Positions 1 to 64,000 of a DNA stretch of 64,000 bases are shown here, piece after piece. The translations under genes and the position numbers were made by a program. Within the stretch, counting starts at the first letter, position 1. Each line of letters opens with the position of its first letter. Where the stretch lies: IMG/VR virus record IMGVR_UViG_3300037104_000796, positions 62,001-126,000 of that record; one strand, given 5' to 3'. Below the pieces are notes generated by a model. That model was not told the origin of the DNA. It did no database searches and saw nothing but the letters and a program-made list of their open reading frames with translations. This DNA is from a virus.

Positions 1-45
1 AAGCTTGTCTAAATAGTCGTTGATGTTAAAATTACCTGCTTTCAT
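1..45 (-). CDS. 5' end of a gene running off the window
   Basis: An ATG at 45-43 on the minus strand opens a frame of 15 codons that reaches the window edge without a stop (MKAGNFNINDYLDKL). An AT-rich TATATAAAATAAA motif of the kind seen before many genes here lies just upstream. The first residues (MKA) resemble the starts of the tagged proteins, but too little is visible to tell whether a tag follows. Function unknown. Confidence 0.6.
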   Translation of the reverse strand, partial: MKAGNFNINDYLDKL

Positions 46-104
46 AAGTATACTTTATTTTATATATCTTATATATTTTATATTAAAATGATTTTCGATT
101 CTTT

Positions 105-779
105 TTATTCGTCAAATGTTATGAATTCAAAATATTTATTCATGTTTTTTCGATCCGTTCTAAAAAAGTTAGTTTGATTAGCTTTCATGTTAGTTTCTGT
201 ATGAAGACGTTTTATCGTATATAAAACAACTTTTACATCTTTTAATTTATCTGAAGTTTTAACATAATATACTGTTGCAAGGTTTTCATCGTATTCCGCT
301 TTTAATACTATGATGTATTGTTTTTTATCAATTGCCTGATAATCATGTGAAGCGCCAAATCCCATATTTGGTATAAAAATTTTTATAAGCTTATTGCCTC
401 CATTCGTATCCATGACTTCAAATTCATGTTTAGCACGAAGTATACTTCCTAATCGTAAATTATCAATGTTTCCTGTGCCAATACCCATATCTGTTATAGG
501 ATCGCTTTCATCATTAAATTTTTCATGTAAATTTTCTTTAACTAATTTTGCTGTTTCTAAAGTATCATAAATTCTGTATTGACGATCTTTTTTACGCATT
601 TCTATAAACTCTTTAATTTTGGCCTTTGTTCCTACAAATGTTCTATCAAATTCTTGATTATCCCAATTTCTAGTCCAAGCATAATCTATAGAATATATTT
701 TTTTATCTATTCCTATTTTCATATCTTTAATAGGATCGCTTGCATCACTGAATTTTTCAAATACGAATTGAGCTCTCAT
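105..779 (-). CDS. Tagged protein with two tag copies (two modules)
   Basis: A 224-residue protein with two copies of the window's recurring tag. The first is at the N-terminus (V-F-E then KF...SDPIKDMKIG). The second, near residues 83-104, is L-H-E-KF...SDPITDMGIG. Each is followed by a small domain. The second domain begins LRLGSILRAK and resembles domains after tags in the polyprotein (module 4) and in the protein at 38245-38901. Both tags have the L/V-x-E shape that T4-type prohead proteases cut after, so this could be a two-module precursor. The stop overlaps by one base region the upstream gene's end, so the two are probably co-translated. Function of the modules is unknown. Confidence 0.85.
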   Translation of the reverse strand: MRAQFVFEKFSDASDPIKDMKIGIDKKIYSIDYAWTRNWDNQEFDRTFVGTKAKIKEFIEMRKKDRQYRIYDTLETAKLVKENLHEKFNDESDPITDMGIGTGNIDNLRLGSILRAKHEFEVMDTNGGNKLIKIFIPNMGFGASHDYQAIDKKQYIIVLKAEYDENLATVYYVKTSDKLKDVKVVLYTIKRLHTETNMKANQTNFFRTDRKNMNKYFEFITFDE

Positions 780-1231
780 TATGTTTTAAAGAATTTTTCA
801 TTAGGTTTTGGAAGTCTTGTTAATACCCATTTTTTATTATTTGGATTTTTATGACAATATGTGAGAAGTATTCCTTGAGGATATCTTTCTCCATGATTAC
901 CATTATTACTACCTATAAGACGAGTATTCCAATGACCACGTGTTCTTCTTGCTGATGTGTCATACATCAATTTAGTTTTAGGATTGTAATTTCTAACGGG
1001 TTCTTTTTTCCAAAATTTTTCAGGATTATGTCCTTCACATTCAGTCCAAATGAAAAACTGTATTTCTGTAAGTGACGCACCTTCTTCGCCTTTTTCTTCA
1101 ATGAATTTTAGAATTTTCCAAGCTGCTCTATTCAATTGACTTTCAGGATACCCGATGTTCATATCTTTTATTGGATCTGTTACATCTGCAAACTTTTCAT
1201 TAAGGCATTCGTTGACATATTTTGCTTTCAT
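779..1231 (-). CDS. Tagged small protein
   Basis: About 150 residues. I place the start at the ATG at 1231, giving MKAKYVNE, which aligns with other tagged proteins; a TTG two codons upstream is also possible. The tag is C-L-N-E-KF...TDPIKDMNIG. The remainder has a mixed alpha/beta look, with ILKFIEEKGEEGASLTEIQ suggesting a helix-turn-helix-like start. The C-terminal part is rich in Arg, Asn and Gly. It directly precedes the two-module tagged protein and overlaps its start. No family recognised. Confidence 0.8.
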   Translation of the reverse strand: MKAKYVNECLNEKFADVTDPIKDMNIGYPESQLNRAAWKILKFIEEKGEEGASLTEIQFFIWTECEGHNPEKFWKKEPVRNYNPKTKLMYDTSARRTRGHWNTRLIGSNNGNHGERYPQGILLTYCHKNPNNKKWVLTRLPKPNEKFFKT

Positions 1232-1248
1232 TCGCAATCATAGTTTTT

Positions 1249-1713
1249 CTATATATTCAGGCAATTGTTAGGCCGTTTCCCTTTCATTCTTTCACTTTTC
1301 TTTTTATTTTGTTGCGTTGTATGTTTTCTTCCTACATTTTTTCCAATCATTGATTTACTTCGTTTTTTTCTTGTTTCTTCAGATATAGGTGTATTTGAAA
1401 GTAATTCTCGAGCATATACGTAATCTCTTGAAGAAATTTTATCTCTTCCATGTTTATCAAATGTCATTCTATGAAATGCCAAAGTAATTTTTCTATTTCC
1501 TTTATAAATATAAGTCAATAATTTATGACATACATAGTGTTCTCGAGCAGTTAATAAAATTCGATTAAATCGGTCATTACTTCCGCCTAAGCATTTCGCA
1601 ACAATATGATGATCTTCATAATAAACATACTTTGGATCGTTTTTCTTAAAACGCATTCTATTTTGAGATTTTGCGTTACTTATTATGTTATTATAGATTT
1701 TTTGATGATTCAT
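1249..1713 (-). CDS. HNH homing endonuclease (free-standing)
   Basis: The start is chosen at MNHQKIY because a paralogue at 5094-5816 begins the same way and because an upstream in-frame ATG lies inside the tmRNA terminator. Visible motifs are ENHH/EDHHI-type His pairs (YYEDHHIVAKCLGG), an asparagine-rich middle (NRILLTAREHYVCHK) and a basic C-terminal NUMOD3-like stretch (SEETRKKRS...KHTTQQNKK). This is the layout of HNH homing endonucleases with a DNA-binding tail, which cut a target allele and spread by gene conversion. It lies just downstream of the tmRNA gene. It is shorter than its paralogue, whose C-terminal segment is missing here. Confidence 0.85.
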   Translation of the reverse strand: MNHQKIYNNIISNAKSQNRMRFKKNDPKYVYYEDHHIVAKCLGGSNDRFNRILLTAREHYVCHKLLTYIYKGNRKITLAFHRMTFDKHGRDKISSRDYVYARELLSNTPISEETRKKRSKSMIGKNVGRKHTTQQNKKKSERMKGKRPNNCLNI

Positions 1714-1734
1714 TTGTGCATGCATTACTTCAAT

Positions 1735-1766
1735 AAAAAAGCTGAGCATGTGCTCAGCTTTTAAAA
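1735..1766 (-). terminator. Rho-independent terminator of the tmRNA locus
   Basis: Read on the minus strand this is a perfect inverted repeat, AAAAGCTGAG-CACATG-CTCAGCTTTT, followed by further T residues. It closes the tmRNA transcript and precedes the HNH gene. Confidence 0.85.
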
Positions 1767-2028
1767 GCCGGACATTGAGGCCGCCGGCAGTTTCCTGTAA
1801 ATGAGTGCTTCTTAAGCAGCCATTTTCATTTCATAAACTGTATTGTCGTTTATTTACGTATCAAGTACTATCTTTACTACTTCCTTATCGCTGTCAAATC
1901 TAAGTCATCCCCTAAAAACCGTACTAACGCGACGGGTTAGCGCAATAAAAGTGATAGTGGAGATGCCGGTTTCCGCCACCGGGTCCAAACGATAGTCTCT
2001 CGCAAATAGCTTTTTGCAAAGCGCGTCC
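1767..2028 (-). ncRNA. ssrA: Circularly permuted (two-piece) tmRNA
   Basis: In transcription order the tRNA-like 3' half comes first and the 5' half second. The acceptor piece (about 2028-1958) holds CGTTTGGAC, a five-pair stem CCGGT/ACCGG, then CATCTCC and discriminator A. A spacer of about 45 nt with a small hairpin follows (1957-1913). The coding piece starts GGGGATG at 1912-1906, then ACTTAGATTTGACAGCG, close to the conserved tmRNA 5' end. GGGGATG pairs with CATCTCC over 7 bp (one G-U), rebuilding the acceptor stem. AGCGATA pairs with TATCGTT as a P2-like helix. A short frame then ends GCT GCT TAA, as tmRNA tags do. tmRNA frees stalled ribosomes and adds a proteolysis tag. Permuted tmRNAs are known in alpha- and some beta-proteobacteria and cyanobacteria, where the spacer is excised to give two chains. 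Confidence 0.85.
1812..1850 (-). other. tmRNA proteolysis-tag reading frame
   Basis: The frame reads N-D-N-T-V-Y-E-M-K-M-A-A-stop. An in-frame TAA two codons before the first Asn limits the tag to at most one further residue (ATA). It aligns with the E. coli tag at NDEN..Y and ends in the Ala-Ala read by ClpXP-type proteases. The exact resume codon cannot be fixed by eye. Confidence 0.7.
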
Positions 2029-2769
2029 TTAATATCTTTTTCCTATTTTAATTATAGGTTCATTTCTTTTAAAAATCAATTCTTCTATTTGTTCAAAATT
2101 GATATAATCATTCTCATCGACTCGAATTAAACGATAATCATTTTTTAAACACCATTCTTCAAGTAATTTGTCTTTTACTTGTTTTAGTTCCAATTGTCCA
2201 TTTATGTCTTTAAAATGCCAAATTCCATCATATTCAAAACAAACTTTTAAAATGTCTGAATACAAATCTCTTGTTAAACTTACATGATTAAATATCAGCC
2301 TTCCTCCTGTTTTCCAATGATATTGAGGATAAGTGATTTTAAAATAATCTACTATATTTCGTTCTGTTTTTGATGAGAATTTTTTATTTTTGCTTTGTTT
2401 TTCAAAATACGAATCATTATCATATTTTCCTTCTTTCCAGGCCTTTGCAACAGATTTGCTTGTTTGCGCTTTACTTTCTTCTGTTCTTTTTCGTAGTTTA
2501 TTAGCGCAAGAAATGCTACAAATTTGCTTTGTTATAGGCTTATTTTCTCGGTGTCTTACAGTAAATTCTTTTCCACAAATTACACAATGAAGTTTTTCTT
2601 TAATGATTTTTCCTCCATTTAAATTTTCTTCTCTTTCGATAAATTTGGCTCGAGAAAGTTCTTTGGATTTCAAATTTTTATATGCGTATCCTAAATGTTT
2701 CCATCTGTGATGATTTGCTTTTGCTTGAAAAGTTTCAAATTCAATTCCACATTCTTCACATTTATACAT
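2029..2769 (-). CDS. Zinc-finger, Vsr-like homing endonuclease
   Basis: 246 residues. The N-terminus is a C2H2-type finger (CEECGIEF...HHRWKH) and a second CxxC pair follows (CVICGKEF, CSISC). A basic linker precedes a C-terminal nuclease-like domain with SSKTERNI, an acidic DILKVCFEYDGIWHF strand pair and YRLIRVDEND. That layout matches the Vsr-like/EDxHD group of free-standing homing endonucleases in T4-like phages. Its stop codon abuts the 5' side of the tmRNA acceptor piece, so transcription from this gene may supply the tmRNA precursor. The family call is from motif pattern, not alignment. Confidence 0.75.
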   Translation of the reverse strand: MYKCEECGIEFETFQAKANHHRWKHLGYAYKNLKSKELSRAKFIEREENLNGGKIIKEKLHCVICGKEFTVRHRENKPITKQICSISCANKLRKRTEESKAQTSKSVAKAWKEGKYDNDSYFEKQSKNKKFSSKTERNIVDYFKITYPQYHWKTGGRLIFNHVSLTRDLYSDILKVCFEYDGIWHFKDINGQLELKQVKDKLLEEWCLKNDYRLIRVDENDYINFEQIEELIFKRNEPIIKIGKRY

Positions 2770-2856
2770 ATCTAAGGTTCGCAGTATATTTTTATTAGTA
2801 CAATATAATACAAATTTGCTTAATTATACTATTTATTCTGTTAAATTTTTGTTAAA

Positions 2857-3138
2857 TTATGCAGTTGGTGTTACAGGTGCAACTACTGTTAAAGCTGCTA
2901 AAGCTTTTTTCTCGGCTCTTCGACGTTTAATCTCAGAAATAAGAAGAATAACTCCCCATGCAATAAGAATAACTCCCACAAATTTACTTACTGTAAAGCA
3001 AATAAATACTGCTAAAGCTAAATAACTAAGTTGTGCACAATATGCATAACGCAAAAATTGTTTTACAGCTTTTACTATTTTATCAAAGATGGGTTTAAGT
3101 TTTGAACCATCCCACCAAATTTTAAGTTTTTTAAACAT
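2857..3138 (-). CDS. Small membrane protein with two hydrophobic segments
   Basis: 93 residues. A basic N-terminus (MFKKLKIWWDG) is followed by two hydrophobic stretches around residues 32-70 (YLALAVFICFTVSKFVGV, then ILIAWGVILLI), a basic loop (KRRRAEKKA) and a short Ala/Val/Pro-rich tail. It is coded just downstream of a 30-residue membrane peptide and the portal. Size and topology would fit a holin-like or membrane-associated phage protein, but nothing more specific is visible. Confidence 0.65.
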   Translation of the reverse strand: MFKKLKIWWDGSKLKPIFDKIVKAVKQFLRYAYCAQLSYLALAVFICFTVSKFVGVILIAWGVILLISEIKRRRAEKKALAALTVVAPVTPTA

Positions 3139-3148
3139 GTGTTTAATT

Positions 3149-3241
3149 TTATTTTTGTTTACGTTCTGGTAATAAAAGTGCTATTGCAATAAGTACAATG
3201 ATCACTAATACTGGCCAAATTCCTTGTATTATTTCTAACAT
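3149..3241 (-). CDS. 30-residue single-pass membrane peptide
   Basis: ATG at 3241 to TAA at 3149. The sequence starts MLEIIQGIWPV, continues with a fully hydrophobic segment (VLVIIVLIAIALLL) and ends PERKQK. It sits in the 120-base space between the portal and the 93-residue membrane protein, on the same strand with tight spacing, so it is probably real. Function unknown. Confidence 0.55.
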   Translation of the reverse strand: MLEIIQGIWPVLVIIVLIAIALLLPERKQK

Positions 3242-3260
3242 ATTTTCTATTTTTTAATTG

Positions 3261-5075
3261 TTACAATCCTAAATCTGTTCCACCTGTGTCTCCACCTGTT
3301 TCACCACCAACTTCTCCACCACCTGCTTCACCACCCGGTTCTTCAGGTGCTCCGCCGCCTAAGTCCATTCCTGCACCGGCTCCAAAGTCCATTCCTCCAC
3401 CGCCTCCGCCAAGGTCTCCGCCGCCAGCTCCTTCATCTCCTGTACCTTTAGTAGCATTTACACGTTTAACAGCATCTGCAATACGGGTAAGTTGTTCTCT
3501 TCTTTCTTTCTTATATCTTTCATTGATCTTGATATCTTCATCAGTAAAGTTCATGTATCTTTCAACCAAGAATTTAGGGTCAAAATACATACCTTCATTT
3601 GTGATATTTCCTTCACCATCAACTTCTGGCTGATGTACACCCATAAGGGTATTGACCATTTCAGCACCTTTGCCATCAATATCTCTTTTCTTAGCTTCTG
3701 TAAATAAGTTTTCTTCAACGAATTCAAGACTGATTGCACCTCTTAAAGATTTATCTTTAATGAATACAGGGTGTTTGAGACAGAACTGAATCCATGTAGG
3801 TTTCATTAAAATTTCTTGCATAATAGAACGAATTCTATTGATGAAATAATTGAAACGAATTTCTTCTCTTGCAATACCTTCGCCACCTGATGACCAATTT
3901 GCTCCACCACCGCCTTCATCTCCAGTTGATTGGAATCTGTCTTTTGGAATTTTAGTTTCGATAATGAATCTCTTCCAGAAATAATCAAGTGCCATAGTTC
4001 CTGATAAGTCATATCCTGCAGGTTGAATAGAATCTATAATTGTTTCTTGACCTTCTTTTGAAGGTATAATGTATTGTTTTGCGAATGAGAAGTTTGGTGT
4101 TCCGTTAATTGTAACTTCACCACTATGATAATCAATTGTGATATCCTCTTTGTACATACCACGTAATTCAGAAAGTCTTGTTCTTGCTTTTACTTCTGAT
4201 TGTGTACCGATTGGAACTACAATTTTCATACGATATTGTGAGTTAACAACGTTCCAAATAATACGTGAATTTTCCATTGTACGTAACATATTGAATGCTC
4301 TTACAAGTCTTTCAACGTATGATAATCTTGATATGAAGTTTCCCCTAGCCCATGATATGTAAATTACGTTTCCATCAACTAATTCTCTTTGTCTTTCAGC
4401 ATCACCTCTAAACTGAATCCATACTCGATATTCATTATCATTTTCATCTTTACGAATTTCTGGTTCAAGAGAGCAAGGATCAAGTTCTTTAAAACCTAAA
4501 ATGTTTTTTGCATCTTCACTGTTTTCACCATCGTAAATAATTTCAAATGCCAAGAATCCATCAATAAGGAATTTTTTAGTGTAATGCCATCCATCATGGC
4601 CTTGATTAAATCCGAATGCATAATAAACTTTCTTATATGCTTCATTAAGGTCATCAACAATTTCTTTAGCTTTTTCAGCTTTAAGAACTGATTTAAGTTT
4701 TTGCGTATTAGGATAAGCAAAAAAGTTATTATCGTCCTGAACAATTGTTTCGTCTGCAATAACTTCGATAACGTGTTCTATTTCTCCATTCATAGCAAAT
4801 CTACGAAGGAAATCTCTTCTTGTAGGATATTCTTTATCAAAGAAAGCAATAAATTCTTTTGCTCCAATGTCCATACCTGATGCCAACTGATGTTGACCAT
4901 AAAGGCTATACATTGAATCTTCTTGTACTTCAGTAATACCAATTGATTTAGATTGCTTAATAATATTTTGATCCCATCGCATTCCGATAATTGACAAATA
5001 ACGAATATTTCGTTGAATGTTATCTATAAAAGAACGAGGTCCTCTGTCTAAATTTCTAAGTCCGAATCCGGCCAT
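3261..5075 (-). CDS. 20: Portal vertex protein (T4 gp20-like)
   Basis: 604 residues, slightly longer than the T4 gp20 range. The order of recognisable segments follows gp20: an N-terminal region ending in GEIEHVIEVIADETIV, a central core (DGNVIYISWARGN, LVRAFNMLRTMENSRIIW), and a later stretch (MALDYFWKRFIIETKIPKDR, then FNYFINRIRSIMQEIL). The portal forms the dodecameric ring at one capsid vertex, where DNA is packaged and the neck attaches. The last 55 residues or so are almost only Gly, Asp, Glu and Leu and end GGTDLGL, an unusual tail resembling the acidic tail of the 738-residue protein at 9455. An AT-rich late-type motif lies at 5090-5100. Confidence 0.93.
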   Translation of the reverse strand: MAGFGLRNLDRGPRSFIDNIQRNIRYLSIIGMRWDQNIIKQSKSIGITEVQEDSMYSLYGQHQLASGMDIGAKEFIAFFDKEYPTRRDFLRRFAMNGEIEHVIEVIADETIVQDDNNFFAYPNTQKLKSVLKAEKAKEIVDDLNEAYKKVYYAFGFNQGHDGWHYTKKFLIDGFLAFEIIYDGENSEDAKNILGFKELDPCSLEPEIRKDENDNEYRVWIQFRGDAERQRELVDGNVIYISWARGNFISRLSYVERLVRAFNMLRTMENSRIIWNVVNSQYRMKIVVPIGTQSEVKARTRLSELRGMYKEDITIDYHSGEVTINGTPNFSFAKQYIIPSKEGQETIIDSIQPAGYDLSGTMALDYFWKRFIIETKIPKDRFQSTGDEGGGGANWSSGGEGIAREEIRFNYFINRIRSIMQEILMKPTWIQFCLKHPVFIKDKSLRGAISLEFVEENLFTEAKKRDIDGKGAEMVNTLMGVHQPEVDGEGNITNEGMYFDPKFLVERYMNFTDEDIKINERYKKERREQLTRIADAVKRVNATKGTGDEGAGGGDLGGGGGGMDFGAGAGMDLGGGAPEEPGGEAGGGEVGGETGGDTGGTDLGL

Positions 5076-5089
5076 TTTTGATAGTTATT

Positions 5090-5100
5090 TATTTTATATA
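5090..5100 (-). promoter_or_regulatory. TATATAAAATA motif before the portal gene
   Basis: Minus-strand TATATAAAATA, 15 bases before the portal ATG. It resembles the T4 late promoter TATAAATA and recurs before many structural and tagged genes in the window. A gp55-type late sigma factor is encoded at 7817-8167. It overlaps the end of the next gene upstream. Confidence 0.5.
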
Positions 5101-5816
5101 TTTAACGTGACATTTAGTTTTGTTTTATTGTCTACATTATAATGTTGTCCTCTTTTTGATTTAATCATATTTTCAATAAACATTTTATATTTTGAAGTTC
5201 CTTCAATTTCTCCATATTTTTCAATAAATCCTTGTAATCTTGATTTATCTTTTCTTTCTTTTAATTTACTTATATACGTATTATATAAAATTAATCCTTC
5301 AGTTTCTCCATATCTTTTTGAAAAATGATATAAATTATTTTTTCCTTCTGTACTGTGTTTGATTTTATCTATCGTTTTTTGTGTTACTATTTTTCCAATA
5401 TGCGAAATACTTAAATTGTGTTTATGATCTTCAGAAAAACTTTGTCCTTTTTTTCCATTACTTATTTTTTTTCGTGTTTCTGTTGACATTTGTAAAGACG
5501 ATAATAATTCTTTTGCGTATGCATAATCTCTAGATGAAACTATATTTCCATATCTTTTATTAAATGACATATAGAAGAATGCTTGAGCTATTTTTCTATT
5601 TTCTTTATAAATGTATGTTAGTAATTTATGACAAACAAAATGTTCTCTAGCAGTTAATAAAACTTTATTATTTTGATCTTCATTTACTCCAATACATTTA
5701 GGTAAAATATGATGATTTTCATAATAAATATAGCCTATTTGATTTTTCTTTATTCTAATTCTATTTTCAAATTTTGCTTTTTGAATTATAGTTTCGTAAA
5801 CTTTTTGATGATTCAT
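5094..5816 (-). CDS. HNH homing endonuclease with NUMOD-type tail
   Basis: 240 residues, starting MNHQKVYE. The catalytic region has YYENHHILPKCIG and LLTAREHFVCHKLLTYIY, and is close to the protein at 1249-1713. Basic repeats follow (STETRKKISNGKKGQ, SEDHKHNLSISHIGK), typical of NUMOD3 DNA-binding modules. The C-terminal third holds two similar YGE(T/I)EG-containing repeats. It lies between the portal and a virion-like gene in the same direction with almost no spacing, as expected for an intergenic homing insertion. Confidence 0.85.
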   Translation of the reverse strand: MNHQKVYETIIQKAKFENRIRIKKNQIGYIYYENHHILPKCIGVNEDQNNKVLLTAREHFVCHKLLTYIYKENRKIAQAFFYMSFNKRYGNIVSSRDYAYAKELLSSLQMSTETRKKISNGKKGQSFSEDHKHNLSISHIGKIVTQKTIDKIKHSTEGKNNLYHFSKRYGETEGLILYNTYISKLKERKDKSRLQGFIEKYGEIEGTSKYKMFIENMIKSKRGQHYNVDNKTKLNVTLNI

Positions 5817-5818
5817 TT

Positions 5819-6523
5819 TTATTTATTAGCGTTTTTATTGTCCCAATATGTTCTGTGAATTTCAGCTATGTTAATTTTCTTAAATGATTGCTGAGCATCA
5901 TAAAAAGGTATGTATTTCCATTCTTCATATTCAATCATTCTAAACTTTGCCAAATTTTGTAAGTGATATGATCGATAAGCATATTCAAAAAATGCTCCTT
6001 GTTGGTCATTAAATTGTTTAAAAAGTTGTGGGTTTTTACCTGTTAAAGAAATTATCATGTAATTTATGTTGACTGCCAATTTGTTATACTCTGTTTTCTC
6101 TTCTATTCTATCAAGAAATAATTTATAGTTATTAAAATATGCTTGTAAAAATTTCAATCTTTCTGAAGATGGCAACATCGTTAGATTCAATCCTTTCATT
6201 AAAGCTGTCATTGGATTAAATGAAGTACAAAAACAGATAGGTGTAAAATCGTGAAACTGAATAGTTTTTCCGGTTTTAAGATTTTGAAGTTCCTGTAAAT
6301 TATTAGGACTTAAATTGATAAATGTGTAAATCATTCCTGGGACAGGTCTTCCAAAAGCTAATCTTTTAACAAGTGATTCTTGATCTGTAGATTCAATATC
6401 AATTAGTTTGTGATCACCCTTTAAATCATATTTCAAATACGTATTAAACAAACGATCATACGCGACATCACGAATGTTATCTATATGTTTTAATTTTTCA
6501 TATGTATCTTTGGGTGAGTCCAT
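5819..6523 (-). CDS. Putative virion-associated protein
   Basis: 234 residues, no signal peptide. The middle has a pattern GMIYTFINLSPNN, then FHDFTPICFCTSFNP, then LMKGLNLTMLPSSERLKF. It reminds me of a conserved small virion-associated protein in T4-like marine phages with the scheme GxxYxF, FxxxP and GLNLxxLP, but I cannot name it. It sits between portal and gp4 genes, which supports a head or neck role. Two homing endonuclease genes flank it. Confidence 0.6.
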   Translation of the reverse strand: MDSPKDTYEKLKHIDNIRDVAYDRLFNTYLKYDLKGDHKLIDIESTDQESLVKRLAFGRPVPGMIYTFINLSPNNLQELQNLKTGKTIQFHDFTPICFCTSFNPMTALMKGLNLTMLPSSERLKFLQAYFNNYKLFLDRIEEKTEYNKLAVNINYMIISLTGKNPQLFKQFNDQQGAFFEYAYRSYHLQNLAKFRMIEYEEWKYIPFYDAQQSFKKINIAEIHRTYWDNKNANK

Positions 6524-7182
6524 TATGCATTATTTTGTTTGCAATTCTCTCCGTGATATTTTTTAAAATTTCCCGGATCAATTTCTCTATGACAGTGAGG
6601 ACATAATTTTTTGATACGTTTAAGTGCCCCTTTTTCATAATTTTTAATTTGTTCTTTTGTACGATGTTTCCCAGATAATGATTTTGAAAGTTTTAACGTA
6701 TATTCTTTCATTTTTTTATCAGCTTTTTCTTTTCCTAATGTGTTAAACCAATGATCATATACAGATATACCATGCATGCCATTTTTATTTCCCTTTCGAG
6801 AATTGCCCATTTTGTCTTTTGTTTCTTTTGATGCTGTTAACCCCGTATGAGCCTTACGTATTTTATTTTTTGATTCTTCTGAATGTTTAAAACAATTTTT
6901 AACACAAAGTCCGCCCGTAGGACTTATATTATAGCCTATAGGCACTAATGTGTTATATTTAACTATGTATTTTTCTTGTGCGTCAAATGCTTCTTTTTTT
7001 GTTTCAAAAAATTCTAGAATTTCCTTTTTAAAATTTTGTCTATCATATTTATTTAAAGCTCTAATAATATTTCCACTACCTAAATATGTATCATTTAAAT
7101 CATCAGTAGAATGATCACCCACATATTGCTTTCCGTTTATTGAATTTGTAGTAATATAAACAAAATTAAATTTTTTCTCCAT
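6523..7182 (-). CDS. GIY-YIG homing endonuclease
   Basis: 219 residues. The N-terminal catalytic module shows FVYITTN-x-I-x-GKQYVGDHS, YLGSGNII and the downstream AQEKYIVKYNTL...GYNISPTGG. Basic NUMOD3-like repeats follow (HSEESKNKIRKAHTG, ASKETKDKMGNSRKG), then a C-terminal zinc finger (CPHCHREI...H...C). The catalytic half is very similar to the plus-strand gene at 23097, so the two probably arose by recent spread within the genome. It overlaps the gene at 5819 by one base. Confidence 0.9.
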   Translation of the reverse strand: MEKKFNFVYITTNSINGKQYVGDHSTDDLNDTYLGSGNIIRALNKYDRQNFKKEILEFFETKKEAFDAQEKYIVKYNTLVPIGYNISPTGGLCVKNCFKHSEESKNKIRKAHTGLTASKETKDKMGNSRKGNKNGMHGISVYDHWFNTLGKEKADKKMKEYTLKLSKSLSGKHRTKEQIKNYEKGALKRIKKLCPHCHREIDPGNFKKYHGENCKQNNA

Positions 7183-7222
7183 TTATATTTTAATTTATAT
7201 ATTCACAATTAATCGGAGAATT

Positions 7223-7810
7223 TTAGACGTTACCAGCCCAGAACCTTCCTATAAGCTTTTGAAGAGTGTCTTCTGTAAATACGTAAAATTTTGAATTGTT
7301 TTTTTCAGCCCAAGCATTCATAGCGGCATATTTGGCTTCATTTATTAAATATTCTTTTGCAAGTATGTTGAATCTTCTTTGTTCTTTTAAAGGAGCATTC
7401 ATATTAGGTGGGATAGGTTTTTTTAATTTGCTTGAAGGTTTTATTTCTATAAACATTTTTTGTATTTCTCCTTCGCCTTTATCTACTTCAATCCAGAAAT
7501 CTGTGTTGTAATATTTGACAGCCCAATTTTTAGGGTTGTTAGGATCCAAATTATTACGTTTGCATTCTTCTAATTTTGATACTCTGTCATAGTAAGGAAT
7601 ACGAATTGGTTCTGATGACCAACGAAGAATAGAAGGAGAAAAATCGCACCAACGACAAAAAGAATGTTCCCAAGACGAACGAAATATTACAAGACTTGAT
7701 TCTCCTATATACTTTTTAGGATTTTGAATTTTATAATATCCCTGGCGCGTCTTTGCATCAGGTGCCATATTTGGTCCGTGCCAACGCTTATATGACTCGT
7801 TAAAGGCCAT
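7223..7810 (-). CDS. 4: Head completion protein (T4 gp4-like)
   Basis: 195 residues. The segment IFRSSWEHSFCRWCDFSPSI followed by W-S-S-E-P-I-R-I-P-Y is the hallmark of the T4 gp4 (gp50/65) head completion family, which has a nuclease-like fold with the later TDFWIEV and IEIKPSSK strands. In T4 it acts on filled heads before tail joining. The protein starts MAFNESYKRWHG, and the ATG sits three bases after an AT-rich motif. Confidence 0.87.
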   Translation of the reverse strand: MAFNESYKRWHGPNMAPDAKTRQGYYKIQNPKKYIGESSLVIFRSSWEHSFCRWCDFSPSILRWSSEPIRIPYYDRVSKLEECKRNNLDPNNPKNWAVKYYNTDFWIEVDKGEGEIQKMFIEIKPSSKLKKPIPPNMNAPLKEQRRFNILAKEYLINEAKYAAMNAWAEKNNSKFYVFTEDTLQKLIGRFWAGNV

Positions 7811-7812
7811 TT

Positions 7813-7823
7813 TATTTTATATA
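7813..7823 (-). promoter_or_regulatory. TATATAAAATA motif before gene 4
   Basis: The motif ends only three bases before the ATG, too close for an ordinary leader. If it is a -10 box the transcript would be leaderless; otherwise it may act as an A-rich translation start signal, as Bacteroidota rarely use Shine-Dalgarno pairing. Confidence 0.4.
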
Positions 7824-8167
7824 TTGTAGATTTTATTTCCGCTTACCGATATTTTTTTACTCTTTGGCATATTTCCATAAAGTTTTCTCCACCCCTTTGC
7901 AAATCCGTTCTTAATTATTTGGGTGAAATATGCAAATGCATTTTGAGATTTATTTGGATCATAACCTCTCCAATACTGAAAACAATCCATAACTGCAAAA
8001 GCAATGCAATCTTCTCGATCCTCAGGATAAATGTAATTTAGTTTGGTAGAGAACTTCTTAGCCATTAACATAAACATATCTAATGCTTCTCTCGTTAATT
8101 CATTAGTTGCTTTACATTTTATAATTTCGTTTCTGAGATCACTATTCTTAACGTGGTGCGTCGCCAT
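7817..8167 (-). CDS. 55: Late transcription sigma factor (T4 gp55-like)
   Basis: 116 residues; T4 gp55 is 185. The core aligns by pattern: an N-terminal VKNSDLRNEIIKCK, a helix LDMFMLMAKKFSTKLNY, then REDCIAFAVMDCFQYWRGYDP and NAFAYFTQIIKNGFAKGWRK, matching the gp55 region with the E-x-x-A-x-G...FD...NPHAYITQ pattern. gp55 replaces the host sigma at late promoters and works with the gp45 sliding clamp, and a clamp-like gene is at 42661. The C-terminal clamp-binding extension of T4 gp55 is not obvious here. Confidence 0.75.
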   Translation of the reverse strand: MATHHVKNSDLRNEIIKCKATNELTREALDMFMLMAKKFSTKLNYIYPEDREDCIAFAVMDCFQYWRGYDPNKSQNAFAYFTQIIKNGFAKGWRKLYGNMPKSKKISVSGNKIYNI

Positions 8168-8203
8168 ACAATTAAATTTTAATTAAAGTTTAATTTTATA
8201 TAA

Positions 8204-8234
8204 CAAAAACGCGACATAGTTTTATCGCGTTTTA
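8204..8234 (-). terminator. Rho-independent terminator
   Basis: Minus strand reads AAAACGCGA, a ten-base loop, TCGCGTTTTTG. It follows the coiled-coil membrane protein gene at 8255 and separates it from gene 55. Confidence 0.75.
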
Positions 8235-8254
8235 AATATTTATCAATATAAGTA

Positions 8255-8719
8255 TTATTTAGTTGCTTTATCTAATGCTGTTTTAACTTCTTTCTCTTGT
8301 ATGCCTAAATCAACTTTTACCTGTGATTGAGTATTTTGTATATTTTTTTGACTTTGTATCAATTCGACATTGTCCTTTTTTAGTCCTGTTATATCTTTTT
8401 TGTAACTTGCATAAATCCCTGTTATAGTTCCAAATGTAAGTAATACAAATACCGCAATTCCTGTTAAAGTTAGTTTAGGATAACGAAAAGCCCAGAATAC
8501 ATCTTCAAGTTTTTTAGCATTATCTTCATCTGAAGTTTTTAATTTAGTAAGTTCTATTTGTATTCCGGCACGTTCTATTAATGATGCTGTAATCTGTTCA
8601 TCATGTTTTTCAATTTTTACATCAATTTTATTAAAGCGGTCGTGCACATTTATGAATTGGGCGTTCATTAGTGTAGTTAATCCTCGGATTTGCTCTGATA
8701 AAACGTCGTTTGTCATCAT
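8255..8719 (-). CDS. Coiled-coil protein with one membrane segment
   Basis: 154 residues. The first 75 are predicted helical and coiled-coil-like (heptads in RFNKIDVKIEKHDEQI). One transmembrane segment follows (LTLTGIAVFVLLTFGTITGI, about residues 82-102), then a second charged helix to the end. The start could be either of two Met codons. It is followed by a terminator. The layout could fit a spanin or a membrane anchor, but no family is recognised. Confidence 0.65.
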   Translation of the reverse strand: MMTNDVLSEQIRGLTTLMNAQFINVHDRFNKIDVKIEKHDEQITASLIERAGIQIELTKLKTSDEDNAKKLEDVFWAFRYPKLTLTGIAVFVLLTFGTITGIYASYKKDITGLKKDNVELIQSQKNIQNTQSQVKVDLGIQEKEVKTALDKATK

Positions 8720-8735
8720 AATAATGTCTTTTTTA

Positions 8736-9452
8736 TTAAACTGCTAATGTTCTTATCATTGATTTTGGAGCACTTTGAAATTCTTGTTCTCCGGATGGTG
8801 TTTGTTTAATTATTTTGATTGCATCTGCATCGCCAATGGCGTTTGTATAATCTATTGCGTTTACGAGAATGTTTTCAATTACTTGTTCTGTTGCTTCATC
8901 AATTAAAACTCCAGGAACATAATTATCTTCATTTGCAAAATCATTAAGGTCTTCAAGTATTTTAACTTGTGATTTGGGCATAAATACTGCTTTTCCTTCT
9001 ATCATAACTTTAACATTTTGATCTTCTTTTGCAGCTTCCCAAAGATTGTATTTCACATAACATTCATTCATTTTGATTGGAACATTGCCGTGATACACAC
9101 CACATCTAACCCATTGTTCGAATAAAAGTTTTTGAGTCTTTTCATCAAATTTCATATGAGGAACAGTAATAAGTTCAGGTTTCTTGTCATATTCTTTAAG
9201 TTCTTTAGGATCAACTAAATATGTTGAGCCCTGAACCATTACAATCAATTTTCCTTCAATTTCGCCAGTAACAAATCCGCGTTCCTTGTTTAAGATAACT
9301 TTATCAAGGATTTGAACTTCTTCATTAAGAACAGGTAGACTTCTTGACGATACTATCTTTTGGAAAAGTTCATATGCCTCAACATCAAACATAGCTTTGT
9401 CGGCTAGTGATTCACATATTTTATCTAAATCTTGTTCTGATAGACTAATCAT
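8736..9452 (-). CDS. Protein of unknown function beside the large acidic protein
   Basis: 238 residues, soluble, with no signal or membrane segment. The N-terminus is helical and acidic (MISLSEQDLDKICESLADKA), then comes a beta-rich centre (GFVTGEIEGKLIVMVQGSTYLV). It ends in SAPKSMIRTLAV. It lies two bases from the end of the 738-residue gene upstream, so the two are likely co-expressed and perhaps assemble together in the head. I do not recognise it. Confidence 0.65.
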   Translation of the reverse strand: MISLSEQDLDKICESLADKAMFDVEAYELFQKIVSSRSLPVLNEEVQILDKVILNKERGFVTGEIEGKLIVMVQGSTYLVDPKELKEYDKKPELITVPHMKFDEKTQKLLFEQWVRCGVYHGNVPIKMNECYVKYNLWEAAKEDQNVKVMIEGKAVFMPKSQVKILEDLNDFANEDNYVPGVLIDEATEQVIENILVNAIDYTNAIGDADAIKIIKQTPSGEQEFQSAPKSMIRTLAV

Positions 9453-9454
9453 AA

Positions 9455-11671
9455 TTATATCTTTTTATTTGATTGAGTTTTTGTTGCATCTTTTTTGGGT
9501 CTTTTCAAGAATACCTTTTTGATTTTTTTAGGTTCTTCAAGATCATCGGGGTTAGCATCTTTATTGAAGTTTGTTCTTTCAAGATTCTTTTCTGGAGGAC
9601 CTGCTGCTTCTTTCTTTTCACCTGGTTTTTCTGATGGTTTTTCACCATTTTCTTCAGTATCTCCTTCTTTTCCAGCTGGTTCGTCTAATCCAAGATCTAA
9701 TTCTGCAGTATCACTTGATCCGCTATCGCCTAAATCTAATCCTTCTCCGCCTTCTGCTGGTGCAGTACCACCGCCACCAACTCCTGCTTCAGGTTCTGCA
9801 CCTGTATCACCACCGCCTTCAACACCTGCTTCTTCTTCACCTTGTGGGTTTTCTAATTCAGCTTCTGCATCTACTTTATCAGCGTATGCTTCAAGATCAT
9901 CAGCACCTAAGTCAACTTTATCGCCATCTTCTGATGGTTCATCGCTTAACATTTCTGAATCGTCATCGTCAAATGTAACTGCTGAAGAAGCACCACCGGC
10001 ACTACCTGGGGCGGTCATATTTGCCATGCCAACTTCTGTTCCAAAATCATCACCTTCAACATTACTATCGCCTTCTGCTCCACCTTCTTCTCCTTTAGCA
10101 GCCATTGCTCCTGTAGGAACAACTACTGTATAAGATTTACCTGATGAATCATCTTGAACTGTGATGTTTAAGTTTTCACTTACATCTGTAAATGATTCAA
10201 CTTTATTAAGATAATTTTTGTAATCGTTTTTAATATCGTTAAGTTCTTCAACAAGGGCATTTACAACTTCTGTTGCAGCTTTACCTGTTTCATTTGAGAA
10301 TTGTTCGATTTTTCCTTCTAACACGTGAATGTAATCTGTATATTCACGTTTTGTTGAATCAATTTCTGATAAAATTCTTTCTTTGTTTGGAAGAATTTCA
10401 GCAAATGTTTTTGATACATCAAATCTCATATGTTCCATCATAATCTTTTCGGCCTGAATAGGGTTGATATTACGATAGAAAGTTGATTTATTGTTAATAG
10501 GATCAAATGTTGTAATGAAAATGTTATCTCTTAATTTGAATACGTCAGCTGCATAATTAGTGTTTTCTTTAAGATAAACTCTTTTAACAAAATCAAGTTC
10601 TGCGATTTCGTCAAAGTTTTCTCTTAAAACTGCAAGTGTTTTGTAAAATTGTGTGTTTCCACCCCATTCTGCTATTGCTGCAGATTCGTTAATTTGATTT
10701 ACAGTAAATATTCCGCCATTAACATAAGTTTCATTTTCTGTTAAAACTGCGTTGTCGTCTCCAATATATACTTTTATATCTTTACGTGAAACTTCGATAT
10801 TTGGAAGATTGATTGTATCGCATAATGTAGTAAAAGCTTCATCAAGTCTGCCAACGTCTTCTTTTTTAAGTTTATTAACGTAATTATTCTTTTTAACATA
10901 ATATGTTCCATGAACATTAAACAAAGCTTCGTTTTCTCCTAAGTAAAGAATAGGTGAGAAAAGTTTGTCTTCGATATCACATTCTGCGTTTGAATATTCT
11001 AATTGAAGTTGAGTGGCATCCAACATAAGTGCATTAAGAATATCATGAACGAAAGGATCATAACTGAATTTGATCAAAGTTTCTTTTAATGAACTCTTTG
11101 ATTGTTCAGTTTTATCACTTAAATAATTATCAACAACATCTTCAATAAGTGGAATAAGGTAATTGCTGCGAGTTTCTTTCATTACCTCAATGATTTTTGT
11201 AATATCTATGTCATTTTTGTATTGTTTAACTTGACTAGCCAAAGCACTTAATTCTGTATCAACTGCACGTAATTGACTAAATCCAGACATAGCTGAAATG
11301 AAGGCTTCGTAAAGAAGTACTTCTGGAGTTGTTTCTAATTTATCACGAAAATCTTCAAGAACCATTTGAAGGGTTATGTCGAGTTTTGCTTCCTTTTCCA
11401 TTAACGTGTTAACAGCTTTTCTAACACCTAAATGTTTAAGTGCATATACTCTTTTTTGGTTAACAAGCCATTTAGCGATTTCTTTATCGCTTGTATATTT
11501 TGTTAAACCTTCAAAGAGGTTTGTTAACGCAACTCGTTCAATTTCAAGTTGGGCATCAGGAGTAACTCCGTTATAAATTGCCGAACTAATAGCACTGATT
11601 GTTGACTCGCATAATGCTTTTACTTCTTGAACTTGTGTAGTTTCTTTTAATTGATTAATTTTCGTGATCAT
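9455..11671 (-). CDS. Large acidic protein with low-complexity tail, probably virion-associated
   Basis: 738 residues. Residues 1 to about 510 are helix-rich and without known motifs, with a coiled-coil region near 425-500 (EIDSTKREYTDYIHVLEGKIEQ). From about 515 to 700 the sequence is dominated by Gly, Glu, Asp, Ala and Ser with repeats of GGG and (L)DLG. The final 40 residues are strongly basic (KKIKKVFLKRPKKDATK). The acidic tail resembles the portal tail, and location within head genes suggests a head or scaffold role. Antisense frames over the tail look open only because of the biased composition. Confidence 0.7.
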   Translation of the reverse strand: MITKINQLKETTQVQEVKALCESTISAISSAIYNGVTPDAQLEIERVALTNLFEGLTKYTSDKEIAKWLVNQKRVYALKHLGVRKAVNTLMEKEAKLDITLQMVLEDFRDKLETTPEVLLYEAFISAMSGFSQLRAVDTELSALASQVKQYKNDIDITKIIEVMKETRSNYLIPLIEDVVDNYLSDKTEQSKSSLKETLIKFSYDPFVHDILNALMLDATQLQLEYSNAECDIEDKLFSPILYLGENEALFNVHGTYYVKKNNYVNKLKKEDVGRLDEAFTTLCDTINLPNIEVSRKDIKVYIGDDNAVLTENETYVNGGIFTVNQINESAAIAEWGGNTQFYKTLAVLRENFDEIAELDFVKRVYLKENTNYAADVFKLRDNIFITTFDPINNKSTFYRNINPIQAEKIMMEHMRFDVSKTFAEILPNKERILSEIDSTKREYTDYIHVLEGKIEQFSNETGKAATEVVNALVEELNDIKNDYKNYLNKVESFTDVSENLNITVQDDSSGKSYTVVVPTGAMAAKGEEGGAEGDSNVEGDDFGTEVGMANMTAPGSAGGASSAVTFDDDDSEMLSDEPSEDGDKVDLGADDLEAYADKVDAEAELENPQGEEEAGVEGGGDTGAEPEAGVGGGGTAPAEGGEGLDLGDSGSSDTAELDLGLDEPAGKEGDTEENGEKPSEKPGEKKEAAGPPEKNLERTNFNKDANPDDLEEPKKIKKVFLKRPKKDATKTQSNKKI

Positions 11672-11691
11672 AGTTAATAATTATTTTGATA

Positions 11692-12270
11692 TTAATAATT
11701 TTTTTTATATTTGCCCCTGGGCTTTCCTTTATGGGCTTTTCTTTGTTTATTCTTTGTTTCGTCTGATACTATATGATTCATTAAAGAATTACTTTGGTTT
11801 TTCTTTGTTTCTTCTGAATGTATTTTCCCTATATGAGATATACTCATTAAATGTTTTGTTTCTTCAGTTCTTGTTTTTCCAGTATTCTTTTTTACTCTTT
11901 TTTCTATTATTTCTTTGCTTTGTGTTAAACCTTTATTCCATGCAGGTATTCCTGCCATGTGAAAACTTAAATTTGTGTTAGGCAAATAACGATTATAGCC
12001 ATTAGGAGCCAATGTGTTAAATTTTAAAATATACTCTGATTCACTATTAAGCATATCTTTTGCATTTTCATAATCACTTTGCAAAATTTCCTTTTTAAAA
12101 TTTTCTTTTCCGTATTTTTCGTAATCTTTATTGAGATATTTACTTGATCCCCAATAAATGTCATCTTTTATTTTATCTCTGTAACATACTCTACTACCTA
12201 TATACTGCTTGTTTGTTATTATGTTTGTTATGATATATACGTAATAAAAACATACAGTTCTAGCCCTCAT
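11692..12270 (-). CDS. GIY-YIG homing endonuclease
   Basis: 192 residues. The catalytic module has YYVYIITNIITNKQYIGS, YWGSSKYL and SEYILKFNTLAPNGYN, then NUMOD3-like repeats (RTEETKHLMSISHIGK, HSEETKKNQSNSL, SDETKNKQRKAHKGK). The first four residues, MRAR, and the upstream AT-rich motif resemble tagged-gene starts, so the gene may have landed next to or within one. It lies between the 738-residue protein and the gp15-like gene. Confidence 0.87.
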   Translation of the reverse strand: MRARTVCFYYVYIITNIITNKQYIGSRVCYRDKIKDDIYWGSSKYLNKDYEKYGKENFKKEILQSDYENAKDMLNSESEYILKFNTLAPNGYNRYLPNTNLSFHMAGIPAWNKGLTQSKEIIEKRVKKNTGKTRTEETKHLMSISHIGKIHSEETKKNQSNSLMNHIVSDETKNKQRKAHKGKPRGKYKKNY

Positions 12271-12324
12271 ACGTTATTTATTTTATTTATATATTTATTG
12301 TTTTTTCTAAATTTTTTCCCATCT

Positions 12325-13680
12325 TTATACTATCTTAACTTGACGGGTAACCCCAAATGCTTCTGTTGAACTTGTTTGTACTAATGGGTCATTATAATTT
12401 GCCACAGAATTGACTACATATATATCTATCGTTTTGTAATCTACTATTCCCGGAAATACAATCGAGCCAAAAGGAACAGCTATATTTTGTATTTTATTAT
12501 CTTCTAAAGTAATGTTTATTGAAGCATCTCCTGAATACACTACTTGATTGGCTGTATTACGCATTTCCAATACGATATTAAATGAAGCATCAGCAGTAGG
12601 TGATAAGAAATAACCAGGATCAATAATTGTAAATGAAGATACATCTATTAAAGGCGGATTAGTAAGTGTTGGGAGTATACTTATTATCGGAGGACGATAA
12701 ATACTTACACTTACACTAGGATCATCCGGCCAAATAATGACAGGATTTTTATAAGTTGTAAATGTTTGTGGGATATTCCAAATATAATATTCATTATTAG
12801 GAACTCCTCTTTCAATAACATTTTTTGTATCTTCTCCGGTATTTGACCAAAGAATATCGACTTTATTAATAATTGTGTTTTCATCTTTATATTCCCATTC
12901 TAATAATAATGGATAACCCTTTGGAACTGTTTCTCCTTGATAATCTGTAACAAGCGTAATAATGCCATCATTTCGAGTTACATTATTATCAATCAATCTA
13001 TGACCAATTCCTACCATGTAGTCATTGTTATTTACTTCTGTGGTTGGATCGAATACAGGTTGATATGTTTCAACTTGTAAATCAAAGGTTATTTTGATTT
13101 TATTTTCAGGTTCAAACGAATAATTAATATTTTTTTCTAACGCAATATCTTCAGGAAAACCTACTGTTGAACCTACTCTCATCCCCTTGTAATAAACATA
13201 GAAGGTAATAGTTTTGTAGAAAAGTTCTCGTATCGCTTGTTCTATTTTTAATGCTGTGATTTGAGTATCTAACCAAAGTTCACAACTAAAATTAACATTT
13301 AACGGAATAGAATAAAGAAATGAACGCATTGTTTGAAGTTGTCCATTAACTTGTTTTAAGTAAGTTCCTTGTATATATCTTGAAGTTATTCTGGCTGAAT
13401 CAATCGGAGAACCCATATAAGTAACTACTCCTCTTGGAATAACATCAAAGTTTCCATCGACAGGTCTAGGTGGAAGACACCAGCCATAAAAAGTATAAAA
13501 ATCTTGCATAAATCTTTCATCACCAGACATATTATAAAACCAGGGAACTTTTACAGTTTCAATGTCTTCATTGCTCCATATTTGTTCATAAGTGATTTTA
13601 TTGTTAAGAATATTTAAAATTCCAGCAATTATCGCTCTTGACAAGATATTTTCATTATTGTATTTTTGATGTAGTGCCAT
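12325..13680 (-). CDS. 15: Tail sheath stabiliser/completion protein (T4 gp15-like)
   Basis: 451 residues; T4 gp15 is 272. The first 260 or so follow the gp15 layout: an N-terminal GILNILNNKITYEQ and VKVPWFY, then PLNVNFSCELWLDTQI, a helix ALKIEQAIRELFY, and KIKITFDLQVETYQPVFDP. In T4, gp15 caps the tail tube and sheath and joins the neck. The extra C-terminal 190 residues contain two beta-sandwich-like stretches (WPDDPSVSVSIYRPPI; SPTADASFNIVLEMRN), perhaps an Ig-like decoration. The call rests on pattern and gene context. Confidence 0.68.
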   Translation of the reverse strand: MALHQKYNNENILSRAIIAGILNILNNKITYEQIWSNEDIETVKVPWFYNMSGDERFMQDFYTFYGWCLPPRPVDGNFDVIPRGVVTYMGSPIDSARITSRYIQGTYLKQVNGQLQTMRSFLYSIPLNVNFSCELWLDTQITALKIEQAIRELFYKTITFYVYYKGMRVGSTVGFPEDIALEKNINYSFEPENKIKITFDLQVETYQPVFDPTTEVNNNDYMVGIGHRLIDNNVTRNDGIITLVTDYQGETVPKGYPLLLEWEYKDENTIINKVDILWSNTGEDTKNVIERGVPNNEYYIWNIPQTFTTYKNPVIIWPDDPSVSVSIYRPPIISILPTLTNPPLIDVSSFTIIDPGYFLSPTADASFNIVLEMRNTANQVVYSGDASINITLEDNKIQNIAVPFGSIVFPGIVDYKTIDIYVVNSVANYNDPLVQTSSTEAFGVTRQVKIV

Positions 13681-13698
13681 TTTTATTTTATTTATTCA

Positions 13699-16440
13699 TT
13701 AAATTTTATTAGTATTCTTGAGTTCTTTTTTTAAAAAATCAGTCCATTCTCTTCTTGTTTGTTCATCTAAATCAGGATCACTTTCTATTTCCCAAATCCA
13801 GCCTTCCGGTCCGGACAACCATGACGCATCGCCTTCTTTAACTTTTTTATCAGCATAATTTTGAATAATTTTAAGTAAGCCAATGCGCATATCTCTTATA
13901 GGATCAGATTCTTCTGCAAAGGTTTCATTCATACGTAACTTAAAAATCCATCTATTTTGAATAGCCTTTTGTTTGTCAACATTATAAAATGCAGCTAATA
14001 TATGAATAAGTGCTTGTTCTGATCCTGTAAAAATTAATCCGGCAATACCTGATTTATATTCATCTTTCATTTTATATGTTACGCCTGATTTTTTAAAGAA
14101 GTCTCCAACTTCGTTGCCTTCTATACTTTCAATATCATTTTTGTCGGGTTTGAATTTGGTCATTCCATATAATGGAATTGTTCGATATCCTGAGCCAATA
14201 CCCATATCTTTAATAGCATCTGTATCTTCTTTGAATTTTTCATTTATCATATTGCCTTTATCGTCACACATCCATGATTGTAATTCAGGGTGAAGTTTTT
14301 TCAATGCCACGTGTACTTGTTCATAATTTACTACTTGAGGTTTGCTATTAACAGTTAAATACTTTTGAACATATTTTGCTAATCGATTCAGTTTTGATTC
14401 TAAATTTACTTTAAAATAGAGATAATAACTGCTATTAGTGTCATTTAAAATATTTTCTGGAAGATTTTTTATTTTAAGAATAGCTGATAACATTTCTGCG
14501 ATAAACATATCCATTGCTTTTTGAGATTTAAAATCATGAGGACCATATAAACCAATTCCCATACTATGAACTGGGTCTCCTTCTTCTGAAAACTTTTCAT
14601 TAACATGTGCATCAGCCATCACAATTGTTAATCGATTTAATTTTCTGGTCATTGCATCAACAGCAACACCTTTATCATTTTTAAAGCCTTTTACGTTAAT
14701 CATATGTTCTATTTCATCAAAAAATTTATTCTTTGAGTATTCTTTACATATAATCGTATATACTGTATTCCCTAATGCATTTTTATCATATTCTACTGTT
14801 GTTTCATCACCAAACAAAACATAACGAATGTAATCAATGTAATCAACTCCACCGTGTACGTATTTAACTGGAAATAAATTCATTATCTCTTCTTTGAAGT
14901 GATTAGCTCCAATATTCATATCAGCTATAGCATCACCTTCTTCTGAGAATTTTTCATTTACAGATTCTTTTAGGTTTTTTATTTTCCAGTTAGGAACGAT
15001 CTCAAGATATTTTTCGATAAACTCTTTATCTAATGACCATTGATGATAAACTAACTTATTTAAATGTTTTAATGATTTTCTTAAATCCATAAGATCATCG
15101 CAACTATAATAAAAAACACTGGTAATGTCTCCATCAAGATTTCTGAATATTTTATTAAGAATAACATATGAATTTTTAGGATGACTTTGGTTGATAGTTT
15201 TTTTAACTCGTACAATACTTCCTCGTTTTGCATCATCCCAATCGATATCGCCTATACCCATATCGTGAATTGGATCAGAATCAATTACAAATTTTTCATT
15301 TACATTTTTCTTTTCAAAATAAGGATTGACATCTAAGAAAAATTTAATTTCCAACATCTCTGCAACCTTTGTAAGAATTTTAAGTCTTATTTTAGGATCG
15401 TCATAGTCCTTCATTTTCATCTCAAGAGCAGTTATTTCTTCAAAAGATTTTTGAGGAGTTATACGTGGATGTTCAATTAAATTTTTAACAGTATGATACA
15501 TTACTCTTACAAGAGGTACTGCGTATCCTTCGTATTCTTTTGAACATGTTTTTTTGTAATATAATCGATATAAGTCCATGCAACTTCCCGGCGGAATCGA
15601 ATACAAAATCTTTTTTAAACGCTCAATACCACCAATATGCATATCTCTTATGGGATCGCCAACTTCTTCTGAAAATTTTTCGTTAAGGTCAGGATATTTC
15701 CACGATTTTAATTCAGGATGTTTTAATTTGAAAACATATGAAAAATCTAGCCAATCAAATATGTCTTTTCCGTCAACTCTAACGAAATCCTTTATATATT
15801 TTCTTAATGTATTAGCACAACGTCGTTGTTCGGCATAATCTTCTGCAAAAAATATGAAAATATTTTCTTCTGGATCATTTAAAATATTTTCAGGAATTTC
15901 ATCTATATCAAGTATTGCTGTTAAATTTTCAACAATAAATTCATACATTTTATTCGGCGTATCAAAATCTTTATGCGCATACAATCCTATTTTCATATCC
16001 TTTATAGGATCCGATTCTTCTTTGAATTTCTCATTGACTGATTCATTTACATTTATATCAATGCCAAAATGTTTTTTAAGAGCATTAGCAATATCTTTCT
16101 GTATTTCATATTTAGATGGATAAAGCCCCTCTACCAAATCAACAATGCCATTAGCCTTTTTTTTACAAGCTCTTTCAAATGCAATTTGAGGAGAATTTCC
16201 TTTAATTAAATATTTTAAAATATCACATAAACAATACATTTTTTGCCAAACACATTTGTCGCGTCTATTGATAGGTTTTTTTCTATCATCAAAATAGTCA
16301 TAATATACGCGAGATGGAGCTGCATCATTTATCTTTTTTGCATGTTCTTTCCATATTTTACGAGCGCCAATTCCCATATCCTTAATAGGATCAGATTGAT
16401 CTGTGAATTTTTCGTAAAGATTTTCTTTGATGGGTTCCAA
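13699..16440 (-). CDS. Polyprotein of eight tagged modules
   Basis: 913 residues with a TTG start; the alignment of its first residues (x-K-E-N-LYE-KF) to other tags supports that start, and an in-frame stop lies just upstream. Eight tag copies end near residues 25, 152, 270, 396, 512, 630, 748 and 853. Each is (L/I/V/M)xE-(K/T)F...(S/G/T)D(P/A)(I/V)xxMxIG. The spacing is about 105-128 residues, so each tag heads one small domain. Modules 2 and 6 are near relatives (HDF...MxxFI...PENILND...KxLHPELxSW). Module 4 carries the GSIVRVK domain seen at 105-779. If a T4-type prohead protease cuts after each (L/I/V)xE, the product would be eight separate small proteins. Intact length and processing are inference. 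No module has a recognised function. Confidence 0.9.
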   Translation of the reverse strand: MEPIKENLYEKFTDQSDPIKDMGIGARKIWKEHAKKINDAAPSRVYYDYFDDRKKPINRRDKCVWQKMYCLCDILKYLIKGNSPQIAFERACKKKANGIVDLVEGLYPSKYEIQKDIANALKKHFGIDINVNESVNEKFKEESDPIKDMKIGLYAHKDFDTPNKMYEFIVENLTAILDIDEIPENILNDPEENIFIFFAEDYAEQRRCANTLRKYIKDFVRVDGKDIFDWLDFSYVFKLKHPELKSWKYPDLNEKFSEEVGDPIRDMHIGGIERLKKILYSIPPGSCMDLYRLYYKKTCSKEYEGYAVPLVRVMYHTVKNLIEHPRITPQKSFEEITALEMKMKDYDDPKIRLKILTKVAEMLEIKFFLDVNPYFEKKNVNEKFVIDSDPIHDMGIGDIDWDDAKRGSIVRVKKTINQSHPKNSYVILNKIFRNLDGDITSVFYYSCDDLMDLRKSLKHLNKLVYHQWSLDKEFIEKYLEIVPNWKIKNLKESVNEKFSEEGDAIADMNIGANHFKEEIMNLFPVKYVHGGVDYIDYIRYVLFGDETTVEYDKNALGNTVYTIICKEYSKNKFFDEIEHMINVKGFKNDKGVAVDAMTRKLNRLTIVMADAHVNEKFSEEGDPVHSMGIGLYGPHDFKSQKAMDMFIAEMLSAILKIKNLPENILNDTNSSYYLYFKVNLESKLNRLAKYVQKYLTVNSKPQVVNYEQVHVALKKLHPELQSWMCDDKGNMINEKFKEDTDAIKDMGIGSGYRTIPLYGMTKFKPDKNDIESIEGNEVGDFFKKSGVTYKMKDEYKSGIAGLIFTGSEQALIHILAAFYNVDKQKAIQNRWIFKLRMNETFAEESDPIRDMRIGLLKIIQNYADKKVKEGDASWLSGPEGWIWEIESDPDLDEQTRREWTDFLKKELKNTNKI

Positions 16441-16463
16441 GAATTGATATTTGTTTTATTTAT

Positions 16464-18185
16464 TCACTCAACGATTACGATTCGTTTCATAAATTCTGGA
16501 GGAAATGCTTTTCGATTATTGTGTATTAAATCAGCCATTGCCCCATCTAAAATGTAAGTGACTGCCCAGTCATCTTCGCTTCTTACACTTCTACCAGTTC
16601 CTTGCAAAATATTGATGATCGCTTTCCAGCGATACCATTCGGGATTTATTTTTAATTTCGTTGCTACAAATTTATCGCCTAAAGACAGATATGGAACTTT
16701 AGCAAATATTGCAAACCTACTCCAATCATCTTTTAAGTCTAAACCTTCCAATAATGACGGACCCATAAGTACTTTATTTTTATTTACTTTTAGCATTTCA
16801 AGCACTTGTCGTTTTTCTTCTGTCCCATTATAAACTAAAATTCTTCTTTTATTTTTATGTGAAAGTCCATTATGAATTTTTAATGCAAGATCATATGATG
16901 CTGTATGAATGATTCCACTTTCGCCTACATGATTTTCAAGTATCTTATCAATAGTTTCATAAAGCCATGGAAGATTACCCTCTATTTGATTATAAGTCAT
17001 TCTTCTTTTGTTGTAAAAATAAATTGGAGACTTTGTAAAATCAAAATGCGAATCCATTTTAATGTACTTAGCAGTTTTTAAAGAAATACTTCTAAGATAA
17101 TTTGAAGGGTCTGCAAATGTAGCCGACATTAACACTGTGAATCCTGTCCATTGATGAAAATATTTATGCATCATATATGATTCTTCCAAACAATTAAATG
17201 TCAATTCATCTTTGCCTGTAGGATTTTTTACAATATTTCGAGTTGAAGTTTTTTCAATAATGTCATTATAGTCATCAACTTTGCAATGTAAATCTTTAAC
17301 CCAATCACATAAACGTAAAGCTTCCTTCCATTCTTTTGGAGGATCATCATGCGGATAATCAGTTTTAACTTTTTCTTTGAATTTCTCCCAAGTAACTCTA
17401 TAATTGTGCTGGAGATTGTTTTTGATCTCTATTAGGATTTCATGTAAGTTATCTTGATTATCTGTCTTATATAAACTACCAATATCTTCTTTAATATCGC
17501 TTAAGTCTTTATAATGATCATGCAATTTATAAAGTTTAAAAAAATCTGTAAGTTTTTGCAACTTTTCAATTGTCTTGGGATCAAATCGAGGTGAATAATG
17601 ATTTTGAACTATATCGAGAATTTTGTGGCCTTCATCACATATCGTAAAATCACGAGGTGGAAATGGAGTATCATCCATGCTTTGATTAACATAATTCATC
17701 ATTATCAACCAATATGCATAATTCAATAAAGCAGTTTCAGATCCTGAAGCTTTATCTCTTGCTGAAAAATAAGGACAATGATGATAACATGGCATTCGTT
17801 TTGCGGGTTTATTTCTTATACGACAAGTTCCTAAAGAATTCTTTTCCATATTGTCTAAGCAAATATAGTTGTCAATTCCCTTAATGGAACCCCATCTAAA
17901 ATTTCCTTTTGCAAAATCTTTTTCGTATTGTTCTTGGAGTGATAAATCTGATGCGAGAATAAATCCTTTCAATTCTTGTTGATTAAGAATCCATGCAACA
18001 GCCATGCCTATAATAGATTTTCCTGAACCTACCGGAGCATCTAATATAACTGTTTTAGTTTTATTATAATATGCCTTAATAATTTCGATTATTGCTTCTT
18101 TTTGTCCTTTACGCCAAACGAACTCATCGCCAAAAAATGTAGTGCGGAATTCTTCTATTTGTAACTCTAACTGTTCTATAGTCAT
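16464..18185 (-). CDS. XPD/DinG-like superfamily 2 DNA helicase
   Basis: 573 residues. Walker A is APVGSGKS (50-57) and the DEAH box is DEGH (184-187). Four cysteines between them (109, 121, 133, 137) are placed like the iron-sulphur cluster of XPD and DinG helicases. The C-terminal helicase lobe ends with the motif VI-like QGTGRSVRSEDDWA. Such enzymes unwind DNA 5' to 3' and help resolve R-loops or damaged forks. It directly follows the polyprotein gene downstream and may share its transcript. It is shorter than bacterial DinG. Confidence 0.87.
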   Translation of the reverse strand: MTIEQLELQIEEFRTTFFGDEFVWRKGQKEAIIEIIKAYYNKTKTVILDAPVGSGKSIIGMAVAWILNQQELKGFILASDLSLQEQYEKDFAKGNFRWGSIKGIDNYICLDNMEKNSLGTCRIRNKPAKRMPCYHHCPYFSARDKASGSETALLNYAYWLIMMNYVNQSMDDTPFPPRDFTICDEGHKILDIVQNHYSPRFDPKTIEKLQKLTDFFKLYKLHDHYKDLSDIKEDIGSLYKTDNQDNLHEILIEIKNNLQHNYRVTWEKFKEKVKTDYPHDDPPKEWKEALRLCDWVKDLHCKVDDYNDIIEKTSTRNIVKNPTGKDELTFNCLEESYMMHKYFHQWTGFTVLMSATFADPSNYLRSISLKTAKYIKMDSHFDFTKSPIYFYNKRRMTYNQIEGNLPWLYETIDKILENHVGESGIIHTASYDLALKIHNGLSHKNKRRILVYNGTEEKRQVLEMLKVNKNKVLMGPSLLEGLDLKDDWSRFAIFAKVPYLSLGDKFVATKLKINPEWYRWKAIINILQGTGRSVRSEDDWAVTYILDGAMADLIHNNRKAFPPEFMKRIVIVE

Positions 18186-18213
18186 CTTTATAGGTTATGT
18201 ATAAAGATTGTAT

Positions 18214-18245
18214 GATAAAAAAAGGCTTAAGTTTTACTTAAGCCT
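18214..18245 (-). terminator. Rho-independent terminator
   Basis: Minus strand: AGGCTTAAGT-AAA-ACTTAAGCCT followed by a run of T. It includes the stop codon of the tagged gene at 18234 and separates it from the helicase gene. Confidence 0.85.
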
Positions 18246-18485
18246 GTATTTTTTATGATGTGTTACTTTTTTATTTAGCCAATCTCGTAATTTAACATTT
18301 AATTTGTACAAATCCTCTTCATTGTGGATACGTGGATAAACAGTTTGTGTAATATGCGCTACTACGTTATCAAAATAATGATCAACAACTACACCCGATC
18401 TACTTGGACGACCAATACCCATATCTTTAATGGGATCAGATTCTTCTCTAAAATCTTCGTCAATATGTTCTTTTACAATATTCAT
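18234..18485 (-). CDS. Small tagged protein
   Basis: 83 residues. N-terminal tag: H-I-D-E-DF...SDPIKDMGIG, preceded by MNIVKE. The remaining 55 residues look helical with many His and Lys (LRDWLNKKVTHHKKY). Its start overlaps the stop of the upstream 157-residue gene by four bases, so translation is probably coupled. If cut at I-D-E, the product is about 73 residues. Confidence 0.85.
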   Translation of the reverse strand: MNIVKEHIDEDFREESDPIKDMGIGRPSRSGVVVDHYFDNVVAHITQTVYPRIHNEEDLYKLNVKLRDWLNKKVTHHKKYRLK

Positions 18486-18955
18486 TCAAATTCTTCATTT
18501 ACAGTTTTTGCACGATCTCGTTTAACTCTTTCTGATTCAACCACCATATCGCGTAAAAAGATTTTTTTCATGCCACCATCTCGTAGTTTGAATAAAAATG
18601 CGTTACTTCCTATTTTAGCCATAGGAATTCCGTTAATAACTTTTGAAAGATCACCTTTTAGTCTAAAACGAACATTGGCGCGATTTGGTTCAAGCATTTT
18701 AACTTCATTGCTTAAAGCTTTGAATAACTTATCATCAAAAACATCTTCTTCAATTTCAATTGTATCGACATTAGCCATATCTGATACATCAACATCTAAT
18801 TCATCCGGATCTATTTCTTCTTCATCTTCAGGAGCATCCCATACGTCTGGCGCATCAATACCGCGTTCTTTCTTAAGTGGTCTTTTAACTTTTTTTGGTC
18901 TACCACGTTTTGCAAATTCATATAAAGTTTCTTCTATCATAGCTATCTTTTTCAT
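18482..18955 (-). CDS. Acidic protein with degenerate tag-like ends
   Basis: 157 residues. The start MKKIAMIEETLYEF resembles the front of the tag (x-LYE-x-F) but goes straight into an AT-hook-like KRGRPKK instead of SDPI. A long acidic stretch follows (residues about 40-75) and then a more regular domain (VRFRLKGDLSKVING...FKLRDGGMKKIF). The last residues RAKTVNEEFE again resemble a tag front. It may be a DNA-binding or head-core protein, or a tag that decayed. Function unknown. Confidence 0.65.
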   Translation of the reverse strand: MKKIAMIEETLYEFAKRGRPKKVKRPLKKERGIDAPDVWDAPEDEEEIDPDELDVDVSDMANVDTIEIEEDVFDDKLFKALSNEVKMLEPNRANVRFRLKGDLSKVINGIPMAKIGSNAFLFKLRDGGMKKIFLRDMVVESERVKRDRAKTVNEEFE

Positions 18956-18968
18956 ATTTATCTTTTAT

Positions 18969-20063
18969 TTATTTAAAATTCTTTAATTTAGTCATTGTGG
19001 CTGCATACGTATTTGAACCAGCATTCATTGAATTTGCTAAATAAACTGTGCTTCCATCTACTAACATACATTGTCCCTGACCATCATGATCCCAAGCCCA
19101 TACATATAATCCATATACACTATTATATTGAAGAGGATTTATTAAAACCGGTCCCTTTGTATCTAAAGACCATATTTCTGTATTTAGATCAAAATCAAGT
19201 AATAAATGTTCTCTGTTAACTCCTCCAAGACCATGAGAATAAACTCCTGTTACTCCTTGACCTCCCATTAATCCAAATACCTTTCCATTAACTTGATGTA
19301 TTGTTGGGCTATCTATTGGACCTCCCGTATTTCCCCAGTTAACACCGGCCGGAGTTGTAGAAGGTATGTTCACCTGATAATCTGTATAAGGACCTTCAAG
19401 ATTAGTTGATTTAGCCACTCTAACATTCCTATTAGGAACACCTGTAGATATATCCATCCACATCAAATGATAATAACTTCCTATTTTTACAACTGAACCC
19501 GAATATGCATTTGTTTTTAATGTAGCTCCTATTGTTAAACTAGAAGCATTTTGATCAAAATATATCATTTTTATTTCGGCAACAGAAGTAGAAGCATTAG
19601 TCATTGAGATATTAACATAATAACTACTATCAATTTGCCCTATATCACCGACAGCAATAACACTTGTGGCATTAAATAAATTTCTTGACCACCAAACACC
19701 TCCGCTATTTTGGACGGTCCATGTTGACATGTCTGTAGATGTTGCTAATCCTATCTGGTTATTACTAAATGGTGTAGACGATAATCCATAAAATAACCAT
19801 TTGAATGTAGATCCTACTTTGAATATTGGTCCTCCACCTGTATACATATCTCCCCATCCAGTTAAATTAGTAGGGTCAATGGTACCTTTTGTTGTTTGAT
19901 CACCGCAAAATTCGTAATTAGTAAATGGATTAAGTAAAGCAATATTGGTTCCTATTGCAAAATATGTTGAATTATCTTGAAGAGTAATTGTTGAATTTGA
20001 ATAATTAATAGATGAACAACGAGAAACTTTTTCCGATGCCTGATAAGTTCCTGATGTTATCAT
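18969..20063 (-). CDS. Beta-propeller (GH43-like) virion protein, possible receptor-binding or depolymerase
   Basis: 364 residues from the ATG at 20063, which overlaps the stop of the upstream gene as ATGA. Repeated blades of the type F-K-x-G-S-T-F-K-W-L-F-Y-G-L then T-S-T-D-M-S-T-W-T, and V-V-K-I-G-S-Y-Y-H-L-M-W with A-K-S-T-N-L-E-G-P-Y, are typical of five-bladed propellers in the GH43/GH32 glycosidase superfamily. Phage tail proteins of this fold bind or cut surface glycans. The catalytic acids cannot be assigned with confidence; the Asp in GPIDSP is a candidate. There is no signal peptide. Confidence 0.6.
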   Translation of the reverse strand: MITSGTYQASEKVSRCSSINYSNSTITLQDNSTYFAIGTNIALLNPFTNYEFCGDQTTKGTIDPTNLTGWGDMYTGGGPIFKVGSTFKWLFYGLSSTPFSNNQIGLATSTDMSTWTVQNSGGVWWSRNLFNATSVIAVGDIGQIDSSYYVNISMTNASTSVAEIKMIYFDQNASSLTIGATLKTNAYSGSVVKIGSYYHLMWMDISTGVPNRNVRVAKSTNLEGPYTDYQVNIPSTTPAGVNWGNTGGPIDSPTIHQVNGKVFGLMGGQGVTGVYSHGLGGVNREHLLLDFDLNTEIWSLDTKGPVLINPLQYNSVYGLYVWAWDHDGQGQCMLVDGSTVYLANSMNAGSNTYAATMTKLKNFK

Positions 20064-20317
20064 AGCAACCAAGAAGAAGGATCATTAAATTCTGAATAAT
20101 TCGGTAAATTAGGAACTGTAAGAATCATTCCTGTAGGTCCAGAAATATTGGTTATAGTTAAATTTGATGATCCTGCATCTCCAACAATGTTATTCATTTC
20201 TAGATTTCTAATAACACTTAATTTAAAATCTAATGATAACGGAACAACGCTGGGTGCGTATGTTCCGTATTTGCTGTTGTACACAACCATTTTGCCATTA
20301 TATAATGCATATGACAT
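20060..20317 (-). CDS. Small protein upstream of the propeller protein
   Basis: 85 residues. MSYALYNGKMVVYNSKYGTY at the start resembles short repeats seen in tail-fibre proteins. The centre (SNLTITNISGPTGMILTVPN) is beta-rich and has a collagen-like GPTG. Overlap of its stop with the next start implies translational coupling, so it may be a fibre adaptor or chaperone of the propeller protein. No family recognised. Confidence 0.6.
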   Translation of the reverse strand: MSYALYNGKMVVYNSKYGTYAPSVVPLSLDFKLSVIRNLEMNNIVGDAGSSNLTITNISGPTGMILTVPNLPNYSEFNDPSSWLL

Positions 20318-20318
20318 A

Positions 20319-20933
20319 TTAAGTGTATTTTACTTGTTTTCTTTCTCGAGAATTTTGATTATGTATTGCACCAAATTTATCTGACCAATACCCTTGTTCA
20401 GCACAATGTTTACAAACCCCGTTTTCAAATTCACCAGGGTGGGTAGGTCTTCCACAAGCTTCACATTCAAGTTCTTCGTGTGAAATATCTGGAGATGGTT
20501 TATCACTGTCTTCATATTGAAGTCTTGTATCATTGTATAAACCTGTTACAGGTTGATTTCTGGCATTATTTGTAAAAGGCAAGACATGAACGCCTTCACT
20601 AATTTTTGAAATGATATAAGATTCCGGAACTCTGAGACCATTAATCTGATAATCAATTCTTCCCATAAATCCTCTTTGACGTTTGGAAATTCTTCCTATT
20701 TGATCTTTTCCTCTTTCAACTTTTGATGTTGCAGACATTTCAGATGCTTTATGCCAAGTTTGATATTTAACTTTATCACCTTTTTTGTATTTAGGTTTAG
20801 GATGACTTTTGTCATCATCAGCAGCATCTCCAATATAATTTGGATTCTCTAACGGATACTTTTGAGAAATAGGTTTGTTACCATCATTTCTAAAAGGCAT
20901 TTGCATATTTTCATGTACTAATTTAGCTCGCAT
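20319..20933 (-). CDS. Zinc-finger protein with degenerate tag start
   Basis: 204 residues. It begins MRAKLVHENM, like the tagged proteins (V-H-E), but lacks the SDPI...MGIG part. The middle is basic and KOW/SH3-like (YKKGDKVKYQTW...GRIDYQINGLRVPESYII). Near the C-terminus a four-cysteine zinc ribbon is visible (CEACGRPTHPG...CKHC). It overlaps the next tagged gene upstream by 11 bases. It may be another capsid-targeted protein with a shortened tag. Function unknown. Confidence 0.7.
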   Translation of the reverse strand: MRAKLVHENMQMPFRNDGNKPISQKYPLENPNYIGDAADDDKSHPKPKYKKGDKVKYQTWHKASEMSATSKVERGKDQIGRISKRQRGFMGRIDYQINGLRVPESYIISKISEGVHVLPFTNNARNQPVTGLYNDTRLQYEDSDKPSPDISHEELECEACGRPTHPGEFENGVCKHCAEQGYWSDKFGAIHNQNSRERKQVKYT

Positions 20934-21282
20934 CTTTTATAGTTAATTTTTCATCTCCAAGAATATTGTAATAATTTCCGTCTTCATTTACTACACTTAC
21001 TGAACTTTCAAATCCATTTCTTTCTTTTGTATTTACTATTTTTTTAACTTTGATAGTCATATTATCCCAACTACCTCTTCGTCCTTTCCATGGACTTAAT
21101 CTTCCAGTAATTGTTTTTCCAACTAAAGAATCATTTAAAAGTTTTATCCATTCGTTTGCTGCTCTATCTTGGATTTCTGCATGCACATCATTAAGTTTTA
21201 CACCACCAATTCCCATATCTCTTATAGGATCAGAATCTTCTGTAAACTTTGATAATTGTTCATTAATGGTTTTAGCTCGCAT
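20923..21282 (-). CDS. Tagged protein, GKxIxG-domain family
   Basis: 119 residues. Tag: T-I-N-E, then QLSKF...SDPIRDMGIG, one of three copies with a short insert between the (I)xE and the Phe. The domain after it contains LLNDSLVGKTITGRL and a beta-rich remainder. The same layout occurs at 37886, 38898 and 39646, so these form a paralogous family. An AT-rich TTTTATATA motif precedes the start on the opposite reading. Function unknown. Confidence 0.85.
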   Translation of the reverse strand: MRAKTINEQLSKFTEDSDPIRDMGIGGVKLNDVHAEIQDRAANEWIKLLNDSLVGKTITGRLSPWKGRRGSWDNMTIKVKKIVNTKERNGFESSVSVVNEDGNYYNILGDEKLTIKDAS

Positions 21283-21326
21283 TGAACAGTCTTTGTTTTA
21301 TATATCCCAAGCAAAAAGGAGAATGT

Positions 21327-23024
21327 TTATCCTCCTTCTAATTTTTCGACCGTTAAATCACTAAATCCTGCGTTCTTATTGATTTCTATTTTAAAATCAA
21401 AGAATTCAATGGGTAAAGGACTAAAGTTAATAACGAATATATTCATATTCATCTCTTTGGTTATTTTTTGAAGTAATCCAATGATGTCATAAATTCCATC
21501 ACCATCAATAGAAGAAAGTACTTCATCCAACATAAATATGTTAAGTCCAGGGTACTTACGTTTTAACATTCTTATGATAGAGATAAGAACTGCTAAGTCC
21601 ACTCTTTTCTTTTCGCCTGTGCTTAAAGTATCTACACTGATGTTTATTCCTAAGTGATACATATCAGGTTCGAACTCTGAATTGAATGTTAAACTGTAAG
21701 GAAAGTGAAGTTCATGTAACGTGAATTCAATCTCTTTATTGAGCGTAGGTAAATAACTTTCAAGAATTTTCTTCTTTACTCCCGCATCTGAATATAATTG
21801 TTCAAGAATCGCAAGGTATTTGAATTCATCATCAAATTTAACTTTCTCATCATTTCTCGATGTTAATGTAGTTGTGTTTTCTGATATGATATTTTGTATA
21901 CTTAAAAATTCTTGTGGTTTGTCAATCTTCAATCTGTTTAACTCTGATTCAATTGTACGATAAGTTGTTTGAACATTTATGATAAAATTATTAATAGTGT
22001 TTAATCCTGTGTTTAATTTTTGAAGCGCTGTTGAGTATTTCGCTTCGTCTCCTTTTAACATTTCCAGTTGATCATTTTGATTTTTTATGTCTTCTTGTAA
22101 TTGACCCTTGATTAAATCAAATCTTGTATCATTAAAAGGAGTAGCGCATGTCGGACATTGATCGTGATTAAATAAATCGATTTGATCATTTAAATGTTGA
22201 ATCGTATGAAGAATTTTCATTTTTTGTTTCACAAATAAATTCTGTGATTTAAGTATTTCCTCTTTTTTATTATCCCATTCAACTTTCTTATCATACCCTT
22301 CTTGGAGTTTTGGTTTGTATTCTTCCAACTTCTTAGTTAAATCGAGTATCTTAATTGTATTATCTTCATTAACTTTTTCTTGTAATTTTTGAAGTTCGTT
22401 AACAGCAACATCAATGTTGTTTTTAAGAGATATAATTTCACGATCAAATAAGTCCATATTCATTTTAACATCACGTAAATCTCGTCTTACGAGTTCGTTC
22501 ATTTTGTTAATGATTTCCATAGCGAACAATTTATCGATGATGATTCTCTTATCATGTGGTGTCATCGATATAAATGATTTAAAATCATTAATACTTAATG
22601 ATATGATGTTCGAGAAGATATGATAGGGTAGTCCAGTGACTTCGAGGTCGATATATGTTTGGTAATCTGTGATTCCCGCTTTTCCGATGTCATTATCGCT
22701 TGTACATTCTTCATCTTCGCCGTGCTTGTTAACGATTAAAGATGAAGGCGAAAAATTACGTTCTATAGTTACAAACGTATCGGGGGCAGTCTGATCTACT
22801 AATTTGAGATAACCGTGTTTATTGAGACGATTTGATATCTCATCTTTTTTGAATTTATCAAGTCTTCCATAATATCCTATTTTTGGTAAATTAACAAACC
22901 AACTTTTTCCTGCGCCATTACGCCCCAATACCATCCATAATCCCCCTTCTGGTGGAAGATCTAAATGTTGTAATTTATTTCCAAAAGGCCCAATATTTCT
23001 CCATTCTATAGATAAAGTTTGCAT
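21327..23024 (-). CDS. 46: Recombination nuclease ATPase subunit (T4 gp46-like, Rad50/SbcC)
   Basis: 565 residues. Walker A is GRNGAGKS (34-41). Long coiled coils flank a zinc hook CPTC near residue 290. The ABC signature is STGEKKR and Walker B is FMLDEVLSSID. With gp47 it forms the Mre11-Rad50-like complex that resects ends for recombination-dependent replication. The partner gene is about 2.2 kb upstream (25247-26359), with four small genes and a plus-strand homing endonuclease in between. Confidence 0.95.
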   Translation of the reverse strand: MQTLSIEWRNIGPFGNKLQHLDLPPEGGLWMVLGRNGAGKSWFVNLPKIGYYGRLDKFKKDEISNRLNKHGYLKLVDQTAPDTFVTIERNFSPSSLIVNKHGEDEECTSDNDIGKAGITDYQTYIDLEVTGLPYHIFSNIISLSINDFKSFISMTPHDKRIIIDKLFAMEIINKMNELVRRDLRDVKMNMDLFDREIISLKNNIDVAVNELQKLQEKVNEDNTIKILDLTKKLEEYKPKLQEGYDKKVEWDNKKEEILKSQNLFVKQKMKILHTIQHLNDQIDLFNHDQCPTCATPFNDTRFDLIKGQLQEDIKNQNDQLEMLKGDEAKYSTALQKLNTGLNTINNFIINVQTTYRTIESELNRLKIDKPQEFLSIQNIISENTTTLTSRNDEKVKFDDEFKYLAILEQLYSDAGVKKKILESYLPTLNKEIEFTLHELHFPYSLTFNSEFEPDMYHLGINISVDTLSTGEKKRVDLAVLISIIRMLKRKYPGLNIFMLDEVLSSIDGDGIYDIIGLLQKITKEMNMNIFVINFSPLPIEFFDFKIEINKNAGFSDLTVEKLEGG

Positions 23025-23096
23025 AATTATAATTTTATTATTATAATCATTAAAACTATTAAAGTTTTGTTAAATATAAAATTAAAGATATAATAA

Positions 23097-23708
23097 ATGA
23101 TTAATTTTGTATACATTACAACTAATTTAATTAATGGTAAACAATATATTGGTGACCATTCTACTAATAATTTAGAAGATGGATATTTTGGTAGTGGAGA
23201 TTTAATACTTTTAGCAATTAAAAAATACGGAAAAGATAATTTTAAAAAAGAAATCTTGGAAGAATTTAATGCAAAACAAGATGCATTTAATGCTCAAGAA
23301 AAATACATTAATCAATTTAACACATTGGTTCCAAATGGATATAATTTAAGTCCTAAAGGAGGCGCTAATTGTTCTGGAGGCTTAAGTAAAGAAAGTATAG
23401 AAAAATTAAAGAAAACTTTAAGTAATAGTTTAAAAGGAAAACCCCACTCAGATAAATGGAATGAAAATGTAAGTAAATCAAAAAAAGGAAAATCCTTTTC
23501 AAAAGATCATAAACAACACTTAAGCGATTCTCATAAAGGAAAAATTCCATGGATAAAAGATAAGCATCATTCTCAAGAAACAAAAGATAAAATTTCTCAA
23601 AAGGGTATAGGAAGAAAACACTCAGAAGAAACAATTGAAAAATTTAAGAAACGAATTCCTTGGAATAAAGGATTAAAATTAAACAAAGAAAAAAGCCACT
23701 ATTGCTAA
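23097..23708 (+). CDS. GIY-YIG homing endonuclease, opposite orientation
   Basis: 203 residues on the plus strand between two minus-strand genes. Catalytic motifs: FVYITTN-LINGKQYIGDHS, YFGSGDLI, AQEKYINQFNTLVPNGYN. NUMOD3-type repeats follow (SKESIEKLKKTLSNS, SQETKDKISQKG, SEETIEKFKKR) with IPW-containing linkers. It is nearly collinear with the protein at 6523. Own AT-rich upstream sequence (ATATAAAATTAAAG) and a hairpin at its end suggest an independent unit. Confidence 0.9.
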   Translation: MINFVYITTNLINGKQYIGDHSTNNLEDGYFGSGDLILLAIKKYGKDNFKKEILEEFNAKQDAFNAQEKYINQFNTLVPNGYNLSPKGGANCSGGLSKESIEKLKKTLSNSLKGKPHSDKWNENVSKSKKGKSFSKDHKQHLSDSHKGKIPWIKDKHHSQETKDKISQKGIGRKHSEETIEKFKKRIPWNKGLKLNKEKSHYC

Positions 23709-23721
23709 TGGCTTTAATTGT
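23691..23721 (+). terminator. Hairpin at the end of the plus-strand GIY-YIG gene
   Basis: AAAGCCA, a ten-base loop containing the TAA stop, TGGCTTT. A-rich on one side and T on the other, so it could work on either strand between the converging genes. Confidence 0.5.
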
Positions 23722-23746
23722 TCGAAATTAATTTCTTCCATAATAT

Positions 23747-24025
23747 TTAACTATTTAAAACTTTATTAATCCACGCTTCAGCAATTTGATCACCAAATTG
23801 TAGGTTGCACATATCTTTTATATTATCATAAGGGATAAAAGATCTTTTGTTTTCTATTTCTACTAAAACTCCTAAATAATCTAAGTTGTCACCTAACATT
23901 ACTTGCATAGGAACTTTATCCGAAACTTCTCTATCAACAATAGTTACTTTTGTTCCTCCATTTACATTACGCATTTTGTATAAAGCAATCTGGAGAACAT
24001 TATCGTCAATTTCAAAGGATAACAT
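23747..24025 (-). CDS. Small protein of unknown function
   Basis: 92 residues, acidic, mixed alpha/beta (FEIDDNVLQIALYKM; VPMQVMLGDNLDYLGVLVEIE; FGDQIAEAWINKVL). Its first base overlaps the stop of the zinc-ribbon gene upstream, so they form a coupled pair between gp47 and gp46. No family recognised. Confidence 0.65.
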   Translation of the reverse strand: MLSFEIDDNVLQIALYKMRNVNGGTKVTIVDREVSDKVPMQVMLGDNLDYLGVLVEIENKRSFIPYDNIKDMCNLQFGDQIAEAWINKVLNS

Positions 24026-24339
24026 TATTGCTTCTTTTTATATTTTTCCATGTCCTTAAACATTGTTCCGCCTTTTTTACATACGAAATATTCATCAACT
24101 ATCCACGAAGAATACCCTGGACCGTTTATTCCATTATCTTTTCGTTTTTCAATGTGATCCTTTGATGTTGATTTACATGAAGGGCATTTAATTTTTGCAA
24201 TTCGATCTTTTTCAGTTTTTCGTTCTGCCTCAACTTCAGCTTTACGTTTCGCCACTGCCTTTTCGTAACCTCCTGTCTGTAAAAAATCTTCTATAGCTTT
24301 AAGATCTACCGCCAATTTTTTAGGATCTGCTTTTTTCAT
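24025..24339 (-). CDS. Small Cys-containing protein
   Basis: 104 residues. A charged helical N-terminal half (KRKAEVEAERKTEKDR) is followed by CPSCKSTSKDH and a single later Cys (YFVCKKGG). The spacing hints at a zinc ribbon with one Cys missing or supplied by His. Overlaps its downstream neighbour by one base. Function unknown. Confidence 0.65.
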   Translation of the reverse strand: MKKADPKKLAVDLKAIEDFLQTGGYEKAVAKRKAEVEAERKTEKDRIAKIKCPSCKSTSKDHIEKRKDNGINGPGYSSWIVDEYFVCKKGGTMFKDMEKYKKKQ

Positions 24340-24340
24340 C

Positions 24341-24808
24341 TTAGTATTTTAATATTGAAAATAACTCTTCAGACATTGCGTCTAAAGATTGTAAAACAAT
24401 TTGATCGGGTTTTGCCAATTGAGTTTGAATGATTACATCCTGTTTTATTTCATATGCTGGATCAACACCCACAATCATAGGACGTTGGTTCGAATTTCCC
24501 CACATTCCAAGTTCGTAAAGAACGATAGGATTGAGTGAACCTTGAGCGAACCAAAATAAAACAATATCGGCATCTCTTAAATGATTGAATTCCCAAGTTA
24601 TTTGAGCTTCAGACGCATTTGGATTTTCAATGGGAAAATTCTTTCTACGTGGATTGTAGATTGTAAGATTAGGAATTTCTTTTATATCCTCTATTAACAC
24701 TGATTGCCAATCCGGACAATTTGTAATTCCTCCTCCCAAAAACAATTTAACGTTTTTGTTATTTTCTAATGAATAGATTTCATTAATTGCTTCAATTATT
24801 AGCGCCAT
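24341..24808 (-). CDS. Nucleoside 2-deoxyribosyltransferase-like protein
   Basis: 155 residues. KLFLGGGITNCPDWQ near the N-terminus, YNPRRKNFP, the EAQITWEFNHLRDADIVLFWF segment and ELGMWGN match the phage/bacterial nucleoside 2-deoxyribosyltransferase-like family. Its members exchange bases on deoxynucleosides or cleave N-glycosidic bonds, with the Glu of the WEFNHL/ELG region catalytic. In a phage it could serve nucleotide salvage or act on NAD-related compounds; the substrate is not evident. Start overlaps the preceding gene by 17 bases. Confidence 0.82.
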   Translation of the reverse strand: MALIIEAINEIYSLENNKNVKLFLGGGITNCPDWQSVLIEDIKEIPNLTIYNPRRKNFPIENPNASEAQITWEFNHLRDADIVLFWFAQGSLNPIVLYELGMWGNSNQRPMIVGVDPAYEIKQDVIIQTQLAKPDQIVLQSLDAMSEELFSILKY

Positions 24809-25247
24809 TATTTTTAGTTTTTGATGAAGATAACTTTGGGAATATCTTCTTTTCCTTTTTTTGTTTTAATTTTTTATTACATTTGATTACAGTTCGAGCT
24901 TTTGCCATCAATGTTTCAATAGGTTGTTTTTCATATCCGAATCTTGCATCACCTTCCATTAAAATGTATAAGTCTTCTCCTATTTGATCTGCAATATTCT
25001 TTAGATCATCAAATGCTAGTGTAACATTTAAATCACCATACCAAATTTTGCCTACTGAAGGTGCAATTACATTGGCGTTAAATATGATTAAATCACCTTC
25101 ATGTTCTTTACAATATGTGCTTTTTGAAGCCCCTATCATTCTGCCAAGAGTGAGTCCATTAGTCGCAAATACTACATAATAATGCGGATCGGTTTCGAAT
25201 TCGGATTCTGCTTCTTCGTATGGTGGTATGTATTCTTTTCCGGCCAT
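24792..25247 (-). CDS. Protein of unknown function in the gp47-gp46 interval
   Basis: 151 residues. An acidic N-terminus (YEEAESEFETDPHYYVVF) leads into a beta-rich core (GDLIIFNANVIAPSVGKIWYGDLNVT) and a basic C-terminal tail (KKLKQKKEKK...SSSKTKNN). The core has a repeat of D-L-x-I/L-F/Y as in small beta-barrel proteins. It overlaps both neighbours, so it is part of a coupled operon. Not recognised. Confidence 0.65.
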   Translation of the reverse strand: MAGKEYIPPYEEAESEFETDPHYYVVFATNGLTLGRMIGASKSTYCKEHEGDLIIFNANVIAPSVGKIWYGDLNVTLAFDDLKNIADQIGEDLYILMEGDARFGYEKQPIETLMAKARTVIKCNKKLKQKKEKKIFPKLSSSKTKNNGANN

Positions 25248-26359
25248 TAGTCTATGTCCTCCTTAGATGCTTTTTCATAATATCTTCTGTTCATTAATTT
25301 CAATTTCACTATAATTTCTATTTGATGCCCGAGATCATCTATACTCATTTCTAAAAGTGTTAAAATATCTCGAATATCAACTCCATCTAAGATGTTCGTT
25401 AAATCATCATCTATTTTCTTTCTTTCATTTGCAGTTTCAATCTTTTTGTATTTGCAGTCCTTTAGTATATCTATAAATTTTGTAAGATTAAATAAGTGCA
25501 CATATTTATCAGGAACAATAATATCAGTATAATTGTTCTCTAATAATTTTATGGTTTCTCTTAAAGAAAGTTCTAAGATTGCGTCTAAAGTTACTCTTTG
25601 AAAAGCAGGTGAGAAATTGTTAATTTTAAAATCATATGAATCAATAGATGGGTCAAATATGTATACACCCTTTTCATTTCCAATATCACTTCTTTTTGTA
25701 TGATATGGAGAACCTATGTAGATAAAATTTCCTATTTCCTGTCTTTTATGAATGTGTCCTGAGAATAACTTTTTGATACTTCTGAATTTTAAAAAGTTTG
25801 TTCCTGAAGTTCTAATTTCACGCCCGTTATCATATTTAAATCCATTAATATCTGAGTGCGTAAATACATAATCAAACTTATTAGTACGAACATAATTTTC
25901 TTCTGTTTCTCTATTTCCAATCCAAGGAAGAATAAGTATTTTTGAATCACCATTTGTAAGAATCAAAGGCTTTTCATATACAAACACATTAGGAATGTAT
26001 TTAAATGCTACAATTGAGTTAACATCAGTATCATACTTTTTATATATGTCGTGATTTCCTGTTAGAAAATGCACAGGAAGAATTTCTGAAAGTTCAAGAA
26101 CAATGTCTATCGAGCTATTCATAACATAAATATCTAGCAATTGTCTATTGTCAAACCAGTCTCCAAGAATAAAAAGTATATCTCCGTTTCTAACGTGTTT
26201 TTTAAGATATGGAATGTAAAACTTTCTAAAAAATTGTACTTGATTTTGAAGCCATTCAAGAGCATTTGCTCTTACTCCAAAGTGTAAATCTGATAATAAA
26301 AATATGCGTTTATATTGTATGTCTTGAGTTTCAACTTTGTATTGTTTTAAGTCGGGCAT
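25247..26359 (-). CDS. 47: Recombination nuclease subunit (T4 gp47-like, Mre11/SbcD)
   Basis: 370 residues. Metallophosphoesterase motifs are in order: SDLHFG near 23, GDWFDNRQ near 66, GNHD near 99, HSD near 168 and GHIHKRQ near 197. It is the Mn-dependent nuclease of the gp46/gp47 complex used for end resection and host DNA breakdown. Operon with gp41-side genes upstream and small genes downstream. Confidence 0.95.
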   Translation of the reverse strand: MPDLKQYKVETQDIQYKRIFLLSDLHFGVRANALEWLQNQVQFFRKFYIPYLKKHVRNGDILFILGDWFDNRQLLDIYVMNSSIDIVLELSEILPVHFLTGNHDIYKKYDTDVNSIVAFKYIPNVFVYEKPLILTNGDSKILILPWIGNRETEENYVRTNKFDYVFTHSDINGFKYDNGREIRTSGTNFLKFRSIKKLFSGHIHKRQEIGNFIYIGSPYHTKRSDIGNEKGVYIFDPSIDSYDFKINNFSPAFQRVTLDAILELSLRETIKLLENNYTDIIVPDKYVHLFNLTKFIDILKDCKYKKIETANERKKIDDDLTNILDGVDIRDILTLLEMSIDDLGHQIEIIVKLKLMNRRYYEKASKEDID

Positions 26360-26379
26360 ATTAGTTTTGTTATTTTATG

Positions 26380-26856
26380 CTAAAACAGTCTCTTTGTTTT
26401 TATTCGTTTTGACAATCCGTATTTTTGGTTTAATTCTCTTAGTAAACCTTCTTTGTCCAAAACTCCAACTTCTGAATATAGCTGGTCATAATTAACTTGG
26501 AAAAATTCAGCAAACGCTATAAATATTTCCATGTTTGTATACTTTTTTTGTTCTAATAATTTTTGTTTGAAATAATAATACATTTTGATACGATCATTCC
26601 CATCTGCTCTTTTTGGCTTCTTATATTTTTCAAAATAAGGTGAAGCTTCAAAGATTGCATACATTTCGTCATCTAACATTTTTAACGTTCGATTTTCGAT
26701 AATGTTTTCTCCTAATTGGTCTTCATATAAAGCTAAGACACTATCATGAACTTTCATTACGCCACCAAAGTCTTCGTATGTTTGTTCACCTTGATTGTAA
26801 GAATTGTTAATGATCTTATCTTCTTTATGTTCAGCCGGGTCTTTTTTAAAATTCAT
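26380..26856 (-). CDS. Replication-region protein of unknown function
   Basis: 158 residues, soluble and highly charged. Predicted helices in the second half (RIKMYYYFKQKLLEQ; MEIFIAFAEFFQVNYDQLY). It lies between the gp41 helicase and gp47 genes with short spacings, so a role in helicase loading or recombination is possible. I cannot match it to gp59 or gp61 by motif. Confidence 0.65.
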   Translation of the reverse strand: MNFKKDPAEHKEDKIINNSYNQGEQTYEDFGGVMKVHDSVLALYEDQLGENIIENRTLKMLDDEMYAIFEASPYFEKYKKPKRADGNDRIKMYYYFKQKLLEQKKYTNMEIFIAFAEFFQVNYDQLYSEVGVLDKEGLLRELNQKYGLSKRIKTKRLF

Positions 26857-26868
26857 TTTTTAAGTTAT

Positions 26869-28362
26869 TTAAAATAAGTTATTTCCTGTTATATTTGTGA
26901 ATTCTGTAGTTAAATTTAAATCTCTTTCTTCCCCAAGTGGTTGTTCCAATATGGAAGTGTTTTTATTAATTGCTGTATGTATATCTATAGTAGTTGATTT
27001 TCCGAACTGTCCTCTTGGATTTTTATGTCCTGCCATTATTTGATTGATGAAGAATTCCATGTCCTGAATAGGTGAATTTCGATCTTCTTCAATTCTTGCA
27101 TATTTCCAATCTATTGTATATCGTTTTCGAGTATTTTCATATCCTGCAACTCTATTGGCCAAACACTTTAAGTAATATTCGCCTCTTGCTTTCATTTCAG
27201 CATTTGTTACAATACCGAATAAAATATCAACAGTATGTAATAAACCAGCAGATTCTGCAATTGAACCAAGTCCTAAGTCATTAGCTTCCCATCCACTTCT
27301 ATTCGTTTGTGTTACTGAAATAATAGCCCAGTTATTTTGCTGACCCATTGCTCTAATATCCTCAGAAATTTGTTTGATTTTTATGTAAGTGTTTTCACTA
27401 TTAGGATTTCTCCAATTCTTCATAATGTTGATATAATCGATAAAGATGTTATCGAATTTATATCCTAAAATTTCCTGTGCTTTTAACAAATAAGCTGTCA
27501 TATCATTTGCAGATGCAGTTGAAGAAGGAAATTCTTTAACATGTAATTCACCTAAAGGCTTTAAAGCATGTTGTCTTAAATGCGTAAGTTTTTGTTTAAC
27601 TAAAGGTTGATCTTTAACAAATTCATCATATTCATCTAATGGAACATTTAACATATTTGCTCCAATTCTCATATTCACAAGTTCTTCTTGCAATTCTAAT
27701 GTGATATAAGCTGTGTTATGTCCTTGCATTACCGATTTTGCTGCCATATTACACATCCACATTGATTTACCAGATTTTGGCATACCAAAGAGAACCATAA
27801 GTGATCCTTTCCAATAACCACCTTTAGTACACAAGTCAATATATTCATAACCTGTAGATGTACGAGCTAATCTCGTTTGTAAGTGAGAAGTGGGATCGAA
27901 GAAATTCTTTCCTAAATCAAAAGTAAAATCAACAACTGTTTCGCTAGATAACATATGCCTTACTTTTTCAACTACTTCACTGGCATTTTCGGCACTTACT
28001 TTTGTAGTTTTCATATAGGCGATCGCTTTTCGCATAACCATATCCAAGTTTCGAACTTGAATCCACGGGCCTACATTATTATCTAACCATTCATTACCAT
28101 ATTGCGTTAGAAGTTGTTTCGAATTATAAAGACCATCAACCATATCAATGTTAAACTTTTCACTTAATCCTTTCATTTGAATTAACTGAATCATTTGATC
28201 TTTTGAAGGAGGCTCTTTATATTGTAGAGAATACTCTTTAGCTATCTCGAATATTTCTCTAATGTTCTGATTTGTGAAAAAATCAGGTTTTGCAGTATTG
28301 AGAAATATTGCGTTGTCTAAGATGTAATGATAGAAGATTTGTTCCTGATACGCCGATATCAT
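26869..28362 (-). CDS. 41: Replicative DNA helicase (T4 gp41-like, DnaB family)
   Basis: 497 residues, matching T4 gp41 (475). Walker A GMPKSGKS is near residue 190 within LMVLFGMPKSGKSMWMCN. The following NTAYITLELQEE and the FDNIFIDYINIMKN Walker B strand are DnaB-type. Further motifs are ISVTQTNRSGWEA (motif H3/sensor) and ANRVAGYENTRKRYTIDW near the end. It drives the replication fork 5' to 3' with a primase partner. No primase is visible in this window. Confidence 0.93.
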   Translation of the reverse strand: MISAYQEQIFYHYILDNAIFLNTAKPDFFTNQNIREIFEIAKEYSLQYKEPPSKDQMIQLIQMKGLSEKFNIDMVDGLYNSKQLLTQYGNEWLDNNVGPWIQVRNLDMVMRKAIAYMKTTKVSAENASEVVEKVRHMLSSETVVDFTFDLGKNFFDPTSHLQTRLARTSTGYEYIDLCTKGGYWKGSLMVLFGMPKSGKSMWMCNMAAKSVMQGHNTAYITLELQEELVNMRIGANMLNVPLDEYDEFVKDQPLVKQKLTHLRQHALKPLGELHVKEFPSSTASANDMTAYLLKAQEILGYKFDNIFIDYINIMKNWRNPNSENTYIKIKQISEDIRAMGQQNNWAIISVTQTNRSGWEANDLGLGSIAESAGLLHTVDILFGIVTNAEMKARGEYYLKCLANRVAGYENTRKRYTIDWKYARIEEDRNSPIQDMEFFINQIMAGHKNPRGQFGKSTTIDIHTAINKNTSILEQPLGEERDLNLTTEFTNITGNNLF

Positions 28363-28445
28363 ATGAATATATATTATATTAGTTTACTTTTATATGATGA
28401 AAAAAATAAATAGATTTCGAATGAACTTTAAAAAACTGTTAAATT

Positions 28446-29345
28446 ATGAAATGCCAAGAATGTAATAAAGAAGTAAAAAATTTAAAAGCTTTATCCACCC
28501 ATATTCAATTTAAACACGGAAATAATAAAAAGGAATATTATGACAAATGGTTAAAAACGAGTAAAGAAGGATTTTGCAAAATGTGTGGAAAACCAACCGA
28601 ATTTTATATTCTAAATTATGGATATAAAGTATATTGTTCTAATAAATGTATGAGCGACGATTATGTTAAAGAAAAAACTCTGCATAATCCGATGCATACT
28701 AATTCTGCTAAATTAAATCAACGAAATACAAATTTAAAACGATATAATGTAACACAAAATACAAAACGACCTGAAATTAAGCAGCAAATAATTGATACAA
28801 ATAAAAAATTATATGGTGTTAACAATGTTTCTCAAGATCCAACTATAAAAGCAAAAGCTTTAAAATCAAGAGAGGATACGAATATGAAAAATCATGGTGT
28901 TAAAAGTAGTTTTTCTGTTCCGTACGTTCGAACTAAAATTAAAAGAGCACTTATGTTAAATCATGGAGTTGAAAATCCTATGCAAAATCAAGAAATATTT
29001 AACAAATCGCAAAAAACTCGTTTTCTTTTACATAAATTTAAAAATAAAGATTTATATTATCAAGGTTCATATGAATTACATTTTTTAGAAACATTTTTTG
29101 ATAAATTTCCAGATATTACTAGAGGCCCTTCTATTAAATATGTGTTTAATAATAAAATTAAAATACATCATCCAGATTTTTATATTCCAAGTTTAAATTT
29201 GATTATTGAAATTAAAAATTCATATTTATATAAAAAATATTATGATTCTATTAAAGCTAAAGAAAAAGGCGCTCTAAAAGTCGGATATAAATACATAATT
29301 ATTGTAGAAAAAAATTATGATAAATTTTTAGATTCAATTAATTGA
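28446..29345 (+). CDS. Zinc-finger homing endonuclease with PD-(D/E)XK-like domain
   Basis: 299 residues on the plus strand. N-terminal C2H2-like finger (CQECNKEVKNLKALSTH...H) and a CxxC...CxxxC knuckle. Then several repeats with the core (N)HGV(E/K)NPxQ seen in NUMOD-type DNA readers. C-terminal nuclease: HHPDFYIPSLNLIIEIKNSY with a preceding Glu. It is paralogous to the minus-strand protein at 48608. It sits between gp41 and small genes and overlaps the converging gene at 29315 by 31 bases. Confidence 0.85.
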   Translation: MKCQECNKEVKNLKALSTHIQFKHGNNKKEYYDKWLKTSKEGFCKMCGKPTEFYILNYGYKVYCSNKCMSDDYVKEKTLHNPMHTNSAKLNQRNTNLKRYNVTQNTKRPEIKQQIIDTNKKLYGVNNVSQDPTIKAKALKSREDTNMKNHGVKSSFSVPYVRTKIKRALMLNHGVENPMQNQEIFNKSQKTRFLLHKFKNKDLYYQGSYELHFLETFFDKFPDITRGPSIKYVFNNKIKIHHPDFYIPSLNLIIEIKNSYLYKKYYDSIKAKEKGALKVGYKYIIIVEKNYDKFLDSIN

Positions 29346-29575
29346 GTTAATGCTTTTTCTAATAGTATTGCTTTTCTGCCCTGTTTCCACGCTATATTAA
29401 TAATCATATCAATATCTACATCACCATTATTAAATTGTTTCCTGATATGTTCTTTCCAATGTTCACCGAATTGTGCAGTAACAAATGGTTTCTCGGCTTT
29501 TTTATCTATTTCTTCAATAAGTTCTTCAGTATTCATTTTTATAAGTGTTTTATTTGTTATATTCATTTTTCCCAT
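29315..29575 (-). CDS. Small acidic helical protein
   Basis: Up to 86 residues; starts at MNITNK or MNTEEL inside the frame are also possible, and the first overlaps the previous gene. Helical with alternating charges (EELIEEIDKKAEKPF; AWKQGRKAILLEKAL). The 3' end overlaps the converging homing endonuclease gene. Function unknown. Confidence 0.55.
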   Translation of the reverse strand: MGKMNITNKTLIKMNTEELIEEIDKKAEKPFVTAQFGEHWKEHIRKQFNNGDVDIDMIINIAWKQGRKAILLEKALTQLIESKNLS

Positions 29576-29838
29576 AAATGTTTACTTACTTTGTAACTCG
29601 AATATTTTCCTTTTTCTAAATATCCTAACTTAACCAATTCGTCAAGATCATCAGATAAAAAAGATGATAGTCTTACACGAGTTTTCATAAAAGCTTCATG
29701 TGTTTTGAATTCATCGTCATATCTTCTTTCAGAATCTAAAAAGGAAACGATTTCAAATAAGAGGTCTATAAGTGTTGGATTTTCAATTATCCCAATAAGA
29801 TTTTTGATTTTTACAACATTGTGATTTACGGGCTTCAT
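29563..29838 (-). CDS. Small protein, possibly winged-helix
   Basis: 91 residues. Helices LIDLLFEIVSFLDSE and HEAFMKTRVRLSSFL, then LDELVKLGYLEKGKYSSYKVSKHLW, which resembles a winged-helix recognition helix and wing. It might be a small transcription regulator. It directly follows the uvsX terminator region and is coupled to the 86-residue gene. Evidence is only secondary-structure pattern. Confidence 0.6.
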   Translation of the reverse strand: MKPVNHNVVKIKNLIGIIENPTLIDLLFEIVSFLDSERRYDDEFKTHEAFMKTRVRLSSFLSDDLDELVKLGYLEKGKYSSYKVSKHLWEK

Positions 29839-29861
29839 GTTTAAGTGGTTTAGATTTATAA

Positions 29862-29897
29862 TGAAAAAAAGGTCTATAGTTTTGCTACAGACCTTTA
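29862..29897 (-). terminator. Rho-independent terminator after uvsX
   Basis: Minus strand: AAAGGTCTGTAG-CAAAA-CTATAGACCTTTTTTT, a 12-pair stem with one G-U pair and a T run. Confidence 0.85.
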
Positions 29898-29916
29898 ATA
29901 AAATGTTAAAAAATGA

Positions 29917-31275
29917 TTATATCTCGTAGGGAGTAGGTTCTTCACTAAATTCTCCAAAATCTTCAACACCATTATCATCACCAATGTTAATATCTCCCAT
30001 TTCAGCGTCATCCATAAGATCACCTGTAACTTCAGCTAAATCTTCAAGAGATTCGATACTTGGAAGCATAAAAGTCTTCTTGATAATATTATCATCTAAC
30101 AAATGAAGAACTTCTTCAGTAAATACTTTTGGTGTATATAGTTCAGCTATAGGAACTTCTCCGTGTAAATGTTCACAAACTAATTTACGAGCAGTATCTT
30201 TAGATTGAGCATATCGAGTTCCATCATCTCCAATTTTTAATCCTTCTTGGGGAATTAAAAAATCACGGCATTTCTTTTGTTCTGCCGCAGGAAGTTTATT
30301 GAATTCTTTTGGAGTTATCATATTTCCTCTTACTATTCCGCATGTGTCCCAATTTACGAATTTTTCAAGTCCTACGTAAGGATTTGGTTTTTTGTAGAAT
30401 GGAATATGAATTTGAACTTTAATAGGACGTGCAAATCTTTGTTTGAAAGGATGAACTGTAACAACAATACCAACTTTAGTGTATTTGTCAAGTCCTTGAT
30501 TTTTTACATGTTCTTCTGAATCTTTATCAGAAAGTTTGGATTTTGAAAGAACAAAAATAATTGATGAATTGTATTTTGTACCACCTCCACCAGAAATTTC
30601 ATCGCCAGGTCTAAATCCGCCAATAGCTGCATATACGTGATTGCATATAATAAATGGAATGCCATTCTTAGCAAAATCAGTTCCGATAACTCTAAACATT
30701 CTACGAATAGATTGTTGTTTAGTCATATCACGCTTTCCAGAACCTGCCGTTGTGTCTTCTTTTTCTTTCGTTGAAGATAAATTTCCAAGAGAATCAAGAA
30801 CTACCATAATTTTTGGAGGAGTTTTTCCCTGTCCTCTTATAGTTGCAATTGTTTCATTTAACTTAGCAGCTAAAGTAGCAAATTCTTCAATTGTGTTAAC
30901 ATTTTCAATACGAAATTTTGTGGTGTCAATTCCAAGACGTTTAACAAAGTCAACGTCAATTGAACCTTCTGAATCATAATAGATCGGAAAATAATCCATT
31001 GCTTGCGCACTTCTAACAATAGAACACGCAAGATATGTTTTTCCTGTTCCTTCTTGTCCTGCAAACATTAATGATCTTCGATTCGGCATACCACCAAATA
31101 ATGATCCGCTTAGTGCAGCGTTAAGAATGTACGAACCTGTGGGAATCCACTCATCGATTTTTGCATAAATACTATCCTCTATGATTGCTCCGTCTGGGGA
31201 GAATTTGCTCAACATATCATTGAGTTCACTGAATGAGGATTTTTGAGACTTTTCTGTAGATACTCGTTTGGCCAT
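29917..31275 (-). CDS. uvsX: RecA-like recombinase UvsX
   Basis: 452 residues, somewhat longer than T4 UvsX (391). Walker A GQEGTGKT is at 73-80 after SYILNAALSGSLFGG. Walker B region is KIMVVLDSLGNL, followed by KRDMTKQQSIRRMFRVIG and the L2-like segment with FIICNHVYA and EISGGGGTKYNSS. It promotes strand exchange for recombination-dependent replication. The C-terminal 40 residues are acidic (DDAEMGDINIGDDNG), like other RecA-type tails. It ends its operon at a strong terminator. Confidence 0.94.
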   Translation of the reverse strand: MAKRVSTEKSQKSSFSELNDMLSKFSPDGAIIEDSIYAKIDEWIPTGSYILNAALSGSLFGGMPNRRSLMFAGQEGTGKTYLACSIVRSAQAMDYFPIYYDSEGSIDVDFVKRLGIDTTKFRIENVNTIEEFATLAAKLNETIATIRGQGKTPPKIMVVLDSLGNLSSTKEKEDTTAGSGKRDMTKQQSIRRMFRVIGTDFAKNGIPFIICNHVYAAIGGFRPGDEISGGGGTKYNSSIIFVLSKSKLSDKDSEEHVKNQGLDKYTKVGIVVTVHPFKQRFARPIKVQIHIPFYKKPNPYVGLEKFVNWDTCGIVRGNMITPKEFNKLPAAEQKKCRDFLIPQEGLKIGDDGTRYAQSKDTARKLVCEHLHGEVPIAELYTPKVFTEEVLHLLDDNIIKKTFMLPSIESLEDLAEVTGDLMDDAEMGDINIGDDNGVEDFGEFSEEPTPYEI

Positions 31276-31349
31276 AATTTAATATTTTCTTTATTATTCT
31301 ATTAAATTATAGCCAAAAAGTTTTAACAATGTGTATAATAATTTGACAA

Positions 31350-32225
31350 TTATGCCATACCTGTATTCTTTAATTTTTGTGCCATTTTGTAAGGTTGATC
31401 TTGACTATAATCAGTTTTGATAGCATCGTAAGCTTGTACAAGTTGTTGTAATCCTGAAATATTTATGCCAGCAACTAATTTTTTTCCAATTTCTTCTTTA
31501 CTAATATTGAATGAATATCCTCTTTTTATATCTGCGATAACATTTTCTAATGCTTTATCAAGAGTAGCACCCATTTGTGTTTTTATTTTATCAATTTCTA
31601 TTACAAGTTTTTTATCTAATACAGGTTTTTTCAAATCGCCATATTTTTTAGCTCTTGCTTTTTGTGCAACTGAAGGAATTGGATCACCCCATTGTGGTTT
31701 GTTTGTTTGTAACGGGTCTACTTTTTGTCTTTCTGTACCTCTTTGTAATGATAATTCCTGACGTTCTGCATCTTTTGAAATAGCTTCGACCGTTAAATCT
31801 TCAAAATCTTGATTCTGCATCATTTTATCGATAATATCAATGATTTGATTCATATCGAAAAAATCATTAGTAACTGATCTACGTCTTCTTCTCCCTGCAT
31901 AAAATTGTTCACCTTTAGCTTCAAATTTTCCTTTTCCGGGTGTAACTTCAAAAATACGAAATTTATTTCTTTTATCGTCATGAGGCGCAATCATAAAAAT
32001 TGGTTCGCCATCTTTTTTTCCAATAACAGCTATATTAGTTGCATCTTTTAAAGCTTTCTTTATCGTGTTAGGATCGAATTTCTTTAATGGGGTGATTGTA
32101 CTATTTTCTCCGGCATAATCATAACCATATCCATGTCCTTTGCCATAGCGATATGCTAAATATGTAATCCAGTGTTTTGGCAAACCCTTAAATACCGTGG
32201 CTTCATTAATATTTTGAATATTCAT
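31350..32225 (-). CDS. Basic protein with short tag-like start
   Basis: 291 residues. It starts MNIQNINEATVF: I-N-E at 6-8 resembles the tag front but no SDPI follows. A WYL-like or small beta domain comes next (NIAVIGKKDGEPIFMIAPHDDKRNKFRIFEV), then a run of Arg (GRRRRRS) and a helical C-terminal half (LVIEIDKIKTQMGATLDKALEN). It is coded next to two tagged genes in the same direction, suggesting it also goes into the head. Unrecognised. Confidence 0.65.
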   Translation of the reverse strand: MNIQNINEATVFKGLPKHWITYLAYRYGKGHGYGYDYAGENSTITPLKKFDPNTIKKALKDATNIAVIGKKDGEPIFMIAPHDDKRNKFRIFEVTPGKGKFEAKGEQFYAGRRRRRSVTNDFFDMNQIIDIIDKMMQNQDFEDLTVEAISKDAERQELSLQRGTERQKVDPLQTNKPQWGDPIPSVAQKARAKKYGDLKKPVLDKKLVIEIDKIKTQMGATLDKALENVIADIKRGYSFNISKEEIGKKLVAGINISGLQQLVQAYDAIKTDYSQDQPYKMAQKLKNTGMA

Positions 32226-32234
32226 TTATATGAA

Positions 32235-32924
32235 TTATTTTACGAATTGACGAAATGGAAATTTAACATAATATGTGCCATAGTTTTTGTATAAACTTAC
32301 ACCATTATTTCTTGCAGTTGTTGCTATTCTTGACATTGTACTACCCAAATATCTTTTATTATAGCCGGTAACATTCTCGGGTCCTCCTGAAGTATAGCCA
32401 CTATAACTTGCTCCTTCAACATGAGGAATATCAACGAATAAACCTTCATTACTCTCATAAGGATATGGCGACATAGTACTTATACGTACATCCATTCCAA
32501 AAACTCTTTTCATATGTTTAACAAACTTTTCTGCGAAAGGCATTACAATTGCTCTTTTTCTATCGAGTTCGGCTTCGTATTTTGCTTTATCATCAGCAAC
32601 TTTTTCTTTTTTAACGCTGCCGGCTTCTTCATGTCCTAACGATACTGCTTTTTCAAGAAATATCTGAGCAACTCTTGAATCTTTACCTGCAATTTGTGCA
32701 GCAGCTAAATAACGACGATAGGCTTTTTCTTTATCTTTGATTAACTTACACATCGTTTCAGCTAGATCAGTAGCAGAAACATGTCTTTTCTGTTGAGCTT
32801 TTGTAAAAATATCATTAACTCTTTGGATATCTTTAGCATCAGGTTTTTGTCCAATACCTAAATCATGAATAGGATCTGAATCTTCTACAAATTTTTCATA
32901 CAATTGTTCTCTTACTAATTTCAC
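32235..32924 (-). CDS. Tagged protein with Sel1-like helical domain
   Basis: 229 residues. Tag: LYE-KF...SDPIHDLGIG after MKLVREQ. The domain after it, KLIKDKEKAYRRYLAAAQIAG...VAQIFLEKAVSLGH, looks like a pair of Sel1/TPR-type helices and is shared with the next gene upstream. The C-terminal part (AEKFVKHMKRVFGMDVRIS...) is separate and Tyr/Gly-rich, with GASYSGYTSGGPENV. Probably a capsid-targeted effector; activity unknown. Confidence 0.82.
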   Translation of the reverse strand: MKLVREQLYEKFVEDSDPIHDLGIGQKPDAKDIQRVNDIFTKAQQKRHVSATDLAETMCKLIKDKEKAYRRYLAAAQIAGKDSRVAQIFLEKAVSLGHEEAGSVKKEKVADDKAKYEAELDRKRAIVMPFAEKFVKHMKRVFGMDVRISTMSPYPYESNEGLFVDIPHVEGASYSGYTSGGPENVTGYNKRYLGSTMSRIATTARNNGVSLYKNYGTYYVKFPFRQFVK

Positions 32925-32933
32925 AATCTTGAA

Positions 32934-33278
32934 TTATTTTATACCAGCAAGTTCGCCAGCTCTTTTAAGAAATACTCTTGTTACGTCCCAATGCTCGCCT
33001 CCAATCTTGGCAGCTGCAACATAACGTCTATATGCTTTTTTAGGGTCTTGAATTAATTTGCCCATGGTGGTTGCTAGTGAAATTTCTTTTTTAGAATTTC
33101 CTCCGGCTTTTGAAACAATAGCTTCGACACGCATTCTATCTTTTGGTTCAGGACTGACCCATCGATATTTTTTTTGTAATTCGTCTCTGTATTTTGGTAA
33201 TAGGCCGATGCCTAAATCCATGATAGGATCACTTTCTTCTGAAAACTTTTCGTATAACGATTCTTTTACAAGTTTCAC
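32934..33278 (-). CDS. Tagged protein, short paralogue of the neighbour
   Basis: 114 residues. Tag: LYE-KF...SDPIMDLGIG after MKLVKES. The remainder (SLATTMGKLIQDPKKAYRRYVAAAKIGG...VFLKRAGELAG) matches the helical domain of the protein at 32235. Tandem duplication is the simplest explanation. It lacks the neighbour's C-terminal domain. Confidence 0.85.
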   Translation of the reverse strand: MKLVKESLYEKFSEESDPIMDLGIGLLPKYRDELQKKYRWVSPEPKDRMRVEAIVSKAGGNSKKEISLATTMGKLIQDPKKAYRRYVAAAKIGGEHWDVTRVFLKRAGELAGIK

Positions 33279-33288
33279 TTCATTGACA

Positions 33289-33693
33289 TTATTTTAGATT
33301 GACTAATAGTCGCTTTAATCTCCAAAAGATTCGCTTTTCAGCGTCTTCTTTTGTTAAAAATCCAGCCCAATCTATTTCGTCTTTTTGTAACTTGTCTTTG
33401 TCAATTTGTATTTGCTCGTTTAAAATTATGATATAAAAATAAACTTTTTTGTATATGTTGCCTTTTGGATCTGTATAACTTATATATCCTTCTGTAGTAG
33501 GATCAATTTGGTCAGCAGAAAATTCGATTCCTATTTCTTCTTTTGTTTCTCTTAAAGCTGCGGTAATTTTGTCTTCACCTTCTTCGATGTGGCCTTTTGG
33601 AATACTGTACGTATCATACCACTTTTGTCCTTTAGGATGTTCTAAAAGAATTTTATTGTCATAGATAATGACTAAACCTGCAGACTCAACCAT
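33289..33693 (-). CDS. Nudix hydrolase
   Basis: 134 residues from MVESAGLVII; the start at 33693 follows the upstream stop by one base (TAACATG), while the longer in-frame ATGs lie inside the previous gene. The Nudix box is complete: G-H-I-E-E-G-E-D-K-I-T-A-A-L-R-E-T-K-E-E, then IG. Nudix enzymes split nucleoside diphosphates linked to another group (NTPs, ADP-ribose, NADH, RNA caps). The substrate here is not evident. T4 also has one (NudE). Confidence 0.9.
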   Translation of the reverse strand: MVESAGLVIIYDNKILLEHPKGQKWYDTYSIPKGHIEEGEDKITAALRETKEEIGIEFSADQIDPTTEGYISYTDPKGNIYKKVYFYIIILNEQIQIDKDKLQKDEIDWAGFLTKEDAEKRIFWRLKRLLVNLK

Positions 33694-33694
33694 G

Positions 33695-33967
33695 TTAAAA
33701 AGTAGCAATCCAAACTTTATTAAAGTCAGCCCAATCATAAAGTTGTTGCCAAACAAAATCAAATTCATCTTCATCAGTTGTGCCTTCAAGATCATTTAGC
33801 ATATCTTCATAATCCATAGCTTCATCTTCATCAACTTTTTCTGTAACTTCGTCTTGTTTTGCTTTTAAAGCAGGAATTAATTCTGAAATAAAGCTTTCAA
33901 AATCATTATCGTCTTCATATTTTTGCCAAATTTCAGACACATCAATTTTAAATTTCCAATTTGCCAT
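33695..33967 (-). CDS. Small acidic protein
   Basis: 90 residues, strongly acidic (KYEDDNDFES; KVDEDEAMDYEDMLNDLE), with Trp-rich ends (MANWKFKIDVSEIWQ; WQQLYDWADFNKVW). Tightly coupled to the Nudix gene. Acidic small phage proteins are often DNA mimics or inhibitors, but nothing specific is visible here. Confidence 0.65.
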   Translation of the reverse strand: MANWKFKIDVSEIWQKYEDDNDFESFISELIPALKAKQDEVTEKVDEDEAMDYEDMLNDLEGTTDEDEFDFVWQQLYDWADFNKVWIATF

Positions 33968-33985
33968 AATAAAGTTTTATTTTAT

Positions 33986-34624
33986 TTATTCAACATCGAT
34001 TTCTGAATTGTTGTTTTCTGCAACCAATTCTCTTTCAGACATGATTAAACAAACTTCATACAGATTTATTGGACGACACCATCCAAAAACTCCACACGCA
34101 ACATTTCTATTATCAATACCGCAGTCCCACGCCAAACCTGGAGCTTGGAATCTTCCGTGTACGTGGCCGTACAAATGCCATGAACCGTGAATCTTTCTAT
34201 TCCATGATGCCATTGGATAATGACATAACACAATGTGAATATTCAGAGTTCCACGTGAAAATGTGAAGTCCTTTATTTGAGTTATTTCATTGAAGTTACC
34301 AAGATGGGATATATTTTTGTCGTGATTTCCAAGAATGAGGTGTTTATTTCCATTCATACGAGCAATCCACTTTTCAGCATCTTTTCTTTTACCTAAAGAT
34401 ATATCGCCGATAATATAAACTTCATCTTTCTTTTCTACGTATTTATTGAAAACTTCTTTAAGAAGCCATTCGTCGTGTTCTTCACGGGTAGTAGGTCTAT
34501 TACATATGTCCACCATCTTTGGGTGTTGTGCATGCAAATCAGCAGTAAACCAAATATGCTGCATTTCTTTTATTAGATTGTCATCTAATTTGTCTAAAAT
34601 ATCTTTTTGTATGTTCATATTCAT
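33986..34624 (-). CDS. Calcineurin-like metallophosphoesterase
   Basis: About 212 residues from MNMNIQKD; a longer frame would start inside the promoter. Motifs: IWFTADLHAQHPK, VYIIGDISLGKR, LILGNHDKN, LCHYPMASWN and HLYGHVHGR, giving a full metal site. The family hydrolyses phosphoesters in nucleotides, nucleic acids or proteins. Several phages carry a similar stand-alone enzyme. It follows a strong promoter element at 34636-34677. Confidence 0.87.
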   Translation of the reverse strand: MNMNIQKDILDKLDDNLIKEMQHIWFTADLHAQHPKMVDICNRPTTREEHDEWLLKEVFNKYVEKKDEVYIIGDISLGKRKDAEKWIARMNGNKHLILGNHDKNISHLGNFNEITQIKDFTFSRGTLNIHIVLCHYPMASWNRKIHGSWHLYGHVHGRFQAPGLAWDCGIDNRNVACGVFGWCRPINLYEVCLIMSERELVAENNNSEIDVE

Positions 34625-34635
34625 TTTAAGTTTGT

Positions 34636-34677
34636 TAAATATAACAATAAAATCCGACAAATAAAAATTTTGTCGGA
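34636..34677 (-). promoter_or_regulatory. Terminator-promoter element, copy 1
   Basis: On the minus strand a perfect hairpin TCCGACAAA/TTTGTCGGA carries the TTTGTC box in its 3' arm. TATATTTA follows 14 bases after TTTG (34643-34636). The hairpin ends the gene at 34684 and the boxes start the phosphoesterase gene. Seven more copies occur in the window. Confidence 0.75.
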
Positions 34678-34683
34678 CTTATT

Positions 34684-35019
34684 TTAAATTATTTTTTTAA
34701 GTAATTTCCTCGCGTCAGCTCGTTTTTTCTTTTTCTTTTTCTCAACTCTTACTGATACGTATGAACCTATCCACGCTCCCACACACATAGGCAACAAATA
34801 CCATAAATTATGTACATATTCAAATGTTGCCAATCCTGTTAAAAATATTAATGCTGCACTAAAATTTGCTGTATTGACCGCATGTAATCTATTAAGCGAA
34901 AATACATAATTTGAATATATTGCATCCAAAGCAATATATAACACAAATAGTCCTAAACACACCCAAGGGTTAAGTAACAGTAAAGAAGCATAAATATCAT
35001 TTAAATATTTCAGAATCAT
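34684..35019 (-). CDS. Small membrane protein with three segments
   Basis: 111 residues. Hydrophobic stretches at about 13-35 (LLLLNPWVCLGLFVLYIAL), 52-68 and 73-88, then a very basic tail (EKKKKKKRADARK). The predicted orientation puts the basic tail in the cytoplasm. It might be a superinfection-exclusion or holin-like protein. No family recognised. Confidence 0.65.
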   Translation of the reverse strand: MILKYLNDIYASLLLLNPWVCLGLFVLYIALDAIYSNYVFSLNRLHAVNTANFSAALIFLTGLATFEYVHNLWYLLPMCVGAWIGSYVSVRVEKKKKKKRADARKLLKKII

Positions 35020-35038
35020 CGTATTATTGTTTCGTCTT

Positions 35039-35539
35039 TTATGATCCTACCTTTTCATCTGTTCCATACCACACAAATTCATCAACAGGCAAATGTTTGT
35101 TACAGCCACAACAGAATGTTGCTCCGTAAAATTTCGGATCTCTCGCGTATGTTTCTGATAAATCATTACCCATTGTTGTTCGTGTTCCACAACCACCAAG
35201 CAATTTGCCCGATTTCCAAGCATTTAATTCTTTTTGCGTAACATAAGCTCCTCCAGTATATTTTCCGTTTTCATCTACTAAAACAGTCATTATAGCAACA
35301 TATTCATCTCTATCAGGATATTCTTTTTTCATTTCTACTCTTTCTTCTTTATCGAGCATTCGATGTATTTCTTTCCAATTTGGTTTTCTACCAACGTGAA
35401 CATAAGAATTTCTTACAGGACGAACAAATCCCTTTGATCTTTCTTCTTCTGAAAGAACTAAATAAATTTCATGTTGTCCTGTCTCATTTTTTTGACCTTC
35501 TTTTAATTTGGGGTCTTTGGGGTCTGTTGTTAAACTCAT
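35039..35539 (-). CDS. Conserved phage protein with Cys-rich C-terminus
   Basis: 166 residues. RPVRNSYVHVGRKP near the middle, then LLGGCGTRTTMGNDLSETYA and FYGATFCCGCNKHLPVDEFVW at the end. This pattern (GGCG..TxMG..ETYAR..FYG.TFC..C..H.PV.EF.W) recurs in many phage genomes as a hypothetical, with cysteines and a His likely binding zinc. Function not known. Confidence 0.78.
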   Translation of the reverse strand: MSLTTDPKDPKLKEGQKNETGQHEIYLVLSEEERSKGFVRPVRNSYVHVGRKPNWKEIHRMLDKEERVEMKKEYPDRDEYVAIMTVLVDENGKYTGGAYVTQKELNAWKSGKLLGGCGTRTTMGNDLSETYARDPKFYGATFCCGCNKHLPVDEFVWYGTDEKVGS

Positions 35540-35545
35540 AATATT

Positions 35546-36718
35546 TTAAAATAAAGATTTTGCGTAAATTAAATTTCCTGGAACTGGATTGAATCCTATT
35601 GATGTTAAAATTCGATTGAAAGGTTCCACAATAGTTTTTTCAAACTGTAAGTCATAATCAACAGTTGGAGCAAATTCGTATGGGAAGTTTCCTGGAAGAA
35701 AGCCAAATACTTCATTTCCATCTTTTGTATAATAGTACTTAACCTTATCTCCCGTTTTAATCAAATTGTATTTTGTTTTCCATTTTGGACTATTAAGAAT
35801 AATGTGATTGTAAACAGCCGATGCCCTTACGTTTTGACCACATTTTTCTGCAAGTCTTATTTGTTTTTTATCTTCCAAACAATACTTTTCATAATCACCC
35901 AATGATTGTGTTTTTGCGACATCATCAGGATTTTGAAGAACATATTGCTTTTTATATTCTTTTAACTTCTTAACTACTTCTGCATATTGAATATTCTTTC
36001 CCTTTTCACAAGCCATTTTTATCATTTCTTTCAAAACTTTTCTTGCAAATTTTGGGGTTGAACCTTGAACAATTTCAACACCTACAAATTTAATTTTTGC
36101 TTGAGGTTCAATATAAACACCCGGTTCTTTCCAAGCTAAATCAAGAATATATTTCTTTTTAGCAACCATGATTGCAGAATATGATATTTTTTCCAATTCC
36201 AAATTCTGTATATTTTTGGTGTTATATTTTAATGCATATTCTTCGAATTTTTTATCAAGATAAGCATTCAATCTTAATTCTTTAATTTTCAAAATAAAAT
36301 CAACTTTGCTTTCTTTATAATCACACGATTTTAATACGGGATCAAATGTAACATAACATGAATCTGTGTCCATATAAATTGTTAAAGTTTTTTCAGTTAT
36401 TTTGTTTGCGTGTGTTATTCCAAGTGCTTCATGAAGTTTCTTATCTTTATGCCAAAATTCAAAGAAATATTCATCAATAGCTCTACTTGCGTATTTTGCC
36501 ACATCTTGGCCTTGTAACGTAACTGCTTCAGCTACATTGACATTATAACATTCAAAATATGCAGAACCTGTAGCCCCATAAACTGAGTTTATAAACACCT
36601 TAAGAGACTGCTCGAGACCATGATATTCTTCTTTTAAATTATTTAATTTTTGAATCTCTTCTTCCAATTCTTCTATACTACAATTATAAGGATCTATAGT
36701 TGTTAATTTAAATTCCAT
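35546..36718 (-). CDS. 43: C-terminal part of a split family B DNA polymerase (T4 gp43)
   Basis: 390 residues from the ATG at 36718; T4 gp43 is 898. Motif B is KVFINSVYG (40-48) and motif C is YMDTDS (115-120). Palm, thumb and the C-terminus (GFNPVPGNLIYAKSLF) follow. The exonuclease domain and motif A (DxxSLYPS) are missing and are nowhere else in the window. The frame is open with its own start and an AT-rich motif, so it looks expressed, not decayed. A homing endonuclease gene is inserted right upstream in the opposite direction. Some Aeromonas T4-like phages have gene 43 split by a mobile endonuclease gene. The N-terminal half should lie elsewhere in the genome. Confidence 0.9.
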   Translation of the reverse strand: MEFKLTTIDPYNCSIEELEEEIQKLNNLKEEYHGLEQSLKVFINSVYGATGSAYFECYNVNVAEAVTLQGQDVAKYASRAIDEYFFEFWHKDKKLHEALGITHANKITEKTLTIYMDTDSCYVTFDPVLKSCDYKESKVDFILKIKELRLNAYLDKKFEEYALKYNTKNIQNLELEKISYSAIMVAKKKYILDLAWKEPGVYIEPQAKIKFVGVEIVQGSTPKFARKVLKEMIKMACEKGKNIQYAEVVKKLKEYKKQYVLQNPDDVAKTQSLGDYEKYCLEDKKQIRLAEKCGQNVRASAVYNHIILNSPKWKTKYNLIKTGDKVKYYYTKDGNEVFGFLPGNFPYEFAPTVDYDLQFEKTIVEPFNRILTSIGFNPVPGNLIYAKSLF

Positions 36719-36720
36719 AA

Positions 36721-36738
36721 TATATTTTATTTTTATAT
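36721..36738 (-). promoter_or_regulatory. AT-rich late-type motif before the polymerase piece
   Basis: Minus strand TATATAAAAATAAAATATA, ending two bases before the ATG. It would let the split C-terminal piece be made on its own. Confidence 0.4.
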
Positions 36739-36810
36739 ACACAAAAATTAATCAAGTTTTAAATTTTGTTAATTATTTTAAATTAATGAAAAACTTTGTT
36801 CGTTGTTAGA

Positions 36811-36821
36811 TATATAAAATA
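36811..36821 (+). promoter_or_regulatory. TATATAAAATA motif before the plus-strand endonuclease
   Basis: Six bases before the ATG of the gene at 36828. The same motif before a plus-strand gene shows that it moves with gene starts, not with one strand. Confidence 0.45.
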
Positions 36822-36827
36822 AAAACA

Positions 36828-37889
36828 ATGAACAAACAAAATGTAATAAGCGCTATCACTAAACATTTAAAAATTAATAATAAAATAATGGGCTTTAAAT
36901 CTAAGAAAAATATTATTTTTATAAATTGGATAAATGATTATTTTAAAAATTCAGAAATAGCAACATCTAGTTTTTTAGAAAAAGTGTGGGTAATAACACA
37001 CAACGATAATATAGAACATTGCGCTACTTGTGGAATTAAATCTGTTTTCGGAAATTTTAATGTTGGTTATCGAAGTAAACATTGTAAAAAATGTGCATCT
37101 CCTGAGGGATATAGAAGATTAGCACAAAAAAGAAAAGAAGAATCTCCGGAAATAATAGTTACAAAAAATTGTAAAGAGTGTGATATAATTTTTTCATATA
37201 AAACGCACAAATTAAATAACACAATAAATAAAGAATTTTGCTCTAAATCTTGTGCGGGCATTTACAATCAGAATAATATGTCCGTAGAAACTATAAAAAA
37301 TAAAAATGAGAAAACAAATAAAACCAATGTAGAAAAATATAAAGACCCGTGGGTAGTTAATTCAAAATATACACGAAATATAACAAAAGAAAAATTAGGT
37401 GTAGAATATCCATTTCAAGATCCAAAAATTATAAAAAAATGCAAAGATACATTATATGAAAATACCGGATATACAAATCCTCTCAAAAATCCTAAAACTC
37501 TTAAAAAGATGCTAAATACAAAAATAGAACGTTATGGAGATTTATTAATTCCTATGGCCAAATATAAAGATTTTAAAATGCCTTCAGGGAAAGTTGTTAA
37601 AGTTCAAGGAAATGAAAGCTACGGATTGAATATTCTTCTTGAAAAATATAATGAAACTGATATATTTGTTGGAAGAAAAAATATAGAAAACGAAATAGGA
37701 CAAATACATTATATTGGAAAAGATCACAGACAACACATATACTATCCTGATATTTACATTAAATCACAAAATAAAATATTTGAAGTTAAATCTAATTTCA
37801 CATATAAAATTCATAAAGAAACTAATGAATTGAAAAAACAAGCCGTTTTAGAAAAAAATATAGAATTTGAATTTATGATAATCAATTAA
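36828..37889 (+). CDS. Zinc-finger homing endonuclease inserted beside the polymerase gene
   Basis: 353 residues on the plus strand. Two CxxC...CxxC knuckles (CATCGIKS...CKKC; CKECDIIF...CSKSC), then two NUMOD-type repeats (GVEYPFQDPKI; GYTNPLKNPKT) and a C-terminal nuclease-like domain IYYPDIYIKSQNKIFEVKS. It belongs with the PD-(D/E)XK-like homing endonucleases at 28446 and 48608. Its insertion coincides with the missing front half of gene 43. Its 3' end overlaps the converging tagged gene by four bases. Confidence 0.82.
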   Translation: MNKQNVISAITKHLKINNKIMGFKSKKNIIFINWINDYFKNSEIATSSFLEKVWVITHNDNIEHCATCGIKSVFGNFNVGYRSKHCKKCASPEGYRRLAQKRKEESPEIIVTKNCKECDIIFSYKTHKLNNTINKEFCSKSCAGIYNQNNMSVETIKNKNEKTNKTNVEKYKDPWVVNSKYTRNITKEKLGVEYPFQDPKIIKKCKDTLYENTGYTNPLKNPKTLKKMLNTKIERYGDLLIPMAKYKDFKMPSGKVVKVQGNESYGLNILLEKYNETDIFVGRKNIENEIGQIHYIGKDHRQHIYYPDIYIKSQNKIFEVKSNFTYKIHKETNELKKQAVLEKNIEFEFMIIN

Positions 37890-38245
37890 TTTATGTGATA
37901 CTTTTCGCCCCACAATAATAAATATGTAAAGCCTTTATCATCTTCAAAAATTAATTTTTCACGAATATCATCATTAGAAGTATATCGAGTAATTATAAAT
38001 ATGTAATCTCTACCGTCGGCATCAAATGCGCCATATTCTGAACGACGTCTTTTAAACTTTCCAGATATTGTTTTGTAAATTAGCGAACTTAAAAATTCAC
38101 GTACTTTATTATCATACTGATTTTCAATTTTCAAATCTTGAATATACTTCAAAATATCTATTTTTCCAATACCCATATCAGTGATAGGATCACTATCTTC
38201 TGTGAAGCCCATTCTTTCATCAATATGTTCTCTAACTAATTTCAT
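37886..38245 (-). CDS. Tagged protein, GKxIxG-domain family
   Basis: 119 residues. Tag: H-I-D-E then RMGF...SDPITDMGIG after MKLVRE. The domain has FLSSLIYKTISGKFKRRRS, then beta strands and YLLLWGEKYHIN. It belongs to the same family as 20923, 38898 and 39646. Its start codon overlaps the stop of the gene upstream by one base. Confidence 0.85.
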   Translation of the reverse strand: MKLVREHIDERMGFTEDSDPITDMGIGKIDILKYIQDLKIENQYDNKVREFLSSLIYKTISGKFKRRRSEYGAFDADGRDYIFIITRYTSNDDIREKLIFEDDKGFTYLLLWGEKYHIN

Positions 38246-38901
38246 TAAAAACCTCTTTCTTCAACTATAAATCTATAATCGAATTTCTTTTTAGATACTA
38301 TCATGCGTCCATTGGTGCCTCCATAGAGTGTCGTATTTCCATGAGTTTTAAAATAGTCACGGGATATATCCATTTGTTCTTTGTTGTTATATTTTTTAAA
38401 ACGTAAATCTTTATAATTTGTGCCATATCGTATAACATTGTATATGACAATATATGACTCTGGATAAAGTTTTAATCCTGAGTGCCACGATGTAAATTGG
38501 CCTGATTGATTTTTAGTTACTGCAAAACCCATTCTTTTGGCTTTAAGTACTGCACCGGGTTTGAGAGTTTCATATGAGAACCCGCCAATACCCATATCAG
38601 AAATGGGATCAGAATCTGCATCAGTAAAAGCTTCATCTAATCCAGGCCAACCACCATTTGGAGGTACATCATCTAAAGCATCTTCAGGTAATTCGTTAAA
38701 AATTTTCATCCAATCAAACGCAGGATATTTTTTATGGAATCTACGAATTATTTGTTCATATTCATATTGAATATCATCTTCAGTTTTTGCAGCTCTTTTT
38801 AATTGTTTAATAAATTTAGACATAAGTCCTATTCCTAAATCTTGAATAGGATCAGATTCAGCTTTAAATTTCTCGTATAATTGTTCTCTAACTAATTTCA
38901 T
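38245..38901 (-). CDS. Tagged protein with two tag copies
   Basis: 218 residues. First tag LYE-KF...SDPIQDLGIG after MKLVREQ; second, near residues 85-108, L-D-E-AF...SDPISDMGIG. Module 1 is helical (FIKQLKRAAKTEDDIQYEYEQII). Module 2 starts YETLKPGAVLKAKRMGF and belongs to the GSILRAK family seen at 105-779 and in polyprotein module 4. It overlaps both neighbours, so it is translationally coupled. Confidence 0.87.
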   Translation of the reverse strand: MKLVREQLYEKFKAESDPIQDLGIGLMSKFIKQLKRAAKTEDDIQYEYEQIIRRFHKKYPAFDWMKIFNELPEDALDDVPPNGGWPGLDEAFTDADSDPISDMGIGGFSYETLKPGAVLKAKRMGFAVTKNQSGQFTSWHSGLKLYPESYIVIYNVIRYGTNYKDLRFKKYNNKEQMDISRDYFKTHGNTTLYGGTNGRMIVSKKKFDYRFIVEERGF

Positions 38902-39266
38902 TCTTCAATGAATATTTTTTTATCATCGTAAGGAATAGTGTAAGAAGCTTTTTCTTCAGTATCAAAAACACTTAATCCGTGTGAATCTTCATCAAATTCA
39001 TTTATTTTACCAACATATATTGTGTATTTTCCCCAACCTTTTCCAGTTTTAATTGAATCGTTTTTAACCACAAGCATCTGATTAAATTCGCCTGTTATAT
39101 GTTTATTTAAGAGTGCATCTTTAAAAGTTTTAATGAAATTTTCACGATATTCTTTTTTTAATCGCGAACGTGTTCTTCCCGCATTAAAACCGCCGATTCC
39201 CATATCGTGAACGGGATCGCCTTCTTCACTAAATTTTTCGTATAAATATTCTCTTACTTTTTTCAT
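38898..39266 (-). CDS. Tagged protein, GKxIxG-domain family
   Basis: 122 residues. Tag: LYE-KF...GDPVHDMGIG after MKKVREY. The domain has FKDALLNKHITGEFNQML, then YTIYVGKINEF and beta strands to the end. ATGA-type overlap with the upstream gene. Confidence 0.85.
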   Translation of the reverse strand: MKKVREYLYEKFSEEGDPVHDMGIGGFNAGRTRSRLKKEYRENFIKTFKDALLNKHITGEFNQMLVVKNDSIKTGKGWGKYTIYVGKINEFDEDSHGLSVFDTEEKASYTIPYDDKKIFIEE

Positions 39267-39646
39267 TAGTCATCTATTTGATTATCTAATCCCGCTTTTC
39301 CACTTTTCATAGCTTCTTCAGGTGTATTCCATTTATATGGCCCATCTCCCATATAAGGTTCTCCAGTATCTGGAATTGCAATATAAAATGTTTTAACTAT
39401 CGTTCCCTGTTTATCTCTTAATACTCCTAAAGCATTTACTTGTACAATTTTAAGATGAAGACTTCGATATTCAATTATGTCAATTATTTTTTCTTTAACC
39501 GGAAATTCATAAGCGCGCACACTCCAATCCCATTCATATTGTTTGTCCAATTTAGCCATTTGAGCATCATGTCCAATCTCCATATCTTTTATAGGATCTG
39601 AATCTTCGGTAAAGCCTAATGCTTCATATATAAATTGTGCTCTCAT
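39266..39646 (-). CDS. Tagged protein of unknown function
   Basis: 126 residues. Tag: F-I-Y-E then ALGF...SDPIKDMEIG after MRAQ. The rest has IDIIEYRSLHLKIVQVNALG and a C-terminal GEPYMGDGPYKWNTPEEAM, which looks like a small beta-sheet domain with a helix. It is one-base overlapped with its neighbours in the run from 37886 to 42569. Confidence 0.82.
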   Translation of the reverse strand: MRAQFIYEALGFTEDSDPIKDMEIGHDAQMAKLDKQYEWDWSVRAYEFPVKEKIIDIIEYRSLHLKIVQVNALGVLRDKQGTIVKTFYIAIPDTGEPYMGDGPYKWNTPEEAMKSGKAGLDNQIDD

Positions 39647-40041
39647 TACTTTATAAGATAATTTTCTTCAGGCAATACCCTGTAAATGTTAAATACTGCA
39701 TCTCGTGAAGATGTTGCCTCGGCCTTTTTATCAAAAAAATATAATTCGGCTCCATTTAAATAGCTGTTATAATCATTTATAGTAAAAGTTATTCTATTAG
39801 TTTTTTTAAATGGCTTTTCTCTTACTGCTTTAACTTGTTCAAATATTCCAGAAATGATTTTTCCTTTTAATGAATTTAAAAAAACTTGCCATTTATCACG
39901 TTTCTTTCCAAAATCTTTAATTTTATCATTTTGTATAGTTTTAAGAGCTTCTGTTTTAAAATTTACATTGCTTCCAATACTCATATCATGAACAGGGTCA
40001 CTTACTTCATCAAACTTTTCAAATACAAATTGTGCTTTCAT
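39646..40041 (-). CDS. Tagged protein, GKxIxG-domain family
   Basis: 131 residues. Tag: V-F-E-KF...SDPVHDMSIG after MKAQF. The domain: WQVFLNSLKGKIISGIFEQ, then RITFTINDYNSYL and LYFFDKKAEATS. Four-base overlap with the large gene upstream. Same family as 20923, 37886 and 38898. Confidence 0.85.
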   Translation of the reverse strand: MKAQFVFEKFDEVSDPVHDMSIGSNVNFKTEALKTIQNDKIKDFGKKRDKWQVFLNSLKGKIISGIFEQVKAVREKPFKKTNRITFTINDYNSYLNGAELYFFDKKAEATSSRDAVFNIYRVLPEENYLIK

Positions 40042-42569
40042 TTCGGTATTTTGTATATTTTATTTTTATACATTACTCTTAATCCACGCATTTTATTCTC
40101 ATCCAAAATATCTGCATCTCCCTTAGGAACAAAAATCATAGAAGCATTTGCATATCTATTGAATTTCACTAGAACAGTTTTTACTTGTCCTTCAGTTAAA
40201 GAATGCGTTAGACTTCCTGATTGATTTTCTTGTTCTATACTTTGCAATGCTATGTCATATCCTATTCCCATATCATGTATCGGGTCTGATTTTTCAGTAA
40301 ACTTTTCATTAAGTTGTGGATAAAAATTATCCGGTTGCAACTCTTCTGCTAAGTTTTCTATTTCAGTTATCCTTTGAACTTCAATATTTACTTGAATGCT
40401 TTTATCTGTTCTTCTCGTTCCTTGATTAACACGAATTTGAATAACAACACTATAAAGAATTTCTGCAGTAACAATATAATATTTTATTTCAAGTCCGGCG
40501 TTGTTATTTCCATCTTTTATGAAAATCTTTCCATCATAATCTTCATACGCTTTATTGTATAAACTTACACCACCGTTTTGTGGAAATTTATGAATCTTAA
40601 CTTTATTAGGATCGCCATCTTTATTCCCTTGAAATTTAAAGAATGCTGGATTTTGTCCTAAGCTCAAACTATACGCGGCCAAACTGATAAACATGTTATC
40701 TTCAGCAACTTTTTCTAAAAGATAATTTAACATCTTTAAAGATCCGTATTTTGCTTTTGCCGCTGTAGAATCACTAAATCCTTCAACTGTTCCTTCAAGT
40801 CGATAATTAAATGAATCGGCTTCTTTTAATTTTGATATATTTGTAGGAATTTTATTTCTTTGATTAATGATTTCGGTCATGAATCGTTCGGGAGTCCACG
40901 TTTGTTCTTCTTTTGTTAAATTATAACGATCAGACACTGTCTCGTGTTTTGAAATATAACTCTTTCCTTTTCCACCTTGAGCAGTTTGTTCTTTTAATGA
41001 AATGGCTAATGCCAAAATATTTTGGTTTTCAGTTTCTAAATCATCTGCAAAAATATTATTGTAATCGCCGAGTTTAAGTTGTTCAGTTTCTTTTTGTGCG
41101 GCTTCGGTCCAACGATCAAGAATTTCTTGTTTTTTGCCCGGTTTAACAAGCATCATATCCATTGGATTCCATTTGTCTACTGCATTAGCAGCAAATCCGA
41201 TTCCTTTAGCAGCTTCTTTTTTAATATCAGTAAAGAATTTATCACGATATATTTCCCAATCTGAAAAATTTGTTTCTTTTAATTTCTTTCCAATTGACAT
41301 TGCATTAAAAATACTGTTTACGAAAAGTAAATTGTATTTGTCGCCTTCTTGTGTTAAAGTTCTAAGAATATAATCAGTATCCTTTTCATCCATGCCTTTA
41401 ATGCGATTATCAGTTATATCTTTAACAATTTTTTCAATCGTATTAAAATAATTGGCTTTCTTCTCTTCTTCTTTGCCGATTTTCTTAAATGGTTCATATT
41501 CTTCTTCTGTTTGGAAGAAATAAACAACCAAACCTTCTTTAAAAACTGTAGGAGTTTGCGTCATTTGACCACCTGAAGAAACACCGGAATATTTTACTCC
41601 GTATTTATTTCCATCTAATGTGTAAAGCAAACCTGGGAATTTTCCTGATACAGCTCCTGGCTGTCCGGGATAGACGAGTCTCATTGAACTTTTATCAAGG
41701 TCTAAATTAAATTCATCTGATACCTCAGTAAAGTCTTTTACGAATTGATCATCGGAAGTTTTTGCAATATTTTCAATACGTTTTCCTGTGCTATATTTGT
41801 ATTTTGCAGGATATTTTTTTGCCACTTCTCTTAATAAAAATGTATTTCCGGTTCCTTTGGTATATAATTTGGAATCAACTTCATTTAATGATGGGTAAAA
41901 TGGTTCATGAACGCTTTCATCACCAAGAGTTGCCATCTGCCATTGACGTTTTGATTTATATTTAGGACTTTTTGAACCAAAACCATACGGCACTTCTTTT
42001 TTGCCTGCGCCTGGAGGAATTAAGTGTTTGATTTGTAATTCTTCTGGATGTCTTTCATATTTTTTATTATATTCATCAGGAGTAACAAATTTTTGAGTTT
42101 TTGCATCCGGGTGCCAATCTCCCCAAACTGGAAATATTGCATAATAATCATCATTAACTGGTCTTGTGGGATATTTTTTAAGTTTTTTGAAATTTTTAGA
42201 AGGAACTTCTATTTTCCATTCACCATCGAAAAAGTCAACTTTTACTTCATCTTCTTGAAGTTTAATATTTAAATCTTGTAATACTTTTTTAAGCTTTTCT
42301 TTATTCTCGGGGAAATGCCAAAACGTTACGATTTTAAAATCAAAGAAAAGTCTTCCCGCATATTGACCACGACCATCACCATAATATTCTTCTGGATAAT
42401 CATCAAGATATTTCATATCATCGTGTGTTGTTTGACGCTCACCGATAAGTAATTTTTCATTGTAATAAGAAAAAGGCATCGTGTTCGTATCATCCCAGTC
42501 TATTGCACGATTCTTCTTTGGATCATATATTGAGTTTGGATTTTCGAATAATCGTGGGTATAATGACAT
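40038..42569 (-). CDS. Large protein with a C-terminal tagged module
   Basis: 843 residues. The first 730 or so have no tag. They include YYNEKLLIGERQTTHDD and SGKFPGLLYTLDGNKYGVKYSG, whose function I cannot name. The segment EPFYPSLNEVDSK near residue 215 resembles a tag front without SDPI. Near residue 760, FYPQLNE-KF...SDPIHDMGIG is a full tag, followed by about 75 residues ending IYKIPK. Cutting after L-N-E would release this last module. Position at the head of the tagged run and a late-type motif suggest a virion protein. The internal-tag arrangement is unlike the other genes except the polyprotein. Confidence 0.8.
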   Translation of the reverse strand: MSLYPRLFENPNSIYDPKKNRAIDWDDTNTMPFSYYNEKLLIGERQTTHDDMKYLDDYPEEYYGDGRGQYAGRLFFDFKIVTFWHFPENKEKLKKVLQDLNIKLQEDEVKVDFFDGEWKIEVPSKNFKKLKKYPTRPVNDDYYAIFPVWGDWHPDAKTQKFVTPDEYNKKYERHPEELQIKHLIPPGAGKKEVPYGFGSKSPKYKSKRQWQMATLGDESVHEPFYPSLNEVDSKLYTKGTGNTFLLREVAKKYPAKYKYSTGKRIENIAKTSDDQFVKDFTEVSDEFNLDLDKSSMRLVYPGQPGAVSGKFPGLLYTLDGNKYGVKYSGVSSGGQMTQTPTVFKEGLVVYFFQTEEEYEPFKKIGKEEEKKANYFNTIEKIVKDITDNRIKGMDEKDTDYILRTLTQEGDKYNLLFVNSIFNAMSIGKKLKETNFSDWEIYRDKFFTDIKKEAAKGIGFAANAVDKWNPMDMMLVKPGKKQEILDRWTEAAQKETEQLKLGDYNNIFADDLETENQNILALAISLKEQTAQGGKGKSYISKHETVSDRYNLTKEEQTWTPERFMTEIINQRNKIPTNISKLKEADSFNYRLEGTVEGFSDSTAAKAKYGSLKMLNYLLEKVAEDNMFISLAAYSLSLGQNPAFFKFQGNKDGDPNKVKIHKFPQNGGVSLYNKAYEDYDGKIFIKDGNNNAGLEIKYYIVTAEILYSVVIQIRVNQGTRRTDKSIQVNIEVQRITEIENLAEELQPDNFYPQLNEKFTEKSDPIHDMGIGYDIALQSIEQENQSGSLTHSLTEGQVKTVLVKFNRYANASMIFVPKGDADILDENKMRGLRVMYKNKIYKIPK

Positions 42570-42579
42570 ATCGATACTT

Positions 42580-42590
42580 TATTTTATATA
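42580..42590 (-). promoter_or_regulatory. TATATAAAATA motif before the 843-residue protein
   Basis: Ten bases before the ATG at 42569. It could drive the whole coupled tagged run from 42569 down to 37886. Confidence 0.5.
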
Positions 42591-42606
42591 TTTAAGACAG
42601 GATAAA

Positions 42607-42641
42607 CAAAAAAGCTCGATCATTTTAGTAATCGAGCTTTT
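42607..42641 (-). terminator. Rho-independent terminator after the clamp gene
   Basis: Minus strand: AAAAGCTCGAT, a ten-base loop, ATCGAGCTTTTTT. Strong 11-pair stem. Confidence 0.85.
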
Positions 42642-42660
42642 AAGTAGTAGAATTGTATTG

Positions 42661-43437
42661 TTAATCTTTATCTTCTGCTTTTGATATAACTGTTGTGGTC
42701 TCGCTATCTTTTGAGATAAATACGAGTCTATCTTCTCCAAGATTGACATCATAATTTTCTACATCTAATGTTGAGAATTGATCTTTAAAAATACTTAATT
42801 CAGCTGTTGTAAGTTGTTTTTCTGCAATTACTCTTTCATATGCTTTTCCTGATACAATAACTTCACCTTCTTTAAATGCTATTTGCATAAATCTATGGTC
42901 GTTATCCAAGCCATTAAGTGAATTGATATTTTCAAGAACTGCTTTCGGTAATTCGAAACTTCCAATTGTTTGAATTGTTGCGATACTATCTACAAACAAT
43001 TGATCGGGAATATATTTGAAAATATTTAATGAAGTACAATCAACATTCATTTTCAAATTCTTATTTTTCAAAAGAATCTTTTCACCTGCATATTGAGTGT
43101 CTGCCTCGTTTATCATTTCCTGATATTCGATCGTTATTGTGAATTCGACATCATTAAACTGATCCATAATTTTAATCAATCTTGGAATGTTGAATATACC
43201 AACTTTTACTCTTTTCGGATCTTTAGTTACTGTTGCTGCTAATCCTGCTTCATCAAATTTAATTGAACTCATTTTTACTACAGAACGTTCTTCGTTATAT
43301 GTCTTTGCGATGAACATTGATTTCTGTTGATCGATCTCTAAGAGTAATGAGTTGTCAATCGTAGAAAATCTTTTGAGCCATCCTGTAAATGCTTTTACGT
43401 TTTTTGCTGTAAATTCTACTGTTTTTTTCGTAGCCAT
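42661..43437 (-). CDS. 45: DNA sliding clamp (T4 gp45-like)
   Basis: 258 residues; T4 gp45 is 228. The pattern of an N-terminal helix followed by strands with FSTIDNSLLLEIDQQKSMFIAKTYN and a later FMQIAFKEGEVIVSGKAYERV matches PCNA-fold two-domain clamps. The clamp tethers the polymerase and, in T4, activates late transcription with gp55 and gp33. It is flanked by terminators, so it is transcribed alone. The call is by fold pattern and context. Confidence 0.65.
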   Translation of the reverse strand: MATKKTVEFTAKNVKAFTGWLKRFSTIDNSLLLEIDQQKSMFIAKTYNEERSVVKMSSIKFDEAGLAATVTKDPKRVKVGIFNIPRLIKIMDQFNDVEFTITIEYQEMINEADTQYAGEKILLKNKNLKMNVDCTSLNIFKYIPDQLFVDSIATIQTIGSFELPKAVLENINSLNGLDNDHRFMQIAFKEGEVIVSGKAYERVIAEKQLTTAELSIFKDQFSTLDVENYDVNLGEDRLVFISKDSETTTVISKAEDKD

Positions 43438-43483
43438 GGTGTTAAAAATTATAATTTATGTTTGTACAAGTATTATACATCTC

Positions 43484-43517
43484 AAAAGGAGGAAAGTTTT
43501 AAGCTTTCACTCCTTTA
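43484..43517 (-). terminator. Probable terminator after the 82-residue gene
   Basis: Minus strand: AAAGGAGTGAAAG, a seven-base loop, CTTTCCTCCTTTT; a long stem with one bulged T. The T run is short. Confidence 0.55.
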
Positions 43518-43540
43518 TTATATTTTTAACAAAGTTTTAA

Positions 43541-43789
43541 TTATTTGTGTTTTTCTCGGTCATTGTTAGGTTCTTCCCAATCTACTTCATTTAAAGCTTC
43601 ATTAATTACTTCTTGAAGTTCATCAAATTCAAATCCTACAACTGCCGCTTCATAAAATAATTCTGTCAATTCCATTACTAAACCTTTGCGATCTTTTGCA
43701 TCATATGATGATCCGCCATCTTCTTTATCACCTTCAAACCAATCTAAATCTGATTCGTTAAGTTTTTCTTTTACAAATTTACCTTTCAT
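43541..43789 (-). CDS. Small acidic protein with tag-like start
   Basis: 82 residues. MKGKFVKEKLNESDL looks like the first part of a tag (V-K-E, then K-L) but continues DWFEGD. The rest is acidic and helical (LVMELTELFYEAAVVGFEFDELQEVINEALNEV). Probably a relative of the tagged group that lost SDPI...MGIG, or an independent protein. Unknown function. Confidence 0.6.
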   Translation of the reverse strand: MKGKFVKEKLNESDLDWFEGDKEDGGSSYDAKDRKGLVMELTELFYEAAVVGFEFDELQEVINEALNEVDWEEPNNDREKHK

Positions 43790-43825
43790 GTTTTCTTGAT
43801 TATTTTCTTTTTAAGATTTATTTAT

Positions 43826-45265
43826 TTATTCATCATCTTCTTCAGAATTTTCATCATTTTCATCGTAAACATCTTGGCCATCCCAAATTGTAACATCATC
43901 TATTACTTCAATATCATCTGTTTCGAATAAGTTAACTACATTAGTTTTATGTCCGACTCCTCTAACAATAGTTGGGTCTGTATAAGCGTTATATGATTTT
44001 TCAGCTACCTTTAACTCTACTTCTTTATCCTTAAGTTTCTTTATTAACTCTTTTATTTCAATTTTAGTTGAAATTAACTCATCAGTAGTAAATTTTCGAG
44101 CTGTCATTCTCTCTAATCTTTCTTGAATTTCTTTCTCATAAGTCTTTAACCATGTGTCAATTTCAGCATTTGATCTTTTCTTAGCGAGTATAAAAGCGAT
44201 AAACAATTCCTTTGCATAATTAAATGTAAGATCAAATTGAAGTTTATCACGTTCGTATAAAGTATTTTTATGTTTAAGTCTTACAACTTGCCATTTATAA
44301 TCTTCAAGATATTGTTCAATTGAATCATAAGTTAGTACTGTGCCGTCTTTTACAAATACAAGATTTTCTGTAACTATAATCGAAAAGGCTTTATGAACAA
44401 ATTTTTGAATATCTTCCCAATCTTTGTCACTGCGTCCTTTATAAATGATATCGATATTTACATTAACTTTTGAATTATCTTCAATACGAATAACTCCTTC
44501 GTATTTGTTAAAAAGATAATCAAATTTCTTTATTACAGATTCATATTTAAGAATTGGTGGAATTTCACGTATTAGCAATTTCTTCCCTTCAACCGCAACT
44601 TTTGAAGAAATTATCCACGATTTATCAATGTTTTTGTACTTTTCAATAGTTCCAGTGAATCCTTCAAAATAAGGTTTTGCAGATTTACGAGTTCCAGCCA
44701 AAAAGTCTTTGATATCACTTAATTTACGTGGAAGTATTGTAGTTTTATAACCTACAGCGATACCAACAATGGGTGAAACAAGTCCTAATGGAATGTCTAA
44801 CCACAATGGATCGTACGGCCCTTCCGGTTCTCTCGTAGTAAGGTAATTGTATTTGCCTAAGATACCATTGGTAGCAGAAGATAAACGCACCGAAGTGTAT
44901 CGTGCTGCTGCAGGGGAGGGACTTACTTCTGTACCAAAAAATCCATCTCCTTCAAGAATGCACATAGCATTTCCAAAAGGACGAGTCAATTTATTGATAG
45001 CTTTTTCAAGAGATGCATCACCGTGGTGATAACCATCCGAAATAACTTTCCCTACTATAGTTAAAGTCTTTACATAATTTGTAGGAGTATTTTTGACGAT
45101 ATAGCGTTGAACTGGAGTCAACGCATCATAAAAGTTTGGAATCCCTCGAGATTCAAGAACATACACAGCATAATCTCGGTATTTTGAATCAATAAACTTT
45201 GAGATTGGAAGTCGAATGATCTTTTCTTTACGTTTGGGTTTCGTTAAATCTTTTGATTTACGCAT
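43826..45265 (-). CDS. 52: Type II topoisomerase medium subunit (T4 gp52-like)
   Basis: 479 residues, close to T4 gp52 (442). GyrA/ParC-type features: YVLESRGIPNFYDALTPVQRY, YHHGDASL, and the catalytic tyrosine in AAARYTSVRLS. The C-terminal part is coiled-coil (SNAEIDTWLKTYEKEIQERLE) and ends acidic (DENDENSEEDDE). It cuts and rejoins DNA with the gp39 ATPase encoded at 51197. Confidence 0.94.
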   Translation of the reverse strand: MRKSKDLTKPKRKEKIIRLPISKFIDSKYRDYAVYVLESRGIPNFYDALTPVQRYIVKNTPTNYVKTLTIVGKVISDGYHHGDASLEKAINKLTRPFGNAMCILEGDGFFGTEVSPSPAAARYTSVRLSSATNGILGKYNYLTTREPEGPYDPLWLDIPLGLVSPIVGIAVGYKTTILPRKLSDIKDFLAGTRKSAKPYFEGFTGTIEKYKNIDKSWIISSKVAVEGKKLLIREIPPILKYESVIKKFDYLFNKYEGVIRIEDNSKVNVNIDIIYKGRSDKDWEDIQKFVHKAFSIIVTENLVFVKDGTVLTYDSIEQYLEDYKWQVVRLKHKNTLYERDKLQFDLTFNYAKELFIAFILAKKRSNAEIDTWLKTYEKEIQERLERMTARKFTTDELISTKIEIKELIKKLKDKEVELKVAEKSYNAYTDPTIVRGVGHKTNVVNLFETDDIEVIDDVTIWDGQDVYDENDENSEEDDE

Positions 45266-45274
45266 ATAACGCTT

Positions 45275-45550
45275 TTATTTTTGTTTTGGAAAAAGTGATG
45301 CATCAGCAAAACGAGAAAATCTATCTTTTGGTTCAGGCTGAGGTTCGCTTACTGAAATACTGAAATAAACTTCTTTCTTTTTATTGCCATCTGTAAGTGT
45401 TGCAAATTCTTCTTTTCGACCTGAATTAGGATTGCCTGACGCAAGTTGTGAACTAAGAGATTGAATCAATTCAATAGCCTCTTTGTTATTGAGTCTTACC
45501 ATAAATCCGGGTGTTCCATCTTTAATCTTACTAAAATCAAATATTTCCAT
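45275..45550 (-). CDS. Small protein of unknown function
   Basis: 91 residues. FMVRLNNKEAIELIQSLSSQLA is helical; the rest is polar with KKEVYFSISVSEPQPEPKD. Next to gp52 in the same direction. Not recognised. Confidence 0.6.
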   Translation of the reverse strand: MEIFDFSKIKDGTPGFMVRLNNKEAIELIQSLSSQLASGNPNSGRKEEFATLTDGNKKKEVYFSISVSEPQPEPKDRFSRFADASLFPKQK

Positions 45551-45551
45551 G

Positions 45552-45764
45552 TTATTTTTGTTTAAGACAATTTTTTATAGTGTTGTTTGTATAAAATGCA
45601 CATCCGGTTTTAAAATAGAGTCCGCATTCATCACATATTTTTTGACGATCTTTTTTACCCCTTTTAACTTGTTTGGTTTCATCATAAGAAAAATCTTCGT
45701 TCCAATGTGATAATGGGCCTATATTGTCATTATCATCTTCTAACCAATGATCAAACCAACCCAT
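45552..45764 (-). CDS. Small zinc-knuckle-like protein
   Basis: 70 residues. Acidic front (HWLEDDNDNIGPL), basic linker (KRGKKDRQ), then CDECGLYFKTGC...C. Cysteine spacing suggests one zinc site. Function unknown. Confidence 0.6.
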   Translation of the reverse strand: MGWFDHWLEDDNDNIGPLSHWNEDFSYDETKQVKRGKKDRQKICDECGLYFKTGCAFYTNNTIKNCLKQK

Positions 45765-45765
45765 C

Positions 45766-45891
45766 TTATTTCCAAATATATTCGATTAACATTTCTAGTA
45801 GCACTAGTCCTACCGTACCGACAATTATGCCAAAAACAATCCATTTGGTTTTATCAAGTTCAGGTTTAACTTCACTATATGATTTTTTCAT
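45766..45891 (-). CDS. 41-residue membrane protein
   Basis: ATG at 45891 overlaps the stop of the upstream gene as TAATG. MKKSYSEVKPELDKTKW is followed by one hydrophobic segment (IVFGIIVGTVGLVLLEML) and IEYIWK. The tight overlap supports translation. Confidence 0.6.
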   Translation of the reverse strand: MKKSYSEVKPELDKTKWIVFGIIVGTVGLVLLEMLIEYIWK

Positions 45892-46433
45892 TATGCTAAT
45901 TTTTTGCCTCTTAATAATTCTCTTAAAAAAAGATTTTTTTCGCCTCCTAAAAATTTAACCCATTCAGGGTACCATTCAGGAAACATTATTTTAAGTTCTT
46001 CAGATGTTTTTCCTTTAAGCATTATGTAGTTTTGAGCTGGCATTTGTTCTGCAGCATCAACTGTCATTTTAACTTCAACGATAAAATCAAAAAAGTTAGG
46101 ATAATTTTTGTAATCCCATACTCTTTCATCTGCAAGAAAACATACTGCAGTAAGAGCATCATTGAGATCGGGTTCATAAAAACTTGATATGTCAATGTTA
46201 TTTTTTTGTAAATTTTCCTGAATTTGATTCAATGTTCCAAACGGAAGCATGATCTCTTCATCAATTTTTGAATTTGTCGTTCCACCATTAAGAACTACCC
46301 AAGTCTTATCATCATCCATAAAGTGTATAAGTTCAGGACGAAGTTGGTGCGTGTACACATATTCCATGCCTGCGTGGCCTGCCTGTATCGCCTGTTGAAT
46401 AGGTGAAATATTGTAGGGTACAAAAAAGTACAT
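45891..46433 (-). CDS. PTH2-like phage protein
   Basis: 180 residues from MYFFVPYNIS. A Met nine codons upstream would start five bases after the promoter's -10 box, so the later start is preferred. MYFFVPYNISPIQQAIQAGHAG resembles the first strand and helix of peptidyl-tRNA hydrolase 2, with its Q-A/G-x-H-A motif. KTWVVLNGGTTNS and EPDLNDALTAVCFLADERVW recur in related phage proteins. Catalytic activity cannot be judged. It lies about 700 bases from a clearer PTH2 gene. Confidence 0.62.
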   Translation of the reverse strand: MYFFVPYNISPIQQAIQAGHAGMEYVYTHQLRPELIHFMDDDKTWVVLNGGTTNSKIDEEIMLPFGTLNQIQENLQKNNIDISSFYEPDLNDALTAVCFLADERVWDYKNYPNFFDFIVEVKMTVDAAEQMPAQNYIMLKGKTSEELKIMFPEWYPEWVKFLGGEKNLFLRELLRGKKLA

Positions 46434-46464
46434 CCTATAAGCTAATCTTTTTTCTTCCATAGTA

Positions 46465-46504
46465 CTAATATAATCAATTTTTCTGACAAATAAAAATATT
46501 TGAC
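46465..46504 (-). promoter_or_regulatory. Terminator-promoter element, copy 2
   Basis: Minus strand TTTGTC, then TATATTAG (46472-46465) 14 bases after TTTG. The stem is partial (TATTTG pairing with its partner eight bases away). It serves the PTH2-like gene. Confidence 0.65.
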
Positions 46505-46507
46505 CAT

Positions 46508-46990
46508 TTATTTTATGTCACGTCTAACTTTCATCAAAACCTTCCCAAGAAGATTAAGGCCATTCCAGTTCTTTTCGTCCAATATTCGATCATCGTCCCA
46601 TTTTATTTTAACACCCCAAATTGGGTCAAAAGGAGTTCCTTCAACAAGAATTTTATTGCCAGTTTCCAGAAGTTGTTTTTTAAGTTTTGAACTTGATTCA
46701 AATTTAGCTCGTATAGCAATATACATAGAATTTTCACGATATTTTGACCATTCTTCTTCATTGTAATTCTTAACAGTTCTTCCTAAATCTTTTGCTGTTT
46801 TAGGATCACCACCGTATTGAACAATATTCAGAGCTGAATTCTCATCTTTAAAATGTTTTGCTTTTAAGTACATGAACAATTGTTCCGAATTTGTAAATAT
46901 ATGACCTTCATAAGGAATAGTCATGTCATTGGGAATCCAGTTCGATAGGTATGATCCCCAAAAATAAATGTGTGTATCAGTTATTCTCAT
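46508..46990 (-). CDS. NADAR-family protein (YbiA-like)
   Basis: 160 residues. IYFWGSYLSNWIPND, FTNSEQLFMYLKAKHF, AKDLGRTVKNYNEEEW, LLETGNKILVEGTPFDPIWG and NLLGKVLMKVRRDI fit the NADAR domain throughout. Family members are N-glycosidases; some act on riboflavin intermediates and others remove ADP-ribose from DNA guanine, reversing DarT-type toxins. In a phage this points to countering ADP-ribosylation or NAD-based defence. That role is inferred. Confidence 0.87.
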   Translation of the reverse strand: MRITDTHIYFWGSYLSNWIPNDMTIPYEGHIFTNSEQLFMYLKAKHFKDENSALNIVQYGGDPKTAKDLGRTVKNYNEEEWSKYRENSMYIAIRAKFESSSKLKKQLLETGNKILVEGTPFDPIWGVKIKWDDDRILDEKNWNGLNLLGKVLMKVRRDIK

Positions 46991-47135
46991 TTTTTTCTAA
47001 TTTTTCTAATTGTTCTTTAAAAGAATGATATTGTTGGCAAAGTTGATGTGATGCATAAGCATTTCCTGCTTCAGCCATACATTCCCATGTTTCTTCAGTT
47101 TCTTTCATTGCTGCTTTTAATTCTTCTGTATTCAT
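46977..47135 (-). CDS. Small helical protein
   Basis: 52 residues from MNTEELKAAM; the longer frame begins inside the PTH2 gene, so the later ATG is preferred. It overlaps the PTH2 stop region by four bases. Helical, with several Cys, His and Gln (ECMAEAGNAYASHQLCQQY). Unknown. Confidence 0.55.
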   Translation of the reverse strand: MNTEELKAAMKETEETWECMAEAGNAYASHQLCQQYHSFKEQLEKLEKNENN

Positions 47136-47584
47136 AATAGTGTTAATTTTCCGGTTATCGTGTCTATTTTTTCTGATGCGCAAGGTCCGATAGCGCATGC
47201 CGTTATTGTTATTTCTCCACCAAATTCAGTAAGTCCTTTATCCTCAATAAGAGAACATGGAAGACCGGCAGCTTTTGCAGTTTGATAAATGTTAACCAAT
47301 TCGGCAAGTGAATCAACACCAACTACGATTTTCTTGAACATTCCAGTCATCCATTCATACATTTCATCACCATTATCTCCAAGAGGAAGAGTTATTTTTA
47401 ATTCTTTCTGTTTATAATTCAGTTCAATAGGACTGGCGTTTTCAATTGGTTTGTTCAAATAATTTGGGTACATATAATTGAATATGACTGCCATAGAAGC
47501 GTGACTTCCTTGAGCCACCATTTTGCCTTTTCTCATATTTAAATCCTTTCGGAGTATTATGACTTGTTTTACGTCTTTATTCAT
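47132..47584 (-). CDS. Peptidyl-tRNA hydrolase 2 (archaeal/eukaryotic type)
   Basis: 150 residues. KQVIILRKDLNMRKGKMVAQ, then GSHASMAV, KKIVVGVDSLAELVNIYQTA, LPCSLIEDKGLTEF and TITACAIGP give the complete PTH2 signature, including the Lys and the GSHA helix. PTH2 frees tRNA from prematurely released peptidyl-tRNA. Bacteria normally use the unrelated Pth1. It may recycle tRNAs late in infection and fits with the tmRNA also encoded here. Confidence 0.9.
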   Translation of the reverse strand: MNKDVKQVIILRKDLNMRKGKMVAQGSHASMAVIFNYMYPNYLNKPIENASPIELNYKQKELKITLPLGDNGDEMYEWMTGMFKKIVVGVDSLAELVNIYQTAKAAGLPCSLIEDKGLTEFGGEITITACAIGPCASEKIDTITGKLTLL

Positions 47585-47973
47585 TAAAATAAGGGTTTTA
47601 TATTTTTCTTTTGTTGTAATTGTAATAACTTTTCATCTTTATAATTCCATTCAGGAACTTCAATGCCAATACTTTCTTGAATCCATTTGGCCACGATACG
47701 TCGGTGACAAAATTCTCCTGGGTCTTCCCAACATAGCAATACATTCTTATTAAACATACTTAGAATTGTTTGTGGGTCTAATTTTCCAAGAGTATTTTCT
47801 CTATAAAGTTTTTCATATTCCTTTTGAGTCAATTGACCATTTTTAATTGCAAAAAAGATATCCCTTTCGGGTTCAAGTGCTGGAAATCTTAGACCTGACC
47901 AATCAATTGGAGGATATAAACAAATGGCCACTCCCATTTCTCCTGTGTAATATTTAAAGCAACTTGTCTTCAT
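47584..47973 (-). CDS. DUF488-family protein
   Basis: 129 residues from MKTSCFKYY. VLLCWEDPGEFCHRRIVAKWI is the DUF488 hallmark with Cys and His-Arg. YPPIDWSGLRFPALEPERD precedes it. Function is unknown, though conserved Cys/His suggest chemistry. It overlaps both neighbours. Confidence 0.82.
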   Translation of the reverse strand: MKTSCFKYYTGEMGVAICLYPPIDWSGLRFPALEPERDIFFAIKNGQLTQKEYEKLYRENTLGKLDPQTILSMFNKNVLLCWEDPGEFCHRRIVAKWIQESIGIEVPEWNYKDEKLLQLQQKKNIKPLF

Positions 47974-48595
47974 CAAAAGGTACTCCTGCAAGTTTCCATT
48001 TCATATCTTTGGCTCTTTCATTTTTCTCTAAACAATCCCAACAACATGTATAAACCCAACCACGAGTTCTTCCTACGTTATTTGTTGTTCCACAAGTTTC
48101 ACATGTTCTATAAGAAAGAGATTGAGCGTAATCAACCATGCCTTCAATAACTTTATCGCCGCCACTGTAATAGAAACAAAGCCCGCCAAATTTTTCTTTA
48201 ATCTGATTTACAGATACTGTGATAGGAGTTTGTTTTTTTCTTGGGGCTTTATTGTAAAGCCATTCAGCAAAAGCAAAAAGTTTTTTCTTTTTGTAGTGTT
48301 TTCTGCGAAGATATGCCTGTAATTTCCACATCCACTTATATTGAAATTCATTGTCTCGATTACGATTTTCATTTTCAAGGTGCCATTTAATATTAGCCAT
48401 GAGTGTATCAAGAATAAGATACCAACCATTTCCTACTTCCATTCCGAACTGTATTGGTTCTACAATTTCTTTTTGTTTCGCTAAGTCTTTAACTTCTTCT
48501 ATCATTGGTTTTTCTCCAATGTAAATTTTTTGCTTAGTGTGTGAAAAAAATTCTGGGTATTTATTTAATAATTTTCTTTGTAGATTTGTGTCCAT
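47954..48595 (-). CDS. Conserved phage protein with C-terminal zinc ribbon
   Basis: 213 residues. VNQIKEKFGGLCFYYSGGDKVI, MVDYAQSLSYRTCETCG and CCWDC form a pattern common in phage hypotheticals, with two Cys pairs for one zinc. A basic helix (RRKHYKKKKLF) precedes it. Role unknown. Confidence 0.75.
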   Translation of the reverse strand: MDTNLQRKLLNKYPEFFSHTKQKIYIGEKPMIEEVKDLAKQKEIVEPIQFGMEVGNGWYLILDTLMANIKWHLENENRNRDNEFQYKWMWKLQAYLRRKHYKKKKLFAFAEWLYNKAPRKKQTPITVSVNQIKEKFGGLCFYYSGGDKVIEGMVDYAQSLSYRTCETCGTTNNVGRTRGWVYTCCWDCLEKNERAKDMKWKLAGVPFDEDKLL

Positions 48596-48607
48596 ATTTA
48601 TAAGTTT

Positions 48608-49504
48608 TTAATTAAGTTCAATGTAATTTTTATCAACTATCATAATATAATTAAATCCGGCAGTGATAGTAGCTTTTTTCTTTTCTTCTATTTGATTTAT
48701 TCCTTGTAATTCAATTATCCAACTACTTTTTATTTCAACTATAAGATTTAATGATGGTATGAAAAAATCTGAATAATAAACTTTATGCTTATCACCAACA
48801 ACATATTTAATTGAAAGTCCTCTTTGTATGTCTGGATATTTATCATAATATTTTTCTAGAAAATCAAATTCAAATGTTCCCTGATACCAAATATTAGTAT
48901 CTCTAAATTTTTTTATTTTATATCCAGATTTTTGAGCTTTTTCAAAAATTTCTTTATTTTGTATTGGATTTTTAACATTGTAGTTTTTGAAGCAAGTTTC
49001 TTCTTTCTTCTTTTTTATTTCATTAGATTGTGATATATTTTCTACACCATAATTTTTTAATAACGTGCCTTTTATTTTTTCCTTTATTTCTTCAGATTGC
49101 CACGGATTATCTACACCATAATGTTCTTTAAGTGTTTTTTTACAAGTTTCTTGATTCCAGCCATTAGGAACACATTTTAAAGAACAATATTGATTAGGCA
49201 CACCTCTTGTAAATTTTACAGGCTTTCCGCAAGTTTTACATATTGGATTTCCATATTGTATAATGTAATTTTTCTCTCTCCATTTTGGGCCTTTATGCCC
49301 TACAGCAAAATCATGAAAAATATTATCTCGATATTCCGGTATTTCGTTGCAATATCCGCATTTACATATAGGCTTAATTCCGTTTAAAATATACTCTATA
49401 TGATAGTCCAGTGGAGATAAATTATGACATTGTTTTAGATGATTATTAAATTTTCTTAAATCTAAAAATTCTTCATTACAAACTTTACATTCATTAGAAT
49501 TCAT
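48608..49504 (-). CDS. Zinc-finger homing endonuclease, paralogue of 28446
   Basis: 298 residues. C2H2-like finger (CKVCNEEFLDLRKFNNHLKQCH), a second Cys knuckle, then NUMOD-type repeats (HYGVDNPWQSEEI; NYGVENISQSNEI; NYNVKNPIQNKEI). C-terminal nuclease YYSDFFIPSLNLIVEIKSSW. Near-collinear with the plus-strand protein at 28446. The ATG follows a TATATAAAATA motif by three bases. Confidence 0.85.
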   Translation of the reverse strand: MNSNECKVCNEEFLDLRKFNNHLKQCHNLSPLDYHIEYILNGIKPICKCGYCNEIPEYRDNIFHDFAVGHKGPKWREKNYIIQYGNPICKTCGKPVKFTRGVPNQYCSLKCVPNGWNQETCKKTLKEHYGVDNPWQSEEIKEKIKGTLLKNYGVENISQSNEIKKKKEETCFKNYNVKNPIQNKEIFEKAQKSGYKIKKFRDTNIWYQGTFEFDFLEKYYDKYPDIQRGLSIKYVVGDKHKVYYSDFFIPSLNLIVEIKSSWIIELQGINQIEEKKKATITAGFNYIMIVDKNYIELN

Positions 49505-49507
49505 TTT

Positions 49508-49518
49508 TATTTTATATA
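49508..49518 (-). promoter_or_regulatory. TATATAAAATA motif before the endonuclease at 48608
   Basis: Ends three bases before the ATG, as at 7813. Confidence 0.4.
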
Positions 49519-49571
49519 TCCTATCTAATTCAAAATTGTAATGAATGCGGTGTTAAATTTTTGTTAATGTT

Positions 49572-49886
49572 TTATTCAATACCCGCATGTAAGTGTTTCA
49601 TTGATTTTTGTTTCTTTTCAAAAACATCTTCTATAGGAGTAGAAACATAATGTGAATCTTTTATATGTGAATATGGCTCTACATCTTCAATCTTTAACAT
49701 AAAATTTCCATTCTTATCCCACCCACCGAAAGTTCCTATACTATAAAAATTAAATGGCATTTGTACATAAAATTTCTTATTATATGTTTCAGATTTTTCG
49801 TATAATTCAACAATACGTTTAGCATCAAAATATTCCTTAAATGTTGGCGAAATTTTGTTAATTTGTTTAATTATTTTTTTATTCAT
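49572..49886 (-). CDS. Small protein of unknown function
   Basis: 104 residues. Basic helical start (KKIIKQINKISPTFKEYF), then a beta stretch VQMPFNFYSIGTFGGWDKNG and FMLKIEDVEPYSH. Coded next to the AAA+ ATPase with seven bases between. Not recognised. Confidence 0.6.
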   Translation of the reverse strand: MNKKIIKQINKISPTFKEYFDAKRIVELYEKSETYNKKFYVQMPFNFYSIGTFGGWDKNGNFMLKIEDVEPYSHIKDSHYVSTPIEDVFEKKQKSMKHLHAGIE

Positions 49887-49892
49887 AATATT

Positions 49893-51110
49893 TTAATTTC
49901 CGAAGCCTATTCGTTTTGTTTTTTTGGCATTTGAATTATTATCTGATCCGTAGTAATAAATATCTGCAAGAGACATCGGTTCTTTTACTTCTATTTCTCC
50001 GTTACCCAATTTAGCTAATAAGTTATGTGATTTAATAACGGAAAGTTTTTCAAAATTATAGTTCATTAAAAGTCTTCCTTTACGAGTAAGAGCTTCATCG
50101 ATATTCTTTTCTTTTGTATTGAAAGTTGCTACAATAGAGATATTCAAACAATCTGAAAGCAATCCATCAGTTAAGTTAAGAACATTTGATACTGCGCTAC
50201 TTCTTCCACCATTTCCTCGTTTTTCAAGAACAGGTTCTGCATCTTCTATTATAAGAATTGAATCATTATTCTTCATTAAAAATGGAATGAAAGCTGGATC
50301 AGTAATTGAATCCACCATGTCTGGAGATATAAAAATGATGTTCTTTTTAAGTTTTGAAGTAAGATAACGAATATAAGTTGTTTTGCCTGTTCCTGTTTCA
50401 CCTGGCAAAATAACGAGATTTGTTTTATTCTTACTATTTAGTCCTTCGAGTATTCGCCCTGAAATTTCAGCGAATCCGTCATTATAATTTTCTTCCAGAT
50501 CAACTTTTACTTTTTTAACGTTAAAGCCCATTTTATCATATCCATGATTTGTCTTATAAACAATATAGATTTTATTTTTAGGAACTTTAGGACGTTTGCT
50601 ATTTTTAAGCAATCCAAAAAGTGTATATAAGAATGAATTGGGATCGTGATCGTCTTTAGGATCGTAATAAATAATACCTTTATCAGTTCCATCAACATAC
50701 ATCCACGTTTTCTCCGAGAATCCTATGAGCAATGATGTCACAACAGATTCGGTACTATTTTGGAATGAGGTTTTGATATATGCTGTTGTGGGAATTTCAT
50801 AATATTTGAACATATTTTTAATAAACAAATTAACATCAAATTGTTCAAATCTATATGTGTACGGATGAATCTTGTTATGTTTTTGGTAACAATAAACGTA
50901 ATAGTTTAATTCTGAATATGCATCAACATAAGCTGCCTGACTATCTTCAGGGCATATTAAGGGATGTATATTAAAAAAGGGAATCTCTTTAACATCGGCA
51001 AATTTAAGCACTGGAATTTTTGAAATATCAAGCGCTACATTTTTCCAATCTTGTTCATCTTCGATTATATTGCCCTCATCATCGTATTCATCATATTTTT
51101 CTAAGTTCAT
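49893..51110 (-). CDS. AAA+ ATPase
   Basis: 405 residues. Walker A is PGETGTGKTT, Walker B is SILIIEDAEP, then sensor-1-like NISIVATFN and an arginine-finger-like LTRKGRLL. The first 200 residues are a separate domain with acidic start (EKYDEYDDEGNIIEDEQDW). BCS1/proteasome-type AAA core by motif. Its substrate is unknown; T4-like phages often code for such a protein of unclear function. Confidence 0.82.
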   Translation of the reverse strand: MNLEKYDEYDDEGNIIEDEQDWKNVALDISKIPVLKFADVKEIPFFNIHPLICPEDSQAAYVDAYSELNYYVYCYQKHNKIHPYTYRFEQFDVNLFIKNMFKYYEIPTTAYIKTSFQNSTESVVTSLLIGFSEKTWMYVDGTDKGIIYYDPKDDHDPNSFLYTLFGLLKNSKRPKVPKNKIYIVYKTNHGYDKMGFNVKKVKVDLEENYNDGFAEISGRILEGLNSKNKTNLVILPGETGTGKTTYIRYLTSKLKKNIIFISPDMVDSITDPAFIPFLMKNNDSILIIEDAEPVLEKRGNGGRSSAVSNVLNLTDGLLSDCLNISIVATFNTKEKNIDEALTRKGRLLMNYNFEKLSVIKSHNLLAKLGNGEIEVKEPMSLADIYYYGSDNNSNAKKTKRIGFGN

Positions 51111-51131
51111 ATCGTTTGATTGTTCGTTAAT

Positions 51132-51215
51132 TTATCTTAAAATATCAGGAGTTACATCAATACAATTATATCCCGGAATACGTATGTCTCCTTTTTTTAT
51201 TTGCCCTCTAGCCAT
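51132..51215 (-). CDS. Possible 27-residue peptide overlapping the end of gene 39
   Basis: ATG at 51215, in another frame near the stop of gene 39, to TAA at 51132. It fills the gap before the AAA+ gene: MARGQIKKGD...PGYNCIDVTPDILR. Low certainty, as only length, overlap and gap filling support it. Confidence 0.35.
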   Translation of the reverse strand: MARGQIKKGDIRIPGYNCIDVTPDILR

Positions 51216-53008
51216 ACTTTGCGTTTTTTAGCTGAATCACCAAACGCAATGTCTAAAAATTTACTGGCACTTCTATCGTTTATAATTGAAAAAAGCGTTT
51301 TGTTTTCCATTACGTATTGCCAATCTTTTAATGAAAGTGATCCAAGTCCTTTCAAGTATTTCACTCCTGAAACTTTATTTTTCGTGGAAAAATTTTGAAA
51401 TTCTTCAAATGTAAAGAAATATTTTCTCTCTTTGCCTGCATCACATGAAACTAATGGAGTAATAATTCTATAAAGTCTTTTATCTTCAATGATTTGTGGG
51501 AACCATCGATGGAAAAAACTTATGATTAAAGAACTAATGTGTTGACCATCAGCATCCTCATCAGTCGCAATGATAATTTTATCATATACAGGAAGTTTTT
51601 TGTTTCCTGGCTCAATTTCAAGTATACTCATAATGTCTAACCATTCTACATTTCCAGTAAGATCAGATAACTTACGAGCATTTTTAACTTTTCCTTTAAG
51701 AGCATATATTGCATCAGTTTCAGAATCTCTGGCTTGTTTAACTGAACCTGCGGCAGAAAGCCCTTCTGTAATATAAATGTTTTGCTTAAATCTTGAAGCA
51801 GGACTAAACTTTTCTGAAATCTTACGTTTTGATTGTCTTCCAGCTTTTTTAATTTTATTCATATTATCATTATGCATACGATCTTCAATAGCTTGCTCAA
51901 TATTTCTAGCGATTGCAGATTTTTTCAACAGTTTCATTTGTTTATCCATGAAACGTTCTTTCATATCATCTTCAAGTTCCCAACGACCTGTTACAAGTTT
52001 GGTTTTGTTTTGATCTCCAAATCTCATAAGAGTTGATGGAACATTAAGAGATATCAGTGTTTCATAGAAATGGTGAGCCAAATTGTATTTAAAGTATTCA
52101 TTAACCCAATCATTTACAACTTTCTGGTGTATTCCTGTGCATTGAGAACCGTTAATAAATGACAATGAACAAGAATTTTCATACGCTTCCCAAAGATACA
52201 TAGTGCCATAACTATTCGATACTACAACATGTTCCGTAGGGATAAATCCAGCTGTAATAGGAACAGGTAATTCTTTTCCGTTTTTGATATAATATCCGTG
52301 AATGTTAAGTTTACTAATCACCGGATCGCTTTTTATCAAAAACGTTTTGTATGATAAATATGTCGTAACAATATCAAAATCCCATTTGTAATCAGGAAAC
52401 ATTTCCTTTAAGGGGATGAAAGTAATTTTTGTTCCAAATTTATCTGATGGAACTTTCTTTCGTATTTCTTCATCAACAATTTTAAAGTTATCCCATTTAA
52501 ATCTTACATAATGGGTTTTATTAACAGTCTCAATACTAAATGTTTCAGCTAAAATGTTAACAACTGCAGCACCTACGCCATGTGTTCCAAGAATGTTTGT
52601 GCTTGTATCAATAAAATTCGAACCTGCATGCAATTCTTCTAATGCCGTACGAACAACATTCTTTTTCGTTTTAGGATGCTTTTTAGCAGCATTATGAAAA
52701 CCAAGACCTTCATCAATTACAGTTACTTCATTATTGTCAAAATTGACTTTAACTGTAATGTTTTTCATTTTCCCCTTACAACGTTTTGCTTCATCCAATG
52801 CGTTCTCTACTATTTCAACAAGAAGTTGCATAAAACCTGGCGACCATTTTTTCTCAGCTGCAATAAGCTTTCCGTCTATGATTAATGGAAGTTTTTCTTC
52901 TATGGGAGATATTTGGCCAATTTGTTGAGTAGGACGTAAACGAACAGATTCAAACGTATTAAGAGCAATGATCTCTTTTGAGTTTTTCTGATCTATTTTT
53001 ATTGGCAT
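51197..53008 (-). CDS. 39: Type II topoisomerase large (ATPase) subunit (T4 gp39-like)
   Basis: 603 residues. GHKL motifs: EIVENALDEA, TVIDEGLGF and ILGTHGVGAAVVN. The transducer and then a TOPRIM domain with YITEGLSAAGS and ATDEDADGQH follow, so the polypeptide joins what in T4 is split between gp39 and gp60. With gp52 it relaxes and untangles replicating DNA. It is 6 kb away from gene 52. Confidence 0.95.
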   Translation of the reverse strand: MPIKIDQKNSKEIIALNTFESVRLRPTQQIGQISPIEEKLPLIIDGKLIAAEKKWSPGFMQLLVEIVENALDEAKRCKGKMKNITVKVNFDNNEVTVIDEGLGFHNAAKKHPKTKKNVVRTALEELHAGSNFIDTSTNILGTHGVGAAVVNILAETFSIETVNKTHYVRFKWDNFKIVDEEIRKKVPSDKFGTKITFIPLKEMFPDYKWDFDIVTTYLSYKTFLIKSDPVISKLNIHGYYIKNGKELPVPITAGFIPTEHVVVSNSYGTMYLWEAYENSCSLSFINGSQCTGIHQKVVNDWVNEYFKYNLAHHFYETLISLNVPSTLMRFGDQNKTKLVTGRWELEDDMKERFMDKQMKLLKKSAIARNIEQAIEDRMHNDNMNKIKKAGRQSKRKISEKFSPASRFKQNIYITEGLSAAGSVKQARDSETDAIYALKGKVKNARKLSDLTGNVEWLDIMSILEIEPGNKKLPVYDKIIIATDEDADGQHISSLIISFFHRWFPQIIEDKRLYRIITPLVSCDAGKERKYFFTFEEFQNFSTKNKVSGVKYLKGLGSLSLKDWQYVMENKTLFSIINDRSASKFLDIAFGDSAKKRKVWLEGK

Positions 53009-53036
53009 ATAATTTTTGTATATTATATGAAGATTA

Positions 53037-53324
53037 TTAATTAAGTTTCATAGCATCTTCTGCGATTGCCTTCTCAATATTATCGAGAATATCTTCCTGT
53101 TGTTCTTTAGACAAAGCATTATATGCATCTCGTCTCTTTTTTCTTGCTTCTGCAGAATAAGAAATTTCTGTTTGTTTAAGAATGTCAAAATAATTAACTA
53201 CACCACCAAGAGTTATTAAAGATACAAAAAATCCAGGTGCTATCCAATTGTGATAAAACATTACAGCTGCTATGATCACCATACCTATGATAGCAATCAT
53301 ATACAAAGTTTTTCCTAATTTCAT
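53037..53324 (-). CDS. Membrane protein with two segments
   Basis: 95 residues. Hydrophobic segments at 7-25 (LYMIAIIGMVIIAAVMF) and 31-48, then a charged helix (SAEARKKRRDAYNALSKEQQEDILDNIEKAI). It may sit in the inner membrane with the charged part in the cytoplasm. Coded next to a lipoprotein. Unknown role. Confidence 0.65.
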   Translation of the reverse strand: MKLGKTLYMIAIIGMVIIAAVMFYHNWIAPGFFVSLITLGGVVNYFDILKQTEISYSAEARKKRRDAYNALSKEQQEDILDNIEKAIAEDAMKLN

Positions 53325-53325
53325 A

Positions 53326-53592
53326 TTATCGAGTTTCTTTAAAAGTTATTTCGCCTTCTAAAATTCCGCGTTTGCTTTTTTCTTTAAATAAAGATGTTTT
53401 TGGAATATCTGTTGATTCCATTGGAACGGTTAAATACCAAAGATTGTCATCTTTCCATGTAACATTAACTAATTTTTCATTAGCTTTAAGTTCAATGGTC
53501 ATTTTGCCACCATATTTTTTAACTCTTGTATTTTTGCATGAAGTAAAAGAAACAAGACTAATAATTGCAAGTAAAATAAAAATTCTTTTCAT
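53326..53592 (-). CDS. Small lipoprotein
   Basis: 88 residues. Signal peptide with lipobox FTSC (Cys19) followed by KNTRVKKYGG. The rest is beta-rich with GKMTIELKANEKLVNVTW. Probably anchored in the outer or inner membrane. Start overlaps the upstream stop. Confidence 0.75.
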   Translation of the reverse strand: MKRIFILLAIISLVSFTSCKNTRVKKYGGKMTIELKANEKLVNVTWKDDNLWYLTVPMESTDIPKTSLFKEKSKRGILEGEITFKETR

Positions 53593-53885
53593 TATTTGAT
53601 AGGTTTAAGTTGTTTGTATGTTTCAATATTTTCTAGGGCATCGGAACGGTGCGAATCCCAATCATAACTTCTGGTAATTTCACCACTATATTTGCTACTC
53701 CAAAAAGGAGACCATCCAAAAATAATATGAAGCATTTCGGGTCTGTAAAAAGTGATTGTTCCTTTTTTCTTTTCAGCTACGCGAAAAGCTGCTGTTGCAG
53801 GGAACCATTTAAGCCAAACGATAAAGGCTGCAAAAAATAATGCAATGCCTATAATTACGAGTATTGATGCGAGTGTTTCTGACAT
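53592..53885 (-). CDS. Membrane protein with one N-terminal segment
   Basis: 97 residues. One transmembrane segment at about 6-25 (LASILVIIGIALFFAAFIVW), then a Trp-rich region (FGWSPFWSSKYSGEITRSYDW). Coded with the lipoprotein and membrane protein downstream as one operon. Unknown. Confidence 0.65.
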   Translation of the reverse strand: MSETLASILVIIGIALFFAAFIVWLKWFPATAAFRVAEKKKGTITFYRPEMLHIIFGWSPFWSSKYSGEITRSYDWDSHRSDALENIETYKQLKPIK

Positions 53886-53915
53886 GTTTTTATGTGTTAA
53901 TGGGTTTATATTGTA

Positions 53916-53935
53916 GAGAGACCCGAAGGTCTCTC
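53916..53935 (-). terminator. TTCG tetraloop hairpin after the DUF932 gene
   Basis: Minus strand GAGAGACC-TTCG-GGTCTCTC, a perfect 8-pair stem with the very stable UUCG loop. No clear T run follows, so it may stop transcription partly or protect the mRNA end. Confidence 0.65.
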
Positions 53936-53950
53936 GTATTTTCTTGTGAA

Positions 53951-54811
53951 TTACTGAGCCAATTCAGGTGTCATATATGATTCAGCTATTTCCCAAAGTT
54001 TCTTATTGAAATCGATATGGCGAGCTGCATTATTGATACCTCTTGGTTTTGTCCTACGACCGTTCATTGTCTGACGATCAAATTCACCTTTTACAAGTCT
54101 TTCCTGTATAACATTGAATATCGTCCAAAGGTCTTCCTTTGCATCTTCTCCACGAAGTGGTTCAACTATCTGTGAAGGTTTTATGATAAAAGTGGCTTTC
54201 TTCATGTCTATCGTTCCGTCTTCTTTTACGAAAACGTGAGGTTCTCTGGCTGCAACTGCTTTTATAACGAACATTTCTCTTTCGTCTTGATTCAATTTAA
54301 CCTGCTGCATTTCCTCAATATGTGAACCAATAGTGTTGTACTGATTAGCAACAACTTCCATGAGTTGTTTAAGTTCAGTCATATCGATACCTACGTGACG
54401 TAATCTTACTGATGTGAACATACCTGGCATTGCGACTACAAGTCCGTTGGTACAAACCAGACGGAAAAGACCCATGTGAATTTGTGCGTTTGACATTCCA
54501 TTATGGGAGTTGTCGAGAACAATCTGAGGTTTAACCTTATCAGATCTGAGGTCCATGAAGCCAAGTTTGGGATTCGTTAAACGAACCATGTGGCGAGCGT
54601 AAGGGCCTGTACCATTTTGTCTGGCGTATGTCGGATTCCATCCGAGTAATTCAAATGCGTTAAGTAAATCGAGGGTTGGTACGAATGAGTACCTGGGAGA
54701 AACTTTTGGGCTTTCATGGGCTGAAAAAGCAGCCGGAGCATAGTTACGAATTTCATCAATAGATGCTACCTTGTAACCGATACTGGTAATTGGATTGACT
54801 TGAGTTGTCAT
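53951..54811 (-). CDS. DUF932-family protein
   Basis: 286 residues. GTGPYARHMVRLTNPKLG, HNGMSNAQIHMGLFRLVCTNGLVV and the MQQVKLNQDEREMFV region are typical of the DUF932 (phage/plasmid-like) family, often beside restriction or mobile elements and of unknown action. Its base composition looks less AT-rich than its neighbours, a sign of separate ancestry. It has its own promoter element at 54842. Confidence 0.83.
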   Translation of the reverse strand: MTTQVNPITSIGYKVASIDEIRNYAPAAFSAHESPKVSPRYSFVPTLDLLNAFELLGWNPTYARQNGTGPYARHMVRLTNPKLGFMDLRSDKVKPQIVLDNSHNGMSNAQIHMGLFRLVCTNGLVVAMPGMFTSVRLRHVGIDMTELKQLMEVVANQYNTIGSHIEEMQQVKLNQDEREMFVIKAVAAREPHVFVKEDGTIDMKKATFIIKPSQIVEPLRGEDAKEDLWTIFNVIQERLVKGEFDRQTMNGRRTKPRGINNAARHIDFNKKLWEIAESYMTPELAQ

Positions 54812-54841
54812 AATGTGAGTGATAAATTAATTTCTATAATA

Positions 54842-54889
54842 CTAATATAATAAAATAATCCGACAAATAAAAATATTTGACGGATTATT
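54842..54889 (-). promoter_or_regulatory. Terminator-promoter element, copy 3
   Basis: A 16-pair stem with one mismatch (AATAATCCG... with ...CGGATTATT) carries TTTGTC. TATATTAG follows 14 bases after TTTG. It ends the lipoprotein gene at 54912 and starts the DUF932 gene. Confidence 0.75.
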
Positions 54890-54911
54890 TTCAGATTTTT
54901 GTTTTTAATAA

Positions 54912-56117
54912 TTAAAGGGCGGCTATGTCGGTTGCTATTAAAGCCTCGTTGTATATTTTAAAATTGGTTATAGTTCCATTATAATTCATATACGAGTCTC
55001 CATCATTGCCAACATATACACCGTATGATGCTACTTCTACTCCTGATGATGCTGATGAAATTAATGCTCCATCGACATAAAGAGACATAATAGAACCGTC
55101 ATAGCTTATAACTACTTTGTGTTTTCCGTTCCAAACTGTAGAATTTGCATAAACAACTTCCGTTACATTAGTTACCGAAGGTACACCTGTTGCACCGACT
55201 TGATATCTCTTATATGAAATTCCGCTTGTAGATAATTCTAATTTTATACAACCATTTCCAGCATCATTAAAATTATGTCCACCAGGACTAACTCCACCTT
55301 CGTCAGTAACTACTGTAAGTAAAGCTGCTTTAAGACTTCCTGCAGACCCATTATTTAAATCTCTATTAATATGATTTCCGGCAGTTTCATAAGTAAATGA
55401 TACTGAAAATCTATTACGACCTCTGAAAAGACCGCTATATGTTGAAAGAATAGAAGCTGGTGTTGTTGATGTGTACATTGTCTGTACGGCAGGTTGAGTA
55501 ATAACAACTGATAATGTAGCAGTTTGTTGTTTGCTATCAGTAACGGTAACTAAATATGTTCCTGCATGTAAATTATTAAAAGTACAACCTGAACCTACTA
55601 TTAAGGTACCTGCAGTTATGACTCCAACTGCATCAGTAGACGTATATGCATAAGGATATGTACCAGTGTTAACTCTGACTTCCAAAGAACCTGTTTTTAA
55701 ATTATAAATGTCAACATTAACCTGTTTTTGAAGATAAATTGCTAATGGTGTAATAACTGCAACAAATGGTGGCACTACCACATCTTGAGAAGCTACTGTA
55801 CCTTTACTGTCTTTAACAGTTATTGTATATGTTCCAGCTGATAAATTAACGAATTTAGGGAATTCCATTGTCGCAAAGTCGGCAGTTCCTATTTTATAGG
55901 TATAAGGTTCAACTCCAGAAGAAACAACAATAGAAATGATTTCGTTAGTTCCATTATAAATGGCTGTATTGGTTAAAGTTGCCGTAAAAATAACGGGGGT
56001 AGCAGGAGTAACAACCGCTGGAGGTTCAGACGGCGTAATAACCGGGTCCATGTCGGTAGGTTTTGAACATGACGCAAATAATAAACTCATCAATAATAAA
56101 AATCCAAATTTTTTCAT
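54912..56117 (-). CDS. Lipoprotein with SprB-like repeats and LamG-like domain
   Basis: 401 residues. Lipobox FASC (Cys17) followed by SKPTDMDP. Two repeats of the SprB type follow: PYTYKIG...NLSAGTYTITVKDSKG near 85-120, and YPYAYTS...NLHAGTYLVTVTDSKQ near 160-210. The C-terminal 180 residues look like a LamG/concanavalin fold (NRFSVSFTYETAGNHI...WNGKHKVVISYDGSIMSLYVDGA). SprB repeats come from Bacteroidota surface adhesins. A phage-coded surface lipoprotein could block a receptor or adhere to neighbouring cells; this is inference. Confidence 0.82.
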   Translation of the reverse strand: MKKFGFLLLMSLLFASCSKPTDMDPVITPSEPPAVVTPATPVIFTATLTNTAIYNGTNEIISIVVSSGVEPYTYKIGTADFATMEFPKFVNLSAGTYTITVKDSKGTVASQDVVVPPFVAVITPLAIYLQKQVNVDIYNLKTGSLEVRVNTGTYPYAYTSTDAVGVITAGTLIVGSGCTFNNLHAGTYLVTVTDSKQQTATLSVVITQPAVQTMYTSTTPASILSTYSGLFRGRNRFSVSFTYETAGNHINRDLNNGSAGSLKAALLTVVTDEGGVSPGGHNFNDAGNGCIKLELSTSGISYKRYQVGATGVPSVTNVTEVVYANSTVWNGKHKVVISYDGSIMSLYVDGALISSASSGVEVASYGVYVGNDGDSYMNYNGTITNFKIYNEALIATDIAAL

Positions 56118-56153
56118 TTTTTTAATTTTAATTGTTTTTTTTAATGTTATAGA

Positions 56154-56196
56154 TAAATATAATCATTATTTCTGACAAATAAAAATTTTTGATGGA
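56154..56196 (-). promoter_or_regulatory. Terminator-promoter element, copy 4
   Basis: Minus strand TTTGTC, 14 bases after TTTG comes TATATTTA (56161-56154). The stem is weaker here. It starts the SprB-like lipoprotein gene. Confidence 0.65.
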
Positions 56197-56212
56197 TTAT
56201 TTTAACAATTTC

Positions 56213-56449
56213 TTAATTATTTTTATAAATATTTTCTTGATGTACAAGGAGTGTATTATGCGGGCTTTTACCTGTATGAAACTTTAGACACTGAGGACAC
56301 TTGTAAGCCACCTGTTTGTGTATAAATTTAGGGTTTTGGTTCATTCTTTTGGCCCAGTTTACGGCTTCCTCGAAGATCGAGAATGTTTTCTTGGGCCGGC
56401 CTGTAGCTTTGCTTATGCATTGCCTTACGGGATTAGAACAACTTTGCAT
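56213..56449 (-). CDS. Small zinc-finger-like protein
   Basis: 78 residues. Two early cysteines (SCSNPVRQC) and later CPQCLKFHTGKSPH, a CCHH-like site. Similar small Cys/His proteins in phages may bind nucleic acid or partner proteins. Coded directly after the 249-residue gene. Confidence 0.6.
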   Translation of the reverse strand: MQSCSNPVRQCISKATGRPKKTFSIFEEAVNWAKRMNQNPKFIHKQVAYKCPQCLKFHTGKSPHNTLLVHQENIYKNN

Positions 56450-56450
56450 A

Positions 56451-57200
56451 TTATTTTTCGTTTCTAATTGCTTCTATTAACATTTCTCTTGTTTTTGTTT
56501 CGTAGTGTGTTACTACGAATCTATCTGCAAATAACATTCGTTGTTCTGACGTGAATTTGTAGTTAAATTCAGTTTCATATTCTTGCATATAAATTTCAGG
56601 AGTAATAGATGTACCGGCGTTCTGGAATTTTTTTATTCTTTGATTAAATGATGCTGTTGTCATTAATGTACATGCAAATTTTAAAAGATATTTCTGCATA
56701 TCTTCATAAGTATTAATTTTTTTAGTGTATACAAGATATGCTCCATTTACGCCTATATCAGTTCTTCCTCCAAAATGGTCGGCTGTTTTAGCCCCATGAG
56801 GAATAGGGATATTAAGTATACTATTTATTGAATATTCTTTTGTATCTGATATATCATAAGGATAATGACGTATATCATAAAATATGCCGCTTAGGATTTG
56901 CTTAATAGTACGTCCTTTGGCAATATTATCTCGTATTTGATCAATTGAAGAATTCAAATTTATAAGAATTTTCTCGTGTTGCATTTGAGTAATAATTTTT
57001 TTATCCTCAACTTTTATATCGTCAGCTTCTTTTTTAGCTGCAGCTTTATTGAGTTTATTCTGAGCCCATACTTCTTTTTGTGCTATCCAAGCTTTTGCTT
57101 TTTCAGCTTTTTTAGCATCTCGTTTTTCTTTATCAATCCTACGTATTTCTTTACGTTGTGCAACTTCTAATTTGTGTAATTCCCTTTCACTTTTAGTCAT
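56451..57200 (-). CDS. Basic coiled-coil protein of unknown function
   Basis: 249 residues. The first 70 are a charged coiled coil (KLEVAQRKEIRRIDKEKRDAKKAEKAKA). The rest is mixed, with PHGAKTADHFGGRTDIGVNG and YLVYTKKINTYEDMQ. It follows promoter copy 5. Not recognised. Confidence 0.65.
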   Translation of the reverse strand: MTKSERELHKLEVAQRKEIRRIDKEKRDAKKAEKAKAWIAQKEVWAQNKLNKAAAKKEADDIKVEDKKIITQMQHEKILINLNSSIDQIRDNIAKGRTIKQILSGIFYDIRHYPYDISDTKEYSINSILNIPIPHGAKTADHFGGRTDIGVNGAYLVYTKKINTYEDMQKYLLKFACTLMTTASFNQRIKKFQNAGTSITPEIYMQEYETEFNYKFTSEQRMLFADRFVVTHYETKTREMLIEAIRNEK

Positions 57201-57239
57201 TTTCTTTAGTTTTAAATGATTTAATTACTATTACAATAC

Positions 57240-57285
57240 AAATATAATCATTTTTCTGATATAAAAAAATATTTATGCCATTATT
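57240..57285 (-). promoter_or_regulatory. Promoter element, copy 5
   Basis: TATATTTG at 57247-57240, an exact fit to the Bacteroidota -7 consensus TAnnTTTG. The upstream box is diverged (ATATCA). Serves the gene at 56451. Confidence 0.65.
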
Positions 57286-57290
57286 TTCAT

Positions 57291-57722
57291 TTATTTACGT
57301 AACGGGCTTATTAATTTATGCGGTCTGATGGTATTTTTTAACGTAGTTTTTATCAATGCATCTATCTCGGGAATATGAGCGAGTATAACATTAAAGAACT
57401 TAGTTGCATATTCACCAAAATCCTCAGCATATAATTGTCTATCGATCGGGTAGCCAATAACTTCATCCATCCTATCCGTTAAGATATCTGCCAAATAATC
57501 ATGAACTTTCATTGTGCATTCATTTACATTATAAGTATCTTCATGTCTTGGAGTTCCTTCACACAAAATGAAATTGCATAAAGCTGTTGAAATACCTATA
57601 TGAATATCAGCTCTTTCAGAACCATCAAATCTTCCTTTAGAGTTACACATCATATATCTGATGCAATAAAAGTCCAAAAGATAATGGAGCATCCAGATTT
57701 CTCTCTTTGTTAAATTTTTCAT
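57291..57722 (-). CDS. Protein of unknown function
   Basis: 143 residues from MKNLTKREIW; the longer open frame runs through the promoter and opposite gene. Helical, with WMLHYLLDFYCIRYMM and EIDALIKTTLKNTIRP. Divergent from the plus-strand tagged cassette. Unknown. Confidence 0.65.
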   Translation of the reverse strand: MKNLTKREIWMLHYLLDFYCIRYMMCNSKGRFDGSERADIHIGISTALCNFILCEGTPRHEDTYNVNECTMKVHDYLADILTDRMDEVIGYPIDRQLYAEDFGEYATKFFNVILAHIPEIDALIKTTLKNTIRPHKLISPLRK

Positions 57723-57741
57723 GATAATTTTAATTCTATAG

Positions 57742-57790
57742 CAAATATAACAAAAATACTTGACAAATAAAAATATTTTGGCCGTTATTT
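57742..57790 (-). promoter_or_regulatory. Promoter element, copy 6
   Basis: TTTGTC, then TATATTTG (57749-57742) 14 bases after TTTG. It starts the gene at 57291. The same 70 bases must also hold the start of the opposite plus-strand cassette; TTGACA on that strand is a candidate -35. Confidence 0.7.
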
Positions 57791-57819
57791 TATGAATATA
57801 TACAAAAAGAAGCATTTTT

Positions 57820-58272
57820 ATGCATGCACGACTTATAAATGAGAAATTTACTGAACAATCTGATCCCATTCAGGATATGGGTTTGGGTTTGAAAAACAAT
57901 CCTAAAATTCTTTTGCCTATGGTTATTAAAAAGCTAAAGGAATTTGGAATTAATGCCGAAGTCAAAAAATCTTTTGAATTTGGTAATGGCCACTACGAAA
58001 TTTACGTAAATGGAAATTCCGATGATGAAGTTTTGGAGGTTCAATATTTTTATTCTACTGATAAAGCTGCTCATGAAGAAGGTTGGAAAGGTGGATTCGC
58101 ATTATCTGATGATGGTGGAGCTGATTTATGTAAAGTTTCGCATGATCCAATGGTGTCTATAAAAGTTTTACTGAAAAGAAAATATGGAACTAAAGCAAAA
58201 ATTGCAAAATATATTGACAAAGCTGAAAAGAAAATAGCATTTTTAAAAGAAGTAGAAAAAATAATAGATTAA
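57820..58272 (+). CDS. Tagged protein on the plus strand
   Basis: 150 residues. Tag: L-I-N-E-KF...SDPIQDMGLG after MHAR. The domain (LLPMVIKKLKEFGINAEVKKSF...ISYKVLLKRKYGTKA-like pattern) is an alpha/beta fold with a C-terminal charged helix. It is the only tagged gene on the plus strand and heads a two-gene cassette with the SiaC-like gene. Confidence 0.85.
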   Translation: MHARLINEKFTEQSDPIQDMGLGLKNNPKILLPMVIKKLKEFGINAEVKKSFEFGNGHYEIYVNGNSDDEVLEVQYFYSTDKAAHEEGWKGGFALSDDGGADLCKVSHDPMVSIKVLLKRKYGTKAKIAKYIDKAEKKIAFLKEVEKIID

Positions 58273-58275
58273 GAT

Positions 58276-58668
58276 ATGATACTCCCAGGAAACGAATCAA
58301 AAACACTCCCTATAATTATCTATGAAGAAATGAGGGGAACAATAGTAATAAAAGGTAGATCAATTTCTCCAGAAGTAGAAAGTTATTTCGCTGATTTTAC
58401 GCCTTATCTAGATGAATGCGTATCAAAAAATCCCATGGATTTGAAAATAGATATTGATCTCGAGTATTTCAATACCAAAACTGCTAAAATCATGATTAAA
58501 ATGCTTGACACACTTAAAAAAGTAGTAGAGACAGGTTTTAAAGTTGATGTAACGTGGTTTTACGAAGCAGATGATGAAGATATGTATGACGCAGGATTAG
58601 ATTATGAAGAACTATCAAAATTAAAATTCAATTTTGTTGAAAAACCAAGCACAGAAAAACCCGATTAA
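58276..58668 (+). CDS. SiaC-like (DUF1987) regulatory protein
   Basis: 130 residues. GTIVIKGRSISPEVESYFADFTPYLDE, DLEYFNTKTAKIMIKMLDTL and VTWFYEADDEDMYDAGLDYEEL match the SiaC/DUF1987 family. In Pseudomonas, SiaC is switched by phosphorylation near this Thr and controls a diguanylate cyclase that governs biofilm formation. A phage copy may interfere with host signalling. It is untagged. Spacing to the tagged gene is three bases. Confidence 0.83.
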   Translation: MILPGNESKTLPIIIYEEMRGTIVIKGRSISPEVESYFADFTPYLDECVSKNPMDLKIDIDLEYFNTKTAKIMIKMLDTLKKVVETGFKVDVTWFYEADDEDMYDAGLDYEELSKLKFNFVEKPSTEKPD

Positions 58669-58682
58669 CTCGGGTTTTTGTT
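58655..58682 (+). terminator. Rho-independent terminator of the plus-strand cassette
   Basis: AAAAACCCGA-TTAAC-TCGGGTTTTTG, a perfect 10-pair stem containing the stop codon of the SiaC-like gene. Confidence 0.85.
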
Positions 58683-58958
58683 TTATTCTGCATCTATATT
58701 TTGTGCATATTCAAAATTCATGAAATATTCTCGCTTATCAAGCAATTGATTTAGAATGTTATGATCTTCTATTCCAAACTGAGACATAAAATAATCATAA
58801 AGATCGCCATCTGTACTATTTTCATCATTTTCTAATGAAGATACTATATTGTACCAAGGCAAGCTTGGATTTTTTGTTGTTATGTCTTCATACCAAGCAA
58901 CAAATTCGTCTACTGTCATTCGTGGGTACATACTTTCATTTACTAATTTTGCTTTCAT
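58683..58958 (-). CDS. Small protein with tag-like start
   Basis: 91 residues. MKAKLVNESMY at the start matches the tag front (V-N-E) but then goes to PRMTVDEFVAWYED without SDPI. The rest is acidic and helical. Probably capsid-associated by analogy or a lost tag. Unknown function. Confidence 0.6.
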   Translation of the reverse strand: MKAKLVNESMYPRMTVDEFVAWYEDITTKNPSLPWYNIVSSLENDENSTDGDLYDYFMSQFGIEDHNILNQLLDKREYFMNFEYAQNIDAE

Positions 58959-58974
58959 AATGTGTAAGTTTCTT

Positions 58975-59838
58975 TTAGTATATATTCACCTTTATAAATT
59001 CTTTAAACATCTTTACACTAAGATATTGAGTCGTGGTTGAGCGAGATTTTATTTCTTCATAGTGTTTATCACGAAACGTTGAGAGAAATTTCTCGAATTT
59101 TGGGCGTAACTTTTCATCAAGAAGATTAACACCTAAGCTAACTTCAAATTGAGGCTCTTTTGAAACGTTGCCAACTGCATATCCATAAGCAGCAATGTAA
59201 TACTGCCAGTGTTCATCAATCATACGTGAAAGATGATACTCTTTGATCGAAAAGTCTTTATCGATTCTTGCATCAGTTGTGTCATAACTGTTTCTTGGTG
59301 AGATGCTTTGATACACGTTAACACAAGTTTTGACTTTTTGTGAAAGTCCTCCACGATCTTTAGCTCCAGTGAATGTGATCTTTCCAAGCTGATCACTCTT
59401 AATCAGTTGAAGTGTTGGAACAGGATGCTTAACGTTGTAGAAGTACACAGGAGAGATGAAAACGACGTAATCTCCAAGTTCTGAAGCTTTCTTAGCGAAA
59501 GCAAGCCAGAGCTTACTGCCAGTGCCGTAAGGAGGTCCGGTGATAATGAGACGACCACGTTTGTAGGTCATCGGATTGTTATGAAGAAAGTCTTGCTTTT
59601 TAATTTTGGGATCGTCGGGATCAAGATCGTAATAGTGTACAGGAATGTTCAATTCGTGTGAGAGTTTGTCAAGATAGGGCCCGAATGCTAGATCACCTGC
59701 TGCGGGTTCTACGATGTCTGTAAGTTTATCAAGAGGGATATACTGACGTACCATTTCGAACACATGATCAAGAAGCTCAGGTGGAGCATAGTATTTGTCC
59801 ATTGTGTTAACTGCTTCGAATACAAATTGAGCTTTCAT
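58975..59838 (-). CDS. DNA methyltransferase-like protein with tag-like start
   Basis: 287 residues. MKAQFVFEAV is shared with tagged proteins (V-F-E) but no SDPI follows. VEPAAGDLAFG fits the SAM-binding motif I, and TGPPYGTG fits motif IV in a non-standard form (usual DPPY/NPPY). Other adenine or cytosine MTase motifs are not certain. Base composition appears less AT-rich than in its neighbours. It may modify phage DNA or RNA or be an inactive derivative. If its first eight residues target it to the head, the enzyme may be injected. Confidence 0.65.
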   Translation of the reverse strand: MKAQFVFEAVNTMDKYYAPPELLDHVFEMVRQYIPLDKLTDIVEPAAGDLAFGPYLDKLSHELNIPVHYYDLDPDDPKIKKQDFLHNNPMTYKRGRLIITGPPYGTGSKLWLAFAKKASELGDYVVFISPVYFYNVKHPVPTLQLIKSDQLGKITFTGAKDRGGLSQKVKTCVNVYQSISPRNSYDTTDARIDKDFSIKEYHLSRMIDEHWQYYIAAYGYAVGNVSKEPQFEVSLGVNLLDEKLRPKFEKFLSTFRDKHYEEIKSRSTTTQYLSVKMFKEFIKVNIY

Positions 59839-59944
59839 ACAAGGTTTGTTTTATTTATCTTTAACTTTACATTAACTATTTTAACAAAACCCTAACACTC
59901 AAGTTCATATAACTTAAGTACTTAAGCAACTCGGAATGTATACT

Positions 59945-60451
59945 CTATACTGTGTATCTCTTTACAAAATTTCCCAAATAACTTTGATTTTCCCTCAAAT
60001 ATTGTTCGATAAAGAAATATCTACTTGAGTTTCCCTCTTCTTCAGATACTCTTAATATGGGTTTATTAACATTCAAACATTCACGAAATCTATCTGTATT
60101 GATAAAAATCAATTCTGAAGGATTATCCGGAATATTGAAGATGATGAACATTGATTTTGAATCATCTAATGTATTTTTGAGATTATTGTCGTATAAAGTA
60201 AAAGATTTTGCCCACTTTACATCAATCGCAATACTTTCAATAATTCTTCCTTCACTATTTCGAAAAGGCTTGCTGCCTTCTTTAAAAGTTATTATGTAGT
60301 CAAATTTTTCTTTCATATCCTGATAACGTGAAGCTGGCATAACTTCTACTTCGTATCCTTGAGATTGAAAAAGTCTTCTAACTTTATGAGCTATAAACGG
60401 TTGTTGTCGAATACCATCTCGTTTATGCTGGTTGCTTCCATACATATTCAT
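59945..60451 (-). CDS. Possible nuclease-like protein
   Basis: 168 residues. FDYIITFKEGSKPF and IESIAIDVKWAK resemble the paired strands of a PD-(D/E)XK nuclease (D...D-x-K). The front is basic (NQHKRDGIRQQPFIAHKVRRL). Overlaps the preceding gene by four bases. Low certainty; the metal-binding residues should be tested. Confidence 0.55.
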   Translation of the reverse strand: MNMYGSNQHKRDGIRQQPFIAHKVRRLFQSQGYEVEVMPASRYQDMKEKFDYIITFKEGSKPFRNSEGRIIESIAIDVKWAKSFTLYDNNLKNTLDDSKSMFIIFNIPDNPSELIFINTDRFRECLNVNKPILRVSEEEGNSSRYFFIEQYLRENQSYLGNFVKRYTV

Positions 60452-60723
60452 TTTTTTCGTAATTTAGGTGATGCCGGCATACCTGCAGCCGACAAATATA
60501 TTTCCGTCAGGAACTTTTGCATGTTAGCCAATTGGTATATATTGCCTGCAGTTAATGTGTACTGGAATGCCTTCTCTTTAGACACGGATGTATCTGGATT
60601 GTAAAGGATACGTTTCAATTCATGCTTCAATTGTTCAAGACTATACTTATTAATGTTGATAATAATAGGTTCCAATTGTTTACCTACTGCCATGCTACTT
60701 TCAATTCGTGTTAAATCTCTCAT
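60448..60723 (-). CDS. Small helical protein
   Basis: 91 residues. Helical, with YSLEQLKHELKRIL and YQLANMQKFLTEIYLSAAGMP. Starts a two-gene unit with the nuclease-like gene, behind promoter copy 7. Not recognised. Confidence 0.6.
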   Translation of the reverse strand: MRDLTRIESSMAVGKQLEPIIININKYSLEQLKHELKRILYNPDTSVSKEKAFQYTLTAGNIYQLANMQKFLTEIYLSAAGMPASPKLRKK

Positions 60724-60752
60724 AATACATATTTTATGTTACATATTTATTG

Positions 60753-60796
60753 TAAATATAACAACAAAAACCCAATAAGAAAAACTTATTGGGTTA
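60753..60796 (-). promoter_or_regulatory. Terminator-promoter element, copy 7
   Basis: A perfect 11-pair hairpin AACCCAATAAG-TTTTT-CTTATTGGGTT with a T run, then TATATTTA (60760-60753). Here TTATTG stands at the place of TTTGTC. It ends the lipoprotein gene at 60814 and starts the gene at 60448. Confidence 0.75.
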
Positions 60797-60813
60797 AATG
60801 TTTGTTAATTTAT

Positions 60814-61794
60814 TTAGTTGAGCGTAATATCTATTTGATGAACTGTAACGTTAACATCTGCGGAAGTAATAGTTTGGCTATCATACCATCCTAATTTCGT
60901 TGTATGCAATGTTATTTTTGATGCTTTACCTGGCATACCAAATTCGGATGCTGGAACAGTAAGTGTAATTACACTACCATTAACACCGGGAGAAGATGAT
61001 GAAGGAGCTTCTGTAATAGTTATAACAACCTCACCAAAAACTTTCTTATCAGTACCAAAATAAAGAGGAAGGTCTCCTGTATTATTAGGAACTGTTACAG
61101 TTGTTGATACTGCAGCACCATATAATATGTCAGAAAAATCAAGAGCACCAGTTACACCAGTTGTGTTTGGGCCGGTTGCAGTTGATAATGTGCTTAATTC
61201 AGTTCCAGCAATATTGACAGGTTTTAAATCAAATTTTACAGTAATTGTAAGATTTGCACCGGGGAGTTTTGTTAATGCTTCAGTATTAATTGTGAAGAAA
61301 TCACCAAGTCTTTTACCAACAACTGTTAAAGGAAAATGTGCCTGTGTTGGATTAAAATCAAGAACGCCAAGATAATTGATGCGACCATCACTATCTTTTG
61401 TTTCCATAACTAATCTTACAGGTTCTGCCGGGGTTAAGTTAGAATAAACAGCCTGATTAGCTCCAAATACAATAGGGTTATTGCTTGGCGTGCTCCACCA
61501 AATATTAGCAGCAGAACCATTAAGAAATTCCAAACCTTTTACAAGAGCAAAAGCTTGATTGCCATAAAATGGAGAATTAATAGCATACATAATCCAATTA
61601 CGTGTAACGGCTGCGGGAGCTTCAAATGGTCCGAGAGATTTAGAGATGCTTACGTTCGCGTCTTGAGCAAGAAATGAACCATTAACTGTTCCAACATATT
61701 GTGTTGATGGATTAAGGTCAGTTTTCTTGCAATTAGTTAGTCCTACCAACATAACTGTTGCGATTAAAATAAAAAGAAATTTAATGTTTTTCAT
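60814..61794 (-). CDS. Lipoprotein
   Basis: 326 residues. Signal peptide with lipobox LTNC (Cys22) and KKTDLNPS next. Then beta-rich sequence with many Thr, Asn and Gly, such as LPGANLTITVKFDLKPVNI. It looks like a surface beta-sandwich lipoprotein. Own promoter at 61839. No named family. Confidence 0.75.
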   Translation of the reverse strand: MKNIKFLFILIATVMLVGLTNCKKTDLNPSTQYVGTVNGSFLAQDANVSISKSLGPFEAPAAVTRNWIMYAINSPFYGNQAFALVKGLEFLNGSAANIWWSTPSNNPIVFGANQAVYSNLTPAEPVRLVMETKDSDGRINYLGVLDFNPTQAHFPLTVVGKRLGDFFTINTEALTKLPGANLTITVKFDLKPVNIAGTELSTLSTATGPNTTGVTGALDFSDILYGAAVSTTVTVPNNTGDLPLYFGTDKKVFGEVVITITEAPSSSSPGVNGSVITLTVPASEFGMPGKASKITLHTTKLGWYDSQTITSADVNVTVHQIDITLN

Positions 61795-61838
61795 GTTTGT
61801 GATTTTTTGTTAATAATGTTAATATTTAAATGTAATAG

Positions 61839-61880
61839 TAAATATAACAATAAAACTCGACAAATAAAAATCTGTCGAGT
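61839..61880 (-). promoter_or_regulatory. Terminator-promoter element, copy 8
   Basis: Stem ACTCGACAGAT with ATTTGTCGAGT, then TATATTTA (61846-61839) 14 bases after TTTG. It ends the gene at 61901 and starts the lipoprotein at 60814 with a leader of about 40 bases. Confidence 0.75.
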
Positions 61881-61900
61881 TAAATGTTTGTTAAAGTATG

Positions 61901-62413
61901 TTATTTTTTAACTGTTGCTGATGTAGTTGAAATTACACTACCTAAAGCTGACTCAAGACCTTTTTTATCTATAGGAGTATCATATGTAAGAGTTACAACA
62001 TTGTTTGTGTTTTCAACAATAGTAGTAAATCCTGAAATATAATATCGTGGGTCCTCGATCTTATATTGAATTATTATAGGATCATTAGATGGCAAAACTT
62101 TAAGAGATATTTTGATTTTAGTAATGCTTGCATCCACTACAGTTTTAGCTGTTATTCCTCCGGCAGGGGCAATTTTATCAAATTTATCGGTTCTCACTAT
62201 TGACGAACCAACATAGCAATCAACCCAAACTTCATATACTGAATTATCAAGGAGTGGGTCACCACCTTGATTAGGAACTAAAGGCATGTTGTTGGCAATT
62301 TGATATGTTGTAGTTGTAACTTTTTCTTTGCCTCCACAGGAATTTAATCCGATAGTCATAATTATTACTGCAAATATTGCAAGTAATGTTCTCAAAAATG
62401 TTAATTTTTTCAT
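61901..62413 (-). CDS. Lipoprotein
   Basis: 170 residues. Signal peptide with lipobox LNSC (Cys26) and GGKEK next. The mature part is beta-rich (VYEVWVDCYVGSSIVRTDKFDKI) with a C-terminal Ser/Thr-rich end. Coded upstream of the other lipoprotein and separated by promoter copy 8. Confidence 0.72.
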   Translation of the reverse strand: MKKLTFLRTLLAIFAVIIMTIGLNSCGGKEKVTTTTYQIANNMPLVPNQGGDPLLDNSVYEVWVDCYVGSSIVRTDKFDKIAPAGGITAKTVVDASITKIKISLKVLPSNDPIIIQYKIEDPRYYISGFTTIVENTNNVVTLTYDTPIDKKGLESALGSVISTTSATVKK

Positions 62414-62452
62414 TTAATTTGTTTTGTTTTTAGATTTGTAATTGATTTATTT

Positions 62453-63328
62453 TTATTTTACGTCGTAACTTTCAGGAAGTCCGAGTTTTTCTTTTAATTT
62501 TTTGTTATAAGCCTGTGCATCTTTATTAGCCACATCAGGAGAGTAATAATGAGCTGGTTTCTTTTTATCAGAATTCATTATCATCATATATGATACTGTT
62601 CCTGCAGCTATACATCCTGTGAGAACACCTATTTCAAATCCACCTGCTGTAGTTCCTGCTTGGTGTAAGAATGGTTTCTTAACAAGCATATCTGCTATTA
62701 ATGTACCACCTATAAGTAAACTACCTAAAAATACGCCTGCTCCAATATTTGTCATTTTTGTTATTCTAGCATTATCAGCAGCATTTCTTTGTAATATTGG
62801 CTGATTTCCTGCTAAAGTAGCTAAACTCATTTCACTTATTTCTTTAACACCACCTTGAATAATCTTAAAATCAGATACTTGGTTTGTAACAGTATTAGAA
62901 CTACTATAACCGTAATATCCGTAATAACCTGGGTACATTGAGCTTTTTCCTGTAGTTGTGCTTACATTTTTGGTTGAGAAAACAACTTCTAGTTTAGAGT
63001 TATTATATTCTTGACGTTGAGGAGTTTTTGCTTCCATCACTTTTTCTTGTACCTGACCAGTATTTTTAATAAGAACTGTAGTTGTTTCTCCAGCTTTTAT
63101 TTCTACTAAGTCACCATATACACTTACAGTTCCAAGAAGTACTTTAAGATAATGACTTCCAACTGGTACAGCTTTGATTTCTTTCACATCTGTTCCTTGT
63201 TTTGCATCATCAAGATATACAGAGATTCCGGTCAATTCAGAAAAGACTTTAAGCGTGCCGGTTTTCGTCTGACTGAACAGAGAAAGACTTAAAATCATTA
63301 ATAATAAAATACTTGCTAATTTTTTCAT
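62453..63328 (-). CDS. Secreted or membrane protein with PEGA domain
   Basis: About 291 residues from MKKLASILLL. Signal peptide cleaved near SLFS-Q. A PEGA-like repeat follows (TLKVFSELTGISVYLDDAKQG... and VPVGSHYLKVLLG). A Tyr/Gly-rich part (YPGYYGYYGYSSSN) and two hydrophobic Gly-rich stretches come later (GAGVFLGSLLIGGTLIADML; GVLTGCIAAGTVSYMMIM). PEGA domains occur in surface proteins. Upstream there is a short run of GTTTAATTT repeats. Confidence 0.72.
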   Translation of the reverse strand: MKKLASILLLMILSLSLFSQTKTGTLKVFSELTGISVYLDDAKQGTDVKEIKAVPVGSHYLKVLLGTVSVYGDLVEIKAGETTTVLIKNTGQVQEKVMEAKTPQRQEYNNSKLEVVFSTKNVSTTTGKSSMYPGYYGYYGYSSSNTVTNQVSDFKIIQGGVKEISEMSLATLAGNQPILQRNAADNARITKMTNIGAGVFLGSLLIGGTLIADMLVKKPFLHQAGTTAGGFEIGVLTGCIAAGTVSYMMIMNSDKKKPAHYYSPDVANKDAQAYNKKLKEKLGLPESYDVK

Positions 63329-63356
63329 TTGTTTAATTTGTTTAATTTGTTTGTTT

Positions 63357-64000
63357 TTAATATTGATAATTGTTAATTTTGATTTTTTTGTCATGTGCTT
63401 CCTTTAATAAAGGCGCATATTCATATCCGACTCCTACTACCATAGCTTTTGTATATGCTATCATTAAAGTTGCTACGTTTCCATTTGGAATTATCCAAGC
63501 TGTTTTTATAGTAGCTTGATGTTTTTTTATTGCTTCAACTTCACGTCCATCACCATCTTTATAGCCTCCAGTAAAATCTCTTTGAATTGTTGTAGGTTGT
63601 CCGTAAGTGGATAATAACGTTTCATTTATTTCATTATAGTCGGATACTGGTATGCTAAGTTTATCAACTTTTTGTTGAACTAAATCTATAGCAACATATC
63701 CTACGATAATATTGAATAATTTGTCATCGAGTAATCGAATTTCAAGAAAAAATGGTTTCTGAGTATTGTTATCCATAGAAAAGGTTATAAATCCCTTTCC
63801 TTGACCAATGTATACACCACCAAGTTGATTAATTATGAGATTACTAGCAGTGACTCTATCCATTCCCCAAGCTAATCCGAAAATACCATCCATATCAGGA
63901 GATAATTTTCCATCTACTTGCCCTATATTAATGACTTGACCAATATCAGTCAACAGTTCTTCTTTAGGCACATATGAATCAGGTTCGTCAGTAGGTGGAT
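63357..64000 (-). CDS. Protein continuing beyond the window
   Basis: At least 213 residues; the frame stays open to the edge, so the start is outside. GQVINIGQVDG and FGLAWGMDRVTASNLI, then IVGYVAIDL and AYTKAMVVGVG suggest a mixed alpha/beta domain exported or membrane-bound in context with the PEGA protein. Not recognised. Confidence 0.6.
   Translation of the reverse strand, partial: PPTDEPDSYVPKEELLTDIGQVINIGQVDGKLSPDMDGIFGLAWGMDRVTASNLIINQLGGVYIGQGKGFITFSMDNNTQKPFFLEIRLLDDKLFNIIVGYVAIDLVQQKVDKLSIPVSDYNEINETLLSTYGQPTTIQRDFTGGYKDGDGREVEAIKKHQATIKTAWIIPNGNVATLMIAYTKAMVVGVGYEYAPLLKEAHDKKIKINNYQY

Follow-up and report, generated by a model that had tools for sequence, protein, structure and literature searches.

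Tailed phages pack and inject cargo that is made as one protein per gene, and in T4 the internal proteins IPI-IPIII are processed by gp21, a protease of family S77. Delivery of IPI to the host has been described (PMC3012670), and in IPIII targeting was seen to depend most on residues 4 and 7, and processing on residues 8 and 10 (PMC9026906). With D at residue 10, IPIII was still targeted but no longer processed (PMC9026906). In gp23, the capsid protein of the same phage, E65 is the known propeptide boundary (PMC5694885). For phiKZ, 201phi2-1 and SPN3US, the motifs given for the prohead proteases are S/A-x-E and A-x-E (PMC5694885, PMC10052503, PMC9026906). Finally, N4 packages its large virion RNA polymerase, which has many domains, without cutting it; the polyvalent proteins among which this enzyme is counted are probably delivered with the DNA, and the authors of that source compare them to viral polyproteins (PMC5512222).

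The stretch analysed here, hereafter the window, comprises 64,000 nucleotides of a 162-kb record from an uncultured large T4-like phage. A single open frame of 913 residues (13699-16440, minus strand) carries eight copies of a tag with the pattern [LIVM]xE-[KT]FxEESDPIxDMxIG. The reading that we favour, and regard as probable, is that of a capsid-cargo polyprotein which a T4-type prohead protease would cut into eight internal proteins, each retaining a 15-residue tag.

Anatomy of the eight-tag gene

The predicted cut points lie after residues 10, 137, 254, 382, 496, 615, 734 and 839, which bears out the first-pass annotation of this DNA, where eight tags spaced 105-128 residues apart had been described in one 913-residue frame. 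Cutting there would give a 10-residue leader and pieces of 127, 117, 128, 114, 119, 119, 105 and 74 residues. The TTG start codon proposed at the same time fits as well, as it yields exactly a 10-residue leader (MEPIKENLYE|KF, predicted cut after E10; 16411-16440, minus strand as all parts of this gene) in the same register as the other leaders; it resembles a capsid-targeting sequence (CTS) such as MKTYQEFIAE of T4 IPII/IPIII. Two details had to be amended: the cut sites were said to be (L/I/V)xE throughout, while the last one reads MNE and is followed by T instead of K, and the fragments, announced as 11-14 kDa, have a computed range of 8.7-15.2 kDa. In three shuffled copies of the window, tag-like matches all stayed at or below 16 bits, compared to 28-41 bits for the genuine tags.

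Most of the modules have relatives elsewhere. Tag 1 with module 1 (residues 11-137, 14.8 kDa; 16030-16410) has homologous polyprotein modules at loci L051 and L061. Module 2 (with its tag residues 138-254, 14.1 kDa; 15679-16029) belongs to the largest module family, which counts 48 members, and is a paralogue of module 6 (with its tag residues 616-734, 13.8 kDa; 14239-14595), the duplication noted earlier being confirmed by 35% identity over 96 aa (E 1e-16). The counterpart of module 3 (residues 255-382 with tag 3, 15.2 kDa; 15295-15678) is the second module of a two-tag gene (L074, L100), and that of module 5 (residues 497-615 with tag 5, 13.7 kDa; 14596-14952) is module 3 of a six-tag protein encoded at the same locus in L093. 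Module 4 (residues 383-496 with tag 4, 13.5 kDa; 14953-15294), a small beta-rich (SH3-like) domain, had been described as shared with another gene, and profile searches indeed relate it to two further genes of the window that carry two tags each, at 38245-38901 (E 1e-5) and 105-779 (E 1.8e-5) on the minus strand; in both, it is the second module that is related. For module 7 (residues 735-839 with tag 7, 12.0 kDa; 13924-14238) and module 8 (residues 840-913 with tag 8, 8.7 kDa; 13699-13923, stop codon included), relatives were searched and none was found. Members of the module families are also met alone and in different arrangements.

Searched as a whole, the 913-residue protein matched nothing in Pfam, in PHROGs or in the genomes of isolate phages, and its peptide patterns matched zero viral contigs, relatives being reached only via the tag pattern. 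Among 130 module representatives, Pfam recognised ankyrin repeats in five and otherwise gave single weak matches, and a PDB sequence search with two module families returned nothing significant. An AlphaFold2 model of tag 4, module 4 and tag 5 shows a folded beta-rich domain, with pLDDT below 50 in the N-terminal half of tag 4 and in all of tag 5; the tags are thus probably disordered segments beside a folded module, as modelled, which fits accessible linkers. The model of module 2 reaches a pLDDT of 77 and has no fold match in the PDB, and neither module 2 nor module 4 found a confident relative when searched by fold. The recurrence of the modules, together with one model, indicates that several independently folding units stand in one frame.

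Besides the eight-tag gene, the window holds many other tagged genes, the entire record containing 24 tags. On the minus strand, one-tag genes are found at 779-1237, 18234-18484 (leader MNIVKEHIDE), 20923-21282 (8-residue leader MRAKTINE, with 3 additional residues ahead of the tag), 32235-32924, 32934-33278, 37886-38245, 38898-39266, 39266-39646 and 39646-40041; the only tagged gene found on the plus strand, also with one tag, lies at 57820-58272. An 843-aa protein of a family that was not recognised (40038-42569, minus strand) carries a single tagged module at its C-terminus, and in its relatives in L033, L089 and L092 the tag is C-terminal too. Many homing endonuclease genes are scattered amid structural and replication genes, both in the window (11692-12270, 28446-29345, 48608-49504) and in L010 (9503-10210, 16157-17005).

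Distribution of the tag and gene order in relatives

Running a DNA pattern for DPIxDMGIG on a viral contig collection gave 97 stretches which, together with the phage's own record, contain 223 non-redundant tag-bearing ORFs. The 333 non-redundant tags that were classified divide into 214 N-terminal and 119 internal ones. Multi-tag ORFs are common (42 with 2 tags, 18 with 3 and 12 with 4 to 8, redundancy still included in these counts), and the tag load of relatives reaches 85 in G001 (405 kb) and 58 in G004 (83.6 kb). The densest tag region observed, L047, belongs to the latter contig, where seven multi-tag ORFs lie within the first 13.7 kb. In cellular genomes totalling 257 billion bases, the same DNA pattern was matched exactly 4 times, never together with the EKFxE part, and neither the tag nor a 26-residue leader-plus-tag query found anything in isolate phage genomes. 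Four exact tag strings were absent from the open-access papers searched. Judged from this distribution, the tag is the marker of a large phage-specific family.

The core genes of the window are about 55-80% identical to those of the tag-bearing contigs, so that the phages concerned form one group. Matches to UvsX, a gp43-like polymerase, SbcCD-like proteins, a type II topoisomerase, portal, terminase and sheath identify them as distant T4-like phages, the portal being related to T4 gp20. The 398-aa DNA polymerase of the window (35546-36742) aligns to the phrog_262 profile over its C-terminal part alone (positions 493-841), and the polymerase of this phage may be split into separate genes, as far as this partial match indicates.

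The array keeps its place between relatives. It follows a DNA helicase (phrog_2488; 16464-18185, minus strand) whose identity between the window and tag-bearing relatives is 68-83%, and, on contigs that extend far enough, it precedes genes for a 451-aa protein (12325-13680, minus strand; 61-67% identical in L018 and L093) and a 738-aa protein. What changes is its division into genes. A single ORF holds 8 tags in the window and 6 in G001 and G003, and the array ORFs of L041, L091, L051 and L061 hold at least 5 or 3, most of these contigs or loci ending within or just past the array. At L018 the locus consists of two 2-tag ORFs, and at L106 of seven separate ORFs, most of them with their own leader, while the order of the module families is shuffled between relatives. 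Over all loci, a stand-alone tagged relative exists for 92 of the 170 polyprotein modules. The coexistence of fused and separate forms at one locus means that separation is tolerated, as independent products would predict.

The neighbouring tagged genes of L106 overlap or abut, which would make fusion by loss of a stop codon easy, and the array might then have arisen simply because genes were duplicated and stop codons lost, the fusion itself having no function. This we find hardly credible, as multi-tag ORFs are common and in all of them the frame has stayed open and the cut site has been kept.

Leader, cut site and putative protease

Up to its glutamate, the leader measures 10 residues in 104 of 211 N-terminal tags and 8 residues in 67, the start codon being residue 1 in these two classes. 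The consensus of the 10-residue form, MKLVREHINE|KF, set beside the IPII/IPIII leader taken from the T4 record (MKTYQEFIAE|), agrees with this capsid-targeting sequence of T4 in its length, its register and the residues that matter for processing. Between N-terminal and internal tags, the information content falls from 1.88 to 0.74 bits at residue 4 and from 1.26 to 0.72 at residue 7, whereas it is maintained at residue 8 (2.83 and 2.45 bits) and at residue 10 (3.77 and 4.13). Residues 1-5 and 7 are mostly lost internally, while residue 8 is V, L, I or M in 96% of internal tags and residue 10 is E in 97%. Such decay, with residues 8 and 10 retained, is what would be expected if one leader imported the chain and each site were kept for cutting.

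Of the 333 tags, 332 have a [LIVMF]xE site, which small indels before the DPI part have shifted by 1-3 residues in 17 of them; the chance of finding [LIVM]xE within 3 residues on either side is 0.11. Conversely, 9 of the 91 proteins that have such a leader with its [LI]xE end lack the tag. The shifted sites and the tagless leader proteins show the cut site and the KFxEDSDPIxDMGIG part to be separate elements. CTS-like leaders ending in [LI]xE and without DPIxDMGIG occur at L011:12871-13182, near 5627 in L011, and near 10430 and 11270 in L013 (all on the minus strand); by their leaders, these proteins are candidates for further head-targeted proteins.

The chain might also be cut differently, either by another protease acting behind GIG, for which the papain-like enzyme of the genome would be an example, or by self-cleavage at Asp-Pro. 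A gene for a papain-like cysteine protease does exist (L011:14571-15320, minus strand; PF00112, E 8e-15), conservation stops sharply after GIG, and D-P is nearly invariant. Nevertheless, P is replaced by A in 6% of internal and 2% of N-terminal tags, and in two of the eight tags of the window gene, which speaks against a cut at D-P, and the leader-only proteins devoid of DPI still finish in [LI]xE; we therefore consider such processing very improbable.

A T4-type S77 protease (PF03420, 57.7 bits for a cut-off of 27) was detected in tag-bearing relatives, namely G001, G002 and G011, in the first two as a 787-residue protease-scaffold fusion (in G001 at L127 10662-13022), and a gp23-type capsid protein in G001, G002 and G005, all of them tag-bearing. 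The motif [LIVM]NE is observed 7 times versus 1.0 expected in the scaffold part, 4 versus 0.3 in the protease part and 10 versus 1.2 in the G011 homologue. The capsid protein of G001 and G002 (BLAST E 2e-8 to T4 gp23) carries LNE|AAMGG, in G001 as FHALNE|AAMGG at E43, where T4 gp23 has GSFLTE|AEIGG at E65. In a global alignment of the two proteins the LNE and LTE sites fall in different columns, and E43 is taken as the putative equivalent of E65 by motif. A tblastn match of the capsid protein in L014 was rejected, being the tail of a HAD-type phosphatase-like protein (L014:14839-15981, minus strand; record position 160439-161581). The C-terminal part of the latter, EDMGGVSAPMSTPMNTPGMGSAVPP...GSGDRW, resembles EAAMGGVSVPYATLYNVPGVGTAVP...GSGDKW in the G001 capsid protein, where this segment follows the presumed site of cutting (tblastn E 1e-4).

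In the phage's own 162-kb record, PF03420 and PF07068 were unmatched, so that genes for an S77 protease and for a gp23-type capsid protein both went undetected there; compared to the 405 kb of G001, this contig, classed as linear, is probably a fragment. The earlier suggestion that a protease makes eight separate proteins draws good support from comparison, namely from the split genes of relatives, the near-invariant site, a suitable protease and the motif in its presumed substrates. It is weakened by an own contig devoid of detectable protease and capsid genes, and by the module bodies, in which the motif is not depleted; cleavage itself is a prediction.

One may wonder whether the tag is instead a sorting signal for another destination, such as a phage-made compartment, the membrane, or the tail or ejection machinery, the proteins then not being head cargo. 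Up to 85 tags in one genome are indeed many for head cargo, and the DPIxDMGIG part has no known counterpart. However, the leader stands in the register of the T4 CTS, [LIV]xE is common to the scaffold and the capsid protein, and immediately upstream of the protease-scaffold and capsid genes of G001 stand two tagged genes, with two tags and one tag, all of which makes this explanation improbable.

The main rival is a packaged but uncut multi-domain virion protein, whose repeated docking tags would tether the modules to capsid, scaffold or DNA. To our knowledge, T4-type cut sites require no conserved sequence downstream, and the strong conservation of the post-cut part is therefore not accounted for by processing. 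Within a chain left uncut, the tag could serve for binding. In module bodies, [LIV]NE was observed 35 times for 35.9 expected, a negative depletion test, which implies that the motif alone would not spare the folded modules and that accessibility would have to, and which is also in keeping with a chain that is never cut. The N4 virion RNA polymerase offers a precedent (PMC5512222). Nevertheless, an uncut chain leaves three observations unexplained, namely the presence of [LIV]xE at 119 of 119 internal tags while other leader residues decay, the recurrence of the motif in the scaffold and capsid proteins, and the coexistence of fused and split forms at one locus. We consequently hold it to be unlikely, although less so than the other alternatives.

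The anatomy of the gene, the exchange of fused and separate forms, the agreement of the motifs and the presence of protease and capsid genes in relatives are all read from sequence; packaging, cleavage, a role for the tag and ejection are what we infer from them. In the favoured cargo-polyprotein model, the first 10 residues would act like the T4 capsid-targeting sequence and carry the whole chain into the prohead core, where a T4-type S77 prohead protease would cut behind the [LIV]xE of the leader and of every internal tag. A released leader and eight small proteins of 9-15 kDa would result, the mature proteins retaining KFxEDSDPIxDMGIG as their new N-terminus. It is improbable that the protease recognises its sites by this retained part, because the presumed scaffold and capsid sites have no such sequence behind them. 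Being separable from the cut site and absent at the protease's other presumed sites, the retained part is probably a docking or retention peptide in the capsid or the ejection path. As cargo, the modules would be interchangeable and quick to diverge, and their fate would probably be ejection into the host, as with the T4 internal proteins.

Comparison with known cargo systems

A more far-reaching version of the cargo-polyprotein model would see in these genes a dedicated system, in which one leader serves up to eight unrelated effectors that are cut inside the head by the prohead protease and share a docking tag, and in which tens of such modules, judged by the 85 tags of the 405-kb genome, make up an interchangeable injectable set; we give this version an even chance. 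If true, head assembly would have a new kind of economy, many cargo proteins being carried on one import signal. The tag also offers a handle, a short pattern by which sequence data alone can flag hundreds of otherwise unrecognisable small proteins. The tagged proteins probably accompany the phage DNA into the host cell and, for that reason, are good anti-defence candidates; the tag would thus make the injected proteins of large uncultured phages both searchable and testable.

A resemblance to encapsulin targeting peptides can be offered as a lead only. These short cargo tags (NTGGDLGIRK, consensus DGSLGIGSLKG) have a hydrophobic-Gly-hydrophobic core, LGI, and bind inside an HK97-fold shell (PMC7925596). 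The end of the phage tag, D[ML]GIG, resembles this core over four or five residues only, and the encapsulin peptides are usually C-terminal, unlike the phage tag.

The polyvalent proteins (DarA and DdrB of P1, N4 vRNAP) likewise unite many domains in one packaged chain. As far as the relevant passages of their description go, they consist of large, mixed enzymatic domains, their release is proposed to occur via embedded peptidase domains, and no repeated tag or cut site at every domain boundary is described (PMC5512222). No enzymatic or peptidase domain of this type was matched in the 913-residue protein with Pfam or PHROGs.

The phages phiKZ, 201phi2-1 and SPN3US also have many packaged and ejected proteins with N-terminal propeptides, cut after a glutamate motif, with several cuts per propeptide (PMC5694885, PMC10052503, PMC9026906). 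Unlike in the present phage, the removed fragments are propeptides, and each gene gives one mature protein rather than a row of folded ones.

The leader resembles that of T4 IPI-IPIII, which is likewise N-terminal and 10 residues long, with [LI]xE at its end and in the same register (MKTYQEFIAE versus MKLVREHINE). Also alike are the small and diverse cargo behind a conserved leader and, in relatives of the present phage, an S77 protease with a gp23-type capsid protein. Whereas T4 cargo is encoded as one protein per gene and has no common tag after the cut, the present phage has up to eight modules per leader and a conserved 15-residue tag after each cut site. Neither a tandem cargo polyprotein nor a shared retained tag was found in the open-access literature searched. 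Taken together, capsid-targeting leaders of the T4 type, S77 maturation and small, diverse internal proteins are known pieces, and what appears to be new is their putative combination with a tandem cargo polyprotein and a shared, retained tag.
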